Notes under the pieces: model-generated
Seen by the model: the letters and a program-made list of their open reading frames with translations, nothing else
Database searches by the model: none
What the model was told of the DNA's origin: nothing
Source of the DNA: a virus
Strand: one strand, 5' to 3'
Length of the DNA stretch: 59,223 nt
Virus record (IMG/VR): IMGVR_UViG_3300043772_000837
Coordinates: 1-59,223 of that record
Position numbers and translations under genes: made by a program
Shown: positions 1-59,223 of the stretch, one piece after another
How the letters are laid out: each line of letters starts with the position of its first letter
Position numbering within the stretch: position 1 is the first letter of the stretch

Positions 1-3000
1 CATCATTAAATGAATACCAATCAGTATAGTCTCTGTCTCCTTGATACGTATCTTTTTGAAAATGATTAGGAATACCTTTATTTTCAATCTTAATATTATC
101 TAAATCAACATCTTTAATATTTTTAACTAATTGACTAATATGATTACTTGCTTCTTGATAAGTTTTAAATTTTTGATTATCAGGAGTAGTATATTCTACT
201 TCATTACCAGGGAGTATAAGTTTAGAATTACTATAAGCTAATATATCAGATATATCCCCTAATGTCATATTATCAGGTAACTTATTTATTTCTATTTCTT
301 TTTGTTTTAAAAGATCTTTTACAAAAGTTTTTATTTCTTTAAGAAGTCTTTTTAAAAGAGAAATTAAATTACCATCTTTAACTGCATCAAGTTTTCCAGC
401 TGTCATCATACCTAAAAGTTCTACAAGAGCTTCTTCTTGTTGCTCTTCTAAAGTATAATAAATTTTATCTTTATGTTTTAATTCATAAGCAAATAAACTA
501 ATTTCTAACTCATTAGACTCTACATCATTTCCATATTTATCTCTATAACCTGTTTTACTTGCATTATCTGCAATGTAATCTTTACCTTCAAATGTAAATG
601 ATTTACCTCTTTCAAATTTTTTATTATAATCTCTTTTAATTCTATCTAATACTTCTTTACCTTTACCTGTTTCAAGTTCTTTAAGTAAGTTTTGATAAAG
701 TTGACTTTGTTTACTTTTATAAAAAGCATCAGCTTCTTTTTTTGTATTAAAAAAATGAACATCATAATCATCAATTTTATGTTCTTCAATAACCCATTGA
801 TTTAAAGAATTGTCATATTTAGGTTCATAAAAAGTCCCTTTTGTATTATTTTTAATAGCTCTGATAATAGGGTGGCCTAATATTTCATGTATAGGAGTAT
901 CTAATGTAGCATAAGCTAAATTAATAAAAGCAGTATTTTTTACATTTCCATAAGTAACTCCATCTTCAGGATCTGCATCTAATACTTGTCTATCACTTTC
1001 TAATTTACCTTTATATTCTTTAGTTCTATCAGATTCAAATATAAAAGGTATACCTATTCTATCAGACATTCTAGCAGCTAAATCTCTAATAGTTTTTTCA
1101 GATGCTACGTATTCTTCTAATTCTCTATTTTGTGGTAATTGATAGTTTGTATCAGTAGATGATTGAGTAGGATATATAACAAGTTCTCTACCTACATTAG
1201 GTACATCTTCATCAATCCAACCAATTAATGACTCATATCCATTATTCATCATTTCTTGAGAAACTGCATCATTTAAATCTTTTATTTCATCAAAAGTTTT
1301 ACCTTCAACAGCTTTTCTTTTAATCTCCATAAATTTAGATTGACCTTCTTCAGTTGTTGCATCTAAAGTTTTAGATGGGTTATAAGATACATTTACTTCT
1401 TCAACTTTATCTGTTCTTCCTAGTTCTTGAAATGGTTTATCTAATGCATAATATGTTCCGGAACCTCTTTGTGCATAGTCTACTGTAGATGAAAAAGTAC
1501 CTGATGTTCTAAAAGCTTTTACTTCAACTTTAGTAGGTGATTGAGTAGATCTATTAGCAAGTGCAGTTTTTAACTCTTCTCTCCAATTACTATTAGCTAA
1601 ATTAATAGTTGGGATACCTTTTCTTCTAGCCATTTCTACAGCTTGTCCTGTACCACCTTTAGGTCTTAAAGGATTGTTTGTTTCAGGAGCATAGAATATT
1701 ACAAAATCTACTGTACTATCAAGATTTTTACCAAAGATTTGATTAGTATTTCTTGCCATTAACTTTAAAGCTCCTGGGCTTAATTTTTCAGGTGCTGGAT
1801 GTACTTCTTTAACCACATCAGTAGATTTAGTAGTTACATTTGGATTATATGTATCTACTGATGTTTCTCCATTTATTGTTTTTCTAATACCTGAAGGTCC
1901 AAACAATATTTTATTTTGAGCTCCATCTGAAAATGCTTTATCTGCACCTTCTTCATCTAAACCTGTATTTTTATCTTTAAATGTAAAACCAGTTTGTAAT
2001 GTATAACCTAAGCCATCTAAATACTTAGCTACTTCAGTCATTTTATTAAGAACTTCTTGTGGGGTTTGTCTAGATCCAATACCCGCATAAGTCATAGTTG
2101 GGATAGATGACTTATTAGGAAGACTATTTAATACAGGTTTATTACTATTATCAATATCACTTATAGGTTGAATAGGTGTAGGAACTTGTGTAGGTTGAGA
2201 TGCTGTAAGTTTATTTGTATCAACTACATCTAATTCTTTAGTGCCGTTAACTTTTCTAAGTGTTAATACAACTCTATAGTCTTTAGTTTTAACCATTTGA
2301 TCTGGTTTACCTAAACCTTTATAAGCTTTATTAATAGTTAATTCAGGAAAACCTTTAGGCATAGGTAATGCATCTGTTTCTTCATCAAATATAATTTCAT
2401 GAAATACATTTCTATTTTCTTTAGAGAATACTAAAACAGCTCCATTAGTTAAAGTATGTTCTTCAATTTTTTCTATTGAATTAGCTAATGCATCTAATGC
2501 TGCAGATTCTTCTCCAACCATTTTAGCATATTTAGCTAAATTACCTGGAGTAAGTTCACCATAACCTATAACTTCATCACCTTTAAAATTCTTTTGTCTT
2601 TTTAACTCAGGAGCTAATTTACCAGCTACAAGTTTATTAGATATTGTATTTAATGTTAATTCATATCTATTTTTAGCATTTGTACCAAATGAATAATTAC
2701 TAGAATCTTTTAATTGATATGTAATAAATTTCATTGGTCTACCTAAAGACACAGTAATAATAGGAGATGTGTTAAATTCTGTATTATCCTGATGAACAAT
2801 AAGACTTCCTTTGTCATTTTTATCATATACAGAATTATAACTTGCATCATATTGAGATACATCAATACCTTGTTCTAACAGTATTTCTATTATCTCATTA
2901 GGTATATTAGGTAATCTATTTCCATTTATATCAATATTAGTATATACATATAAAGGCATTCCTTTAATTTTCTTTGCTTCAGTTCCAGCAAGAAGTTGAT

Positions 3001-6000
3001 TTACCATTTCTTCTGTTACTTCTTGTCCACCAATTTGTTTTCCTATTTGAACACCTTGTTTTTGTTTATCTGTTAATGCAGAACTTCTAATCCATTGCAT
3101 ACCATAACCCCAAGATACTGAACCATTTGTTTGTTTAAAAGATGTTTCTTGAATAAAATCTTTATTATTTTTTACAATATCAATAGTTTTTTCTGTAGGA
3201 ATTGCATTATTAATAATAATTAAACCTTTTTCATTTTTAATAACTTTTTTATTAACAGAAGTAGATCCTGGTGTTTGATTATTATTAATTATTTCAAACT
3301 CAATAGCTGCAGCACCATCTTTAAATCTGTCTATAACATTTACATCTTCAGATCTCCAACCTTCTTTATTCCAAGTACCTTTAAATCCAGGTGTTCCTTT
3401 AGGATGTATTGCTGTTACTTTAGCTAAAATAGTTTTAGTTGAACCATCAGCAGACTTACCAAAATGCTTAATGATATCTCCCACCTTAACAGCATATTTT
3501 GCCATTTCAGATTCACTTCTTGTAGTCCTAGTTCTTAAACCAGATTCTATCATATCTATAGAATGTGCATTTGCTCCAAGTACTTTAATTACTTCATCAT
3601 TTGCAGTAACTGTAGATCCAAAAGAAGCTACTCCAGATATTTTATTTTGTGGTATATTAGCCACAGGAGAAGTAGATCCTGGTAATTCAAAAGGTGTTAA
3701 CTGATCTGCTTTAGAGTATGGTTTTTCATTTTCTACATCTTTAATTTCAAAGTTACCAAATAGATTACCAGGAGCCATTAGCATATTATAAACATCAGTC
3801 AATGAATCATCTGATAAATAGTTATTTAAAAACTGTTGAGAAAACTTAGTCATACTTTCTGTATAAACTTCAGGGTCTATAGCATTTACAAAACCTAATT
3901 TACTATTACCAACTCCATGTTGATAAAACATCATTAAAGAAAAATCTTTAAATACGTCACTAATTCTTTGATTATCAATAGGATCATCAACTTTTTTAAT
4001 AATAGGGTTAGCTAAATTAATTAAGTTGTTAATGTATATTTCACCTAATACTCCTTTAGCTATTTGTTTATCATTTAACTGAATTAATTTTACAGCTTTT
4101 TTAGTTTTAACAGGAGCTAGTTGAGCTAGTATAGGATATTTATCTTTTAAGTTTGTATTCTCAAACTCTTTAATAATATTTAATACTTTTTCAGTATAAC
4201 TATATTTAGCTGTACCAACAATGTAGCTTCTATTATAAGTATTAGCTAAAGCTTTTTCAGAAATATATGATTCATATGCTTCGTCTGCAGTATTATAAGT
4301 ATTTAATAAATTAAGAAAATCTTTATTTTGTTCTAAACTTTCAATAGGAATACTTGTTCTTAATAATTCTTTTTCAATTGTATATCTATAGTAACTATTT
4401 AAAGTATTAAAAGGATCTTTTGCAAATTTATCACCTGTGTATCCTACATTTTTATTTGCACTTAAATATACTTTTCTTTGGTACTCAGTTCTAACTCTAT
4501 CACTATTAATTATGATACTATCTTTATCTATAATAACATTAGTATTGATATCATTATTAACTAGTACTGGTTTACCATTATAAGATTCCGGAATATTAGT
4601 CAAAGTACCATCAGCATTAACAAATCTAGACATGTAGTTTTGATAAATGTATGCTACAATTGCATTTTGATATTTTTTAGTAAAGAATTCTTGACCATCA
4701 ATACCTGTCCCAAACTTATTTCTAATTTTTCGACTTTCAGTTGGATCATTAAATAATTTAGTAATGTAACTAGAAATTTCATTACTTAATCTTAATGGGA
4801 ACAATGGAGTAACTAAATCTAATATTAGTTTATCTTGATTAAAAGAAGATAAAACAGATTGTTTTGTTAATCTCTCAAGAGAAGCTTTATCAACTTTACT
4901 ATTTTCATATAAATTTTTATATGCTTCTTCTCTTTTAATCACTTGTTGAGCTGTAGTTAATTTAATTTTATCTGGACTAAATACTTTTTCTAATTCACTC
5001 ATACCCTCATATTGTTGTTCTAATTCTAAATAATTAAAAAACAATGTTAAGGCAGCAGGACTACTAGAATCTTTAATATGTTTTTTTAAAAAGTCAATAT
5101 TAATTATCCCTTCTGGTAAAAAAGCATTTGAGAATGCTTGAGTAGTAAATGCATAATTTTTATCTGTAAACAATTCTTTTGATTCAGTTACTTCTTCAAA
5201 TGCATCTTTTGCATTACTATTAAATATTTTTTTTATTGTTGTTGGATCAATATCACCGTTATTAATTTTATTAATTATTTCTTCTGGTGTAAGAGTGTAT
5301 AAAATTGACTCATCTTTTAATTTTACATTATAAGCTTCTTTACTTTTTTTAGCAGAAGCAGCATAAGATTCTAATGTAGCTTTTAATTTTAGTAAGTTAA
5401 TATCAGCTAAATATGAAGTAAAATCTACTCCTTTTACATTAATCATATTTTGAATTATAGCATTTGCAGATGCTGTAGTTTTACTACCTTTAGATTCACC
5501 ATATACAATACTATAGTAAGGACTTTTTCTTAACTTTTGATCTTTAATGTATTCAACTATTAATGGTTGAGTTAAAAAGTAAAAAATTTCTTCTTCACTA
5601 ACACCTGCTTGAAGCATGTAGTTTAACGTATTAATAGCTTCTGGTACAAGTTTTAAATCAAATGGGAAAGAGTTCTTAGCTCTATCTAAAATACCATTTA
5701 ATGCATGTGAATTAATATCAGTAATTCTAGTACCTAATTGAGTTTTTTCTCCAGATAATGATATTACTTCTTTACCAGCTTCATTAATTGCAGTATTATG
5801 TTTTAGTCTCATCACCATAGGCAACTCAATTAAACTTTTAATTACTCTATTAACTGAAAAGTTAGTATATGAAGTAGTATAAGTAGCCGGCATATTTACA
5901 CCAACAGTTTTATATAATACATGACTTTTAGTAAAGTTGGCTTGTACACCTAATGAAGGCTCTAAAGATAAGTTAGCATCATGTAAATATAACTGATGGC

Positions 6001-9000
6001 TAATTTCATTTTGTCTTGTAGGACTAACTACATCTTTTTGTTTATCTTTAGGACCCACAGATTTTTTTGGACTACCATGAGTAGCACTTTCATATCTATT
6101 ATATCCTGTGCCTAATTTTTGTAAATCTTCTGCATACTTTTCAACTAAGTATGTTTGATTTGGTTTAGTTAAATATCCAAAGTTATCAGGAAGAGTTAAA
6201 AGATCAATTGATTTTTTAAGATATAAGTTTTGTAAATATTTTTTTTGAAGTTCAATTAATTGACCTGATTTTAATCTGTCTTTACCTAGTTTACCATCTT
6301 TTTCTAATGCAATAGTTTCTTTTAATAAAGCATCATAATTATCAATTCCTTTATTAATATAGTTACCATCTTTATCAACGTTTGGCATTGACATAAATAA
6401 CTTATCTCCATCATAATCTGACCCAGCTTTAGCTACAATTTCAGTAGGCAATATAATAGCATTACCAAAACTTTCATTAAAGAAATGCCATACTTCAGCT
6501 CCTTCAATTGTATTTGTAGCATCATTAGGAATACGTGGTCCAAACAATGAAATAGCATCACGGTTTTGTTCTAACCATTTATCATCTTTAATTAATTCAT
6601 TTAATCTGTCAATAGTACCAATTACATTACCATCTAAGTCTTTTGCTTTCAATAAATTTTTATACTCCCCTTGTAAAGCAATAGCAACTTTCATTAAGTT
6701 GGTTTTACCTGTAGTTTTATTAATGTTATAAAAAGGAAGAGTATTAGTTCCTAATAATCTTTCAATATCAGCAGGATTTGTTAATGTTTTATATTGATCA
6801 TCCCAGATACCATTTGTAAATGTAGACGGCATTTGAGTTAATGGTTCCCCATTAGTCTGTTGTTTAATTAATGTAGTTTGGATAATACTTAATAATAACT
6901 TTTCAATAGTTTCTGCTTGAGGATGTAAAGATAGATCTATAGATAATTTACCTTCTTTAGTAGTGTTAAGTAATTTTAATAACTGTTCTGGGATATCTCT
7001 ATTACCTAACTCTTCTCTTAATACCTGTACAAAAGTAGTAATGTCACCTTCATAATTTCCATCCTCATTAAGAGAGTATCCAATTTTATTTAATAATTCA
7101 TCTTTTAAAACAATTGAATAATCCCTAACTACATTTTTATAATCATTAACTAACGGTGCATTATCTGAATTAGTTAATTTACCATCATTATATAAGTTAT
7201 CTAATATGATTACTCTTGTTTGAGTAGCAATAGGTAATGTTTTTTTGTAGTATTCATTGATAACTGTTACTTCTTTTAAGTTAGCCATGAATATTGGGTT
7301 AACAGTAAAAGTAAAATCTTCATTAATACTGTTTTCATTACTGTTAGCAAATAAGTTATCTACATTCCCTCCATTAGTTAATGTAACTGCTTTTGAACCA
7401 GATTTAAATGTTACATATTGAACATTATCTTTTAACATTTTTTTATGTAGTTTTCCTAATTCACTAGTTTCAGGATACACACCTGGAATTAAAGGAGCTA
7501 CAGAAAACTTATGCATAGCCATAGCTGGTAACAAATCATTTTTTAATGAACCATAATAATGTAATTTGTAAATTGGAAAAAATTCTTTAGCATCTTGTGT
7601 TGAAATTGTTTCACCAGCTACAACTTTTTGATACAATGCTTCTTGAGCTACTGACCAACCTCTACCTGTTTTATGTAATGTTCTATATGCATCAAGAGTC
7701 ATATAAGCAATACCATCAGATTCATCCATTTTATCTTTTCTAAAAGGTTTTGAATCTAATTCTACTAATCTATCTGCTTCTTCTTCAGAATAATTGTTTA
7801 CTTCTATATAATTTTTTTTCCATGCAGCTTGATATTCTGCTAAATAAATAGATTCACGTTGAGCATCTTTAATAACTGCAGTATTAAGTACATCTGAATA
7901 TTTAAATGAATCATACTTAGTATTATCTTCAGACTCTCTAGTTAATTTGGCACCATATGTTTCAGTAGTTTTATTAAATACATCATTAATAAAATCTCTT
8001 GAAGATTGATCATATAGAAATCCTATACCATCAGATTGTGCTCCTGGAATACGTTTAGGTTGTTCTTCTTTACCATGATTCCATTGTGCTCTATCTCCAA
8101 ACATTAAAGAGGAGACCTCAAATCTATGAATCCAGTCATTATACATAAATGCTTTAAGAACTGTCTGAATATTTTTAGGATCTTCTTGAGCTTCTTCAAC
8201 TTGTTTTCTAGTTAGTAGTTTTTCTTTAGGTACTCCTGCTTTTACTAGTATTGACTTAGATATATAAGGTAATTTATCAAAGTAAAGTGTTTTATATTTT
8301 TCTGTAACAGTATCAAAGTAATTAGTAATATCTGTTTGAATATCTTTTAATAACTTAGAATTAGTTTTTAAATATTGTACTAAAGGTATATTAACTTCAT
8401 TACTATTTGCATATTGATCAGCAAGAGCATATAATTGATTTTGTGTATCTTTTGATAGGATATCATCAAAGTCATTAAATACTTCACCTGCATATTTTTC
8501 AACACCGTTTACATCATTTACTTTGTTATTAAATCCTGTAAAGTTTAAATACTCTTCACGTCTGTTACCTTTGAATTTAACTATTCTGTCAAATTCAGAT
8601 TGGATATAACCAAGGAAATGATTATTAATAGCATAGATTTCTCCATTACCATTATTAGCAAATTGGATTACATCTACATATAAGTCTGTATCTGCTCCTT
8701 TGGTAGCATAACTAATAGGATCTGTTTTACCAACAATACCTCCTACTACTTTAAGACCATATGCATTTTTCTTTTCAGACATTCTATTAAACTCAGAGAC
8801 ACCTCCTCCTAACATAGAATGTAATTCTTGTAATCCTTTTCCTATTGGATCTAAGTCAGCTGTAACAGTACCTTCAGTATTTGAGTTACCATTTTCATCT
8901 TCTGTAATTTGACTAGTACCATTTACATTCATTAACTGAAGAGACTTACCTGGTTTTTTTGCACCAGTATGCATATCAAATATTTCATTTAATATTCTTA

Positions 9001-12000
9001 AGTTCTTAGTAAATGTATTAGTATTAGGATTTAAATAAGCCATGTGGCTATATTCATTCTTAGTCCATAAATCTCTTATGTTAGATACAGAGTTAACAGC
9101 ATCTACAAATCCTGTCATAAAACTGTAATTAACATCTTCATAAGCTGTATTACCATCTGCAGTAATTACACCTGTTGTTGCTGAGTCATATCCGTATTTA
9201 GCTTGTAATTCAGCTAATCTAGTGATTTGAGTATTCTCATTAATACCTTTAGGAAAGGTAGTTAAAATATTTATAGGAACTGCTGTTCTTAAAACTTCAA
9301 TAGGGTTAGCTTTAAATTTATTAAGAAATGTTTTTTGTGCAGATGACACAGATGCAGCAGTAGCCGGATTGTTTAAATCTTGTTCTATTTGAGCAAAGTC
9401 TTTAACTATATTAAACATAAACGGAATACCATAGTATTCTAATTTAGAATCAAAATCAGATTTGATATTATCATTTACAGTTAGATTAATACCTATAGCT
9501 TTAGCAAAGTCAAATGCTTTACTTATAACTAATTCATCTTTTTTACTAAAGTCAGTAAGTATATTTTGTAAATTAAGTTCAGATTCATTATCTGGAGTTT
9601 TCTTAATATATCTACTAGGTGATGCACTAACAAATTCTGTTTGCCATCTACCTGTAATATTACTAATTGCTAAAGATGCTTCTGCTAATTTAAAATCAAT
9701 TGTACCTGATTCTTCATCTGGTACAGCTAATACAATTTTATAAGTAACTTTTGGTTTTCCAAAATCTTGTAAAAATTGTCTACTAATATCAAATTCATAT
9801 GAATTTTTAGTATTAGGATCTGGATATTTAAAATCAATTAACTGTTGAATTTCAGGAAACTTTGAAGCTTCAGCTTTTAATAAATTATAAGCCAGTTCTC
9901 TATCTCTTACTCCACCAATAGTTTTAGCTACAATATTAAATACTTTAATAAAATCAACTCTTTCAGGAAATCCTAATCTGTTTTTAACAACATTATTACC
10001 ATCTGTTTTAATAAGACTTTTAAGTAACATAGTAGTTTCTTTACTCATCGTTTGAAGTAAAGACTGTTTATGTTTTTTTACATCATTAAATGTTTCTATA
10101 TCTCTTCCTGAATTTTCTAAATCATTTTCACTAATAGCTTCATCATTGTTTTCATCAATAACATCTAACTCATATTTAGTTTTAGATATTTCAAAGTCAC
10201 TATTCTCCATATGATACTTAACCAATCCAGAGTTTTCATCTCCGTAATTGTCAAGCATAGTTTGTAGAATTCTAATATTGTCTTGAATAAATTCTTGATC
10301 TTCTGTTAATAATACTGGATTTTCTAATTTATTATCAATTACTTTAGTATAAGCTTTTGAGTTACCATCAATATAATTTTTTAATTGTTCTTCAGCTTGT
10401 GCCATTGAAGTTACAACCATAATATCAGCAGGAACTTTACCATTTAAAATGGTTTTATGTTTGTAAAAGTCTGATACAATTTTAATCCCGTGGTATTTTT
10501 CTCCTTTAACTCTATCACCATTAGCTTTTAATGAAGGTTCTAATATTGTAAAATCATCAATTTGAGATTTTAAAAATATAAATTTGTTCTTACCTTCTGA
10601 GTTTACAAATACACCAGCTGCATTATCTTTAATTTCTTGTAGTGTTGTTAATGTACTAAAGTTTACAATACCTTCTACTTTAGCTAATTTATCTTTTTCT
10701 ATTTTTAATTTAGATTCTAATTCTTTTTTAGCTTGAACATATAATGCAGCTCTTCTTGATGGTTCTAAAAATACAGCAATATTAGCTCCTTTAGCTCCTG
10801 ACTTACCTGCAACTCTAGCTTTTTCATTAATAGTATTTAAAATTTGACTAAAAATACCATCTATAGAAGATACAGCAAGTGTTGAATCTTGTTTACTTAA
10901 TACAACATTTCTTTTATTATTGACACTAGGTACTCCTCTATCTAATGAGTAGAACATAGAGTTATCAATTAAAGGTGTATATTTATTAATATCTCCAATA
11001 TAAAGTTTGTCAAATAATTCTTTAGCCATTGGTGAATTAAGGCTATTAATAAGAACATCTTTGTTATTGAATTTTTTTAATCCTTTACCAAATAATTGTT
11101 TTAAGAACTCCACCATTCTTCTAAACAAAGTATTTCTTTTAGGAGAAGATGCTTTAGCTTTACCGGTTTTAACATAGTTTCTAAAGTCTTCTGCTAACAT
11201 TTCCTCTAGTTCCAAATAAGATTTAGTAGCATAAGGAGTTGCACCTTTAGGTGTGGTATAATTTCTTAACTCTTCATACAAATCAATTTTATCTTGTTTA
11301 CTTAAAAACAATTGAGAGAATCCGTGCCATGCTTCATGGTAAATAGTTAAGTTTTGAAATACAGATCCTTTTGCTGTATTAGCAGTAATCTTACCAAGTG
11401 TCCCATCAGGGTTTGCTATTTTACTAGCATTAGTAATAAAAGAAGCATATACATCAGAGTTAACTAAGTTAGCTACATGTTCAAGACTAATAACTTTTCT
11501 TAAAGGAGCTAACTCAGGACTATTCCACCATGTTCTAGCTGCAATAACTTTTTCTCTAGCTATCTTTTCATCTTTAGAACCTCTTCTGAATAAACCTTTA
11601 AAGATATCATCATCTATATCATTATCAGTAAACATCCCATTAGTAGTAGCATTATTTATCGGATCAGGAGCACCCGGTACTTCTACCTGATCTTTGATTT
11701 CTGCTTGAGTTTGAGAAGGACTTGGTACTTCTTTAATAGCATCAATCTCATCTTCAATCATTTTAACTTGTTCTACACTTAAAGGATTTAATGGTAAAAG
11801 ACTTTGAATTTCATTCTTAATACTATTAGCAAATTCTTTTGTATAGTTTTTTTCTTTAATAGCTGCTTTAAAGTATGCAACAAGTAGAAAATTATCTGTT
11901 GGATTAATATTAGTATTACCTGGATAGTTTTTAACTTTATTTAAAAATTCTTCAGATTTTGAATTAGCAATAATATCACGTGCTTCTACTTTAACAGGAT

Positions 12001-13924
12001 TTCTATTGTCCTCTTCTTCTTTTCTTTTAAGAATTTCTTCAAAGCTTAAGTTTTCTCCTTCTGTATTATTTAAATTTTTATCAGCTTTTTGTAAGTCATC
12101 AATAAAACTTCCTGGAAATGCAAACTCTATTGATCTATTATAAATACCTGGATCTGCATTAATCAAATTAATTTCTGCAGGAAAAGAAGATATAAATTCT
12201 AAATAGTCACCTGAGTATGGTTCTTTAGTATCTCTATTATATCTAATAAATTCTTTTTGATTTTTAATTAAACTACTGTTGATATTAATTAATGTAGGTC
12301 CATTTTTAAAACCTTCTCTTAAATATTGTAATATATCTTTTTCAAGATCTTGACGTTCTTGTTCAGTATATCCATTATTTTTAAGTTTTTCTAAATCAAT
12401 AGTACGGTTAATTACTTTACCAAATGTATAAGTTCCTGAAGAATTTTTAGTAGATGTTTTTTTATATAATTCAATTGTATTGTCAATAGAATTAAATTGA
12501 ATTCTACGTGTTGTATCTTTTGTTGTATCAATAAATTGATTAAGATATATTTGTTTTAATGATGCAGGAGGGTTTGGATCCATTAGCATAGCGGCAATTT
12601 CAGACATTAATTCCTCATTCATTCTAGGATTATTAATCTTAAATTCACCACCATTAATACGTACAGTTGTTTGACCTTTTTTAAAACTAGCTGTATCAGA
12701 TGTTATAACATTAATACTAGTTAATATTGATGCTATATCAAGTCCTGGAAATTTTGATAATTCATTTAAATAAATGATAGTACTTGATAAATTACTTGGT
12801 ACACCAGATGATACTCCAGTAATAGGGAGTAATATACTTGTTTTATCTCCTGACTTAATTTGTTCTTGTATGCCATAAAGAGCTTTAAATTCTTCTTGTT
12901 GTTGTTGTTTTATTGCTTTTACATATGCATCATAATCAATATCTGAATTTTGATCATATGTTTGTTGAGCAATTTGTTCTGGAGTTGCAACACTACTTTC
13001 AGTTGTATATACATTAGTAACAGTATATTCTTTACCGTCTTTTCTTACAGGTCTTAAAAATTGATATACAATATTACCATTAGCTTCATCAGTAATGTTA
13101 CCGTCTTTATCAAAGTATAAGAAATTACCATTATCATCAGTAATTACTAATAAACTTTGTGCATTTATAGGTATAACATCTCCTAGTTTACTACCTTGTG
13201 CAAGAATAGCAGAACTTCTTTTTAAACTTTCTTCATCATTTTTTCTTAATTTATCAGAATATTCTTTTCTAAAACCAACAACATCTTGTACTTTTAATCT
13301 TAATGTTTTACCTTGATATTTAAGTTCTTCACCTGGTAGTGTAGTATTTTGTAAGTCATTTATTTTATTAGTAACATTTATTGTTGTTTCTAATTCAGGA
13401 TCAATAGTCTCAATAATTACTTCATCATGCTGACCTTTTTTCTTAGGGTCAACTTTTACAAATTGTTGTAAAGTTCCAGAAGCTGCAGAAGCTGCTTTAA
13501 ATCTAGTTGGTAATAATATTACAGGTTGATCACTAGTTGATTCAACAGGTATTTTATTTTCTGCATCTTCTTTTTCCTTAATTTTTCTACGTAACTCTTC
13601 ATCAGAATCAGTAGAATATGTTTGAATGATCTCAGCAATACCAGTTTCTGATTTAAATTTTCTACTTAATTTATTTAATGCAGTTGTATCAATATCAATA
13701 TTTTCAAACCTTTTAATAGCAGCTAAACTAAGTAACCTTGGTACAGACTGTAAATATTTAGCTGCTACTTCTGGTGAAGTTTTATCAGCTATTTCATCAT
13801 ATAATTCTTTTAAAAAAGCTTCATGATCAAATGTTTCATTACTTGAAAAATTATTTAATTTAATTACAATAAGTTTATATAATAAACTTACAATTTCTGG
13901 ATCATTAATAGGACAAGTTATCAT
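1..13924 (-). CDS. Giant polyvalent virion RNA polymerase protein (3' end outside window)
   Basis: An open frame of at least 4641 codons starts at ATG 13924 and is still open at the left edge. The start overlaps the upstream stop as TAATG. Domains seen: a zincin with HEAWH (863-867) and candidate third ligands Glu907, Glu908 and Glu912; a beta-like RNA polymerase barrel (PIYKLHYYG, Lys2120; MHKFS, Lys2139; SGSK, Lys2178); a beta-prime-like barrel (RIPND near 2469, then SDYDGDKLF with Asp2503/2505/2507); a conserved polymerase C-terminal part near 2680-2790 (LQAGVS, FLTQPLI). After these come ASCH-like, AlkB-like, SLOG and ART-like domains and an HEILGH metal site. Family knowledge: crAss-like phages package such a single-chain polymerase and inject it to transcribe early genes. 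The polymerase call is strong. Roles for the other domains are inferred, and no domain is recognised before about residue 780. Confidence 0.9.
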   Translation of the reverse strand, partial: MITCPINDPEIVSLLYKLIVIKLNNFSSNETFDHEAFLKELYDEIADKTSPEVAAKYLQSVPRLLSLAAIKRFENIDIDTTALNKLSRKFKSETGIAEIIQTYSTDSDEELRRKIKEKEDAENKIPVESTSDQPVILLPTRFKAASAASGTLQQFVKVDPKKKGQHDEVIIETIDPELETTINVTNKINDLQNTTLPGEELKYQGKTLRLKVQDVVGFRKEYSDKLRKNDEESLKRSSAILAQGSKLGDVIPINAQSLLVITDDNGNFLYFDKDGNITDEANGNIVYQFLRPVRKDGKEYTVTNVYTTESSVATPEQIAQQTYDQNSDIDYDAYVKAIKQQQQEEFKALYGIQEQIKSGDKTSILLPITGVSSGVPSNLSSTIIYLNELSKFPGLDIASILTSINVITSDTASFKKGQTTVRINGGEFKINNPRMNEELMSEIAAMLMDPNPPASLKQIYLNQFIDTTKDTTRRIQFNSIDNTIELYKKTSTKNSSGTYTFGKVINRTIDLEKLKNNGYTEQERQDLEKDILQYLREGFKNGPTLININSSLIKNQKEFIRYNRDTKEPYSGDYLEFISSFPAEINLINADPGIYNRSIEFAFPGSFIDDLQKADKNLNNTEGENLSFEEILKRKEEEDNRNPVKVEARDIIANSKSEEFLNKVKNYPGNTNINPTDNFLLVAYFKAAIKEKNYTKEFANSIKNEIQSLLPLNPLSVEQVKMIEDEIDAIKEVPSPSQTQAEIKDQVEVPGAPDPINNATTNGMFTDNDIDDDIFKGLFRRGSKDEKIAREKVIAARTWWNSPELAPLRKVISLEHVANLVNSDVYASFITNASKIANPDGTLGKITANTAKGSVFQNLTIYHEAWHGFSQLFLSKQDKIDLYEELRNYTTPKGATPYATKSYLELEEMLAEDFRNYVKTGKAKASSPKRNTLFRRMVEFLKQLFGKGLKKFNNKDVLINSLNSPMAKELFDKLYIGDINKYTPLIDNSMFYSLDRGVPSVNNKRNVVLSKQDSTLAVSSIDGIFSQILNTINEKARVAGKSGAKGANIAVFLEPSRRAALYVQAKKELESKLKIEKDKLAKVEGIVNFSTLTTLQEIKDNAAGVFVNSEGKNKFIFLKSQIDDFTILEPSLKANGDRVKGEKYHGIKIVSDFYKHKTILNGKVPADIMVVTSMAQAEEQLKNYIDGNSKAYTKVIDNKLENPVLLTEDQEFIQDNIRILQTMLDNYGDENSGLVKYHMENSDFEISKTKYELDVIDENNDEAISENDLENSGRDIETFNDVKKHKQSLLQTMSKETTMLLKSLIKTDGNNVVKNRLGFPERVDFIKVFNIVAKTIGGVRDRELAYNLLKAEASKFPEIQQLIDFKYPDPNTKNSYEFDISRQFLQDFGKPKVTYKIVLAVPDEESGTIDFKLAEASLAISNITGRWQTEFVSASPSRYIKKTPDNESELNLQNILTDFSKKDELVISKAFDFAKAIGINLTVNDNIKSDFDSKLEYYGIPFMFNIVKDFAQIEQDLNNPATAASVSSAQKTFLNKFKANPIEVLRTAVPINILTTFPKGINENTQITRLAELQAKYGYDSATTGVITADGNTAYEDVNYSFMTGFVDAVNSVSNIRDLWTKNEYSHMAYLNPNTNTFTKNLRILNEIFDMHTGAKKPGKSLQLMNVNGTSQITEDENGNSNTEGTVTADLDPIGKGLQELHSMLGGGVSEFNRMSEKKNAYGLKVVGGIVGKTDPISYATKGADTDLYVDVIQFANNGNGEIYAINNHFLGYIQSEFDRIVKFKGNRREEYLNFTGFNNKVNDVNGVEKYAGEVFNDFDDILSKDTQNQLYALADQYANSNEVNIPLVQYLKTNSKLLKDIQTDITNYFDTVTEKYKTLYFDKLPYISKSILVKAGVPKEKLLTRKQVEEAQEDPKNIQTVLKAFMYNDWIHRFEVSSLMFGDRAQWNHGKEEQPKRIPGAQSDGIGFLYDQSSRDFINDVFNKTTETYGAKLTRESEDNTKYDSFKYSDVLNTAVIKDAQRESIYLAEYQAAWKKNYIEVNNYSEEEADRLVELDSKPFRKDKMDESDGIAYMTLDAYRTLHKTGRGWSVAQEALYQKVVAGETISTQDAKEFFPIYKLHYYGSLKNDLLPAMAMHKFSVAPLIPGVYPETSELGKLHKKMLKDNVQYVTFKSGSKAVTLTNGGNVDNLFANSNENSINEDFTFTVNPIFMANLKEVTVINEYYKKTLPIATQTRVIILDNLYNDGKLTNSDNAPLVNDYKNVVRDYSIVLKDELLNKIGYSLNEDGNYEGDITTFVQVLREELGNRDIPEQLLKLLNTTKEGKLSIDLSLHPQAETIEKLLLSIIQTTLIKQQTNGEPLTQMPSTFTNGIWDDQYKTLTNPADIERLLGTNTLPFYNINKTTGKTNLMKVAIALQGEYKNLLKAKDLDGNVIGTIDRLNELIKDDKWLEQNRDAISLFGPRIPNDATNTIEGAEVWHFFNESFGNAIILPTEIVAKAGSDYDGDKLFMSMPNVDKDGNYINKGIDNYDALLKETIALEKDGKLGKDRLKSGQLIELQKKYLQNLYLKKSIDLLTLPDNFGYLTKPNQTYLVEKYAEDLQKLGTGYNRYESATHGSPKKSVGPKDKQKDVVSPTRQNEISHQLYLHDANLSLEPSLGVQANFTKSHVLYKTVGVNMPATYTTSYTNFSVNRVIKSLIELPMVMRLKHNTAINEAGKEVISLSGEKTQLGTRITDINSHALNGILDRAKNSFPFDLKLVPEAINTLNYMLQAGVSEEEIFYFLTQPLIVEYIKDQKLRKSPYYSIVYGESKGSKTTASANAIIQNMINVKGVDFTSYLADINLLKLKATLESYAASAKKSKEAYNVKLKDESILYTLTPEEIINKINNGDIDPTTIKKIFNSNAKDAFEEVTESKELFTDKNYAFTTQAFSNAFLPEGIINIDFLKKHIKDSSSPAALTLFFNYLELEQQYEGMSELEKVFSPDKIKLTTAQQVIKREEAYKNLYENSKVDKASLERLTKQSVLSSFNQDKLILDLVTPLFPLRLSNEISSYITKLFNDPTESRKIRNKFGTGIDGQEFFTKKYQNAIVAYIYQNYMSRFVNADGTLTNIPESYNGKPVLVNNDINTNVIIDKDSIIINSDRVRTEYQRKVYLSANKNVGYTGDKFAKDPFNTLNSYYRYTIEKELLRTSIPIESLEQNKDFLNLLNTYNTADEAYESYISEKALANTYNRSYIVGTAKYSYTEKVLNIIKEFENTNLKDKYPILAQLAPVKTKKAVKLIQLNDKQIAKGVLGEIYINNLINLANPIIKKVDDPIDNQRISDVFKDFSLMMFYQHGVGNSKLGFVNAIDPEVYTESMTKFSQQFLNNYLSDDSLTDVYNMLMAPGNLFGNFEIKDVENEKPYSKADQLTPFELPGSTSPVANIPQNKISGVASFGSTVTANDEVIKVLGANAHSIDMIESGLRTRTTRSESEMAKYAVKVGDIIKHFGKSADGSTKTILAKVTAIHPKGTPGFKGTWNKEGWRSEDVNVIDRFKDGAAAIEFEIINNNQTPGSTSVNKKVIKNEKGLIIINNAIPTEKTIDIVKNNKDFIQETSFKQTNGSVSWGYGMQWIRSSALTDKQKQGVQIGKQIGGQEVTEEMVNQLLAGTEAKKIKGMPLYVYTNIDINGNRLPNIPNEIIEILLEQGIDVSQYDASYNSVYDKNDKGSLIVHQDNTEFNTSPIITVSLGRPMKFITYQLKDSSNYSFGTNAKNRYELTLNTISNKLVAGKLAPELKRQKNFKGDEVIGYGELTPGNLAKYAKMVGEESAALDALANSIEKIEEHTLTNGAVLVFSKENRNVFHEIIFDEETDALPMPKGFPELTINKAYKGLGKPDQMVKTKDYRVVLTLRKVNGTKELDVVDTNKLTASQPTQVPTPIQPISDIDNSNKPVLNSLPNKSSIPTMTYAGIGSRQTPQEVLNKMTEVAKYLDGLGYTLQTGFTFKDKNTGLDEEGADKAFSDGAQNKILFGPSGIRKTINGETSVDTYNPNVTTKSTDVVKEVHPAPEKLSPGALKLMARNTNQIFGKNLDSTVDFVIFYAPETNNPLRPKGGTGQAVEMARRKGIPTINLANSNWREELKTALANRSTQSPTKVEVKAFRTSGTFSSTVDYAQRGSGTYYALDKPFQELGRTDKVEEVNVSYNPSKTLDATTEEGQSKFMEIKRKAVEGKTFDEIKDLNDAVSQEMMNNGYESLIGWIDEDVPNVGRELVIYPTQSSTDTNYQLPQNRELEEYVASEKTIRDLAARMSDRIGIPFIFESDRTKEYKGKLESDRQVLDADPEDGVTYGNVKNTAFINLAYATLDTPIHEILGHPIIRAIKNNTKGTFYEPKYDNSLNQWVIEEHKIDDYDVHFFNTKKEADAFYKSKQSQLYQNLLKELETGKGKEVLDRIKRDYNKKFERGKSFTFEGKDYIADNASKTGYRDKYGNDVESNELEISLFAYELKHKDKIYYTLEEQQEEALVELLGMMTAGKLDAVKDGNLISLLKRLLKEIKTFVKDLLKQKEIEINKLPDNMTLGDISDILAYSNSKLILPGNEVEYTTPDNQKFKTYQEASNHISQLVKNIKDVDLDNIKIENKGIPNHFQKDTYQGDRDYTDWYSFND
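420..960 (-). other. C-terminal HExxxH metal-site domain of the giant protein
   Basis: LDTPIHEILGHPIIRAI gives His4346, Glu4347 and His4351, with three residues between Glu and the second His (HExxxH) instead of the usual two. A Glu-rich helix, EEQQEEALVELLG, follows near residue 4498 and could give a third ligand. The HELLGH signature of dipeptidyl peptidase III (M49) has the same spacing, but the rest does not look like that family. A zincin-like PolyVal domain is the cautious call. Confidence 0.55.
1160..1545 (-). other. Probable ADP-ribosyltransferase-like (ART-PolyVal type) domain of the giant protein
   Basis: Residues about 4130-4255 show FRTSGTFSS, then GSGTYYALDKPFQELG, then KVEEVNVSYNPSKTL, and finally NNGYESLIGW and GRELVIYP. 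The order Arg start, 'G-Y-Y/F-A' strand, 'V-Y-NP' strand and 'GY(D/E)-l-I' followed by 'e-VIY' is that of ART-like domains in phage polyvalent proteins. It is divergent, and the catalytic Glu cannot be assigned with certainty. Confidence 0.5.
1590..2100 (-). other. SLOG nucleotide-binding domain of the giant protein
   Basis: Residues about 3944-4112 start with YAGIGSRQTPQEV (Gly3948, Gly3950), continue with EEGADKAFSDGA, and end with VIFYAPE and KGGTGQAVEMARRKGIPTI (Gly4090). These are the hallmark blocks of SLOG Rossmann-like domains, which bind nucleotides or nucleotide-derived ligands. Free-standing phage proteins with the same 'YAGIGSR-TP' start are common. Here the domain is fused between AlkB-like and ART-like parts. 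Confidence 0.8.
2240..3115 (-). other. AlkB-like 2-oxoglutarate/Fe(II) dioxygenase domain of the giant protein
   Basis: Residues about 3603-3895 match the AlkB pattern in order: WGYGMQW at the front; SLIVHQDNTEF with the HxD pair (His3711, Asp3713); PIITVSLGRPMKF, the 'siSlG' strand; GAVLVFSKENRNVFHEI with the second iron ligand His3842; and YRVVLTLR with two Arg six residues apart (about 3884 and 3890), the spacing AlkB uses to bind 2-oxoglutarate. An insert of roughly 75 residues separates the SLG strand from the second His. AlkB enzymes remove alkyl groups from nucleic acid bases. Confidence 0.8.
3290..3590 (-). other. ASCH/PUA-like domain of the giant protein
   Basis: Residues about 3445-3545 contain MIESGLRTRTTRS, then KVGDIIKHFG, then TWNKEGW. 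The order 'small residue-Gly-x-Lys/Arg-Thr-x-Thr-Arg', a GDII beta turn and an aromatic, acidic end fits ASCH-type PUA-like folds, which bind RNA or modified bases. The fit is by eye, so the fold is likely but not proven. Confidence 0.55.
6350..7720 (-). other. RNA polymerase core (two double-psi barrels) within the giant protein
   Basis: In the giant frame, residues about 2070-2525 contain both halves of a single-chain DNA-dependent RNA polymerase. The beta-like half carries Lys2120, Lys2139 and Lys2178 in a pattern typical of crAss-like enzymes (PIYKLHYYG, MHKFSVAPL, FKSGSK). The beta-prime-like half carries GSDYDGDKLF, whose three Asp residues (2503, 2505, 2507) would hold the catalytic magnesium. 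Beta-like before beta-prime-like is the order known from crAss-like phage and YonO-type polymerases. All motifs lie in the frame set by ATG 13924. Confidence 0.9.
11160..11420 (-). other. N-terminal zincin metallopeptidase domain of the giant protein
   Basis: Residues about 835-920 read as a gluzincin-like site: TIYHEAWHGFSQLF gives the HExxH pair (His863, Glu864, His867), and LELEEMLAEDF about 40 residues later supplies a Glu third ligand (907, 908 or 912). Zincin domains beside the RNA polymerase are known in crAss-like giant proteins. It could release the polymerase from the precursor or cut a host protein. Neither role is shown by sequence. Confidence 0.8.
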
Positions 13925-16900
13925 TATTGACAATTTATAATTTTATTAAATAGACTATTTTTAATGTCAGATTCATTAGCTGTTAAAGCTTCTTCAAATG
14001 CTTTATTTTCTAATGTGTCACTATCAATAAATTCATTAACAGTGTTTTGTGATTTTTTAAGAGTTTCATCTTCTTCAGGAGTAAGATTGTATTCTCCTGT
14101 AGGTGATGTTGGATTATAAACTTCATTTTCAAGTTTATAGTTTTCTTCAAGTTCTTTCATAGTCATTTTAATCTTTGTTTTATCTGAACCTATAATAGTC
14201 ACATTACCATTTTTAAATCTTCTTGTTATTTGATATGAATTACCATCTGCATCATATACCATAGTTCCTACAGTATATGGATCATTTTGATTATCATTAA
14301 CAAAATTAGACTTCTTCTTTTTTGTAGGTGTTTCTTCTTCTTCATTAGTTTCAGGAGTCTCAACTACATTTTCAGTAGCCGTTGCCACTGCTTTTAATGG
14401 TATTACAGAGTTAATTCTATCTTGAACTGTCTCTATATACAAAGGTATAAATTTATTTGAATTTACTCCTTTATCTAATATAGTAAATTTAGGATTACCA
14501 AAAGCATCTAGTACAAAATTTCCGGTTTCTGGATCTATTTCATATTGAATATTATTAAACAAAGTAGGGTTGCTTGGTTTACCTGCTGTTAAAACTTGTT
14601 CAGTATCTTTATTAGATTCTCTTTCAATTGGGAAAATATGTATAGTTGGAGTTACTCCAAACATGTTTTCATATAATCTACTATATGCTGCTTGTTGTAA
14701 TGTAAAAGATTCTCTTTTAGCAAATACTGGTGTATTTTCTTTTGTTTGAGTAGAATTAAATATGTTCCAAGTTCTTTGTTCACCTGTTTTAATATCTACA
14801 ATTCTAGTAGTACCATCTTTATCTACAATAAGTAAATCTATTTCTCCGGCTATTCTATCTTTAGCCTTATTTGGTAAAATAATATCAGAATCCCATACTA
14901 CTAAATTGTCACTAGCAATAAATATATCACCGTTATCAGCTTGATTTTTTAATTCTGTAAGATATCCATCAGGTCCAAACAAAGAGTCATAAGCTTCTCT
15001 TGTAATAGCTCCTTCAACAAATTTTGGTTGGATACCTTTACTAAATAAATCTTTTACAGCTTTGTCTATATAGTTACCTGCAGTTCTACTATCTGCATAA
15101 GTATTTTCAGAAATCAATTCTAATACATCTTCAACAAGATTTTTTTCTTCTTTAGGTGTGACATAATCAGTTTCTGCAACTAATCCTAAAAATCTATCAC
15201 CTTGCCATACTTCAATTGCATTATTAAAAACTTTACCATCTTCTGTTTGATAAACAGGAATTAGTCTTAATTCAACTTCTTTACCATAATCTTCTGGTGT
15301 GACAGTACGGTCATGATTATAAAAAATTACTTTTTTATTTTTATCCCAATAGTCTAATGACATTGATACTCCAGTACTACCCTCTACTTGATTAATAACA
15401 CCTTTTACTTTTAAGTTAGAATCTAGCATTTTAACTATATCATCATGATTAGTTTTATTTTGACCTGGTGTTACTGGTTCTTCTGTGACTGTTTTATCAT
15501 TATTAGTAAATAATTTACCATTTTTAAAATAGCCGAAATTAAATTTAGTTGGGATTTTACCTTCACTCATTTCTGGATAATTATCTAACATGTCAGATTC
15601 AATTTTATCCAAATCAACTTTATTATTTATTGTTGTTTCTCCAAACTCAGATTTAGGCCAAGCTGTAATAAATACTCCAAATTGATTTCTATGTGGTGAA
15701 TTTCCATCTAATAAATTATTCATTAAAGTTAAAAGACCTTTTTTACTAGTTAAACCTATTGTTCCTTGTAAACCTGTACCTAAACTATATTCAAATTGAC
15801 TATTAAATATATCTTGAGCAACTTGATCTTGAGTGACATGAGCACCGTAAATCATATCATCAGGTAAAGCTTCAATTTGTTTTTTTAATTCAGCTTTTTT
15901 AGCTTCTATGTCAGATTGATCATTACTAGGTTGACTCATTTCAAGTGCAATAATCTCTTCAGCAATTTTTTCTTTAGCTGTTATATATTGTTGTTCTTTA
16001 ACTGTTTCATCTTTAAGTTTTGCATCAGCTATTTTAGTATTTAATTCTGCAATTTGTTTTTGTAAATTTTTAATTTGTACATCAACAGGTTCAACAACCA
16101 TTGATTTTAATCTTGATCTTAATTTTTCAAAAAATATACCATCACTACCAGCAATATTTCTTTTAATTAATTCATCAATAAATTTATCAACTGAATCATT
16201 AGTTAAACCTTCAACTTCTATAGTTTCAGCATAAGCATCTCTTACATCTTTTTCAGATGTATAATTATAACCTTCTTTTTTAAGTTTATCTACAACATTA
16301 CTTACACGTCTATGAAACTTACCATTGATTCTGTAAGCTATAGCACCTTTCTTTAAACCAGTAACAGTGTCATCTTGTTCTAATACTACACCGGCCTCAA
16401 CAGATTTTTTATTTAATGCCTGTAATCTTTTAACATTTTCAATAGCTGCTTTTTGTTCTGGTGTATATTTTTTTTGTGCTCTACCTTTTATTACTCCTCT
16501 TAAATTAGTTAACTCAGTTTCTAGTTCAATTATATTTTTAGAAAAATTTGTAGTAGTATTATTTTTTAAACTCTCTATTTCATTTTCAATTTTAATAATT
16601 AAAGCTTTAAGATCATCAATACTTGCTTTACTAGTATCAGTTTTAACTCCTTTAAATTCTAAAATATAATCTGCTTTATCTTCAACTGGAGAATTTTTAA
16701 CATTGTAAGCTTTAATAATAGCTTGAATATCAGGAGTTTTAATAAACTCAGTTAATATTTCATTTTCTTCTTCTTCAAATATATTTAATCTATCATTTAT
16801 ATCAGGATATGTTTTTTCAAGATAAGCATTAAACAGAGGTAATATTTCTTTTTGATAAAAATTAGCATGCTCTTTTTTTATTTGATCTCCTGTTACATTT

Positions 16901-19900
16901 TCAGGAATAGGTGTAAATTCTCCTTCTTCTCCTTCATATGTAATATCTTTATTATACTCTTTAAGAATTTCATCTCTTTGTTTTTGATATTTATCTTGAA
17001 TTTCTTTTTTAAGTTCAGGATCTACAGCTTCTGTATATTTGAATACCGTAGCTTCATATGCACCAGATTGTGTAAAATCTGCATCTAATTCATCAACTGG
17101 TACACCATTAACATCATCATATTTTAATACACCATCTTTATCCAAAAAGAAAATTTTATTAAGTTTTGGATTCTCTGGGTATTTTAATTCTACATATTGT
17201 TCTGGTTCTAGTTGAGATTTAATAAATTCAGTATCTGTAATATTAATACTATTAGTTTCAAAAGTTTTTACATCAGCTCTTGTTTTAGATTTAGCTAATG
17301 CATTTAATTCTTCTTGTTCCTTTTTATTTATCTCTTCAAGTTTTTTATTAAATGTATCTTTTAATGTACTAGTTCCGGTTTTCTTTTTTACTTTACTTGC
17401 TTTTAAACTATCTTTTTTTTCTAAGTATTCATTGTATATTTCATTATACTTTTGAGTACCTCTTTTGTAAACCATCTTGTTTACATTGTCAACAAATTCT
17501 TTTGGTGGTATTCCATTATCACTATAATTAGCATAGTCTTCTGCACTCATATAAATACCAACATCAGCTAAAGCATTCATTAATGTATTATCCTCTACAT
17601 TATCAAGTTCTCTGTCAACCATTTCTTTATAGTAACTTTCTCTTCTTCTATAAAGATCTTTCATCCATTCTTTAGTTCTTTCAACTTGTTGAATAAAACC
17701 ATTTGGGTCATGTAGTAAATTTACATAACTCATTAATTTTCTAGATTCTTTATCTAGTTTGTGATGATCTGCTAATAATATAAATGATTCTTGTATGTCT
17801 TGATCAAACAACATATCATCATCATTAGAAATCATCTTTAAATACTTCTTATATCCATTAGCATAGTTAGCATAATATAATCCTATGTTTTCTTCAGAAA
17901 ATTCTCCATATTGTTCATCAAGAGCTTTTTCTAATTCTTCATCTGTTACAGGTTTTTCACCTTTTTCTTTTTGTAACTTTGCTTTAAGTTTTTCAGTATT
18001 ATCATATCTATTAAAGAAATTTTTAAAGTTATTACTAGCATCACTTAAAATTTCATATGCTTCAAGTTTTTTAGATTTTTCTTTTAATTGTTTTTTACTT
18101 TGAGGATCATCTAAATCTTTTAATGCTGCAACTTCATCAGTAAGCATCATTATTTCATTATTTAATTTATTACCATCAAATAAAACTTCTGAGTCAATTT
18201 GACTCATTCCTTTTAATGGGGTTTTAGATAAATACCTAGATACAATATCTTTTTTTCTTTGCATAGTATCTTCAAATGTTTCATTGAAATATACAGCATG
18301 TTTAATTGCATCATTCCATGCATAGTGTAATGCTACATCATCTTCATACTGCATAACATTACTAGCATCAACATTTTCAATATCAACAGGATTAGGAAAC
18401 TTTTGATTATAATAATCTCTTCTTTTTTCTATTCTATCAATTTTAGTTAATGTGTCATCAATTCTAGCTTGGTATTTCTTTGCTTCTTCTTTTGGTATAG
18501 TTGGAATATTTTCTTCAACTTCTTCTGGAGACATTTGTTGCATTTCTTTTAGTTTATCTTTAAATACATCTAATGTACCAGTTCTCATTAACATGTCCAT
18601 TTGAGACATAAAACCATCATGATCAGCATCATGTGCTTCTTTAGTTGTACCAGTTTTTTTAATAGAACTAACTGCATCTTGTACACCATAATTAAACATC
18701 CTTGTATCAAAGAAATCTTTCATATCAATTTCATTTAATTTTTTTACAGTATCTGTAGCAATTTTTTCTTTTTCTGCTTTGTATTGTTGAAATACTTCAG
18801 GTTTAAACATTCTGTTATAACCTACTGATAAAAAGTCAAATGATTTATTAATTGGTGAAGCTAATGTACCCATAAAAAATCCTGATGCAAATGTTTCAAG
18901 ACCTTGTGAAGACATTTGTTTTTTAGCTTCAGCCATCATATAATCTCCTTGTGTCATAGAGTTATATTGAGATATACCTTTAGCATATGTGTGAGACTGT
19001 ATTACAGGACTTTTAAATGAATCTGTATAGTATCTTTCATTTGCTCCAGAGATAATCTCTTGTAAGCTTTCTTGTACCCCCTCAGTAAAATTAGCTTTAG
19101 TATATCCTAATGTACTTTTTAAAGATTTATATACTGGTTGTTTAGCCCAGTTTTTTACATAGGTTTTAAAGTCATTAGCTTGAAATTCAAATTGTTTTTT
19201 AGCTTTATCATATACAATGCTACCTAATTTGCCAAACTTACCACCCTCTACAGTTTGTAATTCTTTAACTGTATTTTTCATAAAGTTGTTAAGACCTCCT
19301 TTTGGTCCTACAATGTTTGGAAAAGTAATAGTATTAGATCCATAGATTAATGCAGTATTCCAATATAAAGTATTAACAGCTCCTTTCTTAGCTTGTTTAA
19401 TCATTTCATATTGTTGTGCATCATCAGGAGAAGTACCATGTTCTTTATAATATTCATTATATAAATTATCATAAATTTTATTTTCAACTGTCCCGGCTTC
19501 TAATCTAGCTTCAGATAAAGCCATATTTATATTACGGACATCTTTATAAAACCCACCTGCAGTTTTATATGCTTTACCTAGATTAGTAAAGTTGTTTATT
19601 TCACTACCAATTTTTAATGTACCTTGAGCATCTTTAAATCCTTGCAAAGTATTTTTTAATGGATTAAATGAAGATGATGATAATGCTTTTGTACTTTCCC
19701 AAAACTTTTTAGCACTAGAAAAATTATCTACAGATTTTAAAGTAGTATTAACAGCTTTCATACCATCAATAGCTCTATCAACACCTTTAGCAATTTTACC
19801 AACTTTTCTTAAATTGTTAGCTGTTGTTAAAAATAAACTGGCACCTAATGTTTCTGGAGCCAATAATATACCAGCTACTTCTTCTACTACAGCTTCAGTC

Positions 19901-20619
19901 ATGATACCTGCACTGTATGCAAAGTTCATTAAAAGGTTATTTGTAAACCCTCCTATACCACCTTTATTAGATTGTCCTATAGCAGCTGCTTCTTCATAAG
20001 CTTTTGATTCTTCTAGATCTGAACTAGTAAAATCCCCACTAAACATTTTCATTAAACTCTTTGGACCTGCAGTAAAACCTTGTGAAAATAAAGGCCAGAA
20101 TGAATGTTTCATCATTCTAACATGATCATCCCACATTGTTGTACGAGAATTAAATAAAGCTTCATTATCTCTTAAAGGAGAAAATCCAATCTTATCAAAT
20201 GTTTCTTGTCCATATGCTTGATATCTTTTATAGAATGCATTAGCATCTGGGCCGGCATCATATGAATAGATTTTAGCATAAGAATTCTTATCTTGATTAG
20301 TTTGAATCTTAGCTCTTAATTTAGCATTGATACCATTAACAAGATCTTGATGAGAACTATTTTTATTTATACCTGGTTTATTTGGTGCAGAGTTTACAAC
20401 ATTTCTCCTAACATTTTGATTAGGTGATTCAAGATTATTTAATCCTGGTGCTATAGGAGTAAATCTTTGAGGTGTTGGAAAATTAATTTGTTTATCTCTT
20501 ATTCTTTCTCCTTCAAATGCCGATAAACCTTGATTATCTAAAGTTGGTTGATTAATGTTTCCATACTCAGGACCAAGTGGATCCAAAGAACTAAATGTTT
20601 CTTCATTAGTAGTTGCCAT
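13924..20619 (-). CDS. 2231-residue internal virion (cargo) protein with PD-(D/E)XK nuclease domain
   Basis: Very long, charged, largely helical protein directly upstream of the polymerase gene. It overlaps the 950-residue gene by 14 bases at its start and the giant gene as TAATG at its end. The N-terminal 350 residues hold Gly/Ala-rich, weakly hydrophobic stretches (VVEEVAGILLAPETLGASLF; ASGFFMGTLASPI is further on) that could contact or cross a membrane during ejection. Residues about 1840-2010 look like a RecB/Cas4-type nuclease: AGEIDLLIVDKDG, then RIVDIKTGEQ (Asp1942, Lys1944), then LQQAAYSRLYE (QxxxY motif). By position it matches the large cargo proteins of crAss-like phages. Nuclease activity and the role of the rest are inferred. 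Confidence 0.8.
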   Translation of the reverse strand: MATTNEETFSSLDPLGPEYGNINQPTLDNQGLSAFEGERIRDKQINFPTPQRFTPIAPGLNNLESPNQNVRRNVVNSAPNKPGINKNSSHQDLVNGINAKLRAKIQTNQDKNSYAKIYSYDAGPDANAFYKRYQAYGQETFDKIGFSPLRDNEALFNSRTTMWDDHVRMMKHSFWPLFSQGFTAGPKSLMKMFSGDFTSSDLEESKAYEEAAAIGQSNKGGIGGFTNNLLMNFAYSAGIMTEAVVEEVAGILLAPETLGASLFLTTANNLRKVGKIAKGVDRAIDGMKAVNTTLKSVDNFSSAKKFWESTKALSSSSFNPLKNTLQGFKDAQGTLKIGSEINNFTNLGKAYKTAGGFYKDVRNINMALSEARLEAGTVENKIYDNLYNEYYKEHGTSPDDAQQYEMIKQAKKGAVNTLYWNTALIYGSNTITFPNIVGPKGGLNNFMKNTVKELQTVEGGKFGKLGSIVYDKAKKQFEFQANDFKTYVKNWAKQPVYKSLKSTLGYTKANFTEGVQESLQEIISGANERYYTDSFKSPVIQSHTYAKGISQYNSMTQGDYMMAEAKKQMSSQGLETFASGFFMGTLASPINKSFDFLSVGYNRMFKPEVFQQYKAEKEKIATDTVKKLNEIDMKDFFDTRMFNYGVQDAVSSIKKTGTTKEAHDADHDGFMSQMDMLMRTGTLDVFKDKLKEMQQMSPEEVEENIPTIPKEEAKKYQARIDDTLTKIDRIEKRRDYYNQKFPNPVDIENVDASNVMQYEDDVALHYAWNDAIKHAVYFNETFEDTMQRKKDIVSRYLSKTPLKGMSQIDSEVLFDGNKLNNEIMMLTDEVAALKDLDDPQSKKQLKEKSKKLEAYEILSDASNNFKNFFNRYDNTEKLKAKLQKEKGEKPVTDEELEKALDEQYGEFSEENIGLYYANYANGYKKYLKMISNDDDMLFDQDIQESFILLADHHKLDKESRKLMSYVNLLHDPNGFIQQVERTKEWMKDLYRRRESYYKEMVDRELDNVEDNTLMNALADVGIYMSAEDYANYSDNGIPPKEFVDNVNKMVYKRGTQKYNEIYNEYLEKKDSLKASKVKKKTGTSTLKDTFNKKLEEINKKEQEELNALAKSKTRADVKTFETNSINITDTEFIKSQLEPEQYVELKYPENPKLNKIFFLDKDGVLKYDDVNGVPVDELDADFTQSGAYEATVFKYTEAVDPELKKEIQDKYQKQRDEILKEYNKDITYEGEEGEFTPIPENVTGDQIKKEHANFYQKEILPLFNAYLEKTYPDINDRLNIFEEEENEILTEFIKTPDIQAIIKAYNVKNSPVEDKADYILEFKGVKTDTSKASIDDLKALIIKIENEIESLKNNTTTNFSKNIIELETELTNLRGVIKGRAQKKYTPEQKAAIENVKRLQALNKKSVEAGVVLEQDDTVTGLKKGAIAYRINGKFHRRVSNVVDKLKKEGYNYTSEKDVRDAYAETIEVEGLTNDSVDKFIDELIKRNIAGSDGIFFEKLRSRLKSMVVEPVDVQIKNLQKQIAELNTKIADAKLKDETVKEQQYITAKEKIAEEIIALEMSQPSNDQSDIEAKKAELKKQIEALPDDMIYGAHVTQDQVAQDIFNSQFEYSLGTGLQGTIGLTSKKGLLTLMNNLLDGNSPHRNQFGVFITAWPKSEFGETTINNKVDLDKIESDMLDNYPEMSEGKIPTKFNFGYFKNGKLFTNNDKTVTEEPVTPGQNKTNHDDIVKMLDSNLKVKGVINQVEGSTGVSMSLDYWDKNKKVIFYNHDRTVTPEDYGKEVELRLIPVYQTEDGKVFNNAIEVWQGDRFLGLVAETDYVTPKEEKNLVEDVLELISENTYADSRTAGNYIDKAVKDLFSKGIQPKFVEGAITREAYDSLFGPDGYLTELKNQADNGDIFIASDNLVVWDSDIILPNKAKDRIAGEIDLLIVDKDGTTRIVDIKTGEQRTWNIFNSTQTKENTPVFAKRESFTLQQAAYSRLYENMFGVTPTIHIFPIERESNKDTEQVLTAGKPSNPTLFNNIQYEIDPETGNFVLDAFGNPKFTILDKGVNSNKFIPLYIETVQDRINSVIPLKAVATATENVVETPETNEEEETPTKKKKSNFVNDNQNDPYTVGTMVYDADGNSYQITRRFKNGNVTIIGSDKTKIKMTMKELEENYKLENEVYNPTSPTGEYNLTPEEDETLKKSQNTVNEFIDSDTLENKAFEEALTANESDIKNSLFNKIINCQ

Positions 20620-23458
20620 TATATCTTTCTTTATTTGATGTCATTATTTCTGGAATAGTAGAAAATGCATAATCATCCCTATTCATTTCTAAATTATTAC
20701 CTTGAGTAGAAACATTTTCAGACATAACATGTATAGTTTCTTTACCTAGTTCAGCATTCCATAAAGGATATTGTATAGTGGTTTTATAATCACCTGAACC
20801 TACTGTACTTTTAGAAATAGTGTATTTATATCTATTATCTGCAGGGTCTTCATACGTATAACTACCTTTATAATCTACGTAAGATTGTAATGGTGATTGA
20901 TATGCACTTTTGTATAAACTATTACCATTGATACTTTTAGAATCTGTAATATATGATATACCATTTTTCATGATAAGATCATATTGTGCAGCACTAATCA
21001 TTCCGGTACCGGTTTTTTCACCTTTAGAATTTGTTGTAAATACTTTACTTTTTAACCATTCAGCATCTGGATGAATAATAATAGCAGCTTTATTTAATGT
21101 ACCGGCAGCAACTGGAGATACCCCAATTTTAAAATTACCCATTTTTGTTTTAGGGTTATTCATTTCACCTCTGATTGCATTTAATAAAGCTTTACCTTCT
21201 TCATTTCTAAATCCTTCTTCAGCTCTTTTATCAAAAGATGTTTTACTAATTCCATCAAATGTAACACGGTTTTTATCTGTAGCTCCCCAATCAAATTTGT
21301 TTAAGTCATTTACTACCTCACCAAATATTGCAGAACTTTTAGTACCATGAGCTTTAGGATTTACATATATACTTGTTGTACCTGGAGTAAATTTACCGGT
21401 TCCTTCCATTGTTCCTAATGAAGCAATTCCTGGAGGAGCTTTTTTAACTCTACCAGATGTATATACTGCACCTGCTGCAGATACCATTTCATCATAATCA
21501 CCACTTAACCCTAAATGACTAATTGCATTATTAAATTCTTTTTTACTTCTTAATTCACCTTTTTCATTATACAATTGTGATGCTGCTTTAAAACCTTGAT
21601 GTTTTAATTCTGCAGTAACTTCTTTAGAAGTAGATTTTCTCCAAGATTGATCTGCCTCAAGATACTTAGTATAATCACCAAATGCTACTGCTGATTTTTT
21701 ATAATTAGCAAATTCTTCACCAGTTAAACCAGAAAGTTGACCATTGGCACCTAACCATGTACCCATTTTATATCTAATCTTAGCTAAGTCTTGAGCTCCA
21801 ATAGTACTACGTATAAATGTATAAGGATTACTATTTAATCTTTCTGAAAAAGTTTTATAATCCATTTTAGGATTTTTACTATGTCCTAAAATGTTTGCAG
21901 CATCTGCTTTAGTCATTACTTTTTGATCTACTAGTCTTTCAATTAAAGATAAAGTATTTTGTAAGTAAGGTTTAGCAACATTATCTGTTTGCATTTTAGC
22001 AATCATTGTACTAGTGTTCTTAAGGTTCATTTTATCTGTTGCTGTACCTTTATCATTAGGATCTACAAATGTTGTTTCAAATGCTTCAAATGGTTTTAAC
22101 TCTCCTGTTTGCTCATCTATATAATGTGTACCTGCATCTAATCTAGCTTTCATAATTGTTTTCTGCATTTCTCCTTGATTACGGATTTGTGCAGCTCTAG
22201 CTAAACCTGCATTTCTAGCAGCAACAGCTTGCATATTTTGAGCATGTTTTTGATCATTTAATGCATAAGGGTTAGCATCAATATCAACTTTAGAATTAGA
22301 ATAAGCAAAGATATTAGCTGCTTCATCTAAATCTTTTTGCATTAAGTTAGAAGCCATACCATTATCTACTTTCCATCTTAATGATTCAATATCCCCATAA
22401 GGATTTTGAAAACCAGTAGTTGTTGTAACAGTACTAGATTGACCACCATTAATTTGTTTTTGTTCTGTTTCAACTCTTTCTAATGCTTTATCATTAATAT
22501 CTTTATTCATTTGATATTGAGCAAGCATAGTTTTAACTTGTGGTGATGCATTGCCATTTTTAATTTGATTTTCTAAATCTTCAATTTGTGCTTGGTATGC
22601 AATAGATCTTTGTTTAATACCTACATATCTTTGTTGAGTTTGAGCTTTAAGTAAATTAAAACTATTTTCAAGATACTTCATTTCTGCAGCATCCTTATCT
22701 CCACCAAATTGTGCAGCATTAGAGTAAGCATAATCCTTACGGTTTACATATGCTTGAGTTTTGTATATAGATTGTACAGCTGGGTCATTTCCTAACTCAG
22801 CTTCAAATAGTTTACTTAATGGTTCAGTAAGTTGTTCTCCATTTTTAGTCTTAACAATCCATCTACCATCTTTTGAAAAATCTACAGACTCAATAGACAA
22901 GTTTGCATCTTTAGCAATTTTTTGTGCTTTTTCTACTACATTAACATAAGGTGTATATTCTACATTACCAAATGTCATAGCTTTAGCATCAGATGCATTT
23001 TTAAACTCATCTTTAAGATACTCCATTTCTTTTACTCCGGTATCCCAATATTGATTTCTAAGTTTTTCATCATAGGCTCCTTTAAAAGACATAGCTTTGC
23101 TATAGTTATTGTTAAAGTTTTTAGTCCATGCCATATCTTTAACTAAACCTTTATCTTCATAAAATGGTTTAAAAACTTGAGTTGCTTGATCTACATTTTG
23201 TTCTAATGATAAATCTAATTGTGATACACGTTGTAAATTAAACTCAATTTGTTTTAAGTAATTATTTTTTTTTTCTACATTGACATCTCTTGTTAAATCA
23301 GCATTATAATACTGACTATACATTTTATTTAGAGATTTCCAATTGGTATCATATTGTGTTTGCTTTGTCTGCAATACATTTCCATAGAAATTTAAATCAG
23401 GCTGAAAAGGCTGATACTGAGGAATGTAGTCTGTGACACCTTGTAAATACGTTGCCAT
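20606..23458 (-). CDS. 950-residue internal virion (cargo) protein
   Basis: A 950-residue protein with long helical, Gln/Asn/Lys-rich segments and no recognised enzyme motif. The N-terminus, with repeated Pro-Gln-Tyr-Gln-Pro, resembles internal proteins of crAss-like and other Bacteroidota phages. It sits between the K-G-G proteins and the nuclease/polymerase giants, and its end overlaps the next gene by 14 bases, which suggests coupled translation. A hairpin terminator lies upstream of its start, so it may open its own transcription unit with the two giants. Best guess: cargo or ejection protein packed in head or tail barrel. Function unproven. Confidence 0.7.
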   Translation of the reverse strand: MATYLQGVTDYIPQYQPFQPDLNFYGNVLQTKQTQYDTNWKSLNKMYSQYYNADLTRDVNVEKKNNYLKQIEFNLQRVSQLDLSLEQNVDQATQVFKPFYEDKGLVKDMAWTKNFNNNYSKAMSFKGAYDEKLRNQYWDTGVKEMEYLKDEFKNASDAKAMTFGNVEYTPYVNVVEKAQKIAKDANLSIESVDFSKDGRWIVKTKNGEQLTEPLSKLFEAELGNDPAVQSIYKTQAYVNRKDYAYSNAAQFGGDKDAAEMKYLENSFNLLKAQTQQRYVGIKQRSIAYQAQIEDLENQIKNGNASPQVKTMLAQYQMNKDINDKALERVETEQKQINGGQSSTVTTTTGFQNPYGDIESLRWKVDNGMASNLMQKDLDEAANIFAYSNSKVDIDANPYALNDQKHAQNMQAVAARNAGLARAAQIRNQGEMQKTIMKARLDAGTHYIDEQTGELKPFEAFETTFVDPNDKGTATDKMNLKNTSTMIAKMQTDNVAKPYLQNTLSLIERLVDQKVMTKADAANILGHSKNPKMDYKTFSERLNSNPYTFIRSTIGAQDLAKIRYKMGTWLGANGQLSGLTGEEFANYKKSAVAFGDYTKYLEADQSWRKSTSKEVTAELKHQGFKAASQLYNEKGELRSKKEFNNAISHLGLSGDYDEMVSAAGAVYTSGRVKKAPPGIASLGTMEGTGKFTPGTTSIYVNPKAHGTKSSAIFGEVVNDLNKFDWGATDKNRVTFDGISKTSFDKRAEEGFRNEEGKALLNAIRGEMNNPKTKMGNFKIGVSPVAAGTLNKAAIIIHPDAEWLKSKVFTTNSKGEKTGTGMISAAQYDLIMKNGISYITDSKSINGNSLYKSAYQSPLQSYVDYKGSYTYEDPADNRYKYTISKSTVGSGDYKTTIQYPLWNAELGKETIHVMSENVSTQGNNLEMNRDDYAFSTIPEIMTSNKERYNGNY

Positions 23459-23501
23459 AATTTATTGTTATCTATACTGTAAATATATTAAAATTTTATA
23501 A

Positions 23502-23531
23502 GTTTACTAAACTTCATAAGTTTAAGTAAAC
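23502..23531 (-). terminator. AT-rich hairpin terminator after the 741-residue gene
   Basis: Left arm GTTTACTAAACTT and right arm AAGTTTAAGTAAAC pair over 13 bp with one bulged base and a three-base loop. The hairpin includes the stop codon of the 741-residue gene, and the minus strand continues into AT-rich sequence with a TTTT run. It would also separate the K-G-G group from the 950-residue gene. Confidence 0.55.
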
Positions 23532-25747
23532 ATAAAAGGGAAAACATTACTACCCATTACATATGCACCACCTTTTGCAAATTCACCACCTTTTTTACCA
23601 AATTTATTCTTCAACAATATTTTTTGTACTTCAGGTGAGAATCCTGTTATCTCATTTGCAAAAGCAATAATATCTTTATCTTCTGTAGTACTTAATTCTT
23701 TATCTGTTGGTGTGTAATTAACCAATCCTCCAGTTGTAGGATCAACTTGATAGTTAGGGTACATTTGATTTAAAGCATCTGTTTTAGCTCTATTAGTTAA
23801 TGCATTATTATATGACTGTCTTAACTTTTCTCTATCAGCTAATCTAGTATTATCAAACTGTTGATTAGCAATAACATTTTTATCAAAAACTCTTGTAGCC
23901 ATTTGAGCATTAGCTTGATTCTCCTGATTTCTTATATTAGACTGAGCTTGTTCAAATTGATTAGCAATACCTACATTTTGTTGATTAACGTTATTTATTG
24001 TGTCAGCTGCTTGTTTAGCACCTTGACCTTGAATTTGTGCTAGTCTAGCATTGACACCTTGAGCTCCTGCAAACTGTCCTACTGCTTGAGAAGCAATATT
24101 AGCTTGTTCAGATTGTGCAGCAAGAGTTCTAGTAGGATCAATAAATGTTGGTCTTGGTTCTTCAAAATCTACTCTTGGTTCAAATGGCATAGCTTTTTTT
24201 CTACTATACATATCACCAAATGCTCCCATAGTATTTACAGTATCTTGTAACCACCATTGAGGATTTCTTGGTACATCTGGTGTTAAATTTACATCTTCTT
24301 GTACATAAGGATCTGGTTGTTTTTCTTCTTGTTTTTTAATAACAGGAAGAACTGACGGAGCTGGAGATTCTACACTAGGAACACTACTAATAAATTCACC
24401 TAATGTAGTATTATTATTATCATTATCAATACCAGATATACGTGGTCTACCTTTTAACTCATCATCTTTACCAGTTTGAGTTCTATCATATCCTTTTGGT
24501 TTTTCACCATTAATCAAATCATCATATGCAATATATGCTGCTTGTCCAATATAACCTCTAGTAAAATCAAGATCTCCTAAACCTTCTTTATTTTCTTCAA
24601 TAAGTTTTTTAGCTGATGCATTTGTATTTGAACCTTTAACTTTACCTTGTTCAGTTTTAGAAGCATCTAGACCAAAAGCTTTAAGTCTTAAGTTTCTTTG
24701 TTCTTGATCTAATAAATTATTAATTACTTCTTCTTCTGTTCTATCTTTTAATGCACTTTCCCAGTTTTCTTTTTTACCACCTGTGTAATTTTCTTTATTA
24801 GCAATAGTCTTTTTATATTGTTCATAAAGTTTTTTTCTAAACTCAGGATTATTTTTAATAGCATTTTCTGTTTGCTTATATTTTAAATACCCAGCAACAT
24901 CACCATTCCATTTTACTTTAACTTCTTTTTCTTGCTCAGGAGTTAACTTAGGTGTTTCAGCTTTTACTTCACCTTTATCTTGATATTCTTGTAATGATCC
25001 ACCATTAGCAAATGGCATATCATATCCACCCATACTACCACCATAAGCAGCCATAGGTTGTTCTTGGTCTGGCATTTGTTGAGGAGCTTGTGGCATTGAA
25101 GCCATAGCTTCTTGTTCTTGTGGTTTAGGTAATAATACTTCTTCTGCAATACCATTTGCTTTCATATACGGTCTTGCAATAAGAGGGATACCTTGAGGAA
25201 AACCTTTATGACTTTCTTGTGCTAATGCTAATGCTCCTAACTTTAATGTATAGTTTTTAATCATCATCTCAGCAGTTTTTTTAGAAACTGAATCTGATTC
25301 TGGATCTTGAAGAATTTTTCTATAGTCATTAATTTGATAAGGCTTAGATAATTCAGCAGGAGTATACCCACCTTTTTTTGTAGGCTTATTAAACATTTTA
25401 AGTAAATGAGGATCATTAATCTTCATAGATGCTGTATCACTAAAAATAAAACTATCATCAGGAAGATCTAAAGGTACACCACCTGCACTATGTCTTGGAC
25501 CTTTAATAGTTTTAAATGATGGCATCATACTACCATCTAAATTACCTACAACAGTTTCTCCACCTTCAGCTTCTAAGTTAGCATCTTCTCTTTTAACTCT
25601 AGATATAGTTTTACTAACTCTACTATCTGGTTGTCCAATATATGCATTATAGTCAGCTCCACCAAATGCAGGTACATCATTTACTAATGATCCACGTACT
25701 TGGTATCCTGTTCTTGCTTGTGGTAATTTTTTAATTCTAACTTTCAT
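23522..25747 (-). CDS. K-G-G motif internal virion protein (741 aa)
   Basis: Residues about 55-115 contain a conserved phage block: LEAEGGETVVG, GPRHSAGGVPL and DDSFIFSDTASMKI, which I know from crAss-like and related Bacteroidota phages. Short Gly-Gly motifs follow: KKGGYTP, AAYGGSMGGYD, FANGGSLQEY and, at the C-terminus, KFGKKGGEFAKGGAYVMG. The middle is charged and Gln/Pro-rich and probably disordered. Residues about 555-670 are Ala/Gln/Asn-rich helix (QANIASQAVGQFAGAQ region). It lies 11 bases after the 648-residue gene and shares its Gly-Gly motifs. Likely packaged protein, function unknown. A shorter minus-strand frame inside it is a shadow. Confidence 0.75.
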   Translation of the reverse strand: MKVRIKKLPQARTGYQVRGSLVNDVPAFGGADYNAYIGQPDSRVSKTISRVKREDANLEAEGGETVVGNLDGSMMPSFKTIKGPRHSAGGVPLDLPDDSFIFSDTASMKINDPHLLKMFNKPTKKGGYTPAELSKPYQINDYRKILQDPESDSVSKKTAEMMIKNYTLKLGALALAQESHKGFPQGIPLIARPYMKANGIAEEVLLPKPQEQEAMASMPQAPQQMPDQEQPMAAYGGSMGGYDMPFANGGSLQEYQDKGEVKAETPKLTPEQEKEVKVKWNGDVAGYLKYKQTENAIKNNPEFRKKLYEQYKKTIANKENYTGGKKENWESALKDRTEEEVINNLLDQEQRNLRLKAFGLDASKTEQGKVKGSNTNASAKKLIEENKEGLGDLDFTRGYIGQAAYIAYDDLINGEKPKGYDRTQTGKDDELKGRPRISGIDNDNNNTTLGEFISSVPSVESPAPSVLPVIKKQEEKQPDPYVQEDVNLTPDVPRNPQWWLQDTVNTMGAFGDMYSRKKAMPFEPRVDFEEPRPTFIDPTRTLAAQSEQANIASQAVGQFAGAQGVNARLAQIQGQGAKQAADTINNVNQQNVGIANQFEQAQSNIRNQENQANAQMATRVFDKNVIANQQFDNTRLADREKLRQSYNNALTNRAKTDALNQMYPNYQVDPTTGGLVNYTPTDKELSTTEDKDIIAFANEITGFSPEVQKILLKNKFGKKGGEFAKGGAYVMGSNVFPFMFT

Positions 25748-25758
25748 AATATAAGTTA

Positions 25759-27705
25759 TTAATATATTTCTCCTCCTGCAGCAATAAAGTCTGCTAATTC
25801 TTCTTCTGACATTTCTACTTCATCTCCTTCATTATATTCATTTGAAGAACCTCCATATTTTGATTTAGAACTACTAGTCCATTTACTACCTGCTTCATTA
25901 GGTCTAAAAATTCCTGAGTTTGTTTCATCATTTCCTTTGTTTATCGATTCTGTAGAAGCAAAAATTCCATCTGAATTTAATTCATCATACATTTTAGCTT
26001 CATCTTTTTTATTTCTTTTTCTGTCAATCATCCCCATTACACCTCTTATACCTGCATTAGCTACATTTAAGTATGCTTGGTTAGTTGCTCTAGTATTTCT
26101 ATTATCAAAATCAATTGACATACTTCCTCCAGGAGTTTTTTCCATATAACCAGCAGTTTGTTTTTCATCAATTTCATTTTCTTTAGGTGCTTGTACCGGT
26201 ACTGTTGGAGTTTGTTGACCAAATTCCCAACCCATTTGAAAAGGACTAGAATCTAAACCTTCAATTGGTTTACCTTGGTCTTCTAACCCTACATCAACTA
26301 AACCTTTCATAGCAGGATCTGTATTATATGACACTGGAGTTTTAACTTCACCTTTAGTTTGATATTTTTGTATATTAATTCCTCCTTTAGATTTTTTATT
26401 CATCATTGCCATTTTTTCACTATCACTCATTTTAGTTGTGTTAGGAACAATGGGATTAGTTACTGTAGGTTGATTAGTTTGAGTTGGTGCTCCAATATGA
26501 TCTTTAGCTGTACTATTAATCATTTGATTATTAGTATTACCATATGTAACTGTATATTTTTTAGGTTTACCAAATATACCACTTTTATCTACACGCATAC
26601 TTGTAACTGGAGTATTTGCATTAGGTATAAAATTTTTATAACGTTGACCTGTCATAGGATCATATGCATAACCACTTTGAATACTTTGCATATTTCTTTG
26701 AATACTTGCTGGAAATAAATTATTCATAAGATCTTGCCATCCTCCTTTGGCTGCTTTAGGAAAATTAGGATCAGTAGTATCTTTAGAATTAGAAAAGTCT
26801 ATATCAGATTGTGTAATTTGATCATTACCACCATATACAAATGTAGATAAACCAGGATTATCAGCATCAACATATCCACCAACTTGTGCTTCTGGAGTCC
26901 ACATTTGTTGTTGTAATTGTTCAAACTCTTGTTCAGCTTTTTCTTTAGCAATAGCCATTGTACTTTTATTCTGTAATGTAGATACAAAAGTACTTAAGTT
27001 TTTATTTCTTACATTAGATCCTGTAGGATCTGGAGTGCTTTCTTCAGATACAGTATTATTACCACCAAGTTCTTTTTTAACTAAGTCTAATACACTTTTA
27101 ATATATAATCTTTTATCTTTTTTATAAGCACCTCCTTCTTTATAAGCTTGCTCAGCTGAAAAATCTTGAGTCAACATTGCTGAACCACCATATTGCATTA
27201 ATAAGTCTTCTTCATAACCACCTAGATCTTCTTCCTGATTGTCTTCATTTACTATTTCTTGACTTAATAAATCATTATAACTCATAGCAGGTTCTTGTTC
27301 AAATTCTGGTACTTGCATTTGAGGTTCTTCAACAACTTCTTCTTCTTGATTAACTTCTTCCTCATCAACAAGTTCTTCATCTACAATTTCTTCTTCACTA
27401 TCTTCTCCAATATTTTGATACATTTGTTCAACATATTGAGTAGCTTGCATAGGATCTAAACCTTGTATATTTACAAGTTTCATAATGATAGTTTCTTTTG
27501 GAACTTCATTATTTATATCCATAGCAATTTGTTTGGATAAGTCTTGTTCAGATACTGCGGCTTGTTCTTGACTATCTTGATATCCCATTTCATTAACATC
27601 TGGCATACCTCCTTCTTGTGCTCTTTTTAAAAACTGAGCCATACTATTTACATAAGCTCCTTGTTCTCCTCCAGCTTTATATATTCTTACACGTCTTTTT
27701 TCCAT
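25759..27705 (-). CDS. K-G-G motif internal virion protein (648 aa)
   Basis: The N-terminus RRVRIYKAGGEQGAYVN and FLKRAQEGGMPDVNEMGY is a recognisable start shared by many Bacteroidota phage virion proteins. A short helix (ETIIMKLVNIQGLDPMQA) precedes a strongly acidic stretch (EEEIVDEELVDEEE). K/Y-x-G-G motifs recur (MQYGGSAML, YKEGGAYKK, FVYGGND, AKGGWQDLM, KSKGGINIQ). The C-terminus NEGDEVEMSEEELADFIAAG followed by GEIY repeats the theme of a Glu-rich helix ending in Gly-Gly. Same operon as the 723- and 741-residue genes. Function unknown; cargo or tail-interior protein by position. Confidence 0.75.
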   Translation of the reverse strand: MEKRRVRIYKAGGEQGAYVNSMAQFLKRAQEGGMPDVNEMGYQDSQEQAAVSEQDLSKQIAMDINNEVPKETIIMKLVNIQGLDPMQATQYVEQMYQNIGEDSEEEIVDEELVDEEEVNQEEEVVEEPQMQVPEFEQEPAMSYNDLLSQEIVNEDNQEEDLGGYEEDLLMQYGGSAMLTQDFSAEQAYKEGGAYKKDKRLYIKSVLDLVKKELGGNNTVSEESTPDPTGSNVRNKNLSTFVSTLQNKSTMAIAKEKAEQEFEQLQQQMWTPEAQVGGYVDADNPGLSTFVYGGNDQITQSDIDFSNSKDTTDPNFPKAAKGGWQDLMNNLFPASIQRNMQSIQSGYAYDPMTGQRYKNFIPNANTPVTSMRVDKSGIFGKPKKYTVTYGNTNNQMINSTAKDHIGAPTQTNQPTVTNPIVPNTTKMSDSEKMAMMNKKSKGGINIQKYQTKGEVKTPVSYNTDPAMKGLVDVGLEDQGKPIEGLDSSPFQMGWEFGQQTPTVPVQAPKENEIDEKQTAGYMEKTPGGSMSIDFDNRNTRATNQAYLNVANAGIRGVMGMIDRKRNKKDEAKMYDELNSDGIFASTESINKGNDETNSGIFRPNEAGSKWTSSSKSKYGGSSNEYNEGDEVEMSEEELADFIAAGGEIY

Positions 27706-27739
27706 GACTACTTGTTATATAATAAATATAATAAATTTT

Positions 27740-27756
27740 AGTTTATTCATTAAACT
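27740..27756 (-). terminator. Weak AT-rich hairpin between two K-G-G genes
   Basis: AGTTTA and TAAACT form a six-bp stem with a five-base loop, followed on the minus strand by TAAAATTT and further AT-rich sequence. It sits in the 59-base gap after the 723-residue gene. The stem is short, so it may only attenuate transcription. Confidence 0.3.
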
Positions 27757-27764
27757 TTAAATGT

Positions 27765-29936
27765 TTAGACTATGTCTTTTACAATATATCCTTGAGATTC
27801 ATACCATTTAATTTCTTTAGGAGTTAATTCTAGTTCTATATAATTATTAGTCATCCCACCTTTTTTCATAATAGGTTCTTTATTAAATGCAGCATTAGCT
27901 CCTTTTAAAGGAGTAGTTACTTTATTTAATTTTGGCACTAATCCAATTAAACCATCACCTAATTGTTCATTACTAGCATTTTCAGAAACATCAACAATAT
28001 CATTTACTCTATTACCAATATTTTCTAATTTTCCCATTTTAGAACCCACATTTGATAAACTTTTTGCACTTTTAAGAGCTCCTGCACCCATAGCTGCTAA
28101 TTCAGCAACATCAGCTACCATACCTAAATAATTACCTTCTTTATTATGCTGATATGCACTAGCTCCTGTATTACCTGGATTAATTGTATTTACAACATTA
28201 TTTAACATATTATCATTTGCACCTGATGCTTGATTATAAAAAGATTGTGTTTCAGGATTAGTATTATCTCTTCTATTCATTCCTTGCCATAACATAGGAG
28301 CTTTACCTTCAATAAGATTAGAGCCTACTAATACAGGATCAGTAATAGTTGAATGTATAAAACTTGCAGTTTTTTCTAAAGGACTAGCTTTATCATAAGC
28401 TTTTTGTTCTTTGTCTATAAGATATTGATATTCTTGTTTATTAATAGAATTCATAATGTTAGGGTTCTGTTGAACTTTTTCTAACATAGCTTCATTTAAT
28501 GTTTTACTATCATCATAGTTATCTCCTAAATATCTACTAGCAGCACCTGTATTGACTAAATGTTGTGCTAAAGCTTTTTGTTCATTTCTGTTAGCTAATA
28601 CAGGTTTTGCTACAGGAGTTTGCATTAAAGGTTTTACAACATTTGTATTATCAGCAGGAGTTATATTAAATTGAGGATTTTGAATACCTTGATTATAATA
28701 ATCAGTCTGCATAAACTCTTTACGAGACATTGGTTTTATTGGCTTAACAGTTTTATTATACTCTTTACCATCAGCACCTTTAACTTTTATATATGTCGTA
28801 CCATCAGGTTTAGTAAATTTTGTTGTTGTACTACCTTCTTTATTAGTATATGATTTTGTATTTTGTCCTAATTGTGCATGTACTAATCCTTGACCACCAC
28901 ATTTATGACAAGTAGTAATATCATCACCACCATCTGCAGCATCCCATTTCCAACCACATTTTTTACATGTTACTTTTTTAGTAAGTAAAGCACCACCTTG
29001 TTTATAACCACCTACTGATGGTACGGATATATCCTGTACAATATAACCACCTTTTCTAAGTTCTTCTATTTCATCATCTGCAAGATCTGTTTCTATATAA
29101 CCACCGTCTTTAAAATTATAAGTTAAACCAACATTTGCATTTGCATTATTTTTAATATTTTTTAATGGAGAGTTTGCATTAATATTAATTCCTAAACCAT
29201 TTTTAAATTGTTTATTATAATTAACACCAACATTATAATTAGGGTCATTTTCTTCAGAAAAAGATCCACTGCCTAATAATTCTAAATTACCATATTTTTT
29301 TAAATTTTTTTTATAAGTAGCATTAACATTTAAATTTTTAGAATAATTTTTTAAATTTTCTACAGGTACTGTTGATGAAGCATTAATATTAAAATTACCT
29401 TTATTATAATTTACAGATGGATTAACTACAGCACCCATGTCAGGTGAAGCACTTAATCTTGTTGAAAAACCACCATCTTGATAATTAGCATTAGGGTCAA
29501 ATACTTTACCTTTTTTAGATTTAGTTTTTTTAGATAAAATATGTTCAGTAAATAATTTATTTGTAGCATCTAAACTTCTACTATAAGCTTTACTTAATAC
29601 ACCTTTTTTAGATGGCTTAGGCATTTTAGGTAATCTAAGTACACCACCTTTTTTCATCTGTGGACTTTCATCTACATAGTCTGCATCTGGAAACTCATAA
29701 TCTTTACCTGATTCCATCATAACACCGGGTCCTACATTTGGTTGTGCAAATACTGGAACTGGTACTCCCTTCATAGTAATCTTAAGAGTATCACCTTTAC
29801 CATTACCAGGGATTCTAGTATCTTGTCCAAGAAATTTCCATTGACCCATTGGATCAGTAATTATATCTTTTGGTTTTGCCGGAGCTTTTGCTTTATCTAA
29901 TTCAGATACAGCTTTGGATAAAACTTTTTTATTCAT
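27765..29936 (-). CDS. K-G-G motif virion protein with zinc ribbon (723 aa)
   Basis: Residues about 20-100 carry a block known from other Bacteroidota phages: DPMGQWKFLGQDTRIPG, LKITMKGVPVPV, MMESGKDYEFP and QMKKGGVLR. A Gly/Asn-rich, strand-like region (about 150-275) is followed by YIETDLADDEIEELRKGGYI and then a zinc ribbon, TCKKCGWKWD and TCHKCGGQG (two CxxC pairs about 15 residues apart). The C-terminus repeats the first module as YIELELTPKEIKWYESQGYI, so the protein holds an internal duplication. The gene starts 27 bases after nothing but overlapping context on the left and ends at a weak hairpin; its start overlaps the muzzle stop as TAATG. Likely a packaged protein. Confidence 0.75.
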   Translation of the reverse strand: MNKKVLSKAVSELDKAKAPAKPKDIITDPMGQWKFLGQDTRIPGNGKGDTLKITMKGVPVPVFAQPNVGPGVMMESGKDYEFPDADYVDESPQMKKGGVLRLPKMPKPSKKGVLSKAYSRSLDATNKLFTEHILSKKTKSKKGKVFDPNANYQDGGFSTRLSASPDMGAVVNPSVNYNKGNFNINASSTVPVENLKNYSKNLNVNATYKKNLKKYGNLELLGSGSFSEENDPNYNVGVNYNKQFKNGLGININANSPLKNIKNNANANVGLTYNFKDGGYIETDLADDEIEELRKGGYIVQDISVPSVGGYKQGGALLTKKVTCKKCGWKWDAADGGDDITTCHKCGGQGLVHAQLGQNTKSYTNKEGSTTTKFTKPDGTTYIKVKGADGKEYNKTVKPIKPMSRKEFMQTDYYNQGIQNPQFNITPADNTNVVKPLMQTPVAKPVLANRNEQKALAQHLVNTGAASRYLGDNYDDSKTLNEAMLEKVQQNPNIMNSINKQEYQYLIDKEQKAYDKASPLEKTASFIHSTITDPVLVGSNLIEGKAPMLWQGMNRRDNTNPETQSFYNQASGANDNMLNNVVNTINPGNTGASAYQHNKEGNYLGMVADVAELAAMGAGALKSAKSLSNVGSKMGKLENIGNRVNDIVDVSENASNEQLGDGLIGLVPKLNKVTTPLKGANAAFNKEPIMKKGGMTNNYIELELTPKEIKWYESQGYIVKDIV

Positions 29937-32900
29937 TATCTTAGAGATAGTTGATTTTTTGTTTCACTTAATTTTAATATCATATTTACATTTCCAGATA
30001 CATCTCTTCTTAGATGTAAAAAGTTTAAGTAATGTCTAAACTTTTTTCTTTGTAATTGAGCTTTATTAATATCTAAGTTATTTGGATTTAATGTTTTAAC
30101 ATATCCGTTAGGTTGAGTTATCCAAATATATTCTTGTGAATAATTTCCTAATAACTCAGTAGTACCTGGTACTAAAGGACCTGTTGGAGGATATGTAGAA
30201 CCAATAGGAAATTCACCTCTATCTTTAGTTATATCCCAAAACTGATTAAATCTATATTTGTTTTCTTCTTTAGAAAATAATATTTCAAATCCTGGTAATG
30301 GTTGAATTGTTGGTTCAACAATAATTGCAGGATTAGGAATAGGATATTGTAAACTTAATGTAATATTATTTTTTGGAAATATATTAAGATTAAGATATCC
30401 AGATACTTGTTCAGAATTAAATACTACAGCTTTATTAAAGTTAAAATCTAACACTTGAAATTGATCAATACAGTTAATAGATGATCTTCTATAACATTCT
30501 AATATGTATTCTACAGATCTTGTAGTAGTAACAGTTTTACCTGTGATAACAGGTAATTCTACTTCAAATGGATAATCAACTCCATAATAATTGCAAAAAT
30601 AATCACAAGCTTCATTATGTTTCCATAATGTATTATTCTTAGTTGTTAAGAATGTAGTCTTAGTAGGTAAAGATAAATCAGGATGCCAATCATGAAAACT
30701 AATCCAAAATTGACTTTTAGGGTCATAACTTAATGTCCATGATGCATCTTCAAATAAAAATTCATCTCCTAATTCATAACGTCCGGTACCATTTAAAGTA
30801 AAGTAATCTCCTCTACCTTTATATTTACCAGTAGTTATCATTGGTATATATTGTACTTGATCTTTATATTCTTCTTTTAATTTAAAGTCTTTTTTAGAAA
30901 AATATAAAACAGAGTTTATATTATCATACATACCCTGACACCCAATACCTGCTACAGGATTATCTTTATATGGATAATTTGGAAAATCTTTTGTTAATTG
31001 ATATGGTAAGAATAAATTAAACCACCACTTTAATCCTGTTTGAGATATTTCTTTTAAACCATCAGCATAGTTAAAAACTTTACCTTGATTCTGAGATATA
31101 TAAAATAATCCAGCTGGTGTAGATACTACACTTAATCTACTTTGAGATGATCCGTATTCATACGGTTTATCTGCATTAGATACTAATTGTTGTGGTTGAC
31201 TAAATAACCCACCATCACCAATAGTAATTTTAGTTCCTAAATCTGTTTGAAGAGTATCTACCCCTTGATACATTAAAGGACTATCATTTTTAAATGTAAT
31301 AAATAAACCTGATTTATTAATTGATTTTACTCCATTAAGTTGAGATCTAAACTCTTTATAATTATTAGGAAGAAATACAAACCAACTATCTTTAAATGAT
31401 TCTTCCTGTTGTTGTAAAGAATAATATAATCTATCTGGGTAATATGTATAACATAAACTAGCTACATTAGGATTATAATATCTACTTTGTAAATTACCTG
31501 CTGAAAAATATTGAGTATAAGCTTTTGCAGCACTTAATGAATAATCATATCTGTACCAGTTACCTGCTGTAATAATTTCAGGTTTCATATTAAACATAGA
31601 TATGTAATCTGTATATCTATACGGATCATAATTTTTTTCAGCTACTGTTAAACCAGGTTCTCTAAAATCTACTAATACATCTGACTCTACAAAGAAATCT
31701 CTTACAGCTGAATTAGCTAAATAAAATTTAGAATCTTTAACTCCTAATATTCCTGGATATGTATCTGGAAAACCTGTTGGTTGATCATTAACATAATCAT
31801 ACTTTCTATTAGGATTTTTATAATAATCTAGATTATAAAAACTAGTAGGTACAGCTCCGGTACCAGGTAATGGACTATTCCAGTTACCAGGTGCTATATC
31901 TGATACTTCATACTTAATACTATTTACATTAAATCTAGGAGAAGGTATCATTTGATGTAAATAGTAATTATATTCAAAACCATTTGGTTGACCATATAGC
32001 CAATCATAGTAATAAAACATTGTATTTTTTTCAGTGTATCTATTTATATAAGTATCTCCTCCAAAAAATATTGGAGACATGCTTAATTTTTTAAATACAA
32101 GATTAGGATTACCTAATGTTAATGTAGGACAATTAATATTAGTTTGTACAGTTTGAAATGTAAACCCATTTAAATTAATTTTTTGTTCACAAGGTGATAT
32201 TACAATTTGTTTAATACCTTGCAGTTGACCATATTGATTTCTTAGTCTTACTTTTATTCCAGCATAATGACTTGCTATAGGTAAACTAAAAGGAATTTCT
32301 TGATTTTCAAAATCTGGTAAATTTGATCCTGTACCATGTTGAACTAAAGTACCTAGTGTAACTAATGATTGGTCTATATTTAATAATTTAGGTCCTTGGT
32401 TTAAATTATTTCCTGTGGTAGTTCTTATTACTACTGTATCAGATCTTTTAAGATTGTTAATACTATAAGAATGGTATGTACCTGATGTGTCTTGAAATCT
32501 AGGAAGTTCTTGAATAGCATCTCTTAAATATAAATTTACATCAGTTTTAAATCTTAATATATCTACAGCCATATTTTCTTTAGTCATGTTACTATAAAAT
32601 CCATGAGCTACAGATTGTAAAGCAAATTGTCTATAAGGTAATAAAGTATATATAATATTTAAAGTAACATCAGCACCTTCAGAAAAATAATATAAAGCTT
32701 GGTTAAGCCCACCAAGTGCTCTAAGAGGTAATGGTAAATAATCTAAATTGGGAACTGTATAAGTATATTCATCTCCTGTTACAGCAACCCCACCTGTTGC
32801 AATCAATGGTGTTAGTGCTGTATCTTTAGCAGTATTGATTCCTGCTAATATAGGTCTAAGACCTGTAACTGCATATGTTAATGCATCTGCAATAGAACCT

Positions 32901-35320
32901 CCACCTGAGTAATATGCTGCAATTGCCGAATCATATGCGGTAGCTGTAGCTTGTCCAGCACTAGCTCCTATAACTTGAGCACTAAAAGGAATAAGTCCTG
33001 TTGGATCTCCAGCTGCATATCCAGGAGAAGTAAATGATGATCCTTTTTTATCATACCTACCAATAAAAGATATGATAGCTTCAGTAATACCACCTAAAAA
33101 CATAACTATTACACTAGCATCAGCTAATAATTTAAACTTAGGATGTTGGTCTGGTTCAATAAACTGTTGAGTAGAAAATCCAGATAAATAACCATAGAGT
33201 TTTAATTCTGTAGTTGATAGATAAGGAGTTCTAAACATAGTATCCGGTGAATGAAAAGTAATAATATCACTTGGTACTTGTTGATTAAGTACGTCATCTT
33301 CATTAGCCGGATCCTGCATTTTAATATAAGGATCATTAAATAAATAATTATGGTCTCCGGATGTTGATGAATATCCTAAAGGTAAAATAGTATTAAAAGG
33401 ATAGTTAGGATATAATCCTTCTCTACCTCTAGCAACTGTTCCTTTTATTGCATAACTTCTCATATTATTTACCATACCTTTGGCAATAATACTTTTGTTC
33501 CCTTCACGAGAACCTTTAAGAATCTCATACCCTACTATACCAGGAATATCATAACCATCATTATCTTTAGGCATTATAATATTTTCAAAGTACACACCCA
33601 TGATTCTTATTTTTAAAGAGTCACCTTGGGTTGCTGCTGAAGGATTAGTTGAAAAATGTACAGTATTATTATTTAAATAATTGTCTGGGAATTTGTGATG
33701 TCTAATAGGGAGACCACATAAGTCATAAGCATTGTTTGGTACGTTACCTACACCTGTCCAACAATGAGCACTAGCATTCCAAATTTCAGCTTGATTGTCA
33801 GGATATATTTCAGTTGATTCCCAATATCCCATATCTCCAGCATCAATAACTTTACCACCATCGGCTAGTATAGTACCAACTAAACCTGGAGTAGGTGCTG
33901 AACTTGCAGTATTATAAACTTCAAATACTTGATCATCTGCAGTTAAACTATTTTGATCTACAAGAACAGATTGTTCTGGAGTTAATGTATTATTAGTTGG
34001 GACTAAAAATGTTCTTGGTGCTCTTCCTGGAATATGATATGATGCAGATTTATCTCCTGTATCATACACCCATCTAATAAAAAATGGTTGAACTTCATCT
34101 CTTAAATAACTTCCTTTATTTCCTCCATTAATATAATAGTCAGCAGGATATTCTACAGAAGCCCATTTAGCTCTAATTAAATTAGCTAATGGTTGATAGT
34201 TAAAATCAAATTTAGATGTAGGCCCTACTCTAAGTAAGTAATTATTTACATCAGCAATTTGATCTGATTTTTCAAATATTGGAGTTTGTAATGGTAATTG
34301 TTCTAATGGTACAGTAATTAAATCTTCTTTAATTTGATCTAATTCAATTTTACTAGTCTTAGTAGAATATATTCCAATTTGTTTAGCTACAGTACCTTGA
34401 TTAATATTTTGTACTACTACTAATATAAATTCACTAAAGTTAACACTATCTGCATTTACTTCAATTAACAATGAACCTTCATTATTATTAGGAGTCCATA
34501 TTTGTTGGACATTACTTTGAGAAAAATAATCTGTAACTTTTTGACCTTTAATACTATAAGCTATAGTTGCAAAATAAGAACCATTTCTTAATGTACCACC
34601 TGATGTACCTAATGTAACATTAAGACATGGAGTTTCCATTAATCTAGCAAGTCTTAGTTTATCACAATTTAAAGATGGTAAATTTTCACAAATAATACAA
34701 CTATTGACAGTTGTGCAATATGTGTCCCATTGAACATTTGGCCAAAGTAATTTATCAGTACCATTAAAATAATAGTTCATATCTGCAGTAGTACCTACCC
34801 ATTGATAATCAGATGATGGCCAAGTTTTTGGATCTCCAATATTAATATATCTATCTGGATTATTACCGTCTGCAAAAAATACTGACCAACTACAATCTTC
34901 ATTTTCTTTAGAAGCTCCGGTAATTAAAAATCTTTTATCAAAACTTAAACAAGCATCTTGTACAATAGGTCTATAAGAACATGACTCTTCTTCTAATAAT
35001 CCAATTTCAGATGAAATAGATTGACCTAATGGATTATGACCAGCAGTAAATATTAACCATTTATCAGAAAATATTTGAATAGCACCAATAATATATTTTT
35101 TAACAACAGTTAATGGCATGGTTGTTCCAGTAATACCACATATAAAGTTAGCTGATTCATTAGACAATGAACCTACGTCACCTTCAATAGTATTATTACT
35201 AGCATTTCTAGCATGAGTCCACATACCTTCTTGTACTAGTGAAGGATCATAATCTTTATTTAATCCTTTATTAAAATTATTAGTTACATTCTGGGATGTA
35301 TTTTGTAAATTCTTTGCCAT
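29936..35320 (-). CDS. Tail muzzle/nozzle protein (1794 aa)
   Basis: The start, FNKGLNKDYDPSLVQEGMWT, then HARNASNNTIEGDVGSLSNE, follows the pattern of tail nozzle proteins (T7 gp12/P22 gp10 type), in which a Gly-rich strand, a 'W-RN' turn and a 'G-lsnE' strand open a beta-propeller-like body. Length and position, just after two ring genes and before the cargo genes, fit the muzzle protein of crAss-like phages, which caps the tail barrel. The rest is beta-rich with many Tyr, Asn and Pro. A Gly/Ala-rich, partly hydrophobic segment (about residues 745-860) is unusual and may line or plug the channel. The stop overlaps the next start as TAATG. Confidence 0.75.
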   Translation of the reverse strand: MAKNLQNTSQNVTNNFNKGLNKDYDPSLVQEGMWTHARNASNNTIEGDVGSLSNESANFICGITGTTMPLTVVKKYIIGAIQIFSDKWLIFTAGHNPLGQSISSEIGLLEEESCSYRPIVQDACLSFDKRFLITGASKENEDCSWSVFFADGNNPDRYINIGDPKTWPSSDYQWVGTTADMNYYFNGTDKLLWPNVQWDTYCTTVNSCIICENLPSLNCDKLRLARLMETPCLNVTLGTSGGTLRNGSYFATIAYSIKGQKVTDYFSQSNVQQIWTPNNNEGSLLIEVNADSVNFSEFILVVVQNINQGTVAKQIGIYSTKTSKIELDQIKEDLITVPLEQLPLQTPIFEKSDQIADVNNYLLRVGPTSKFDFNYQPLANLIRAKWASVEYPADYYINGGNKGSYLRDEVQPFFIRWVYDTGDKSASYHIPGRAPRTFLVPTNNTLTPEQSVLVDQNSLTADDQVFEVYNTASSAPTPGLVGTILADGGKVIDAGDMGYWESTEIYPDNQAEIWNASAHCWTGVGNVPNNAYDLCGLPIRHHKFPDNYLNNNTVHFSTNPSAATQGDSLKIRIMGVYFENIIMPKDNDGYDIPGIVGYEILKGSREGNKSIIAKGMVNNMRSYAIKGTVARGREGLYPNYPFNTILPLGYSSTSGDHNYLFNDPYIKMQDPANEDDVLNQQVPSDIITFHSPDTMFRTPYLSTTELKLYGYLSGFSTQQFIEPDQHPKFKLLADASVIVMFLGGITEAIISFIGRYDKKGSSFTSPGYAAGDPTGLIPFSAQVIGASAGQATATAYDSAIAAYYSGGGSIADALTYAVTGLRPILAGINTAKDTALTPLIATGGVAVTGDEYTYTVPNLDYLPLPLRALGGLNQALYYFSEGADVTLNIIYTLLPYRQFALQSVAHGFYSNMTKENMAVDILRFKTDVNLYLRDAIQELPRFQDTSGTYHSYSINNLKRSDTVVIRTTTGNNLNQGPKLLNIDQSLVTLGTLVQHGTGSNLPDFENQEIPFSLPIASHYAGIKVRLRNQYGQLQGIKQIVISPCEQKINLNGFTFQTVQTNINCPTLTLGNPNLVFKKLSMSPIFFGGDTYINRYTEKNTMFYYYDWLYGQPNGFEYNYYLHQMIPSPRFNVNSIKYEVSDIAPGNWNSPLPGTGAVPTSFYNLDYYKNPNRKYDYVNDQPTGFPDTYPGILGVKDSKFYLANSAVRDFFVESDVLVDFREPGLTVAEKNYDPYRYTDYISMFNMKPEIITAGNWYRYDYSLSAAKAYTQYFSAGNLQSRYYNPNVASLCYTYYPDRLYYSLQQQEESFKDSWFVFLPNNYKEFRSQLNGVKSINKSGLFITFKNDSPLMYQGVDTLQTDLGTKITIGDGGLFSQPQQLVSNADKPYEYGSSQSRLSVVSTPAGLFYISQNQGKVFNYADGLKEISQTGLKWWFNLFLPYQLTKDFPNYPYKDNPVAGIGCQGMYDNINSVLYFSKKDFKLKEEYKDQVQYIPMITTGKYKGRGDYFTLNGTGRYELGDEFLFEDASWTLSYDPKSQFWISFHDWHPDLSLPTKTTFLTTKNNTLWKHNEACDYFCNYYGVDYPFEVELPVITGKTVTTTRSVEYILECYRRSSINCIDQFQVLDFNFNKAVVFNSEQVSGYLNLNIFPKNNITLSLQYPIPNPAIIVEPTIQPLPGFEILFSKEENKYRFNQFWDITKDRGEFPIGSTYPPTGPLVPGTTELLGNYSQEYIWITQPNGYVKTLNPNNLDINKAQLQRKKFRHYLNFLHLRRDVSGNVNMILKLSETKNQLSLR

Positions 35321-35321
35321 A

Positions 35322-36359
35322 TTAAATTACTCTTTTATTTCCAAAACGTCTATAAAAATCATTATCTGGTGCATGTGATTTAAACATGTCATAATATTTA
35401 CTGTATTGTGATCTTCTATTAGTCCACCACAGTTTATACATTTCTTGGAAGTTTGGAGTATTAACTAAAGTTAATGCTTGGTTTCTTGCAGCTTTAACTC
35501 TTTGTTCTACTAGTTGCATTCTTTGTGATACATCCTCACCATTCATATAAAGATTTTCAAGTATTCTTTGTTTTAAAGCATACTCATAATATTCATTAAG
35601 TAAGTCATGATCCGGTACCAATAAGTTACCGTCTTCGTCTTCCATTCCACCTTGATAATTTATATAAACTTTTCCTTCTTCAAAAGTAGTAAATAAAAAT
35701 CCATTTTTTATCCATCCTTGATTACTAGTATTATAATAAAGATTTGGACAATCACATTCAATCTCTTGACTAGATATCATTCTAAAAGGAAGCATGTTTT
35801 TATATGTTCTAATATTAGATGTGCTTACTACTTGTACAAGTTCATATTGTTCACCTTTACAGTTCATAAAGACTCTTGGTTTAATGCAAGTATCACCATA
35901 AGGATTATTAGGGTCATATTCTGTAGGTATAACATTAGTTGGAGGAACATTATCTAAACATGCTGCTGTATGGTTACATGGGTTAGAATTACATGTTCTA
36001 CAATTTACTGTAGGTACAGCACATTGGTCAAATGTACTAGGAAATTCTTTATATGGAATTTCTTGAATATTAGTCCCACCTCTATCATATCCGGTTAATA
36101 CTGTATACTCACCACAGATCATACCGTAATTAAAGGTATAGAAGTCATCTGGTAACTTAACTCTACTATGGCATACTTCTAGTATAGCTTCTCTAGTTTG
36201 ATTGATTCTAAGACCTAAATCATAGTTAAGTTTTTTAGCTAACTTAATTAGAGTTTGTGGTTCAATCATATTCTCTAATGAAAAAGTACTAAAGTCAATT
36301 GATACATCTTCTAAGAGTTGATCAAAAGTTCTGTATTTGAGTGTGTAATTACTATCCAT
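35322..36359 (-). CDS. Tail ring protein (345 aa)
   Basis: One base separates it from the muzzle start, and its own start overlaps the stop of the 221-residue gene as TAATG, so the three are translated as a block. Residues 10-90 are helical (LIKLAKKLNYDLGLRINQTR), then VKLPDDFYTFNYG. A cysteine-rich loop, TVNCRTCNSNPCNHTAAC, is inserted near residues 117-134. The C-terminal part is helical with an aromatic end (YKLWWTNRRSQYSKYYDMF). The position between the presumed ring and muzzle genes fits one of the stacked ring proteins of the crAss-like tail barrel. Confidence 0.6.
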   Translation of the reverse strand: MDSNYTLKYRTFDQLLEDVSIDFSTFSLENMIEPQTLIKLAKKLNYDLGLRINQTREAILEVCHSRVKLPDDFYTFNYGMICGEYTVLTGYDRGGTNIQEIPYKEFPSTFDQCAVPTVNCRTCNSNPCNHTAACLDNVPPTNVIPTEYDPNNPYGDTCIKPRVFMNCKGEQYELVQVVSTSNIRTYKNMLPFRMISSQEIECDCPNLYYNTSNQGWIKNGFLFTTFEEGKVYINYQGGMEDEDGNLLVPDHDLLNEYYEYALKQRILENLYMNGEDVSQRMQLVEQRVKAARNQALTLVNTPNFQEMYKLWWTNRRSQYSKYYDMFKSHAPDNDFYRRFGNKRVI

Positions 36360-37024
36360 TATCTTTGAGCATTTTGACTATCATCCGGACCATTTGTAGG
36401 AACTGATATAGTCATGGTTAATTCTTTAACTACATATTGTTCAACTTCACTAAATAAGTATTCAGGTAAAAAGAATACTTGATCTTGTTTTAATGAGCAA
36501 TCATCTTTAGTTTCACATGTATCTAGTCTACCTTCAAATACTGCTTCTACTCTTACAGCATCCCATTCTAAATTAGGAAAATATAAATAACCATCTAAAA
36601 ACCAAAAGTATTTATTTTTGTTATATCTAAAAGTAGTTGACTTTGTCATTGAACTCCATATACCTGGTTCTGTTCTAAACATTTCTATACTACCATCTAT
36701 TGAAGATGCTGTACGTATAATAGGGCCAAACATACCATTTAGTATTTCAGGTAATTTATCTTTGGATCTTTTAAAGTAACATCCGGAATATACACCAAGA
36801 CATCCAGCATCTATTCTATCTACATCAATCAATTCAATGTATGGTAAAGTAGAAAAGATAGAACTCATCTTCATTAATCTAAATTGATTGTCTTCTCTTT
36901 TAATTAAAGACTTAGCATACTTTAGTAATGAAAAATATATGGTTCTATCAGTTAAAAAAGCATCTTCATTAACTGCTTTTAATGTGTGCCTTACTCTTGA
37001 TATTGCTTCTCCAATTGTTGTCAT
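36359..37024 (-). CDS. Tail ring/adaptor protein (221 aa)
   Basis: The start TIGEAISRVRHTLKAVNEDA, then LTDRTIYFSLLKYAKSLIKR, is typical of head-tail connector or ring proteins in Bacteroidota phages (P22 gp4-like in role). Later blocks, IELIDVDRIDAGCLGVYSGC and FGPIIRTASSIDGS, are conserved in the same set. It overlaps the 193-residue gene by four bases (ATGA). With the 345-residue protein and the muzzle it should build the short tail barrel below the portal. Family call by pattern and position. Confidence 0.65.
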   Translation of the reverse strand: MTTIGEAISRVRHTLKAVNEDAFLTDRTIYFSLLKYAKSLIKREDNQFRLMKMSSIFSTLPYIELIDVDRIDAGCLGVYSGCYFKRSKDKLPEILNGMFGPIIRTASSIDGSIEMFRTEPGIWSSMTKSTTFRYNKNKYFWFLDGYLYFPNLEWDAVRVEAVFEGRLDTCETKDDCSLKQDQVFFLPEYLFSEVEQYVVKELTMTISVPTNGPDDSQNAQR

Positions 37025-37602
37025 AAGTCAAATTCATTATAGTTTTTTAAAGCTTTAGTAGTTTCCTTAGCTTTTATATCTTTATAGTAAGCTTTACTAT
37101 AATTCATATTTATTTTTTTTGTTGGATCTACTGCTACATACATGTTCCAGTTTTCAGGATAAGTCTTAGCTACTTTTCTTTTAAAATTTCTACAAGCTAC
37201 AAAACTCCAAAACTCTCTATTCTTCATTTTGTGTTTTAATGCATAACTAGTAAAAAATATTTTAGCTAACTTACCATCTGAATCCCAGTTTTGATTTATA
37301 ACTGTTACTCCATATTTTTGTGACTTAGCAAAGTCAATATTTCTTTTTTTACTTTGTTGGCAAGTACCTATAAATATCCAACCAATAGATTCAGGTAATT
37401 GCACACCATCTCTTGTTTCAATAACTGTATTATATATTGTTTCATTAAATTGTTTTATTATAGCTCTTATAGTAATGTTATCTAAGTTTTTATACTTTGG
37501 GTATTTTTTTCTAAAATTATTACAAAACTCTTTGTTTAAAACATTATATACTTCAGGTCTATAACGTGGTCCTTTTACATCTGGTGCTTTACATTCTTTC
37601 AT
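37021..37602 (-). CDS. Conserved phage protein of unknown function (193 aa), weak IHF/HU resemblance
   Basis: The middle of the protein, IRAIIKQFNETIYNTVIETR then DGVQLPESIGWIFIGTC, echoes the helix-plus-beta start of HU/IHF proteins ('G-v-Lp-fG-f'), and some crAss-like genomes have an IHF-like gene among the tail genes. The C-terminal half (DGKLAKIFFTSYALKH, EFWSFVACRNFKRKVAK, WNMY) is a separate conserved basic block. It is the first gene after a strong terminator, so it may head the ring-muzzle unit. I am confident it is a real conserved gene; the DNA-binding idea is weak. Confidence 0.6.
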   Translation of the reverse strand: MKECKAPDVKGPRYRPEVYNVLNKEFCNNFRKKYPKYKNLDNITIRAIIKQFNETIYNTVIETRDGVQLPESIGWIFIGTCQQSKKRNIDFAKSQKYGVTVINQNWDSDGKLAKIFFTSYALKHKMKNREFWSFVACRNFKRKVAKTYPENWNMYVAVDPTKKINMNYSKAYYKDIKAKETTKALKNYNEFDL

Positions 37603-37659
37603 ACTATTACTATTAATATACTAAAAATTACTGTATTTAACAAATGTAAAGATAGTATA

Positions 37660-37695
37660 AAAACAAAACCCCTACAAGTGCAGGGGCTTTGCTTT
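37660..37695 (-). terminator. GC-rich hairpin terminator in the 130-base gap
   Basis: CCCCT and AGGGG form the core of the stem, which extends through a mismatch into ACA/TGT-type pairs inside and AAAC/GTTT pairs outside. On the minus strand it is followed by TTTTGTTTTT. The plus strand side is also T-rich, so it may work in both directions. It separates the appendage genes from the ring-muzzle genes. Confidence 0.75.
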
Positions 37696-37732
37696 GTTGT
37701 CACAGAAACCAACAAACTGTAACTTAATATTT

Positions 37733-38287
37733 TTAACCTGCAGTTACTGTTGAAAATGTATAATATGCAGAACCATAAGCTCCATTAACATCAGTAACTT
37801 CTAACTTTATTAATGATTGAAATAAACTATCTCCATTTACAGTGCGAATACCATCAGTAGTTATAGTAAAAAGTGCACTATTTATAGTAGTAGAACCATT
37901 AAAGTTATGACCCATAAATACATTTTGAGCAATAGACCAATTGTATATAAAGGGTCCTGTACCTCCTACAATTGTAGAATCTAACTTTAAAGGATCTAAA
38001 AGATTTTTATTAATAGTAACTTTTAATATATTTGCTGTTGGTACAGGGACATTAGTACAAAAATAATCTACTATATCATTTAATGCAGTTTCTATAGTAT
38101 CATCTTGATGTACTACAATATCAGTACCACACATAATATCATCTCCTGTATAATATACACATTGAGAATCAAAAGCTTCAGAACATGGTTCCGGCTTAAG
38201 ACATGGTGCCGGAGTAGGGTATACTATTGGTGTAGTCAAAGCTTGGTCTTGACATCCACATTTTTTACATGTATTATTTGTTGACAT
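37733..38287 (-). CDS. Cys-rich appendage protein with Ig/PKD-like domain (184 aa)
   Basis: The first 55 residues hold nine cysteines (CKKCGCQ, PAPCLKPEPCSE, DSQCVYY, DDIMC), like its neighbours. Residues about 50-80 (DDTIETALNDIVDYFC) repeat a short helical module also seen in the 547-residue protein (GDTVTDVIEKLATELC). The C-terminal 95 residues (VTINKNLLDPLKLDS, GGTGPFIYNWSIAQ, IKLEVTDVNGAYGS) look like a PKD/Ig-like beta sandwich, the type phages use on fibres for surface binding. Four bases after the fibre gene and followed by a terminator, so it ends the appendage unit. Confidence 0.65.
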   Translation of the reverse strand: MSTNNTCKKCGCQDQALTTPIVYPTPAPCLKPEPCSEAFDSQCVYYTGDDIMCGTDIVVHQDDTIETALNDIVDYFCTNVPVPTANILKVTINKNLLDPLKLDSTIVGGTGPFIYNWSIAQNVFMGHNFNGSTTINSALFTITTDGIRTVNGDSLFQSLIKLEVTDVNGAYGSAYYTFSTVTAG

Positions 38288-38291
38288 AATA

Positions 38292-39935
38292 TTATAATAT
38301 ATAAGATATTAAACCATCTATTCTAAAACTAAATCCTCCTAAATTATTTGAATTACCGGCTTCACAATCAAAAGTCCATTGTAAATCTGTTCCAGAAAAA
38401 TCAGTTTCAGTAGTAATATTATTAACTCCTGTTGCAGAAACACTATTAACATAAGATGCTGCATTAATAAAATTAGGAACATAATCCCCAGCTTTTACAT
38501 TACTAGTAATATATCTTAATGGAGATCCTCCTGTAACATTGTTAGGAGCTAGTGTAGATAAATTTTCAAGATCTTTTAATGTTGAAATGTATAGTTGTTT
38601 ACTAGCATTAATACCAACAATAAAAGAACTGGTTAAACTTGTACCATATGTTCCGGTTAATTCAATAGGTCTTACTCCTGTTACCCAACCCATTGTATAT
38701 ACTCCATCTGGAAATATTAATGAATCTAATACAGTTGTAGGAATTACAGAACCTCCGTTATTAAAAAATATAGTTCCTAATAAAGCATTACTTGTAACAC
38801 CGCCAACTCCTGTAAATGGAGTACAACCTTGTTCATTATAATAAGAAGTTGGTAAAGATAAAGGTACAACTACACCTGGTATAGTAGGGTTATCTAAAGG
38901 TATAATTACATCACCTCTAAAATGAATTACTTTACCAATTCTTCTAGCTTCAGGTTTTTGTGTAGCCATTGTTCCTGTATAATGATCAAAACCGTTTAAT
39001 GGTTGCCAACCAGTATCTGTTATATCAGCTGATAATATTCCACCTACGTAAGTAAGTTCTACTGTATCTGTATTTGTAACATTAATTGTAATGTTATTAA
39101 ATGCATTATATATGTCACAAAGTACAATCCAAATATTAGTAATTGAATTTGCTAGATTTTCTATGTCAGCCGTATCTATCCAAGAACCAAAATATGCAGT
39201 AGCATATGTTACTAATGGATTTGATAAAGTAAAATCACCATCTTGAATACATTGAGTTGTTATAGCAGTGTAGATATCTGATGGTTCTCCTGTTCTAAAT
39301 TTTAATGCACAATACCCATATTTATTATCATTAACTAATGCATCTAACACTAAATCAATTGCTGTGGCCGGACCACCATTTCCAATAAACGGGGAATCTT
39401 GTAATGTACAATTTACAGTAATAGTTGGTAATGTAAATGTAGGAGTTGGTGCATCTTCAAGAATAGTTACTCTAACATCTAAATCTACAATCTGAGCTTG
39501 TATGTCTGTAATAGCAGCACTAATGCTACAAATTCTATATGCAATTAGATTAACATAATCTACTAATTGCATTGTAGTTTGTGTTCCTGTAATAAAACAT
39601 GGTGCCATTGTAACTACACAATCAGGGCATCCAGAAGATAAAGTTTTACCAGTAGTAGATACTCCTTGACTATCACAAATTTGTTCAATTAAAAATTGCA
39701 ACAATTCAGTAAAACTAGATGGAGGACATGCTGTAATATTAAAACAAGATAAATCATAGTTAGAGATATCTAACTGATCCATAATAGTACATAGTTCTGT
39801 AGCTAATTTTTCTATTACATCTGTGACAGTATCACCTGTACATAAATTAATACATGGAAGATTTCTTCCAGACCATATCACACAATTAGATGATGTGGGA
39901 CTACATGGTTTATTATCTAAATTTAATGGTTTCAT
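38292..39935 (-). CDS. Tail fibre-like protein (547 aa)
   Basis: I take ATG 39935 (MKPLNLDNKPCS) as start: the 39 codons available upstream are hydrophobic nonsense that overlaps the end of the preceding gene. The N-terminus is Cys-rich (NCVIWSGRNLPCINLC) with the module GDTVTDVIEKLATELC that its neighbour shares, probably an anchor to the tail. A coiled-coil stretch near residue 190 (ITDIQAQIVDLDVRVTILED) is typical of trimeric fibres. The C-terminal 230 residues (DTGWQPLNGFDHYTG, RRIGKVIHFRGDVIIPL) follow a pattern common to fibre tips of Bacteroidota phages. Likely receptor-binding or structural fibre. Confidence 0.7.
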   Translation of the reverse strand: MKPLNLDNKPCSPTSSNCVIWSGRNLPCINLCTGDTVTDVIEKLATELCTIMDQLDISNYDLSCFNITACPPSSFTELLQFLIEQICDSQGVSTTGKTLSSGCPDCVVTMAPCFITGTQTTMQLVDYVNLIAYRICSISAAITDIQAQIVDLDVRVTILEDAPTPTFTLPTITVNCTLQDSPFIGNGGPATAIDLVLDALVNDNKYGYCALKFRTGEPSDIYTAITTQCIQDGDFTLSNPLVTYATAYFGSWIDTADIENLANSITNIWIVLCDIYNAFNNITINVTNTDTVELTYVGGILSADITDTGWQPLNGFDHYTGTMATQKPEARRIGKVIHFRGDVIIPLDNPTIPGVVVPLSLPTSYYNEQGCTPFTGVGGVTSNALLGTIFFNNGGSVIPTTVLDSLIFPDGVYTMGWVTGVRPIELTGTYGTSLTSSFIVGINASKQLYISTLKDLENLSTLAPNNVTGGSPLRYITSNVKAGDYVPNFINAASYVNSVSATGVNNITTETDFSGTDLQWTFDCEAGNSNNLGGFSFRIDGLISYIL

Positions 39936-39969
39936 ATCTTTATCTATTAATATAATATACAAATTATTA

Positions 39970-41442
39970 TTAAGAATTACAAGTCTTACAACTACAATTA
40001 GATGGAGGACAATTACAAGTAGTACTTGGAGCACATGTATAATCAGGATCAACTAGTGCTGCCATATCAATTAGTTCTTTTTTAAGTAACCATTTATTGT
40101 CTTCCTCTGGACAACAATTACTAATACCATATTTTCTTTGAAGAACTTGTTTATAAAGTATTTCAGAAGCTCTACATGTTATTTCTTCATATTTATCAGG
40201 AGTACATGTAGGTGTATTGTATCCAGGAATAATTGTAGCTTTAGGATAAACTAATGGAGGACATACACCATTAATGCAATCACCATATTTAATTACATTT
40301 GCATGAGTTGACTCTATTAATTTAGCACATATTTTAGTACTTCTTTGTCCAATAGGAACTGTAATATTAACTGTATTTCCAGTACAATCAATATAAGTTA
40401 AAGTGTCTGTTAGTCCCGTATTTATTACTGTTTGACATTCACATGGTAATACAGCAATTGCACATTCCGGACATGAATCATATTCTCCTGTTGGAAATAC
40501 TATTGTAGAATTTGAATCATCTCTTGTTTCAGTTACTTCCCAGCATACATCTGGACACCATTTTAAAGTAATAAACTTACCAAGTTGTGCAGATAAATCT
40601 GTAGTAGTAGTAATAAATGGTTCTATTCCAGCACAATCAATTAATTCATAATATGTTTTATTACATGCTTCACATGAACCAAATACACGAGTAACTGTAA
40701 CAGTTTGATCAGAAGGTCCTTGATAATCTAGTTGTTCTACAAACCAACATCCATCACATGGATCTATTTCTACAGTTTGATTTGTATAAGTAGATAAATC
40801 ATCACTAGTATATATTACTGTATTATCATTACAGTTTGTAAGTTTGTATGTAATATAACCTATACATTCTGAACAATCAGCAAATGTCTCATTAACTATT
40901 AAATTAATAGCACACTCACAATTATCTTCAGATATTTCAGGTACCCAACATCCGTCTTGCCCTATTAAAGTTACTGTAGTTCCTGCAACAGCATAAGGTA
41001 ACATAGTTTCTGAAGTAGTATATAAAGGATCAGTTACACCGTCACAGTTTACTAATTTGTAACAATATGATGGGCAACCATCTTCAGTACATTCTCCTAA
41101 TTTAATAACTACTGTACCTTTATTATACAATGGTTGAATAATAGAACAAAATTGAATTGGACCAAATTGAATATGTTGCTCTCCTAATTCATTAATATAA
41201 AATACCTCTCCTGTTGGTACATAATAACAAGTAGAAGGACAACAATCAGTTGCTGGTGTTATTGTTACACTAATAGGATTTATGCATTGCCCAAGAGGAC
41301 TAGTACTTAACCAATAACATTGATTAGGATTACCAATAGTTACTTGAGTATTTAGTAAACCCCCTGGTATATCATCAGTTGTAAATATAACTGGGTAATT
41401 GTCTCCACAAGGATACAGAGTATAACAAATATCTTTAGCCAT
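39970..41442 (-). CDS. Cysteine-rich tandem-repeat appendage protein (490 aa)
   Basis: Repeats of about 60-65 residues each start with an aromatic-Leu-x-x-Cys motif and end with Cys-Trp: CYTLYPC (about 6), CYKLVNC to GCWVPE (127-169), YKLTNC to GCWFVEQ (199-237) and YYELIDC to VCWEVTE (264-305). The C-terminal tail packs many cysteines (CAPSTTCNCPPSNCSCKTC). Such disulphide-capable repeats suit a stable extracellular fibre or adhesin. It lies five bases after the zinc-ribbon-like gene and 35 before the fibre start, in the same unit. No enzyme motif seen. Confidence 0.7.
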   Translation of the reverse strand: MAKDICYTLYPCGDNYPVIFTTDDIPGGLLNTQVTIGNPNQCYWLSTSPLGQCINPISVTITPATDCCPSTCYYVPTGEVFYINELGEQHIQFGPIQFCSIIQPLYNKGTVVIKLGECTEDGCPSYCYKLVNCDGVTDPLYTTSETMLPYAVAGTTVTLIGQDGCWVPEISEDNCECAINLIVNETFADCSECIGYITYKLTNCNDNTVIYTSDDLSTYTNQTVEIDPCDGCWFVEQLDYQGPSDQTVTVTRVFGSCEACNKTYYELIDCAGIEPFITTTTDLSAQLGKFITLKWCPDVCWEVTETRDDSNSTIVFPTGEYDSCPECAIAVLPCECQTVINTGLTDTLTYIDCTGNTVNITVPIGQRSTKICAKLIESTHANVIKYGDCINGVCPPLVYPKATIIPGYNTPTCTPDKYEEITCRASEILYKQVLQRKYGISNCCPEEDNKWLLKKELIDMAALVDPDYTCAPSTTCNCPPSNCSCKTCNS

Positions 41443-41447
41443 TTTTT

Positions 41448-41630
41448 TTATTTTTTATATCTATTAGCTCCCCATATATGATTACTGATTGGAGCAGGTT
41501 TAACTGTACTAGTTTTTAAACTTGCTTCATATTTTGAAAGACAGTTTGAACATACAGATGTTTTATCTGAAGCTGTTCTTTTTTGACAGCCACAAGATAA
41601 GTTTGCTTTACAATTTGAACATGTTGCCAT
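41448..41630 (-). CDS. Small Cys-rich, zinc-ribbon-like protein (60 aa)
   Basis: Sixty residues with CSNCKANLSCGCQ near the start and SVCSNCLSKYE about 15 residues later: two CxxC pairs plus CxC, enough to bind a zinc ion. The rest is Lys/Ser/Thr-rich. It has the ACCAACAAA leader just upstream of its ATG (41633-41644), as do the scaffold and the 338-residue gene, which argues that it is really expressed. Function unknown; it could be an assembly aid or a minor part of the Cys-rich appendages. Confidence 0.6.
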   Translation of the reverse strand: MATCSNCKANLSCGCQKRTASDKTSVCSNCLSKYEASLKTSTVKPAPISNHIWGANRYKK

Positions 41631-41632
41631 AA

Positions 41633-41644
41633 TTTGTTGGTTTT
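41633..41644 (-). promoter_or_regulatory. A-rich leader with ACCAACAAA before the 60-residue gene
   Basis: Minus-strand AAAACCAACAAA ends two bases before the ATG. The same block precedes the genes starting at 50328 and 53321. No Shine-Dalgarno sequence is present, as is usual in Bacteroidota. Confidence 0.45.
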
Positions 41645-41651
41645 AAATATT

Positions 41652-42194
41652 TTAACAATTTCTACAATCTAATTTATCTAAAAGTCTAAGAGCATAATTA
41701 TATAAAGTCATACCTTTTTGTGGTTCATGACAAAATTCAACTTTTGCTTTAGCTGCTTCTAAATAACTTTTAATTAAAGCTAACTCAGTTAATCTTTGTT
41801 GAGACTTAGCCGGAGGTGCACAATTAGACAGATCAACATCACACAATGCTTTATTGTATCTAATTAATGCTTTAGTAATTCTCATATGATTATATTCTAC
41901 ATATACTTGATCATTAGGAGAAACACTATATTTAATAATGTATATACCATCTGGTATTTCTACATATCTGGTACCACAATCAGTTGTTTGTAATTGTAAA
42001 TCACAAGCTGTATATGTTCCAAAAAAGTTTTCTGTTACATCTATCTGGTTTGCAAAATCAAAACCAGGTACCGTAATATTTAATGTTGGACAAGTTATTG
42101 GAAGTAAATCACTATAAACACTTGTATCAAATATCTTTAAGATACAAGAATTCATTACTGTAGGTACTTCTAAACTTAATACATGATTGGCCAT
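41652..42194 (-). CDS. Conserved phage structural protein (180 aa)
   Basis: The start SLEVPTVMNSCILKIFDTS, then CPTLNITVPGF, is beta-rich; EIPDGIYIIKYSVSPND and VYVEYNHMRITKALIRYN follow; the C-terminal 70 residues are helical with Cys (LTELALIKSYLEAAKAKVEF, LDKLDCRNC). I recognise this arrangement from Bacteroidota phages next to tail-appendage genes, but it has no named function. It is the first gene after the terminator that ends the 512-residue gene, and could connect the appendages to the tail. Confidence 0.6.
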   Translation of the reverse strand: MANHVLSLEVPTVMNSCILKIFDTSVYSDLLPITCPTLNITVPGFDFANQIDVTENFFGTYTACDLQLQTTDCGTRYVEIPDGIYIIKYSVSPNDQVYVEYNHMRITKALIRYNKALCDVDLSNCAPPAKSQQRLTELALIKSYLEAAKAKVEFCHEPQKGMTLYNYALRLLDKLDCRNC

Positions 42195-42209
42195 AATATA
42201 TTTTTTAAT

Positions 42210-42240
42210 AAAAAAAGGGAGGAGTTTATAACTCTCTCCC
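42210..42240 (-). terminator. Strong intrinsic terminator after the 512-residue gene
   Basis: On the plus strand GGGAG-GAGTT, loop TAT, AACTC, one bulged T, CTCCC: a ten-bp stem with one bulge, next to seven A (42210-42216), which is a run of seven U in the minus-strand transcript. It is a textbook intrinsic terminator placed 25 bases after the stop. Confidence 0.85.
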
Positions 42241-42264
42241 CTTCCTTTCTAGATTTATAATTGA

Positions 42265-43803
42265 TTAATCCCAAGTATTAACATTAGGAACAACAGAAAT
42301 ACAAGATGTTTTACATTCTACTATTTCAAGTTCTGGACACTGAGAACAATTTTCTAACCATCCTCTTACAAATTCTTCAAAAGCCACTATATCACCATCT
42401 GTAATGATTTCCAATAAGTATTGATCATTATCAAATGTGCTTGATGGGTTATTGAAACGTGGAACATTGTGTTGTAAGTAGTATCTTGTATACAAAGAAT
42501 TACGGTCAATGTAATTAAATACTGAATTACCTTGAGTAATCTCACGAATCCTGAAGTCACTAGAGAAGAAATTTTGTCTATATGCTTCAGACAAGATAAC
42601 CTCACGTGCTACTGACTCACCAAGACCCATTGCTTGAGAACCTTGACATTCTGTAACTACACAGATACCTTCAAAAGTACAAGGATCACCATTTAAATCT
42701 GTTTCAGATGCATACAATCTAACTGGCTCAACTTCATAGAAGTCAGAAATTTGGAATGTACAATCACCAAACTTAGTATCAACATAAGATCCATTAAGAA
42801 CTAATCCTGCACATGCACCTTCAGTATGTCCTGGAGATACATAATGATCCCAAGTATCAACATTATAAGCAGCTAAGAAGTTAGCATCTGTTCCTGGAGC
42901 ATACCATGCAATTTGAGCTTCGTCAATAACTACTGGTAAAATAAATGGATTAATGATTGGAGAATCAATAATTTGTTGTGCCCATTTAATCATTACTTCA
43001 GTAGAGTCAACTGCAGAAGGTGCAATAGAACCAACTGGACAACATCCTGTGTAAGCAGTAACTGTTAAGTATGCATTGTGATTTAAGTATCTCATAGCAG
43101 GAGAACCTTTTACATCTAAACGTAAATTATAAGTCTCACCACATAAGAACTCTTTGCAACAATTTGCACCAACACCAGCAGTAACTGTAAATGTAGGTTG
43201 TGTACCTGTTTCACCAGCAATAGCAGGAATTGGTTCACCAACAGTAGTTGTAACTACATCTGCAGTAACCCATCCTGTACCACCATTAACAATTTCTACA
43301 AACTCAACTACATTATCTACTACAGTAATATTAACAAGTAATCCTGAACCTGTTGGTGCAGTTGTATCAACTAATGGAATGTCAGTATAAACACCATCTT
43401 CTAGGTCAGCACCATCATCAGTAATTGCTAAAGATAATACACCATCTGCAGTGTAAGGAGTTTTACCTACGTGAATAACATTAGCAGAAGGAGTACATGG
43501 ATCAACACGGTAAAAACGGCTTACATATTTAGGATTGATTTCTTTAGATTTATTAGACTCTAAATAACCACCATGAAATGGACCGATTTTATCTTTTTGA
43601 TAAATAGAACCTGCAGCTAATACAAGATTGCAACATCCTGGTTCTGCATCTGTAGCCAAAACAGTCCATGTTTTAGCATCAACAAAAGCAAATTCTCCAC
43701 CAGAAAGAATATTTCCTGGTGTACCTAATTTACCTTCATTTAAACCTGTGAATCCATTAGTACCTACAAAGGTCTTTTGGAAAGCATGATTAAAATAACT
43801 CAT
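42265..43803 (-). CDS. Abundant structural protein (512 aa)
   Basis: A beta-rich protein with Cys pairs (GCCNLV, NCCKEF, GCCPVG) that starts SYFNHAFQKTFVGTNGFTG. Residues about 150-185 (GSGLLVNITVVDNVVEFVEI, NGGTGWVTADVV) are a small inserted beta module common in phage structural proteins. Codon use looks richer in C-ending codons than in its neighbours and more like the MCP, and the gene is followed by its own strong terminator. Both suggest a highly expressed virion protein. By position it could be a capsid auxiliary, head-fibre or major tail protein; I cannot choose between these. An A-rich leader (AAAAACAAAAAACA) precedes the ATG. Confidence 0.6.
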   Translation of the reverse strand: MSYFNHAFQKTFVGTNGFTGLNEGKLGTPGNILSGGEFAFVDAKTWTVLATDAEPGCCNLVLAAGSIYQKDKIGPFHGGYLESNKSKEINPKYVSRFYRVDPCTPSANVIHVGKTPYTADGVLSLAITDDGADLEDGVYTDIPLVDTTAPTGSGLLVNITVVDNVVEFVEIVNGGTGWVTADVVTTTVGEPIPAIAGETGTQPTFTVTAGVGANCCKEFLCGETYNLRLDVKGSPAMRYLNHNAYLTVTAYTGCCPVGSIAPSAVDSTEVMIKWAQQIIDSPIINPFILPVVIDEAQIAWYAPGTDANFLAAYNVDTWDHYVSPGHTEGACAGLVLNGSYVDTKFGDCTFQISDFYEVEPVRLYASETDLNGDPCTFEGICVVTECQGSQAMGLGESVAREVILSEAYRQNFFSSDFRIREITQGNSVFNYIDRNSLYTRYYLQHNVPRFNNPSSTFDNDQYLLEIITDGDIVAFEEFVRGWLENCSQCPELEIVECKTSCISVVPNVNTWD

Positions 43804-43849
43804 TGTTTTTTGTTTTTAATTGATAAATATATATTTAATATACTAATTT

Positions 43850-43867
43850 ATTTTGATTAATCAAAAT
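43850..43867. repeat. 18-bp perfect AT palindrome in the gap upstream of the 512-residue gene
   Basis: ATTTTGATTAATCAAAAT is fully self-complementary and touches the stop of the DUF5856 gene. It could be a weak terminator for that gene or an operator for the 512-residue gene. The sequence cannot decide. Confidence 0.5.
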
Positions 43868-44358
43868 TATTTTAAGAATAATAATTTGTATTTAGTTGAA
43901 TTGATGGCATCTTTAACTAAGTCAAGATTATTTACTATTTCTGAATAAGGTAATTTTCCTTGAAGTTTATTAATCATACCATAAATTTCTCTAAGGTATG
44001 CTATTCCATCTGCTATATCATCTACTGTTCTAGGAGCAACATCTTTACATGTTAATATTTTTTCAGCAGCTCCTTGATATCCTTCCATTAGTGTATCTAC
44101 AAAATCAGGAATTGCATCATAAAACTTATTTAAAGCTTTATGAGCAGCATATGAACCCTCCCCGGTTACTTTAAGATGTAACTTGTGAAATGTATTTCTA
44201 GCATTCATAAGTTCAACTCCACAAGATGCTACCATATTATCTAGTGAACTACCACCTGTATTACTATCTATTGTAGATTGTACTTTAATTGGTGTGACAG
44301 AAGAATCAGTAGTTTTTACTTCTTGATTAGCTGGTCTTTTTAACATTCTTTTTTCCAT
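43867..44358 (-). CDS. Ferritin/Dps-like DUF5856 family protein (163 aa)
   Basis: After a disordered N-terminus of about 45 residues, NTFHKLHLKVTGEGSYAAHK, then ALNKFYDAIPDFVDTLMEGY and QGAAEKILTC, follow the DUF5856 pattern: a short 'H-LH', a 'ys-HKAL--fYD-i-d--D---E-yqG' helix pair and a final helical half. The His, Asp and Glu spacing recalls the ferritin-like four-helix bundle, and this family occurs in many T4-like and Bacteroidota phages. Its place between a ring gene and a major structural gene suggests a virion part rather than an iron store. Metal binding is not shown. Confidence 0.65.
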   Translation of the reverse strand: MEKRMLKRPANQEVKTTDSSVTPIKVQSTIDSNTGGSSLDNMVASCGVELMNARNTFHKLHLKVTGEGSYAAHKALNKFYDAIPDFVDTLMEGYQGAAEKILTCKDVAPRTVDDIADGIAYLREIYGMINKLQGKLPYSEIVNNLDLVKDAINSTKYKLLFLK

Positions 44359-44363
44359 TGTTA

Positions 44364-45062
44364 TTAGTTATTACGTTCTGCTCCTTCTGATCCTCTAGAA
44401 TATTGATTTCCTGATTCAATGTCTCCGGCTAAAATACTAGCAGCTTCATCTATTATTAATTCTACTATGTCATCTTTAAACTCAGATGTAACATCTGCTG
44501 TTGATTGTATTCCAGTATATGGATCAACACAGCCATTAATTTGAATTTTTCTAGGTTGTCTATAAAAAGTTAATTCTACAGTTTGAATATTAAATTCATT
44601 ATTAGTATAAATATTAACCTCATTATTTTTTAAAGTAGCAAATGTTTCTGCCCATTCAAAGTTTGGTTGTGTTCCTTTATCTCTAAGTAGTATATTAAGA
44701 TTTCCTTCTTCTACAAAATACACACTCATTCTTCTATTATCACAACAATCTTTTTGTGCATAAGCATCTACTCTTTTCCATTGTAAATAGTCTTCCGGTA
44801 ATGCTCCTTTATAGTAATATTCTTTATCTGTCATAGTAACCGGTAATGTATTTAATAATACTTGAAGATCATCTTTTCTTCTAGTAGATTGTTCATCACC
44901 TTCTTTGACAAGATTAATTCCATGGAGTTGTCTTCTAGTCCATTCAACTTGAGCTTTATTAAATGACTCAACAACTTGCCAACATTCTATGTTGTCATAG
45001 TCTTGAGAATCTAATTTATTGATTCTTTGTTTTAATTTAATTGTCAATACACTATTTAACAT
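44364..45062 (-). CDS. Portal-proximal ring (adaptor) protein (232 aa)
   Basis: The helical start (KLKQRINKLDSQDYDNIECW, ESFNKAQVEWTRRQL) and the blocks ALPEDYLQWKRVDAYAQKDC, WAETFATLKNNEVNIYTNN and FRQP-type 'YRQPRKIQING' strand, then DDIVELIIDEAASILAGD, follow the layout of the first ring protein of crAss-like tails, which docks on the portal. The DYLQWKR and IDEAA blocks are the most telling. It starts ten bases after an 85-residue gene and precedes the DUF5856 gene by five. Confidence 0.65.
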   Translation of the reverse strand: MLNSVLTIKLKQRINKLDSQDYDNIECWQVVESFNKAQVEWTRRQLHGINLVKEGDEQSTRRKDDLQVLLNTLPVTMTDKEYYYKGALPEDYLQWKRVDAYAQKDCCDNRRMSVYFVEEGNLNILLRDKGTQPNFEWAETFATLKNNEVNIYTNNEFNIQTVELTFYRQPRKIQINGCVDPYTGIQSTADVTSEFKDDIVELIIDEAASILAGDIESGNQYSRGSEGAERNN

Positions 45063-45072
45063 AACTTATATA

Positions 45073-45330
45073 TTATCTTTTACCCATTGGAGTACATCCA
45101 ATACCTGATGCTTTTCTTACATATCCTGGAGGACATCTTGTTTGTACAGGTGCAGAAACAAATCCACCTGTTTTCATAGATTCAGGTCCTGTCATACCGG
45201 CACCAGTAAAATAAGGAATACCAGCCGCAAAAGGTTTTTTAGCTGGTCCACCAACTCTAGATTTCATTGAACCTCCTTTTGCCATTTTTTTCATTTTTGT
45301 GGCACCACCACATTGCATACATTTTTTCAT
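45073..45330 (-). CDS. Small basic Cys/Gly-Gly motif protein (85 aa)
   Basis: The start MKKCMQCGGATKMKKMAKGG has one CxxC pair; two further Cys lie in TRCPPGYVRKASGIGCTP near the C-terminus. Gly-Gly motifs: CGGATK, AKGGSMK, RVGGPAK, KTGGFVS. Strongly basic. It shares the Lys-x-Gly-Gly feature with other proteins of this cluster and with the cargo proteins at 23-30 kb. Likely packaged; function unknown. Confidence 0.65.
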   Translation of the reverse strand: MKKCMQCGGATKMKKMAKGGSMKSRVGGPAKKPFAAGIPYFTGAGMTGPESMKTGGFVSAPVQTRCPPGYVRKASGIGCTPMGKR

Positions 45331-45332
45331 GA

Positions 45333-45488
45333 TTATTTATTTTTTGCCATTTTTTTAAATGTTCTAGCTAATGCCGCTCTTTTAGGAGTACATGTTGGTT
45401 TTGACATTGGAGTGCAATATCCTTTATGTGCAGGATTCACAGCTTTTTGAATCCATTTTTTATCTGTTTTCTTTTTAGCTGTAGCCAT
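45333..45488 (-). CDS. Small basic phage protein (51 aa)
   Basis: A 51-codon gene that runs from ATG 45488 to TAA at 45333 and fits exactly between its neighbours (two bases on each side). It reads MATAKKKTDKKWIQKAVNPA and ends RAALARTFKKMAKNK, with YCTPMSKPTCTPKRA between. The pattern 'KKWIQKA ... CTP-R-ALA-tfkkM' is one I know from small basic proteins of many tailed phages, often next to structural genes. Highly positive charge suggests DNA contact or packing inside the head. Role unknown. Confidence 0.7.
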   Translation of the reverse strand: MATAKKKTDKKWIQKAVNPAHKGYCTPMSKPTCTPKRAALARTFKKMAKNK

Positions 45489-45490
45489 AA

Positions 45491-46771
45491 TTATTTCTTT
45501 TTAGTTTTAAAAACTTCATTATAACTAGGTTTTTTTTTACTAGATGTTACTTTAATTTTAGCTGGGTTATATAAAGGTTTTTTAGTTGTACTTCCTTTAG
45601 TCGTACTAATACCATATTGAGCTTTAACTAATTTTTTAACAGTCCCACCTTTTCTAGCAATAACCCCACGTCCTTTAAGAATATCAGCTTTAGTAACTTC
45701 ACCATCTTTATTTAAATCTGGAAAACCACCTTTAGCATATTTTTTAGTACCTCCTTTTTTCATAGCAGGTTGAGCATATGTACCCATTGCTCTACTTTGA
45801 CCAACTTGTTCAGATAACTTAGCCATTCTTTTCATTTTTCTTTTAGCTATGTTACCTTTAATTCTATCTATTAAACTAACTCTACCCGGAGTTGATTCTG
45901 TAGGTGTAGGTATTGTACTAGTAGGTGCACTAGTAGTTGTACTAGCAACAGGTTTACTTGTACCTTTATAACCAGTAAGTCTTTCACCCATACTAACCGT
46001 AGGTTTGTTTACAGGAGCTTTAACTCTATCTGGAGTTGTTTTACTAACTGTACTTTTAGGTGCAGAACTTGTAGTTGAACTAGCTGTAGATTTAATAGGA
46101 GCAAAGTCAGAAACTTTTTTAAATGCTAATGGAGTTACTTGTTCTTCTACAGCTTTAACTGCTGCAGGTTTAACAGTAGATTTTTTTACAGTAACTGTTT
46201 TCTTAGGATTTGTAGTAACTGTACCTTTAACTGGTGTACCAACTCTAGGATTTTTTACTGCTGTTTGCTTATCTTTTAATACATCATAAGCAGTTTTAAC
46301 TGGTTGCTTAACTGGTGTTTTAACAGGAGCTTTTTTAGCTGTAGCAGGTTTAGAATAATTAATTACTTTAGTTTGTTTAGTACCATCAGCTTTATAATTA
46401 ACAATAGTTTTAGTATTATTTTTTTTATTATAAGCTACTTTAGTACCTGTTGAATAATATAAAGGAGTACCTGTTGATTTTCTTACTTGATTAGCAGTAT
46501 TTTCATTTCTTTCTTTAGCAGATAATTTTGAATAAGCTGGAGATGAAGGATCTACATAAGTTCTTTTTTCAGTTTTATAAGCTGTTGCTTTACCTACTGC
46601 TGCATTTTTTTTAACAGGAGCTTTAGTTATAGTTTTAACTGCAGGTTTAGTAACTGCTTTAGATTTAGCAACATAACTACCTTCAGGAAGACCAGTAACT
46701 GATGCAACTTGTTTAGATACACCTTTAGGTTTAGCACCTCCTTTGTCATATTTCTTAACTACTTTTTTCAT
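45491..46771 (-). CDS. Lys/Thr/Pro-rich K-G-G protein with EF-hand-like loop (426 aa)
   Basis: I prefer ATG 46771 (MKKVVKKYDKGG): the ATG eight codons earlier would overlap the upstream gene. The body is low-complexity, with repeated Lys-Thr-Pro-Val units, and probably disordered. Near residue 250 it has EEQVTPLAFKK, and a basic helix (KRKMKRMAKLSEQVG) leads into MKKGGTKKYAKGG. Then FPDLNKDGEVTKADILKGRG matches a 12-residue EF-hand loop (Asp, Asn, Asp, Gly, Val, Asp positions), followed by ARKGGTVKK. The VTPLA block and the basic-helix-plus-Gly-Gly end are shared with the 312-residue protein nearby, so the two are likely paralogues. Plus-strand frames here are shadows. Confidence 0.7.
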   Translation of the reverse strand: MKKVVKKYDKGGAKPKGVSKQVASVTGLPEGSYVAKSKAVTKPAVKTITKAPVKKNAAVGKATAYKTEKRTYVDPSSPAYSKLSAKERNENTANQVRKSTGTPLYYSTGTKVAYNKKNNTKTIVNYKADGTKQTKVINYSKPATAKKAPVKTPVKQPVKTAYDVLKDKQTAVKNPRVGTPVKGTVTTNPKKTVTVKKSTVKPAAVKAVEEQVTPLAFKKVSDFAPIKSTASSTTSSAPKSTVSKTTPDRVKAPVNKPTVSMGERLTGYKGTSKPVASTTTSAPTSTIPTPTESTPGRVSLIDRIKGNIAKRKMKRMAKLSEQVGQSRAMGTYAQPAMKKGGTKKYAKGGFPDLNKDGEVTKADILKGRGVIARKGGTVKKLVKAQYGISTTKGSTTKKPLYNPAKIKVTSSKKKPSYNEVFKTKKK

Positions 46772-46782
46772 TATATAATGTT

Positions 46783-47055
46783 TTAACAATTCCACTTTCT
46801 TAATGAAAGAGCCTTTCTTGTAGGTCTTCCTTTTTCATCCTTCATAGGTCCAGGCATACCTGACATCCTAGCACAGAATGACTTTCTTCTTTTGGCCGGT
46901 TTACTATCCGGATCAAGTTTTGATGGTTTGGTAGTAACAGCTGTCTTAAGTTTACTACCAGGATTAGCAGCTCTATAACTTGCTACTCCTTTAGCATTTA
47001 ATCCTCCTGTAGGATTCTTTCCCTCCTTACGGGTCCATGCAGCTGTCTTTGCCAT
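46783..47055 (-). CDS. DUF6321-like small phage protein (90 aa)
   Basis: AAWTRKEGKNPTGGLNAKGV at the start and KPAKRRKSFCARMSGMPGPM with SLRKWNC at the end are the conserved blocks of a small family (DUF6321-like) found in many phages, usually near structural genes. Two Cys and many Lys/Arg. The function of the family is not known. It begins three bases after the 182-residue gene. Confidence 0.8.
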   Translation of the reverse strand: MAKTAAWTRKEGKNPTGGLNAKGVASYRAANPGSKLKTAVTTKPSKLDPDSKPAKRRKSFCARMSGMPGPMKDEKGRPTRKALSLRKWNC

Positions 47056-47057
47056 TA

Positions 47058-47606
47058 CTATTTTCTTTTAGATTTTATCATTGTTTTTTTAGCAATCACA
47101 TTTTTTATTAAGCCTCCTTTTTTATAAGATTCTTTGTAATCTCTATCTAACATTTTTTTTGTTTGGTTACCTTCTTCTGATTTCCAATCTATATTATTCA
47201 TTTCATTTATACTAGCTATTGTAGCCTGACGGTTACCCTTTTGATTCATAAGAGCTTCATTATTAAAACCTTTTCCTAGTCTTTTATTATTACGACCAAC
47301 AGCAGGAGATCTTAAATAATTTTCAAAAGCAGATCTATCACTTGATTCTTTTTGTCTGTACATATCTTCAGTACCATAACCCATATTTGGTTTTGCTGGT
47401 GCAAATGGTACATTAGGTGTAGTTGTAGATGGAAAAGCTTGGTCAAGTCTTTTAGTATCTGATTCTGTCAATGGACCAGCATAAGTATTTTTAAAAGACA
47501 TACCCTCTTGAGCTTTTTGCATAGATCTTTTTACTGGAGCTAGTCTAGCTTCATTAGCTTTTCTAAATGCAGTAAGAGGATGAACTGTTGTTTTTTTTGT
47601 TGCCAT
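47058..47606 (-). CDS. Basic K-G-G tail protein (182 aa)
   Basis: Starts MATKKTTVHPLTAFRKANEA, a start partly shared with the 312-residue protein. Polar, helix-poor middle; the C-terminus is YKESYKKGGLIKNVIAKK and further Lys. One Lys-Lys-Gly-Gly motif close to the C-terminus, as in the 61- and 312-residue proteins. No enzyme motif. Likely a packaged basic protein. Confidence 0.65.
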   Translation of the reverse strand: MATKKTTVHPLTAFRKANEARLAPVKRSMQKAQEGMSFKNTYAGPLTESDTKRLDQAFPSTTTPNVPFAPAKPNMGYGTEDMYRQKESSDRSAFENYLRSPAVGRNNKRLGKGFNNEALMNQKGNRQATIASINEMNNIDWKSEEGNQTKKMLDRDYKESYKKGGLIKNVIAKKTMIKSKRK

Positions 47607-47608
47607 GA

Positions 47609-47794
47609 CTATTTCTTTTTAGTTTTAACACTACCTCCCTTTTTTCTTTCAGTTATGTTAATTATACGGTTTTGAGTTTTAGCTGCTCTACCTAAAAGTC
47701 TATCAGCTTTTTTTTCTCTACCTTCATCAACAGCCTTGTAACCTTTCTTGACAAGTCTATTTTCTTTTTGTGTTAATCTTTTTACTCTATCCAT
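47609..47794 (-). CDS. Small basic coiled-coil protein with C-terminal K-G-G (61 aa)
   Basis: MDRVKRLTQKENRLVKKGYK continues as one long basic helix to about residue 48 and ends ERKKGGSVKTKKK. The Gly-Gly sits nine residues from the C-terminus. Two bases from its downstream neighbour. The N-terminal helix is likely to pair with itself or coat DNA; function unknown. Confidence 0.65.
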   Translation of the reverse strand: MDRVKRLTQKENRLVKKGYKAVDEGREKKADRLLGRAAKTQNRIINITERKKGGSVKTKKK

Positions 47795-47812
47795 TACACA
47801 TAAGTTTAGTCA

Positions 47813-48151
47813 TTACACATTTTTAACTCTTCTTCCCATTCCTACTTTAGACTTCTCAGTTTTCTTTGAAGCCAATTTAGAAGGGGATAATTCATACTTT
47901 GTTTTTGGTGTATTTTTAGATACTTTTCTTGTTGGCCGGCAGTATTCATTTTTACCACCGGCACCACAAGCTTTTCCTGATTTAGTATCTTGCCATTTTT
48001 CTGCTTGCCATCTTTTAAGATCACTACCAGCTTTAGTCTTTCTTACTGTGCCTGAACCTTTACGGCATTTGGCAATAGCTTGAGAAGCTCTAGCTGAAGG
48101 AAACACAGCATACTGTGCTTTTACTTTAGTATAACATGCATCTTTAGGCAT
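47813..48151 (-). CDS. DUF5872-like small basic protein (112 aa)
   Basis: Two conserved blocks: KDACYTKVKAQYAVFPSARA with IAKCRKGSG in the first 35 residues, and KWQDTKSGKACG, EYCRPTRKVSKNTPKT and KSKVGMGRRVKNV in the second half. The second half is the DUF5872 type, found in many tailed phages and some large eukaryotic viruses. Four Cys in the two blocks could bind a metal. Strongly basic. Function not established. Confidence 0.8.
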   Translation of the reverse strand: MPKDACYTKVKAQYAVFPSARASQAIAKCRKGSGTVRKTKAGSDLKRWQAEKWQDTKSGKACGAGGKNEYCRPTRKVSKNTPKTKYELSPSKLASKKTEKSKVGMGRRVKNV

Positions 48152-48174
48152 TATTTTAATATATTAAAATAGTA

Positions 48175-48354
48175 TTATTTACTTGGTTCTGCTGTTTTAG
48201 GAGCTGAACTAGTTCCACCTACACGTCCTTTAGCAACTGTTTGTACAGTAATTGGTGTATTAAGACCAACAAATGTACCTTTGCTACCAGGGACTTTTTG
48301 TACTTGTAAACTTGGATTTGGGTTACAAAGTTTCCCAGTTGTATATTGTGCCAT
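48175..48354 (-). CDS. Small hypothetical protein (59 aa)
   Basis: A 59-residue gene from ATG 48354 to TAA at 48175 fills the gap between two recognised genes (6 bases and 23 bases away). It reads MAQYTTGKLCNPNPSLQVQK, then KGTFVGLNTPITVQTVAKGR and a Ser/Ala/Pro tail. Not recognised. Gly-Gly occurs once (GRVGGTSS). The tight fit and in-frame, single-stop layout make it a credible gene; a longer plus-strand frame over its start is a shadow. Confidence 0.55.
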   Translation of the reverse strand: MAQYTTGKLCNPNPSLQVQKVPGSKGTFVGLNTPITVQTVAKGRVGGTSSAPKTAEPSK

Positions 48355-48360
48355 AACTAT

Positions 48361-49299
48361 TTATGCTTTTGGTTTAACAGATACATTTACATTAGGATTA
48401 ACCATACCTCCAGTTTTCATTTTACCTAACTTACTTTTAAGTTTAGCTAGTTTTTTCTCTCTACGGTTAGTAACTGCTTCTGCAACTTTAGCTTTAACTC
48501 TAGCCCCAAATTTTTGTTTAACTGGAGTTTTAGCAATCTCAGGTCTAGCAATACTAATTTCTGTTGCTTTACGTGGTGCCAATGGAGTTACTTCTTCAGA
48601 TTTACTAGATGTACTAGATGATTTTTTAGGAGCTACTTTTTGAGTACCTGTAATTGGTTTAACTTTTACAGGTGCTGGTTTTGGAGTAGTAGCTTTTTTA
48701 CTTCCATCAGTATTTTTAATTGTTGTACCTTTTGGTGCTTCAACTTTTATTGTAGACTTAGTTACATTAGGTGTAAACTTTGTTGAAGTTCCAGATCCTG
48801 TTTTGTATGTACTTTTTCCAGGTTTTGTAGTAGAAGTTTTAGTAGTCTTAACATCACCTTTTTTATATACAACAGTTTTAGAACCATTTGCATTTTTACT
48901 TACAGTTGTTTTACCACCTTTACTATCTGCATAAGATTTTTTATTAGATGATGCTTTAGCTTTTGCTTGTGCTTTTTGAGAAGCATTCATTATTTTTACA
49001 GCTGTACCAATTGGATTTAATGCAGCACCTAATACATTAGTAGCAGCCATTGCTCCTTTTACAACTTTACCTGCTCCTTGTTGAGCAGCTTTCATTCCTA
49101 ATGAACCTGCTTTAGATGCAATATTTGCACCAGTAGCAATCCCTTTATTAAGGTTATTTACTGCTCTACCTGCTACATTTACAGGATCATATTTACCAAC
49201 TACTTTCATTACTTGACCAGTCTTTTTCATAGCTTGGCCTTTTTGTTTCATTGATTTACCTTCAGCTTTTAATTGAGCTGATGTTTTTTTTGTTGCCAT
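48361..49299 (-). CDS. Lys/Ala/Thr-rich K-G-G protein (312 aa), paralogue of the 426-residue protein
   Basis: Residues 1-115 are Ala/Gly/Lys-rich helices (AGSLGMKAAQQGAGKVVKGA, IMNASQKAQAKAKASS), amphipathic and histone-like. A Thr/Lys/Ser-rich middle follows. Near residue 240 it has SEEVTPLAPRK, and it ends with basic helix REKKLAKLKSKLG, then KMKTGGMVNP. The VTPLA block and the ending repeat those of the gene at 45491. May help condense DNA in the head, which is inferred from charge only. Confidence 0.65.
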   Translation of the reverse strand: MATKKTSAQLKAEGKSMKQKGQAMKKTGQVMKVVGKYDPVNVAGRAVNNLNKGIATGANIASKAGSLGMKAAQQGAGKVVKGAMAATNVLGAALNPIGTAVKIMNASQKAQAKAKASSNKKSYADSKGGKTTVSKNANGSKTVVYKKGDVKTTKTSTTKPGKSTYKTGSGTSTKFTPNVTKSTIKVEAPKGTTIKNTDGSKKATTPKPAPVKVKPITGTQKVAPKKSSSTSSKSEEVTPLAPRKATEISIARPEIAKTPVKQKFGARVKAKVAEAVTNRREKKLAKLKSKLGKMKTGGMVNPNVNVSVKPKA

Positions 49300-49311
49300 T
49301 TTATTTTAATT

Positions 49312-50328
49312 TTAAGAGTTCCAATATTTTTCTGTGGCTGTGCTCAAGTCTTTTAAAACATCTTCATTTAAAGGATTCTTTAAAAACTCAACAACATCTG
49401 AAACATTTCTACCAAGTAATGCATTTGATTTTACATGATAAATATATCCATCAGCCTTATTAATAATATACTTAAAAAAAACGGAATCACGTACAATTGA
49501 TTTAATTTTTAGTGTTTCCATATCCATATTGGATGTTTCAATAAAAGATTTAGCTGCTCTTTCTTTATTGCTTTCTCCACCATCACCATTAATATATCTA
49601 TCCATATTTTCATAGATAACATCTAATGGTGTAGCTTTTCTATATTGTGTACTATTAATATCTACAACTTTTGCAATGTAGAATAACTTAGTACTGTTTT
49701 TGTCAAATAATTTTTGAAGCTCAGACAATGCTTTATTTCTCATTTTTTTGTATTCAGTTCTAGCCATTACAGTTTCTTCTTCTTTGTCTAAGTAAAACTT
49801 TGGTGGAACTGCTTTGGATCTAGCATCATCAAAACTTTTTGCTACAATAGCAAAACCTCCTGCTTCAATAGCATAAAGTTTAATTCTATCATAAGGATCT
49901 TTTGGATCTAGGAAAACTGGATCATTACCACATGCAATATTAATTCTATTCCAAAATTCTGCATTATCTGGTTTTAACAATTTTACTTCATTCCAAAATG
50001 TTGGACTATCAATATCAATTACATTAGCAGCTAATTCTTTTTCTAATTCAATAATAGCTGTTCTAATTTCATGTACTCTAGCTTCTCTGTCTTCTTTATT
50101 AAGCAACTTAATTTCTGGTGCAAATTCATTTAGACCAGTTACATATCTGATTACTCCATTATTTTCTAAACAAGCTAGTTGTTCATGGTGTTTAACTCCA
50201 TCATATAAAGATAAACCATAATGTTCTAATCCCATGTTTGAAGCTGCATTATCAAAGAAAGGACGGATTGCTATTGCTGTTTTACGGTTGCTTGCCTTAT
50301 TGGTTTCAACCATTGTGAATGTACTCAT
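49312..50328 (-). CDS. Conserved virion protein downstream of MCP (338 aa)
   Basis: Conserved blocks I know from Bacteroidota phages: KLYAIEAGGFAIVAKSFDDA, PPKFYLDKEEE, MRNKALSELQKLFDKNSTKL, YENMDRYINGDGG, VVEFLKNPLNEDVL and a final KYWNS. These form a mostly helical protein with a beta N-terminus. It is the first gene after the MCP terminator and has the ACCAACAAA leader. Position suggests a capsid auxiliary or assembly protein, but no family name can be given. Confidence 0.65.
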   Translation of the reverse strand: MSTFTMVETNKASNRKTAIAIRPFFDNAASNMGLEHYGLSLYDGVKHHEQLACLENNGVIRYVTGLNEFAPEIKLLNKEDREARVHEIRTAIIELEKELAANVIDIDSPTFWNEVKLLKPDNAEFWNRINIACGNDPVFLDPKDPYDRIKLYAIEAGGFAIVAKSFDDARSKAVPPKFYLDKEEETVMARTEYKKMRNKALSELQKLFDKNSTKLFYIAKVVDINSTQYRKATPLDVIYENMDRYINGDGGESNKERAAKSFIETSNMDMETLKIKSIVRDSVFFKYIINKADGYIYHVKSNALLGRNVSDVVEFLKNPLNEDVLKDLSTATEKYWNS

Positions 50329-50329
50329 G

Positions 50330-50344
50330 TTTTTGTTGGTTTTT
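50330..50344 (-). promoter_or_regulatory. A-rich leader with ACCAACAAA before the 338-residue gene
   Basis: Minus-strand AAAAACCAACAAAAA lies directly upstream of ATG 50328, the same block as at 41633 and 53322. A second AAAAACCAATAATT lies about 10 bases further upstream. Confidence 0.45.
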
Positions 50345-50361
50345 AATTATTGGTTTTTAAA

Positions 50362-50394
50362 AATTAATAAAGGGAGAAACATAATATCTCTCCC
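50362..50394 (-). terminator. Hairpin terminator after the MCP gene
   Basis: GGGAGA (50372-50377) and TCTCCC (50389-50394) pair around an 11-base loop; on the minus strand the stem is followed by TTTATTAATTTTT. It sits 17 bases after the MCP stop. Confidence 0.7.
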
Positions 50395-50410
50395 GTTATC
50401 CTTTGACTTA

Positions 50411-52027
50411 TTAGAATGATCCACCTGTAACTGGGTTTCTCATAACAATTTTTAATACTTTAGTTGGATCTTTAACCCAAATAGCAGGCATTGTTTGAGA
50501 CATCATTACACGGTATCCGTTGAATTGTCCAGAAGATTGGAACCCTTGAGTTCTACCCATGTAATCCATTGTACCATTTTGATACCACCATTTCAATTGA
50601 TTATCCCAAGACAATTTCAACATGTAGATGTTGTCATTTGTGTTATCTGTGATATCAAAGATAATGAATGAGTAAGAAGATAATGGGAAACCATCAATGA
50701 TTGGGTTCTCAATATCATTTGTATGAACATTGTCAAATGCTGGATTCAATACAAATTTCACGTTAGCCAAGAATGGAATAACATAAGAAGTGTAAGCAAA
50801 TCCAAAGTTCAAGTCCATACCTTTACCAGTGATTGCACCGATATCAGCAGCTTGAATCAAAAGACCAGAAGATACTGCTTCTCTTTTGATAGCTTCATTT
50901 ACCATTCTCATTCCACCCATACCAGTTTGTACAACCAAAGATCTTTTTGGATCTGGACCTTGGAACTCAACTTTACCATTGAAGAAGTTGTAGATTTCTC
51001 CACGGAACAAATCCAATGTAAAGTTATTTTTATTGTATACTCTTTTGAAAGAGTTATCCAATTGTTTCCAAAGACCCACTGACAATCTTACATCATCTGG
51101 ACCATCTTGACGTACTCTACCTCCGTGTCCCCACATAAGGTAAGTCTCAATATCCGTTGCAATTTTTGTTAAGTGAGCAGCTTCCATGTTAGTCAAGAAA
51201 GTACGTGACAAGTCTCCATTGTCAAATGCTTTTTTAACTTTGTCTTTACCCATTACCTTAACCATATCATCCAAAGATGCAATTGCTGGATCAATGTTTT
51301 TGTCAAATGTTCTCCAGATTTCAGTTACAGGAACTGTACCATCTGCATTCATTCCACCTTTGATCATCAAATCTGCACGAGAAGAGATAGAGTAATGTAC
51401 GTGAGCTTCAGCACCTCCTACATAGTTATAGAATTCACGGAAACCTGTGTTAGTAATGATGTCAGAGAATCTCTCACCATACTCACCTCTAGCTGAACCT
51501 TTACGGAAAACTTTTGTACCATTAGACAAGTACTTGTTATCCAAGTATTTGTAATTGTCATTGTTTACCAACTGTACAGTATAGATAAATCCATCTCCAA
51601 TAGGAAGAATGTCTTCAGCTGTAATGTACATCTCAACACCGTTGTATTTGTCATAAGTGATAATATCACCATGTCCAAACTCACGTTTGTTCAACTTGAT
51701 ACGGAAAGTAGTACCTTCAATACCTTTGAAATCATTTTCAGATTCAATGTCCTCTACAATGTAAGGTAGATCTACTGAAACTGGAGTTTGCCATCTATAC
51801 TCTCCACGAGCATTGTCAACCATAATGACATTCTTTCCACCGAAAGAAGACATTTGGTAAAGAGGCATTTCAACCTTTTGTGCCATAGCCCAAAGATCAA
51901 CCGGACCTAAATCCATAGGTTCAGCATCCTTAAGCATGTTTACTAAGTGGTAAGAATCTACGTGAGATGAAGCTGCATAAGCAGTATCACGTAGGAATAT
52001 ACCATTGTTTAAAACTGGAGTTGCCAT
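50411..52027 (-). CDS. Major capsid protein (538 aa)
   Basis: Position after the portal and the scaffold candidate, length, high-expression look (more C-ending codons than neighbours, own terminator) and sequence agree. Recognisable blocks: FREFYNYVGGAEAHVHYSIS, VGLWKQLDNSFKRVYN, LDLFRGEIYNFFNGKVEF and VQTGMGGMRMVNEAIKREAV, the last being the 'TG--G' strand-helix typical of crAss-like and related HK97-fold capsid proteins. No N-terminal delta-domain or cleavage site is evident, and no maturation protease gene is seen nearby. Forms the capsid shell. Confidence 0.85.
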   Translation of the reverse strand: MATPVLNNGIFLRDTAYAASSHVDSYHLVNMLKDAEPMDLGPVDLWAMAQKVEMPLYQMSSFGGKNVIMVDNARGEYRWQTPVSVDLPYIVEDIESENDFKGIEGTTFRIKLNKREFGHGDIITYDKYNGVEMYITAEDILPIGDGFIYTVQLVNNDNYKYLDNKYLSNGTKVFRKGSARGEYGERFSDIITNTGFREFYNYVGGAEAHVHYSISSRADLMIKGGMNADGTVPVTEIWRTFDKNIDPAIASLDDMVKVMGKDKVKKAFDNGDLSRTFLTNMEAAHLTKIATDIETYLMWGHGGRVRQDGPDDVRLSVGLWKQLDNSFKRVYNKNNFTLDLFRGEIYNFFNGKVEFQGPDPKRSLVVQTGMGGMRMVNEAIKREAVSSGLLIQAADIGAITGKGMDLNFGFAYTSYVIPFLANVKFVLNPAFDNVHTNDIENPIIDGFPLSSYSFIIFDITDNTNDNIYMLKLSWDNQLKWWYQNGTMDYMGRTQGFQSSGQFNGYRVMMSQTMPAIWVKDPTKVLKIVMRNPVTGGSF

Positions 52028-52058
52028 TTTTACTTGTTTATTTATTAGTGTTTATTAT

Positions 52059-53321
52059 TTAAAATCTTCTAAACATACTTCCGGCCTGAGCCCTTGGTAT
52101 TGTTCTATTTGGTTTATTTGTTCTTTTTTCTTCTTCTTCATTTATAGTTGAAGCAATTTTTCTAGACTCTTCAGTCTTTAACATTCTTACTGTTTTTTCA
52201 GTAGCTGCTTTAGAACCTTGGTCTTTAATCTTTGTTTTGTATCCTTCTGGATCTGACAATAACCAAAGAGCTTCAGCAATTAAATCATGTCTTGGTTCTA
52301 CAAACTGATACTTTTCAAGTAAGTGACCTAACATATTTGTAGGTTTACCTGAGATAGAAGAATAATTTGGTTGAACTAATCCTGAGTATAACATACCTTG
52401 TGTTTTCTTATCAAGTTTAATCCCACCTATTTCTCCTGTTAATAGTGTATTGTATACATTATCTGTATAAACTTTAGCAGCTTTAGCTTGTTGTTCTTTT
52501 TTCTGTTCTTGTTCTGCTAATTGTTTTGCAACAATTTCTTCTTGCATTCTGTCTAACTTAGGTTTGAATTGATTAGCTTTTTGTTCTAATCTATCCATGT
52601 CTTTCCAGTCATTGATTTCTTCATCAATTTCTTCTGGAGTACCAAAGTTAGTAGCTGTTAAATATTGTCTAGCAATTTCTGCTTGATCATATTCATTAGA
52701 TGGATCTAATTGAATCATTTCCTCCATCTGTGCTAATGTTCTAAAAAGACCTTTCATGTCTTGTCCACCATCAGCTACATATTTAGCAGCAATCTGAAGT
52801 TCTTCTGGAAGAGAGTTAAAGAATTCCTTTGGAGTATTTTCTTTAATCTTTTTTTCTCTTTCTTGAAAGTTTTCTTCAAAAAGTTCTCTGAAGTCTTTAG
52901 TAGTATATTTATCCAAAGGAATTTCATTTCCTTCTTCATCTGCAAAAGGAACTAGAACACCATCTTCAATCATTTTTTGAGCTAACTCCATAAGACCAGA
53001 CTTATCTACTTTTGGTCTTCCTTTGTTACCTGAATCTTCTTCTTGAGATATAAGACCATCTAATTCAGCAATTGTTTCTGCTACTTCAGCTTTGTTACTC
53101 ACTACATCATCAGGAGTATTAACTGTCTTGTCAAGGAACGATACATCTACTGTTTCTTTTGTAAATACTGACTTTGGCTTTTCAGGTTCTTTACCATCTT
53201 CAGGAAGCATTACACTTTCTGCTCCAGGTACACCAAAAATTTCATCAATGTTTACATCTACTTGTGCTACCGTTGTAGCATCTAGAATCTGGTTATCAGA
53301 TTTTTTTTCTTCTTCAAACAT
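52059..53321 (-). CDS. Probable capsid scaffold protein (420 aa)
   Basis: Acidic, helical, Glu/Lys/Gln-rich protein between portal and MCP, the usual place for a scaffold. Residues 1-110 are acidic and disordered (MFEEEKKSDNQILDATTVAQ); a Glu/Lys coiled coil spans about 250-295 (KLDRMQEEIVAKQLAEQEQK). The basic C-terminus (KRTNKPNRTIPRAQAGSMFR) could bind the MCP as scaffolds do. No catalytic motif of a prohead protease is visible. Preceded by the ACCAACAAA leader. Confidence 0.7.
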   Translation of the reverse strand: MFEEEKKSDNQILDATTVAQVDVNIDEIFGVPGAESVMLPEDGKEPEKPKSVFTKETVDVSFLDKTVNTPDDVVSNKAEVAETIAELDGLISQEEDSGNKGRPKVDKSGLMELAQKMIEDGVLVPFADEEGNEIPLDKYTTKDFRELFEENFQEREKKIKENTPKEFFNSLPEELQIAAKYVADGGQDMKGLFRTLAQMEEMIQLDPSNEYDQAEIARQYLTATNFGTPEEIDEEINDWKDMDRLEQKANQFKPKLDRMQEEIVAKQLAEQEQKKEQQAKAAKVYTDNVYNTLLTGEIGGIKLDKKTQGMLYSGLVQPNYSSISGKPTNMLGHLLEKYQFVEPRHDLIAEALWLLSDPEGYKTKIKDQGSKAATEKTVRMLKTEESRKIASTINEEEEKRTNKPNRTIPRAQAGSMFRRF

Positions 53322-53334
53322 TTTGTTGGTTTTT
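53322..53334 (-). promoter_or_regulatory. A-rich leader with ACCAACAAA before the scaffold gene
   Basis: Minus-strand AAAAACCAACAAA ends directly at ATG 53321. Third copy of this leader in the window. The 88-base gap behind it also holds an 8-bp inverted repeat, ATATAGTA (53347-53354) with TACTATAT (53395-53402), and AT-rich sequence where a promoter for the scaffold-MCP pair could lie. Confidence 0.45.
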
Positions 53335-53409
53335 GTTTATAATGTAATATAGTAAATAAATTTTAAAAATTTAAAACTGTTTTATAATTTTTTCTACTAT
53401 ATGGCTATA

Positions 53410-56157
53410 CTACTTCTTCTTTTCTTTAGATTTATTATCAAACTTGTTTTTATTCTCTCTTGCTACCTGTAATTGTTTATCAGCTATCTCTCTTTGGGTT
53501 TGAAGTTTTTCTCTTTCAATATCCATTTTTTGAGAACTTCTTAAGTTTTCATTAGACTGTTTTTCTCTTTGCAAATCAGTTTGTTCTCTGTATTGCTCAG
53601 TTTGTCTAAGATCTTTCATTGAATCCTGGAAGTCTGACATTTTATTTTCATTGATATCCATAGTAGCTCCAAAACCAGATGCTCTAATCTCAGCCACAAC
53701 AATATTGTTTTCAAGAATCTTATCTTGTTTTTCTGCTTCAGCTTGGATTTGCATTTGTTTTTGTTTTTCTTGAGAAGCAATTTGTTCTTGTTGCATTTGT
53801 TGAGCTTGTTGCATTTCTTGTTGCTTAAGTTGATTAACCTTAGCTTCAGATGCTTTAAGAGCTGAATTAAGTTCAGCAATAGAATCTGATTGTACAAGTT
53901 TACCAAGATCATAAATAGATGCTCCAGTAGTATTATTATTTACAGCAAGATTTTTTAATTGCTCTAAGATAGCTCTGTTATTAGCATTAGTACTACAGAA
54001 TATATTAAGATCTCTCATTAACAAATCAGTTCCATTAATTTGGAAATTGACTTTTTCATCTGCAGATGTCATATATGATAATCTAGCTGATGGTTTAGTT
54101 GAATGATAAAACTGAGCTAAGTCTGTTCTCATTTGATGCACTCTTGGCATTAAGTAGTCACAGTGTTGTATAAAGAATACCTCAGTTTGTGCATAGGAAG
54201 CATTTGCTGCTTGTTCTACACCTGTGGCACTCATTCTAGCTATTTCTTGTCCCATACGTTGAGGAGTCACCCCAATGACCTCATAGGCTTGTTGTTTAAA
54301 ATAGTTAGCCAAGTTAACCCTTGACATTAATCTATTAGTCTGTTCTAGATCTAATTTTTGGAAATGATTAAAGTTTAATGCATTCTCTGTATTAGTAATA
54401 GATGTATCAAGTGGAAGCATCTGGAAATTCTTCATAGCAACATAAGCTTTAGCTAAGTTACCTTTTCCCCAATCTTCTCCTAGTGAGTGTCTAGGTAATG
54501 TGTTTTGATCAAACATAATTACAGTACCTAATTCATCTACTAGTATATCTGCTATTTGATTATTTACAATGTTGTATCCAATCTGGTATGGTTTCATTAA
54601 ATCAATAAGTGCAGTAGACTTAGTATTTCTATCAGAAAAGACTGAACCTTCTACAGGAAGTTTACAACCATAAAGAGTGTTATCTCCTTTAAATTGAAAT
54701 TTAAGTGGGCTAATTTTGTTTTTATCTACACCAATATAGATAGGTGAGAATCCTCCAGGGTTATTCATACCCCAGAATGAAGGAATGTTAGGGCCTACTT
54801 TAACACCACCCCATACTTCATTAATCCATATCCAGTCAATATGTTCACCATATATAAGATTGTCTTTAGTTTTATTCTTAAACATTCTTATATCATATAT
54901 AGGCTTATCTGTAATTTTATATTCTTCAGATACTACTTCATTAACTACTTCACCATTTTCTGCAACTTTAGTTAAGTGTCCTACTTTTCTTTGTGATTTC
55001 CAATATACAGTAGATACTCTTAATAAGTATGCTGTACCTTGATCATAGTAATCTTCCCCTTCTGATAGGATTTGATTAATAATATCTCCAGAATTTAGTA
55101 CTGTACCATTCATTGCAGATGTGTATTGTCTATATGCTAATGAAGGCATGTTAGTATTCCATTCATGAGATTTAGTACCATCATAGTATGATCCGTCATT
55201 TTGTTGACCACCTATAGTGTAACCTGCAGATCTAATAGGGTATACAGCTTCTAGTGCAGCTAGTTGCTCTTCAGTCATCATGTAACCATACTTATCAATT
55301 ACATCTGATGCTGTCATCATATCAGTTTTACCAACCCAGTTAGATTGAGAAATATATCTAGCATCTGGAGATTTATGGTAAAAGGTAATAGCCGGATTCC
55401 AAAGTTCAACCTCATAATCATCCTCCATCATTCTCATATGCCAGAACTCTCTATCAGTAATAAGCATATCTCTAAATCCTCTTTCTTCTAACTCATCCAT
55501 TTTAAACCTTTCAACATCTACTTTGTGTTGATGCTCGGCCCATTGTTCTACCATGGATCTATAGTCTTTTTTAAAGAAAGCTTCTATTTCTGGTAATGAT
55601 TTTAATTTTTCTGGATTAACTTGTTCTTGTGCTTCAGGTGAATTAGGATCTAATCCTTGTTCAATCATAGCAGCCATAAGTTTCATTTGAGCATTTCCCA
55701 TCAATGTTTCTTCTACCATTGATCTTTTTTGCTCCATCATTTCATTATATGAAAACTCATCTACAGCTCTATATGTAAGTTTAGTTGTTCTTTTTGCAAA
55801 CTCTGCAACTAACACATTGATTACATTTGGAATAATTGGGTAGAATTTTAACTCTAAAGCAGATTGATCTTCTTTAGTTAGTATTTCAACAATGTCTCTA
55901 TAATCATTATCTTCTTCTACAATGTAATCAGACTTGTCAATAATACCTTTAGCCAACTTATAGTTTTTCATAAGTCTTCTAGCATTTCTACGGATCTGTT
56001 TTAAACCTTGCCATTCAACCCAGTCTAAATTCCAAGCAGCCCATTGAGCATCTTTTTCTGCTTTAGTAAGAAATTGTAATGGTTGTGTAATACTACCAAT
56101 TCTATTATGTTCAGTTTTGGCTCCGTTTTTAGCTTGTAGAGCATTAATTATTTGCAT
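53410..56157 (-). CDS. Portal protein (915 aa)
   Basis: Second gene after TerL, as in crAss-like phages. The N-terminal 130 residues (LDWVEWQGLKQIRRNARRLM, YPIIPNVINVLVAEFAKRTT) and the block WNPAITFYHKSPDARYISQS fit the large portal proteins of this group. Central TALIDLMKPYQIGYNIVNNQ is the long stem helix that lines the channel. The last 120 residues are Gln/Glu/Lys-rich coiled coil, probably the barrel or crown. The stop is TAG (53410-53412), useful evidence that TAG is not read as an amino acid here. The gene starts seven bases after the TerL stop. Confidence 0.85.
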   Translation of the reverse strand: MQIINALQAKNGAKTEHNRIGSITQPLQFLTKAEKDAQWAAWNLDWVEWQGLKQIRRNARRLMKNYKLAKGIIDKSDYIVEEDNDYRDIVEILTKEDQSALELKFYPIIPNVINVLVAEFAKRTTKLTYRAVDEFSYNEMMEQKRSMVEETLMGNAQMKLMAAMIEQGLDPNSPEAQEQVNPEKLKSLPEIEAFFKKDYRSMVEQWAEHQHKVDVERFKMDELEERGFRDMLITDREFWHMRMMEDDYEVELWNPAITFYHKSPDARYISQSNWVGKTDMMTASDVIDKYGYMMTEEQLAALEAVYPIRSAGYTIGGQQNDGSYYDGTKSHEWNTNMPSLAYRQYTSAMNGTVLNSGDIINQILSEGEDYYDQGTAYLLRVSTVYWKSQRKVGHLTKVAENGEVVNEVVSEEYKITDKPIYDIRMFKNKTKDNLIYGEHIDWIWINEVWGGVKVGPNIPSFWGMNNPGGFSPIYIGVDKNKISPLKFQFKGDNTLYGCKLPVEGSVFSDRNTKSTALIDLMKPYQIGYNIVNNQIADILVDELGTVIMFDQNTLPRHSLGEDWGKGNLAKAYVAMKNFQMLPLDTSITNTENALNFNHFQKLDLEQTNRLMSRVNLANYFKQQAYEVIGVTPQRMGQEIARMSATGVEQAANASYAQTEVFFIQHCDYLMPRVHQMRTDLAQFYHSTKPSARLSYMTSADEKVNFQINGTDLLMRDLNIFCSTNANNRAILEQLKNLAVNNNTTGASIYDLGKLVQSDSIAELNSALKASEAKVNQLKQQEMQQAQQMQQEQIASQEKQKQMQIQAEAEKQDKILENNIVVAEIRASGFGATMDINENKMSDFQDSMKDLRQTEQYREQTDLQREKQSNENLRSSQKMDIEREKLQTQREIADKQLQVARENKNKFDNKSKEKKK

Positions 56158-56164
56158 AATTTTT

Positions 56165-58366
56165 TTACTTTAAGTTTCTGAATGCAGATCTTTTAATCCC
56201 TGAATTCCCAAATCCTGATCCACCCATATGACGGAAAGGACTCTTATTTAATTTAAACAAATTTTTTGACTTTTCCAAGTTTTTGGATGCTTCATCCATG
56301 ATAACTCTTTTAGTATAACCACGGTTAGCTTGTTGTATTCTCATAAATGCAACCAATGCACAGAATGCTACCATCCTATCCACGTTAAGTCCATCAACAT
56401 AAGCTTGCATTTCTTTTAATAACATAGGATCTGGTATTCTTTCAATACCATATTTAGTTCTAACTATTGTACCATCCGCTTTAGTTTCAGTATCTAGTTC
56501 TTCTTTTGTATACTCAATAGCATAACTAATAAGGTGTTGTTTAAATAATACACCGGTATTTTTCCAACCATACTCCTGGAACACGTTAGCATTAGCACCA
56601 AGATCTTTTAAGAACATGATCTGACTTTTTGGTACTAAGTATCTTTGTTTTTTTCTAGAGATCATGTACTGGATAAATAATGAAATGTTATTTTCAATTA
56701 CTGTCCATGCATTATACCATTCTATAATCATCTCTAATCTTTCATGTGTTTGCTTAATATCATCAAATCGGCCACACCAAGCTGCTACTATTTTATCTTC
56801 TTCTATATAAGTTTCTGTTTCTCCTGATGTAACCTTAGTAACTTCTACAGGAGCTTTCATAATATATATAGAACACAATGATTCTGATGTTGTTGTTTTA
56901 CCCTCTGATACGGGGTCAATAGAAGCATAATACTGTCCAAATCCTGGATTAGGAATAGGTCTTTCCCATACTACTAGTACTCCAGTTTTATCTTCTGTTT
57001 TCTTTGTAATAGGGAATTCTTTAATAGGTTGTCTATTACTTGCTTTAGTTACCACCCGTCCTTCAGCATCTCTAGATATATCTAAGTACTCATATGCATA
57101 CTCTTTATCTTCAATTCTTTTTAATTGAGCATTAACTAAGTGAGATGGGAACTTAGATACTTTTCTATGTTTAAATGCTTCTGCAATATTTCTAGGATGC
57201 TGAGATATCTCCAATTGATAATCTTCAGGATCCATGGTTTTTTTGCATTTTTCAAAATACTCATCTAAAGCTTTTAATGCTTCTTCTACAAGTGAATTAC
57301 CATAATCATCAATATATGGTGGCATAGACCATTGTTCAGGAATAAATAAACCTGACATACCCACAGTAAAATCTTCATCAATTAAATTAGTAGTTACAGC
57401 ATATATATCATTAGCTTCAGGTTGTAAAATCATTTTTTTAAGTGGTTCACATTGATCTAAATCTCCCACTGATCCTGCAGCTATAAACATACCTGTTGTG
57501 ATCATACCTGATTTTAAGGCCGGTTTAATATATCCAAAAGTAGTATTCATCTTAGGAGCAATACCAGCTTCTTCATGAAAAAAGTATTTAACCGGACCCC
57601 CTACACCATTTGTCGGATCTTTATCAAAAGACATACCTTGCATGGTACCTTTTAATCCAACCTCTGCTTTTCTATCTCCTATTCTTACTTCAATTTTTTG
57701 TTGCCACATCATTACTTTATCTGGTGACATAGGTCTATACCAAGCAGTGTGTTCATTTAAAAATGCAGCATATTCATTTAAGAATTTCCAAGTACCTTTT
57801 TCATTTATGTAATCTTTAAGACTAGCTCCCATTTTAAGTGTGACTCCGGCCTCAAACCATAACTGATTAATAAGTTTACCTGCATGAAAATATGATGATG
57901 CTATCTGACGTTTTTTAAGAATAGCAGAATGTTGATAGAATAACTCAGCTAATATTTCATATAATGCCATATGATACTGAGCATCTCTAATTTGAGCAAA
58001 GTCAAACTTTTGTTGTTCTTTATCAAAGATAGGTAAGAAGTTTAACCACATATAATAATCTCTAGATAAGTACCAGGTTTTATTATTTGATTTAACAATT
58101 ACTCCTAGTCTACATTTATTCTTTTGATCATCCCAGTAGTTAATAAAGTCTTTTGACTTAAATGCTGCAGTACAATATACTTTAGAATTTCTAAATTTAG
58201 TTGACTCAGAGTTAAACACTGTATTGCTTATTTCATCAAACTCATATTGACCAGGTTCTTTAAACAAAGAAAATACATAGGTTCTCCAATCTTCTCTTGA
58301 ATCAAAAGAAGTAGTAGTCCATGTACCATTATCCCATGTAGGTATGTTAGTGTATATATTTTCCAT
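56165..58366 (-). CDS. terL: Terminase large subunit, TerL (733 aa)
   Basis: Drives ATP-powered DNA packaging and cuts the concatemer. ATPase part: KKRQIASSYFHAG (151-163) stands where the P-loop belongs, and VKYFFHEEAG (259-268) is Walker B with the catalytic Glu pair. Nuclease part (RNase H fold): YYASIDPVSEG (Asp484), TVIENN (Glu558) and NVDRMVAFCALV (Asp663) give the three acidic residues. Odd: the P-loop lacks the usual Gly-Lys-Ser/Thr; only the Lys-Lys-Arg before it could replace the lysine, as in deviant Walker A motifs of other TerLs. Three bases after the 171-residue gene. Confidence 0.9.
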   Translation of the reverse strand: MENIYTNIPTWDNGTWTTTSFDSREDWRTYVFSLFKEPGQYEFDEISNTVFNSESTKFRNSKVYCTAAFKSKDFINYWDDQKNKCRLGVIVKSNNKTWYLSRDYYMWLNFLPIFDKEQQKFDFAQIRDAQYHMALYEILAELFYQHSAILKKRQIASSYFHAGKLINQLWFEAGVTLKMGASLKDYINEKGTWKFLNEYAAFLNEHTAWYRPMSPDKVMMWQQKIEVRIGDRKAEVGLKGTMQGMSFDKDPTNGVGGPVKYFFHEEAGIAPKMNTTFGYIKPALKSGMITTGMFIAAGSVGDLDQCEPLKKMILQPEANDIYAVTTNLIDEDFTVGMSGLFIPEQWSMPPYIDDYGNSLVEEALKALDEYFEKCKKTMDPEDYQLEISQHPRNIAEAFKHRKVSKFPSHLVNAQLKRIEDKEYAYEYLDISRDAEGRVVTKASNRQPIKEFPITKKTEDKTGVLVVWERPIPNPGFGQYYASIDPVSEGKTTTSESLCSIYIMKAPVEVTKVTSGETETYIEEDKIVAAWCGRFDDIKQTHERLEMIIEWYNAWTVIENNISLFIQYMISRKKQRYLVPKSQIMFLKDLGANANVFQEYGWKNTGVLFKQHLISYAIEYTKEELDTETKADGTIVRTKYGIERIPDPMLLKEMQAYVDGLNVDRMVAFCALVAFMRIQQANRGYTKRVIMDEASKNLEKSKNLFKLNKSPFRHMGGSGFGNSGIKRSAFRNLK

Positions 58367-58368
58367 AA

Positions 58369-58884
58369 TTAACTATCATAAGCTAAACCTTGACCACCTC
58401 TAGCTCTACTTTGTTGTTCATCTTGCAAGTCTTTGTAAACCCCCTTAAAAGAGTTTCTGACTGATTCATAATTCTTAGCTGCATTAATCAATGCTGTTAA
58501 ATTACCATCTTTACCATCTGTAATGGACGTTATTTCCATATACTTACCCAATCTATCAAGCATGGATTTAATACCCTTATATGCTCTAGAAGTGGGTGTT
58601 TCATATAACTTTTCACAAAACATTAATGCCTTATAGATTTCTGTATCTTCAGTAGAGAATTCTGCCTGTATTTCAGAAAGTATAAGATCTTCTTTATCTG
58701 TTTCTGGAGTATGAAAAAATGGGTTCAAATCTGGATTAGGACATGTCATATAAAACAAATACTGATAGATCTTTAAATAATCTTCTGGATAAATATCCAT
58801 GATATCTTTTAAAGACTTAAGAGTATAACAATGTTCTGTAGGTATAACAACTCCGTTTTGTATATCAAATAATTTAACTATCAT
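58369..58884 (-). CDS. Conserved gene upstream of TerL (171 aa), possible small-terminase role
   Basis: Helical protein with blocks ETDKEDLILSEIQAEFSTED, KALMFCEKLYETPTSRAYKG and ITDGKDGNLTALINAAKNYE, and a Gly/Arg/Gln end (RARGGQGLAYDS). These blocks are conserved just upstream of TerL in crAss-like and related phages. That place is where a small terminase subunit normally lies, so that role is possible, but no helix-turn-helix can be seen. Overlaps the 100-residue gene by four bases (ATGA). Confidence 0.6.
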   Translation of the reverse strand: MIVKLFDIQNGVVIPTEHCYTLKSLKDIMDIYPEDYLKIYQYLFYMTCPNPDLNPFFHTPETDKEDLILSEIQAEFSTEDTEIYKALMFCEKLYETPTSRAYKGIKSMLDRLGKYMEITSITDGKDGNLTALINAAKNYESVRNSFKGVYKDLQDEQQSRARGGQGLAYDS

Positions 58885-59183
58885 ACAAATGGATTTATAG
58901 GTTTGATTTTTGTTTTTATTCTAAACAATTTTTTTAATCCATCTATAAAATCTGTTGCAAGATAAGGATACATTAAAATATGATCATTTTTACATACAAC
59001 ATAACCCTTTAAAAATGTTTCAGGATTATCAGGATTTTTAAAATAATATGATTCTTCTTCTAATGGTTTTAAATAAACCAACATCTTACGTTTATATTTA
59101 AATATTACAAATGATTTATACTTTAATATTTTTGTACGTCCTGGATAGTTTGCATCAAAATGTCTTACTTCATAAAGTTTCAT
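58881..59183 (-). CDS. Hypothetical protein (100 aa)
   Basis: MKLYEVRHFDANYPGRTKIL, a beta-rich, basic and aromatic protein with KYKSFVIFKYKRKMLVYLKP and a hydrophobic VVCKNDHILMYPYLATDFID stretch. Not recognised. It is the right-most gene of the window; its start lies 40 bases from the edge, after a T/A-rich leader with a run of ten T on the plus strand. Translation is coupled to the next gene by an ATGA overlap. Confidence 0.5.
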   Translation of the reverse strand: MKLYEVRHFDANYPGRTKILKYKSFVIFKYKRKMLVYLKPLEEESYYFKNPDNPETFLKGYVVCKNDHILMYPYLATDFIDGLKKLFRIKTKIKPINPFV

Positions 59184-59223
59184 ATTATTTTTTTTTTAGT
59201 TTATGTTTATTATCATATAAACA

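Follow-up and report, generated by a model that had tools for sequence, protein, structure and literature searches.

One of the closest described counterparts of the protein reported here is the virion RNA polymerase of crAss-like phages (6vr4, phiCrAss001), with which it has in common a homologous catalytic region, the D.D.D motif and the same genomic block. Giant ORFs are also found in gut crAss phages (crAss002 gp33, 4,245 aa; cr118_1, 4,946 aa). The present protein differs in that four enzyme-like modules and an HExxxH module are fused after the polymerase. When the two gut relatives were scanned with Pfam, helicase matches were found near the C-terminus of cr118_1, and crAss002 gp33 gave no Pfam hit.

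Polyvalent proteins, as presented in the cited parts of Iyer et al. 2017 (PMC5512222), likewise carry many unrelated enzyme domains, zincin and ART among them, in one phage protein encoded near virion genes, and N4-type virion polymerases fused to a zincin and an ART are already described there as polyvalent. Here too, several biochemically unrelated domains lie in one polypeptide and virion genes are nearby. However, the window's polymerase is of the crAss family, whereas the polyvalent-protein polymerases in those parts of PMC5512222 are N4-type. The words AlkB, dioxygenase, 2OG, ASCH, SLOG and crAss are absent from the main text of that paper. A further comparison is offered by the phage domains for countering NAD+/ADP-ribose defences, since SLOG, NADAR and ART are common to both sets. 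In the portion of PMC9503650 used here, these three are predicted to counter the host's NAD-based immunity at an early stage, with some located among virion genes and likely packaged; the DNA-virus versions are typically stand-alone, in contrast to those described below, which are joined to a virion polymerase. Finally, polymorphic toxin systems work in a similar manner, their C-terminal domains being swapped by recombination with cassettes (PMC3482391, in the part cited). Here the exchanged domains are phage cargo, and the likeness is one of working only, with no homology claimed. None of the papers listed in a limited literature search describes an exchange zone at the C-terminus of crAss polymerases. 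On its sequence, the window's protein appears to join two known kinds, the crAss-type virion polymerase and the polyvalent injected proteins.

Length, integrity and setting of the giant frame

The stretch analysed, called the window throughout, is a 59,223-base IMG/VR virus record, and the giant ORF is its last minus-strand gene. The ORF starts with an ATG at 13922-13924 on the minus strand, is free of stops down to base 2 and is open at the window edge, so that positions 1..13924 hold the first 4,641 of its 5,256 codons. The other 615 residues fall outside the window. They are supplied by a sister record, IMGVR_UViG_3300044634_002329 (G001, 119,985 bases), which encloses the whole window and carries the full gene at 77766-93536 (5,256 codons plus stop; remaining part at 91690-93536). 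The first-pass annotation had claimed an uninterrupted minus-strand frame of at least 4,641 codons; the frame is genuine and extends beyond the part then in view.

That annotation had also allowed for a sequencing error that hides stops. Such an artefact of sequencing or assembly, hiding stops or fusing genes, draws what strength it has from the origin of the data, both records being IMG/VR metagenome assemblies and hence not independent of each other. Nevertheless, we regard it as hardly credible. The two records show zero differences across 17,024 bases compared around the giant gene, and at the far end of the window only two of 7,534 compared bases differ, both within the window's last 8 bases. 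The G+C content by codon position follows a coding pattern in 11/11 bins (of at most 500 codons) along the whole frame, and stops are expected from composition at 8.9% of codons, which excludes chance. Moreover, long ORFs are the rule in related phages. Relatives were gathered by a polymerase-profile search, from which the best 80 of 448 were kept (G001 included), a sample biased towards near relatives. Among these 80, the 56 other complete polymerase ORFs are 3,196-4,678 aa long (measured stop to stop, with duplicates kept), and the window's protein is the longest of the 57, followed by that of 4,678 aa. Artefact and chance were both rejected on these grounds: the full frame in G001, the ORF lengths of the relatives, the agreement of the records and the coding pattern. 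As read from its sequence, the giant protein is a crAss-type RNA polymerase with a tail of enzyme-like domains in a single frame.

The giant gene lies downstream of, and on the same strand as, a set of head genes (50411..58366, minus strand) comprising TerL (56165-58366; PHROG 6681, 3.7e-55), the portal (53410-56157) and the major head protein (50411-52027). TerL had 124 phage matches, mostly to crAss-like and Flavobacterium phages. Between the head genes and the giant gene are more virion proteins, followed by ORFs of 723, 648, 741, 950 and 2,231 aa. The last of these (13924..20619, minus strand) overlaps the giant gene by one base, and its residues 1797-2073 match crAss proteins named 'RNA-polymerase subunit'. 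On the other side, seen in G001, the giant gene overlaps the next ORF by 10 bases, and a 1,088-aa ORF after it has matches in crAss-like phages to proteins bearing the annotation of RNA-polymerase subunit. Scanning the window for Rfam families and tRNAs yielded nothing. When bacterial and archaeal genomes were searched with the polymerase, a single locus was returned, in a Bacteroidales MAG, which at 24% is too distant to name a host. As part of the joint best explanation set out below, the source is, somewhat more likely than not, an environmental crAss-like phage. AlkB enzymes require oxygen, and the AlkB-like module described in the next section would therefore fit hosts outside the anoxic gut.

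Conserved chassis and appended modules

The first 3,390 or so residues form a conserved chassis of four parts. The N region (aa 1-780; 11585..13924, minus strand, as are all features below) is conserved in 72/79 polymerase ORFs of relatives; it has no Pfam hit, and the N-terminal 1,700 aa found no match among 50,697 phage records. It is followed by Z1 (aa 790-1040; 10805..11557), with HEAWH at aa 863 (11324-11338). The pattern HE[AS][WFY]H is present in 79 of the 81 polymerase ORFs that have the region, the remaining two being truncated, and Z1 is termed zincin-like by its HExxH motif only. The RNA polymerase core (aa 1900-2860; 5345..8227) contains the D.D.D catalytic motif as DYDGD at aa 2503 (6404-6418) and had tblastn matches in 13 crAss-like phage records. 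A single-sequence phmmer search of the polymerase piece against the PDB returned nothing, and a match came only with a profile built from eight relatives (A3), which aligned with residues 1326-1677 of the DNA-dependent RNA polymerase chain 6vr4 (E 7.2e-28). We take 6vr4 to be the polymerase of phage phi14:2. X3 (aa 2930-3390; 3755..5137) is the last conserved part and was found in 76/79 polymerase ORFs, the other three ending at a contig edge. The order N, Z1, polymerase, X3 is constant in 56/56 complete ORFs among the other 79 loci, as mapped with profiles from the window's protein.

The first-pass annotation had listed HEAWH zincin, polymerase, ASCH-like, AlkB, SLOG, ART-like and HEILGH domains in that order, and the order was borne out, with HEAWH at residue 863, DYDGD at 2503, the ASCH-like, AlkB, SLOG and ART-like modules after these, and HEILGH at 4346. 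Its fusion of a polymerase to a zincin held for the polymerase, which the profile match assigns to the crAss type; the HEAWH motif is conserved, but the zincin is recognised by motif only. The profile searches it had called for were positive for AlkB and SLOG; for ASCH they reached one of 14 copies of the module, and for ART there was no match in G001.

The AlkB-like Fe(II)/2OG dioxygenase module (aa 3585-3900; 2225..3172) matches PF13532 at 36.3 bits against a cut-off of 31.2, and its iron and 2OG ligands (H112, D114, H243, R285, R291) are invariant in 8/8 aligned copies. When this piece was compared with the PDB by phmmer, four short ankyrin-type hits and no AlkB chain were returned. Profile match and ligands together identify the module as an AlkB-like dioxygenase. 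A P/Q/S/T-rich linker (aa 3907-3934; 2123..2206) joins it to the SLOG/DprA-like module (aa 3935-4128; 1541..2122), which matches PHROG 768 at 3.7e-45. The piece spanning AlkB and SLOG matches 1,343 phage records; among the matches listed, 40/40 lie in the SLOG part and are labelled, for instance, DprA-like or hypothetical protein. By these profile matches the module is a SLOG/DprA-like domain.

The ASCH-like module (aa 3445-3556; 3257..3592) includes DNA blocks 77-86% identical to sister phages, and the motif G.RT.TTR...EGW...IEF is conserved across 14 copies. Pfam ASCH (PF04266) was reached by 1/14 copies (E 2.2e-4), so that the earlier ASCH label finds some support in the family, but no Pfam match was obtained for the window's own copy in the search of G001. 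A PDB profile search with the alignment gave chance-like hits only and no ASCH chain. This putative assignment, drawn from motifs and distant hits, is the weakest of the four.

For the ART-like module (aa 4133-4252; 1169..1528), the evidence is a predicted structure. The model, from an alignment of six sequences, has a pLDDT of 90.1. Its comparison with VIA gave 50 rows, from 9k3a_B (Z 6.4) to PARPs (Z 3.2), every Z being below 7, with MbcT, NatT, Albireti toxin, tankyrase, ParT, 6kyf, VPA0770 and cholix in between; these amount to about eight kinds of ART-fold protein, with many repeated PARP entries. Several of the proteins in these rows are taken by us to be ART members, and 6kyf is presumably the anti-CRISPR AcrIF11. 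A cyanophage ejectosome chain is also among the rows and may itself be of ART nature. Foldseek alone found no match to the model at E<=0.001 (best E 0.1), Pfam ART-PolyVal (PF18760) had no match in G001 at a threshold of E<=10, and a PDB profile search with the alignment gave chance-like hits only. R7, Y26, Y27 and E115 are invariant in alignment A7, at positions that would fit an ART active site. An ART fold is thus supported by the model, as the first-pass annotation had proposed, but the Pfam family was not reached.

The last module within the window is Z2, HExxxH metallopeptidase-like (aa 4262-4640; 5..1141), with HEILGH at aa 4346 (872-889), which is HExxxH and not the usual HExxH. H86, E87 and H91, and a downstream E238, are invariant in 21/21 aligned sequences, and both sites lie in helices of the model. 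The cited part of PMC5512222 describes an HEXXXH group among the zincins of polyvalent proteins. The model of Z2, P1, P2 and the C-terminal anchor (CTA), 999 residues in all, is mediocre (pLDDT 65.2, pTM 0.41) and had no Foldseek match at E<=0.001. Z2 aligns with MATCAP (7z5g) at Z 3.7 over 115 residues (rmsd 4.8), and the MATCAP model PF08014 matched 0/10 records. A PDB profile search with the Z2 alignment gave chance-like hits only, Pfam found no family at a convincing E-value in 20 members of alignment A6, and the C-terminal 1,131 aa had no match among 50,697 phage records. DPP III, which we assume to be of family M49 with a HELLGH motif, was considered as a candidate for Z2; it is absent from the rows, which excludes nothing. 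The metallopeptidase-like assignment, based on motif and distant hits, is putative.

P1, P2 and the CTA come after Z2, outside the window. P1 (about aa 4721-4901) aligns over 147 residues with the effector 8htd of Chromobacterium violaceum (rmsd 4.5, Z 7.2), a Z of a kind common by chance; we take this effector to be an ADP-ribosyltransferase and claim no such identity for P1. The CTA, of 128 aa, ends 26 polymerase ORFs, the window's included. Fourteen other ORFs have a CTA without a polymerase, and 17 polymerase ORFs have a second copy, mostly half-length, at the start of the zone described below.

In 14/20 relatives the HExxxH module, accompanied by P1 and P2, is found in the ORF directly after that holding the polymerase, X3 or Z1. 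In the remainder it is further off (2/20), has its placement hidden by the contig edge (3/20) or, in L028 (1/20), is in the same ORF before the polymerase. The window's phage instead has it joined on after the other modules, and among the ORFs mapped only the window's has all five modules in one ORF. The length of the protein therefore reflects both a full zone and the capture of a neighbour.

Module exchange in the variable zone

Beyond about residue 3,390 the protein varies from phage to phage, as module mapping in the best 80 of 448 relatives revealed. The window's zone is the longest, at 1,744 aa, the others being 103-1,169 aa (comparison of 72 ORFs whose 3′ end is complete). After near-identical zones had been merged (72 to 61, the window's included), the Pfam count at E<=0.001 stood at AlkB-like 18 (some below the cut-off), NADAR 7, ART-PolyVal 4, Phage_30_3 4, DUF7831 3, cpYpsA 3 and DprA 2; helicase-type, RNase H and zeta-toxin hits occurred singly. 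Scans of twenty sister zones one at a time left 6 without any Pfam hit and a further 3 with below-cut-off hits only, so a rack of enzymes is not established for every zone. The zones lacking a hit, and the spread of lengths from 103 to 1,744 aa, would suit functionless genes captured at a permissive C-terminus and carried as ballast or decaying insertions. This is unlikely, given that the AlkB ligands and the HExxxH motif are invariant in all copies aligned (8/8 and 21/21) and that the same few enzyme families recur across the 61 zones.

Zones are replaced between conserved flanks. In 7/7 distinct, non-identical pairs with a chassis identity (polymerase to X3) of at least 95%, the zones share at most 69% of their length; this count collapses 11 pairs with duplicates and leaves out 12 pairs at 99.9-100% whose zones are identical. 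Six of the seven pairs keep the flank beyond the zone. Some pairs at 70-95% chassis identity have zones that are alike over their whole length. At the DNA level, in nine hand-chosen pairs, the zone was covered to 0.11-0.66 and the following 3 kb to 0.98-1.0 in 8/9 (0.19 in L013/L042); coverage before the zone was 0.97-1.0 in 6/9 pairs and 0.32-0.76 in the three with a truncated partner contig. L071 and L073, for example, are 99% identical over the 11 kb that lead to the zone and 98% over 4.1 kb beyond it, with 19% of the zone shared.

Moreover, the closest copy of each module comes from a different phage. For AlkB it is in L064 (84%; polymerase 52%), for SLOG in L067 (83%; polymerase 49%), for ASCH in L066 (89%; polymerase 51%) and L035 (87%; 36%), and for ART in L124 (73%). 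The closest copies of Z2 and P1 together are in L016, L018 and L019 (60%; polymerase 27% in L018), with 52-60% in L012-L024, where the polymerase is at 23-36% where measured. BLAST hits covering less than 40% of the module length were dropped from this comparison. Blocks of DNA identity coincide with module limits at both ends, namely aa 3558-3912 (83%, 1,062 bases), aa 3924-4132 (84%, 626 bases) and aa 3419-3553 (86%, 404 bases). Chassis blocks, by comparison, are at 63-69% if over 1 kb and up to 79% if short, with HSPs below 100 bases left out. The ART module occupies different sites: the zone in G001 and L124, the inside of the N region in L125 and L128, and the ORF before the polymerase-block ORF in L129. 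Between L044 and L046, zone blocks are reversed in order.

The identities of ART, the main ASCH type and Z2 with P1, which exceed that of the polymerase where both were measured, could be read as slow evolution, that is, as old modules merely better conserved than the chassis. This reading is very improbable. It is contradicted, as a sole cause of module similarity, by the replacement of zones beside nearly identical flanks, and the differing closest phages, the differing ART sites and the opposite block order in L044 and L046 also stand against it. Furthermore, other copies of SLOG (50-53%) and of AlkB (24-28%), like a second type of ASCH (29-30%), are no closer than the chassis; modules therefore also have old subtypes, and not all are recent arrivals. 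Taken together, the comparisons demonstrate, at the level of sequence, that modules are exchanged among related phages. The first-pass annotation had the right kind of protein, but its 'takeover kit' does not stand in that form, the tail being one combination from an exchanged zone and not a fixed set.

Linkers may mark some of the joints. The left border of the zone is at PTQP or PTEP in 3/5 hand-chosen pairs, and at another K/P/S/T-rich stretch in the other two. Linker tripeptides, from a list picked after the sequences were viewed, occur at 0.85 per 100 aa in the 61 zones versus 0.12 in the chassis. Five windows of the protein exceed the P/Q/S/T threshold, two at module borders and three within the chassis, so linker richness alone is no border marker.

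Proposed role at entry

Our preferred reading, to which we give a probability of roughly 60%, is that of a virion polymerase whose chassis is packaged and injected and whose C-terminus holds an exchangeable rack of enzymes acting at entry. We infer packaging, injection, processing and every substrate in this scheme. The N region, HEAWH zincin, polymerase and X3 would be packaged and injected and would transcribe the early genes, as the family of the polymerase and its position suggest. The C-terminal enzyme modules would accompany the polymerase into the host and do their work ahead of phage gene expression. Modules would move between phages as DNA blocks, often with P/Q/S/T-rich linkers joining them. 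The rack of this phage would consist of ASCH-, AlkB-, SLOG- and ART-like modules and the HExxxH polyvalent module that is the next gene in most relatives. Enzymes of the AlkB, NADAR and ASCH types act on modified bases, and those of the SLOG, NADAR and ART types on NAD-derived chemistry. More specifically, AlkB may remove base modifications or alkyl damage, SLOG (NADAR in sisters) may destroy defence signals or adducts of the NAD/ADP-ribose type, and ART may modify a host protein. The zincins may release parts of the protein by proteolysis; such freeing of parts has been proposed for polyvalent proteins in the cited part of PMC5512222. According to the part of PMC10172136 used here, polymerase-associated proteins were detected in phiCrAss001 virions, which makes it plausible that the protein is delivered together with the genome. 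The tail probably arms the virus against bacterial defences at entry.

Alternatively, the zone could be removed prior to packaging, or come into play late. The protein would then be a polyprotein cut by its zincins at assembly, the polymerase alone being packaged and the modules working in the infected cell, for example by shielding phage DNA or RNA. The presence of HEAWH and HExxxH motifs in the same protein is consistent with this, as is the HExxxH module already standing in the next ORF in 14/20 relatives. Precedents point both ways in the cited part of PMC5512222, P1 DdrB being cut before packaging whereas the N4 virion polymerase is packaged uncut. The CTA that ends 26 polymerase ORFs after the zone, the window's included, also argues against such cutting, since it suggests that the end of the chain has a role with the same polymerase. 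A late-acting fusion is, on balance, a doubtful alternative, though a good deal less so than ballast, and we prefer a rack that acts at entry.

In its widest form, which we consider evenly poised, the proposal is that in this lineage the C-terminus of the polymerase is the dedicated exchange zone of a general delivery vehicle, in which linker-joined cassettes of enzymes that reverse base modifications or work on NAD/ADP-ribose (AlkB, ASCH, NADAR, SLOG and ART) are swapped between phages, so that each phage would bring a differing, pre-made counter-defence set before any RNA is made. The plain label 'RNA polymerase' conceals much of the enzyme content of such proteins. If the modules are delivered, counter-defence enzymes could be drawn from the zone, which would also be a natural site for attachments, tolerating about 100 to 1,700 extra residues. 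With 448 relatives matched, the content of the zone can be read across hundreds of genomes, as a list of possible needs at entry.

A syntenic structural block in a phage recorded from a cyanobacterium

The record of Leptolyngbya phage Lbo-JY46 (PP438436.1; loci L131/L132) gives a cyanobacterium as its source. The structural block of the window is syntenic with that of this phage (portal 31%, major head 29%). The place of the polymerase is taken in Lbo-JY46 by a 2,748-aa ORF, which carries two HExxH motifs and lacks the D.D.D[KR] motif. The C-terminus of this ORF resembles the 1,088-aa ORF that follows the giant gene in the window's phage.

Module content and order in related loci

At L028:1-8622, a single ORF places the HExxxH module ahead of the fused polymerase, the opposite order to that seen in the window. 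A cargo block of mosaic make-up was also observed at L005:3-11410, comprising a polymerase ORF with an HEVSH motif, a NinG-like ORF (PF05766, 7.2e-22), a protein with an HEIIH motif and a weak ART-PolyVal match that stays below the threshold, and an ORF with an HEILGH motif.

NADAR and ART-PolyVal were found together in the variable zones at L060:13223-15862 and L076:5868-8591, the latter also containing AlkB. With such a zone, a single protein may combine both directions of ADP-ribose chemistry, addition and removal. Helicase-type matches (AAA_30, UvrD_C_2) lie at the C-terminus of a 4,946-aa protein of the gut phage cr118_1 (L032:15000-16600), and such matches are likewise present in the L090 zone.

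P1 and the repeated anchor

P1, the stretch after the HExxxH module (G001 aa 4721-4901, outside the window), shares DNA identity of up to 88% over 644 bases with phages whose polymerases are distant. Its predicted structure may resemble a C. violaceum effector, at a Z of only 7.2. The variable zone of 17 polymerase ORFs (those of L044, L046 and 15 others) begins with an additional C-terminal anchor, in most cases of half length. The zone is also closed by an anchor copy, forming a direct protein repeat, and these flanking copies might mark or promote exchange.
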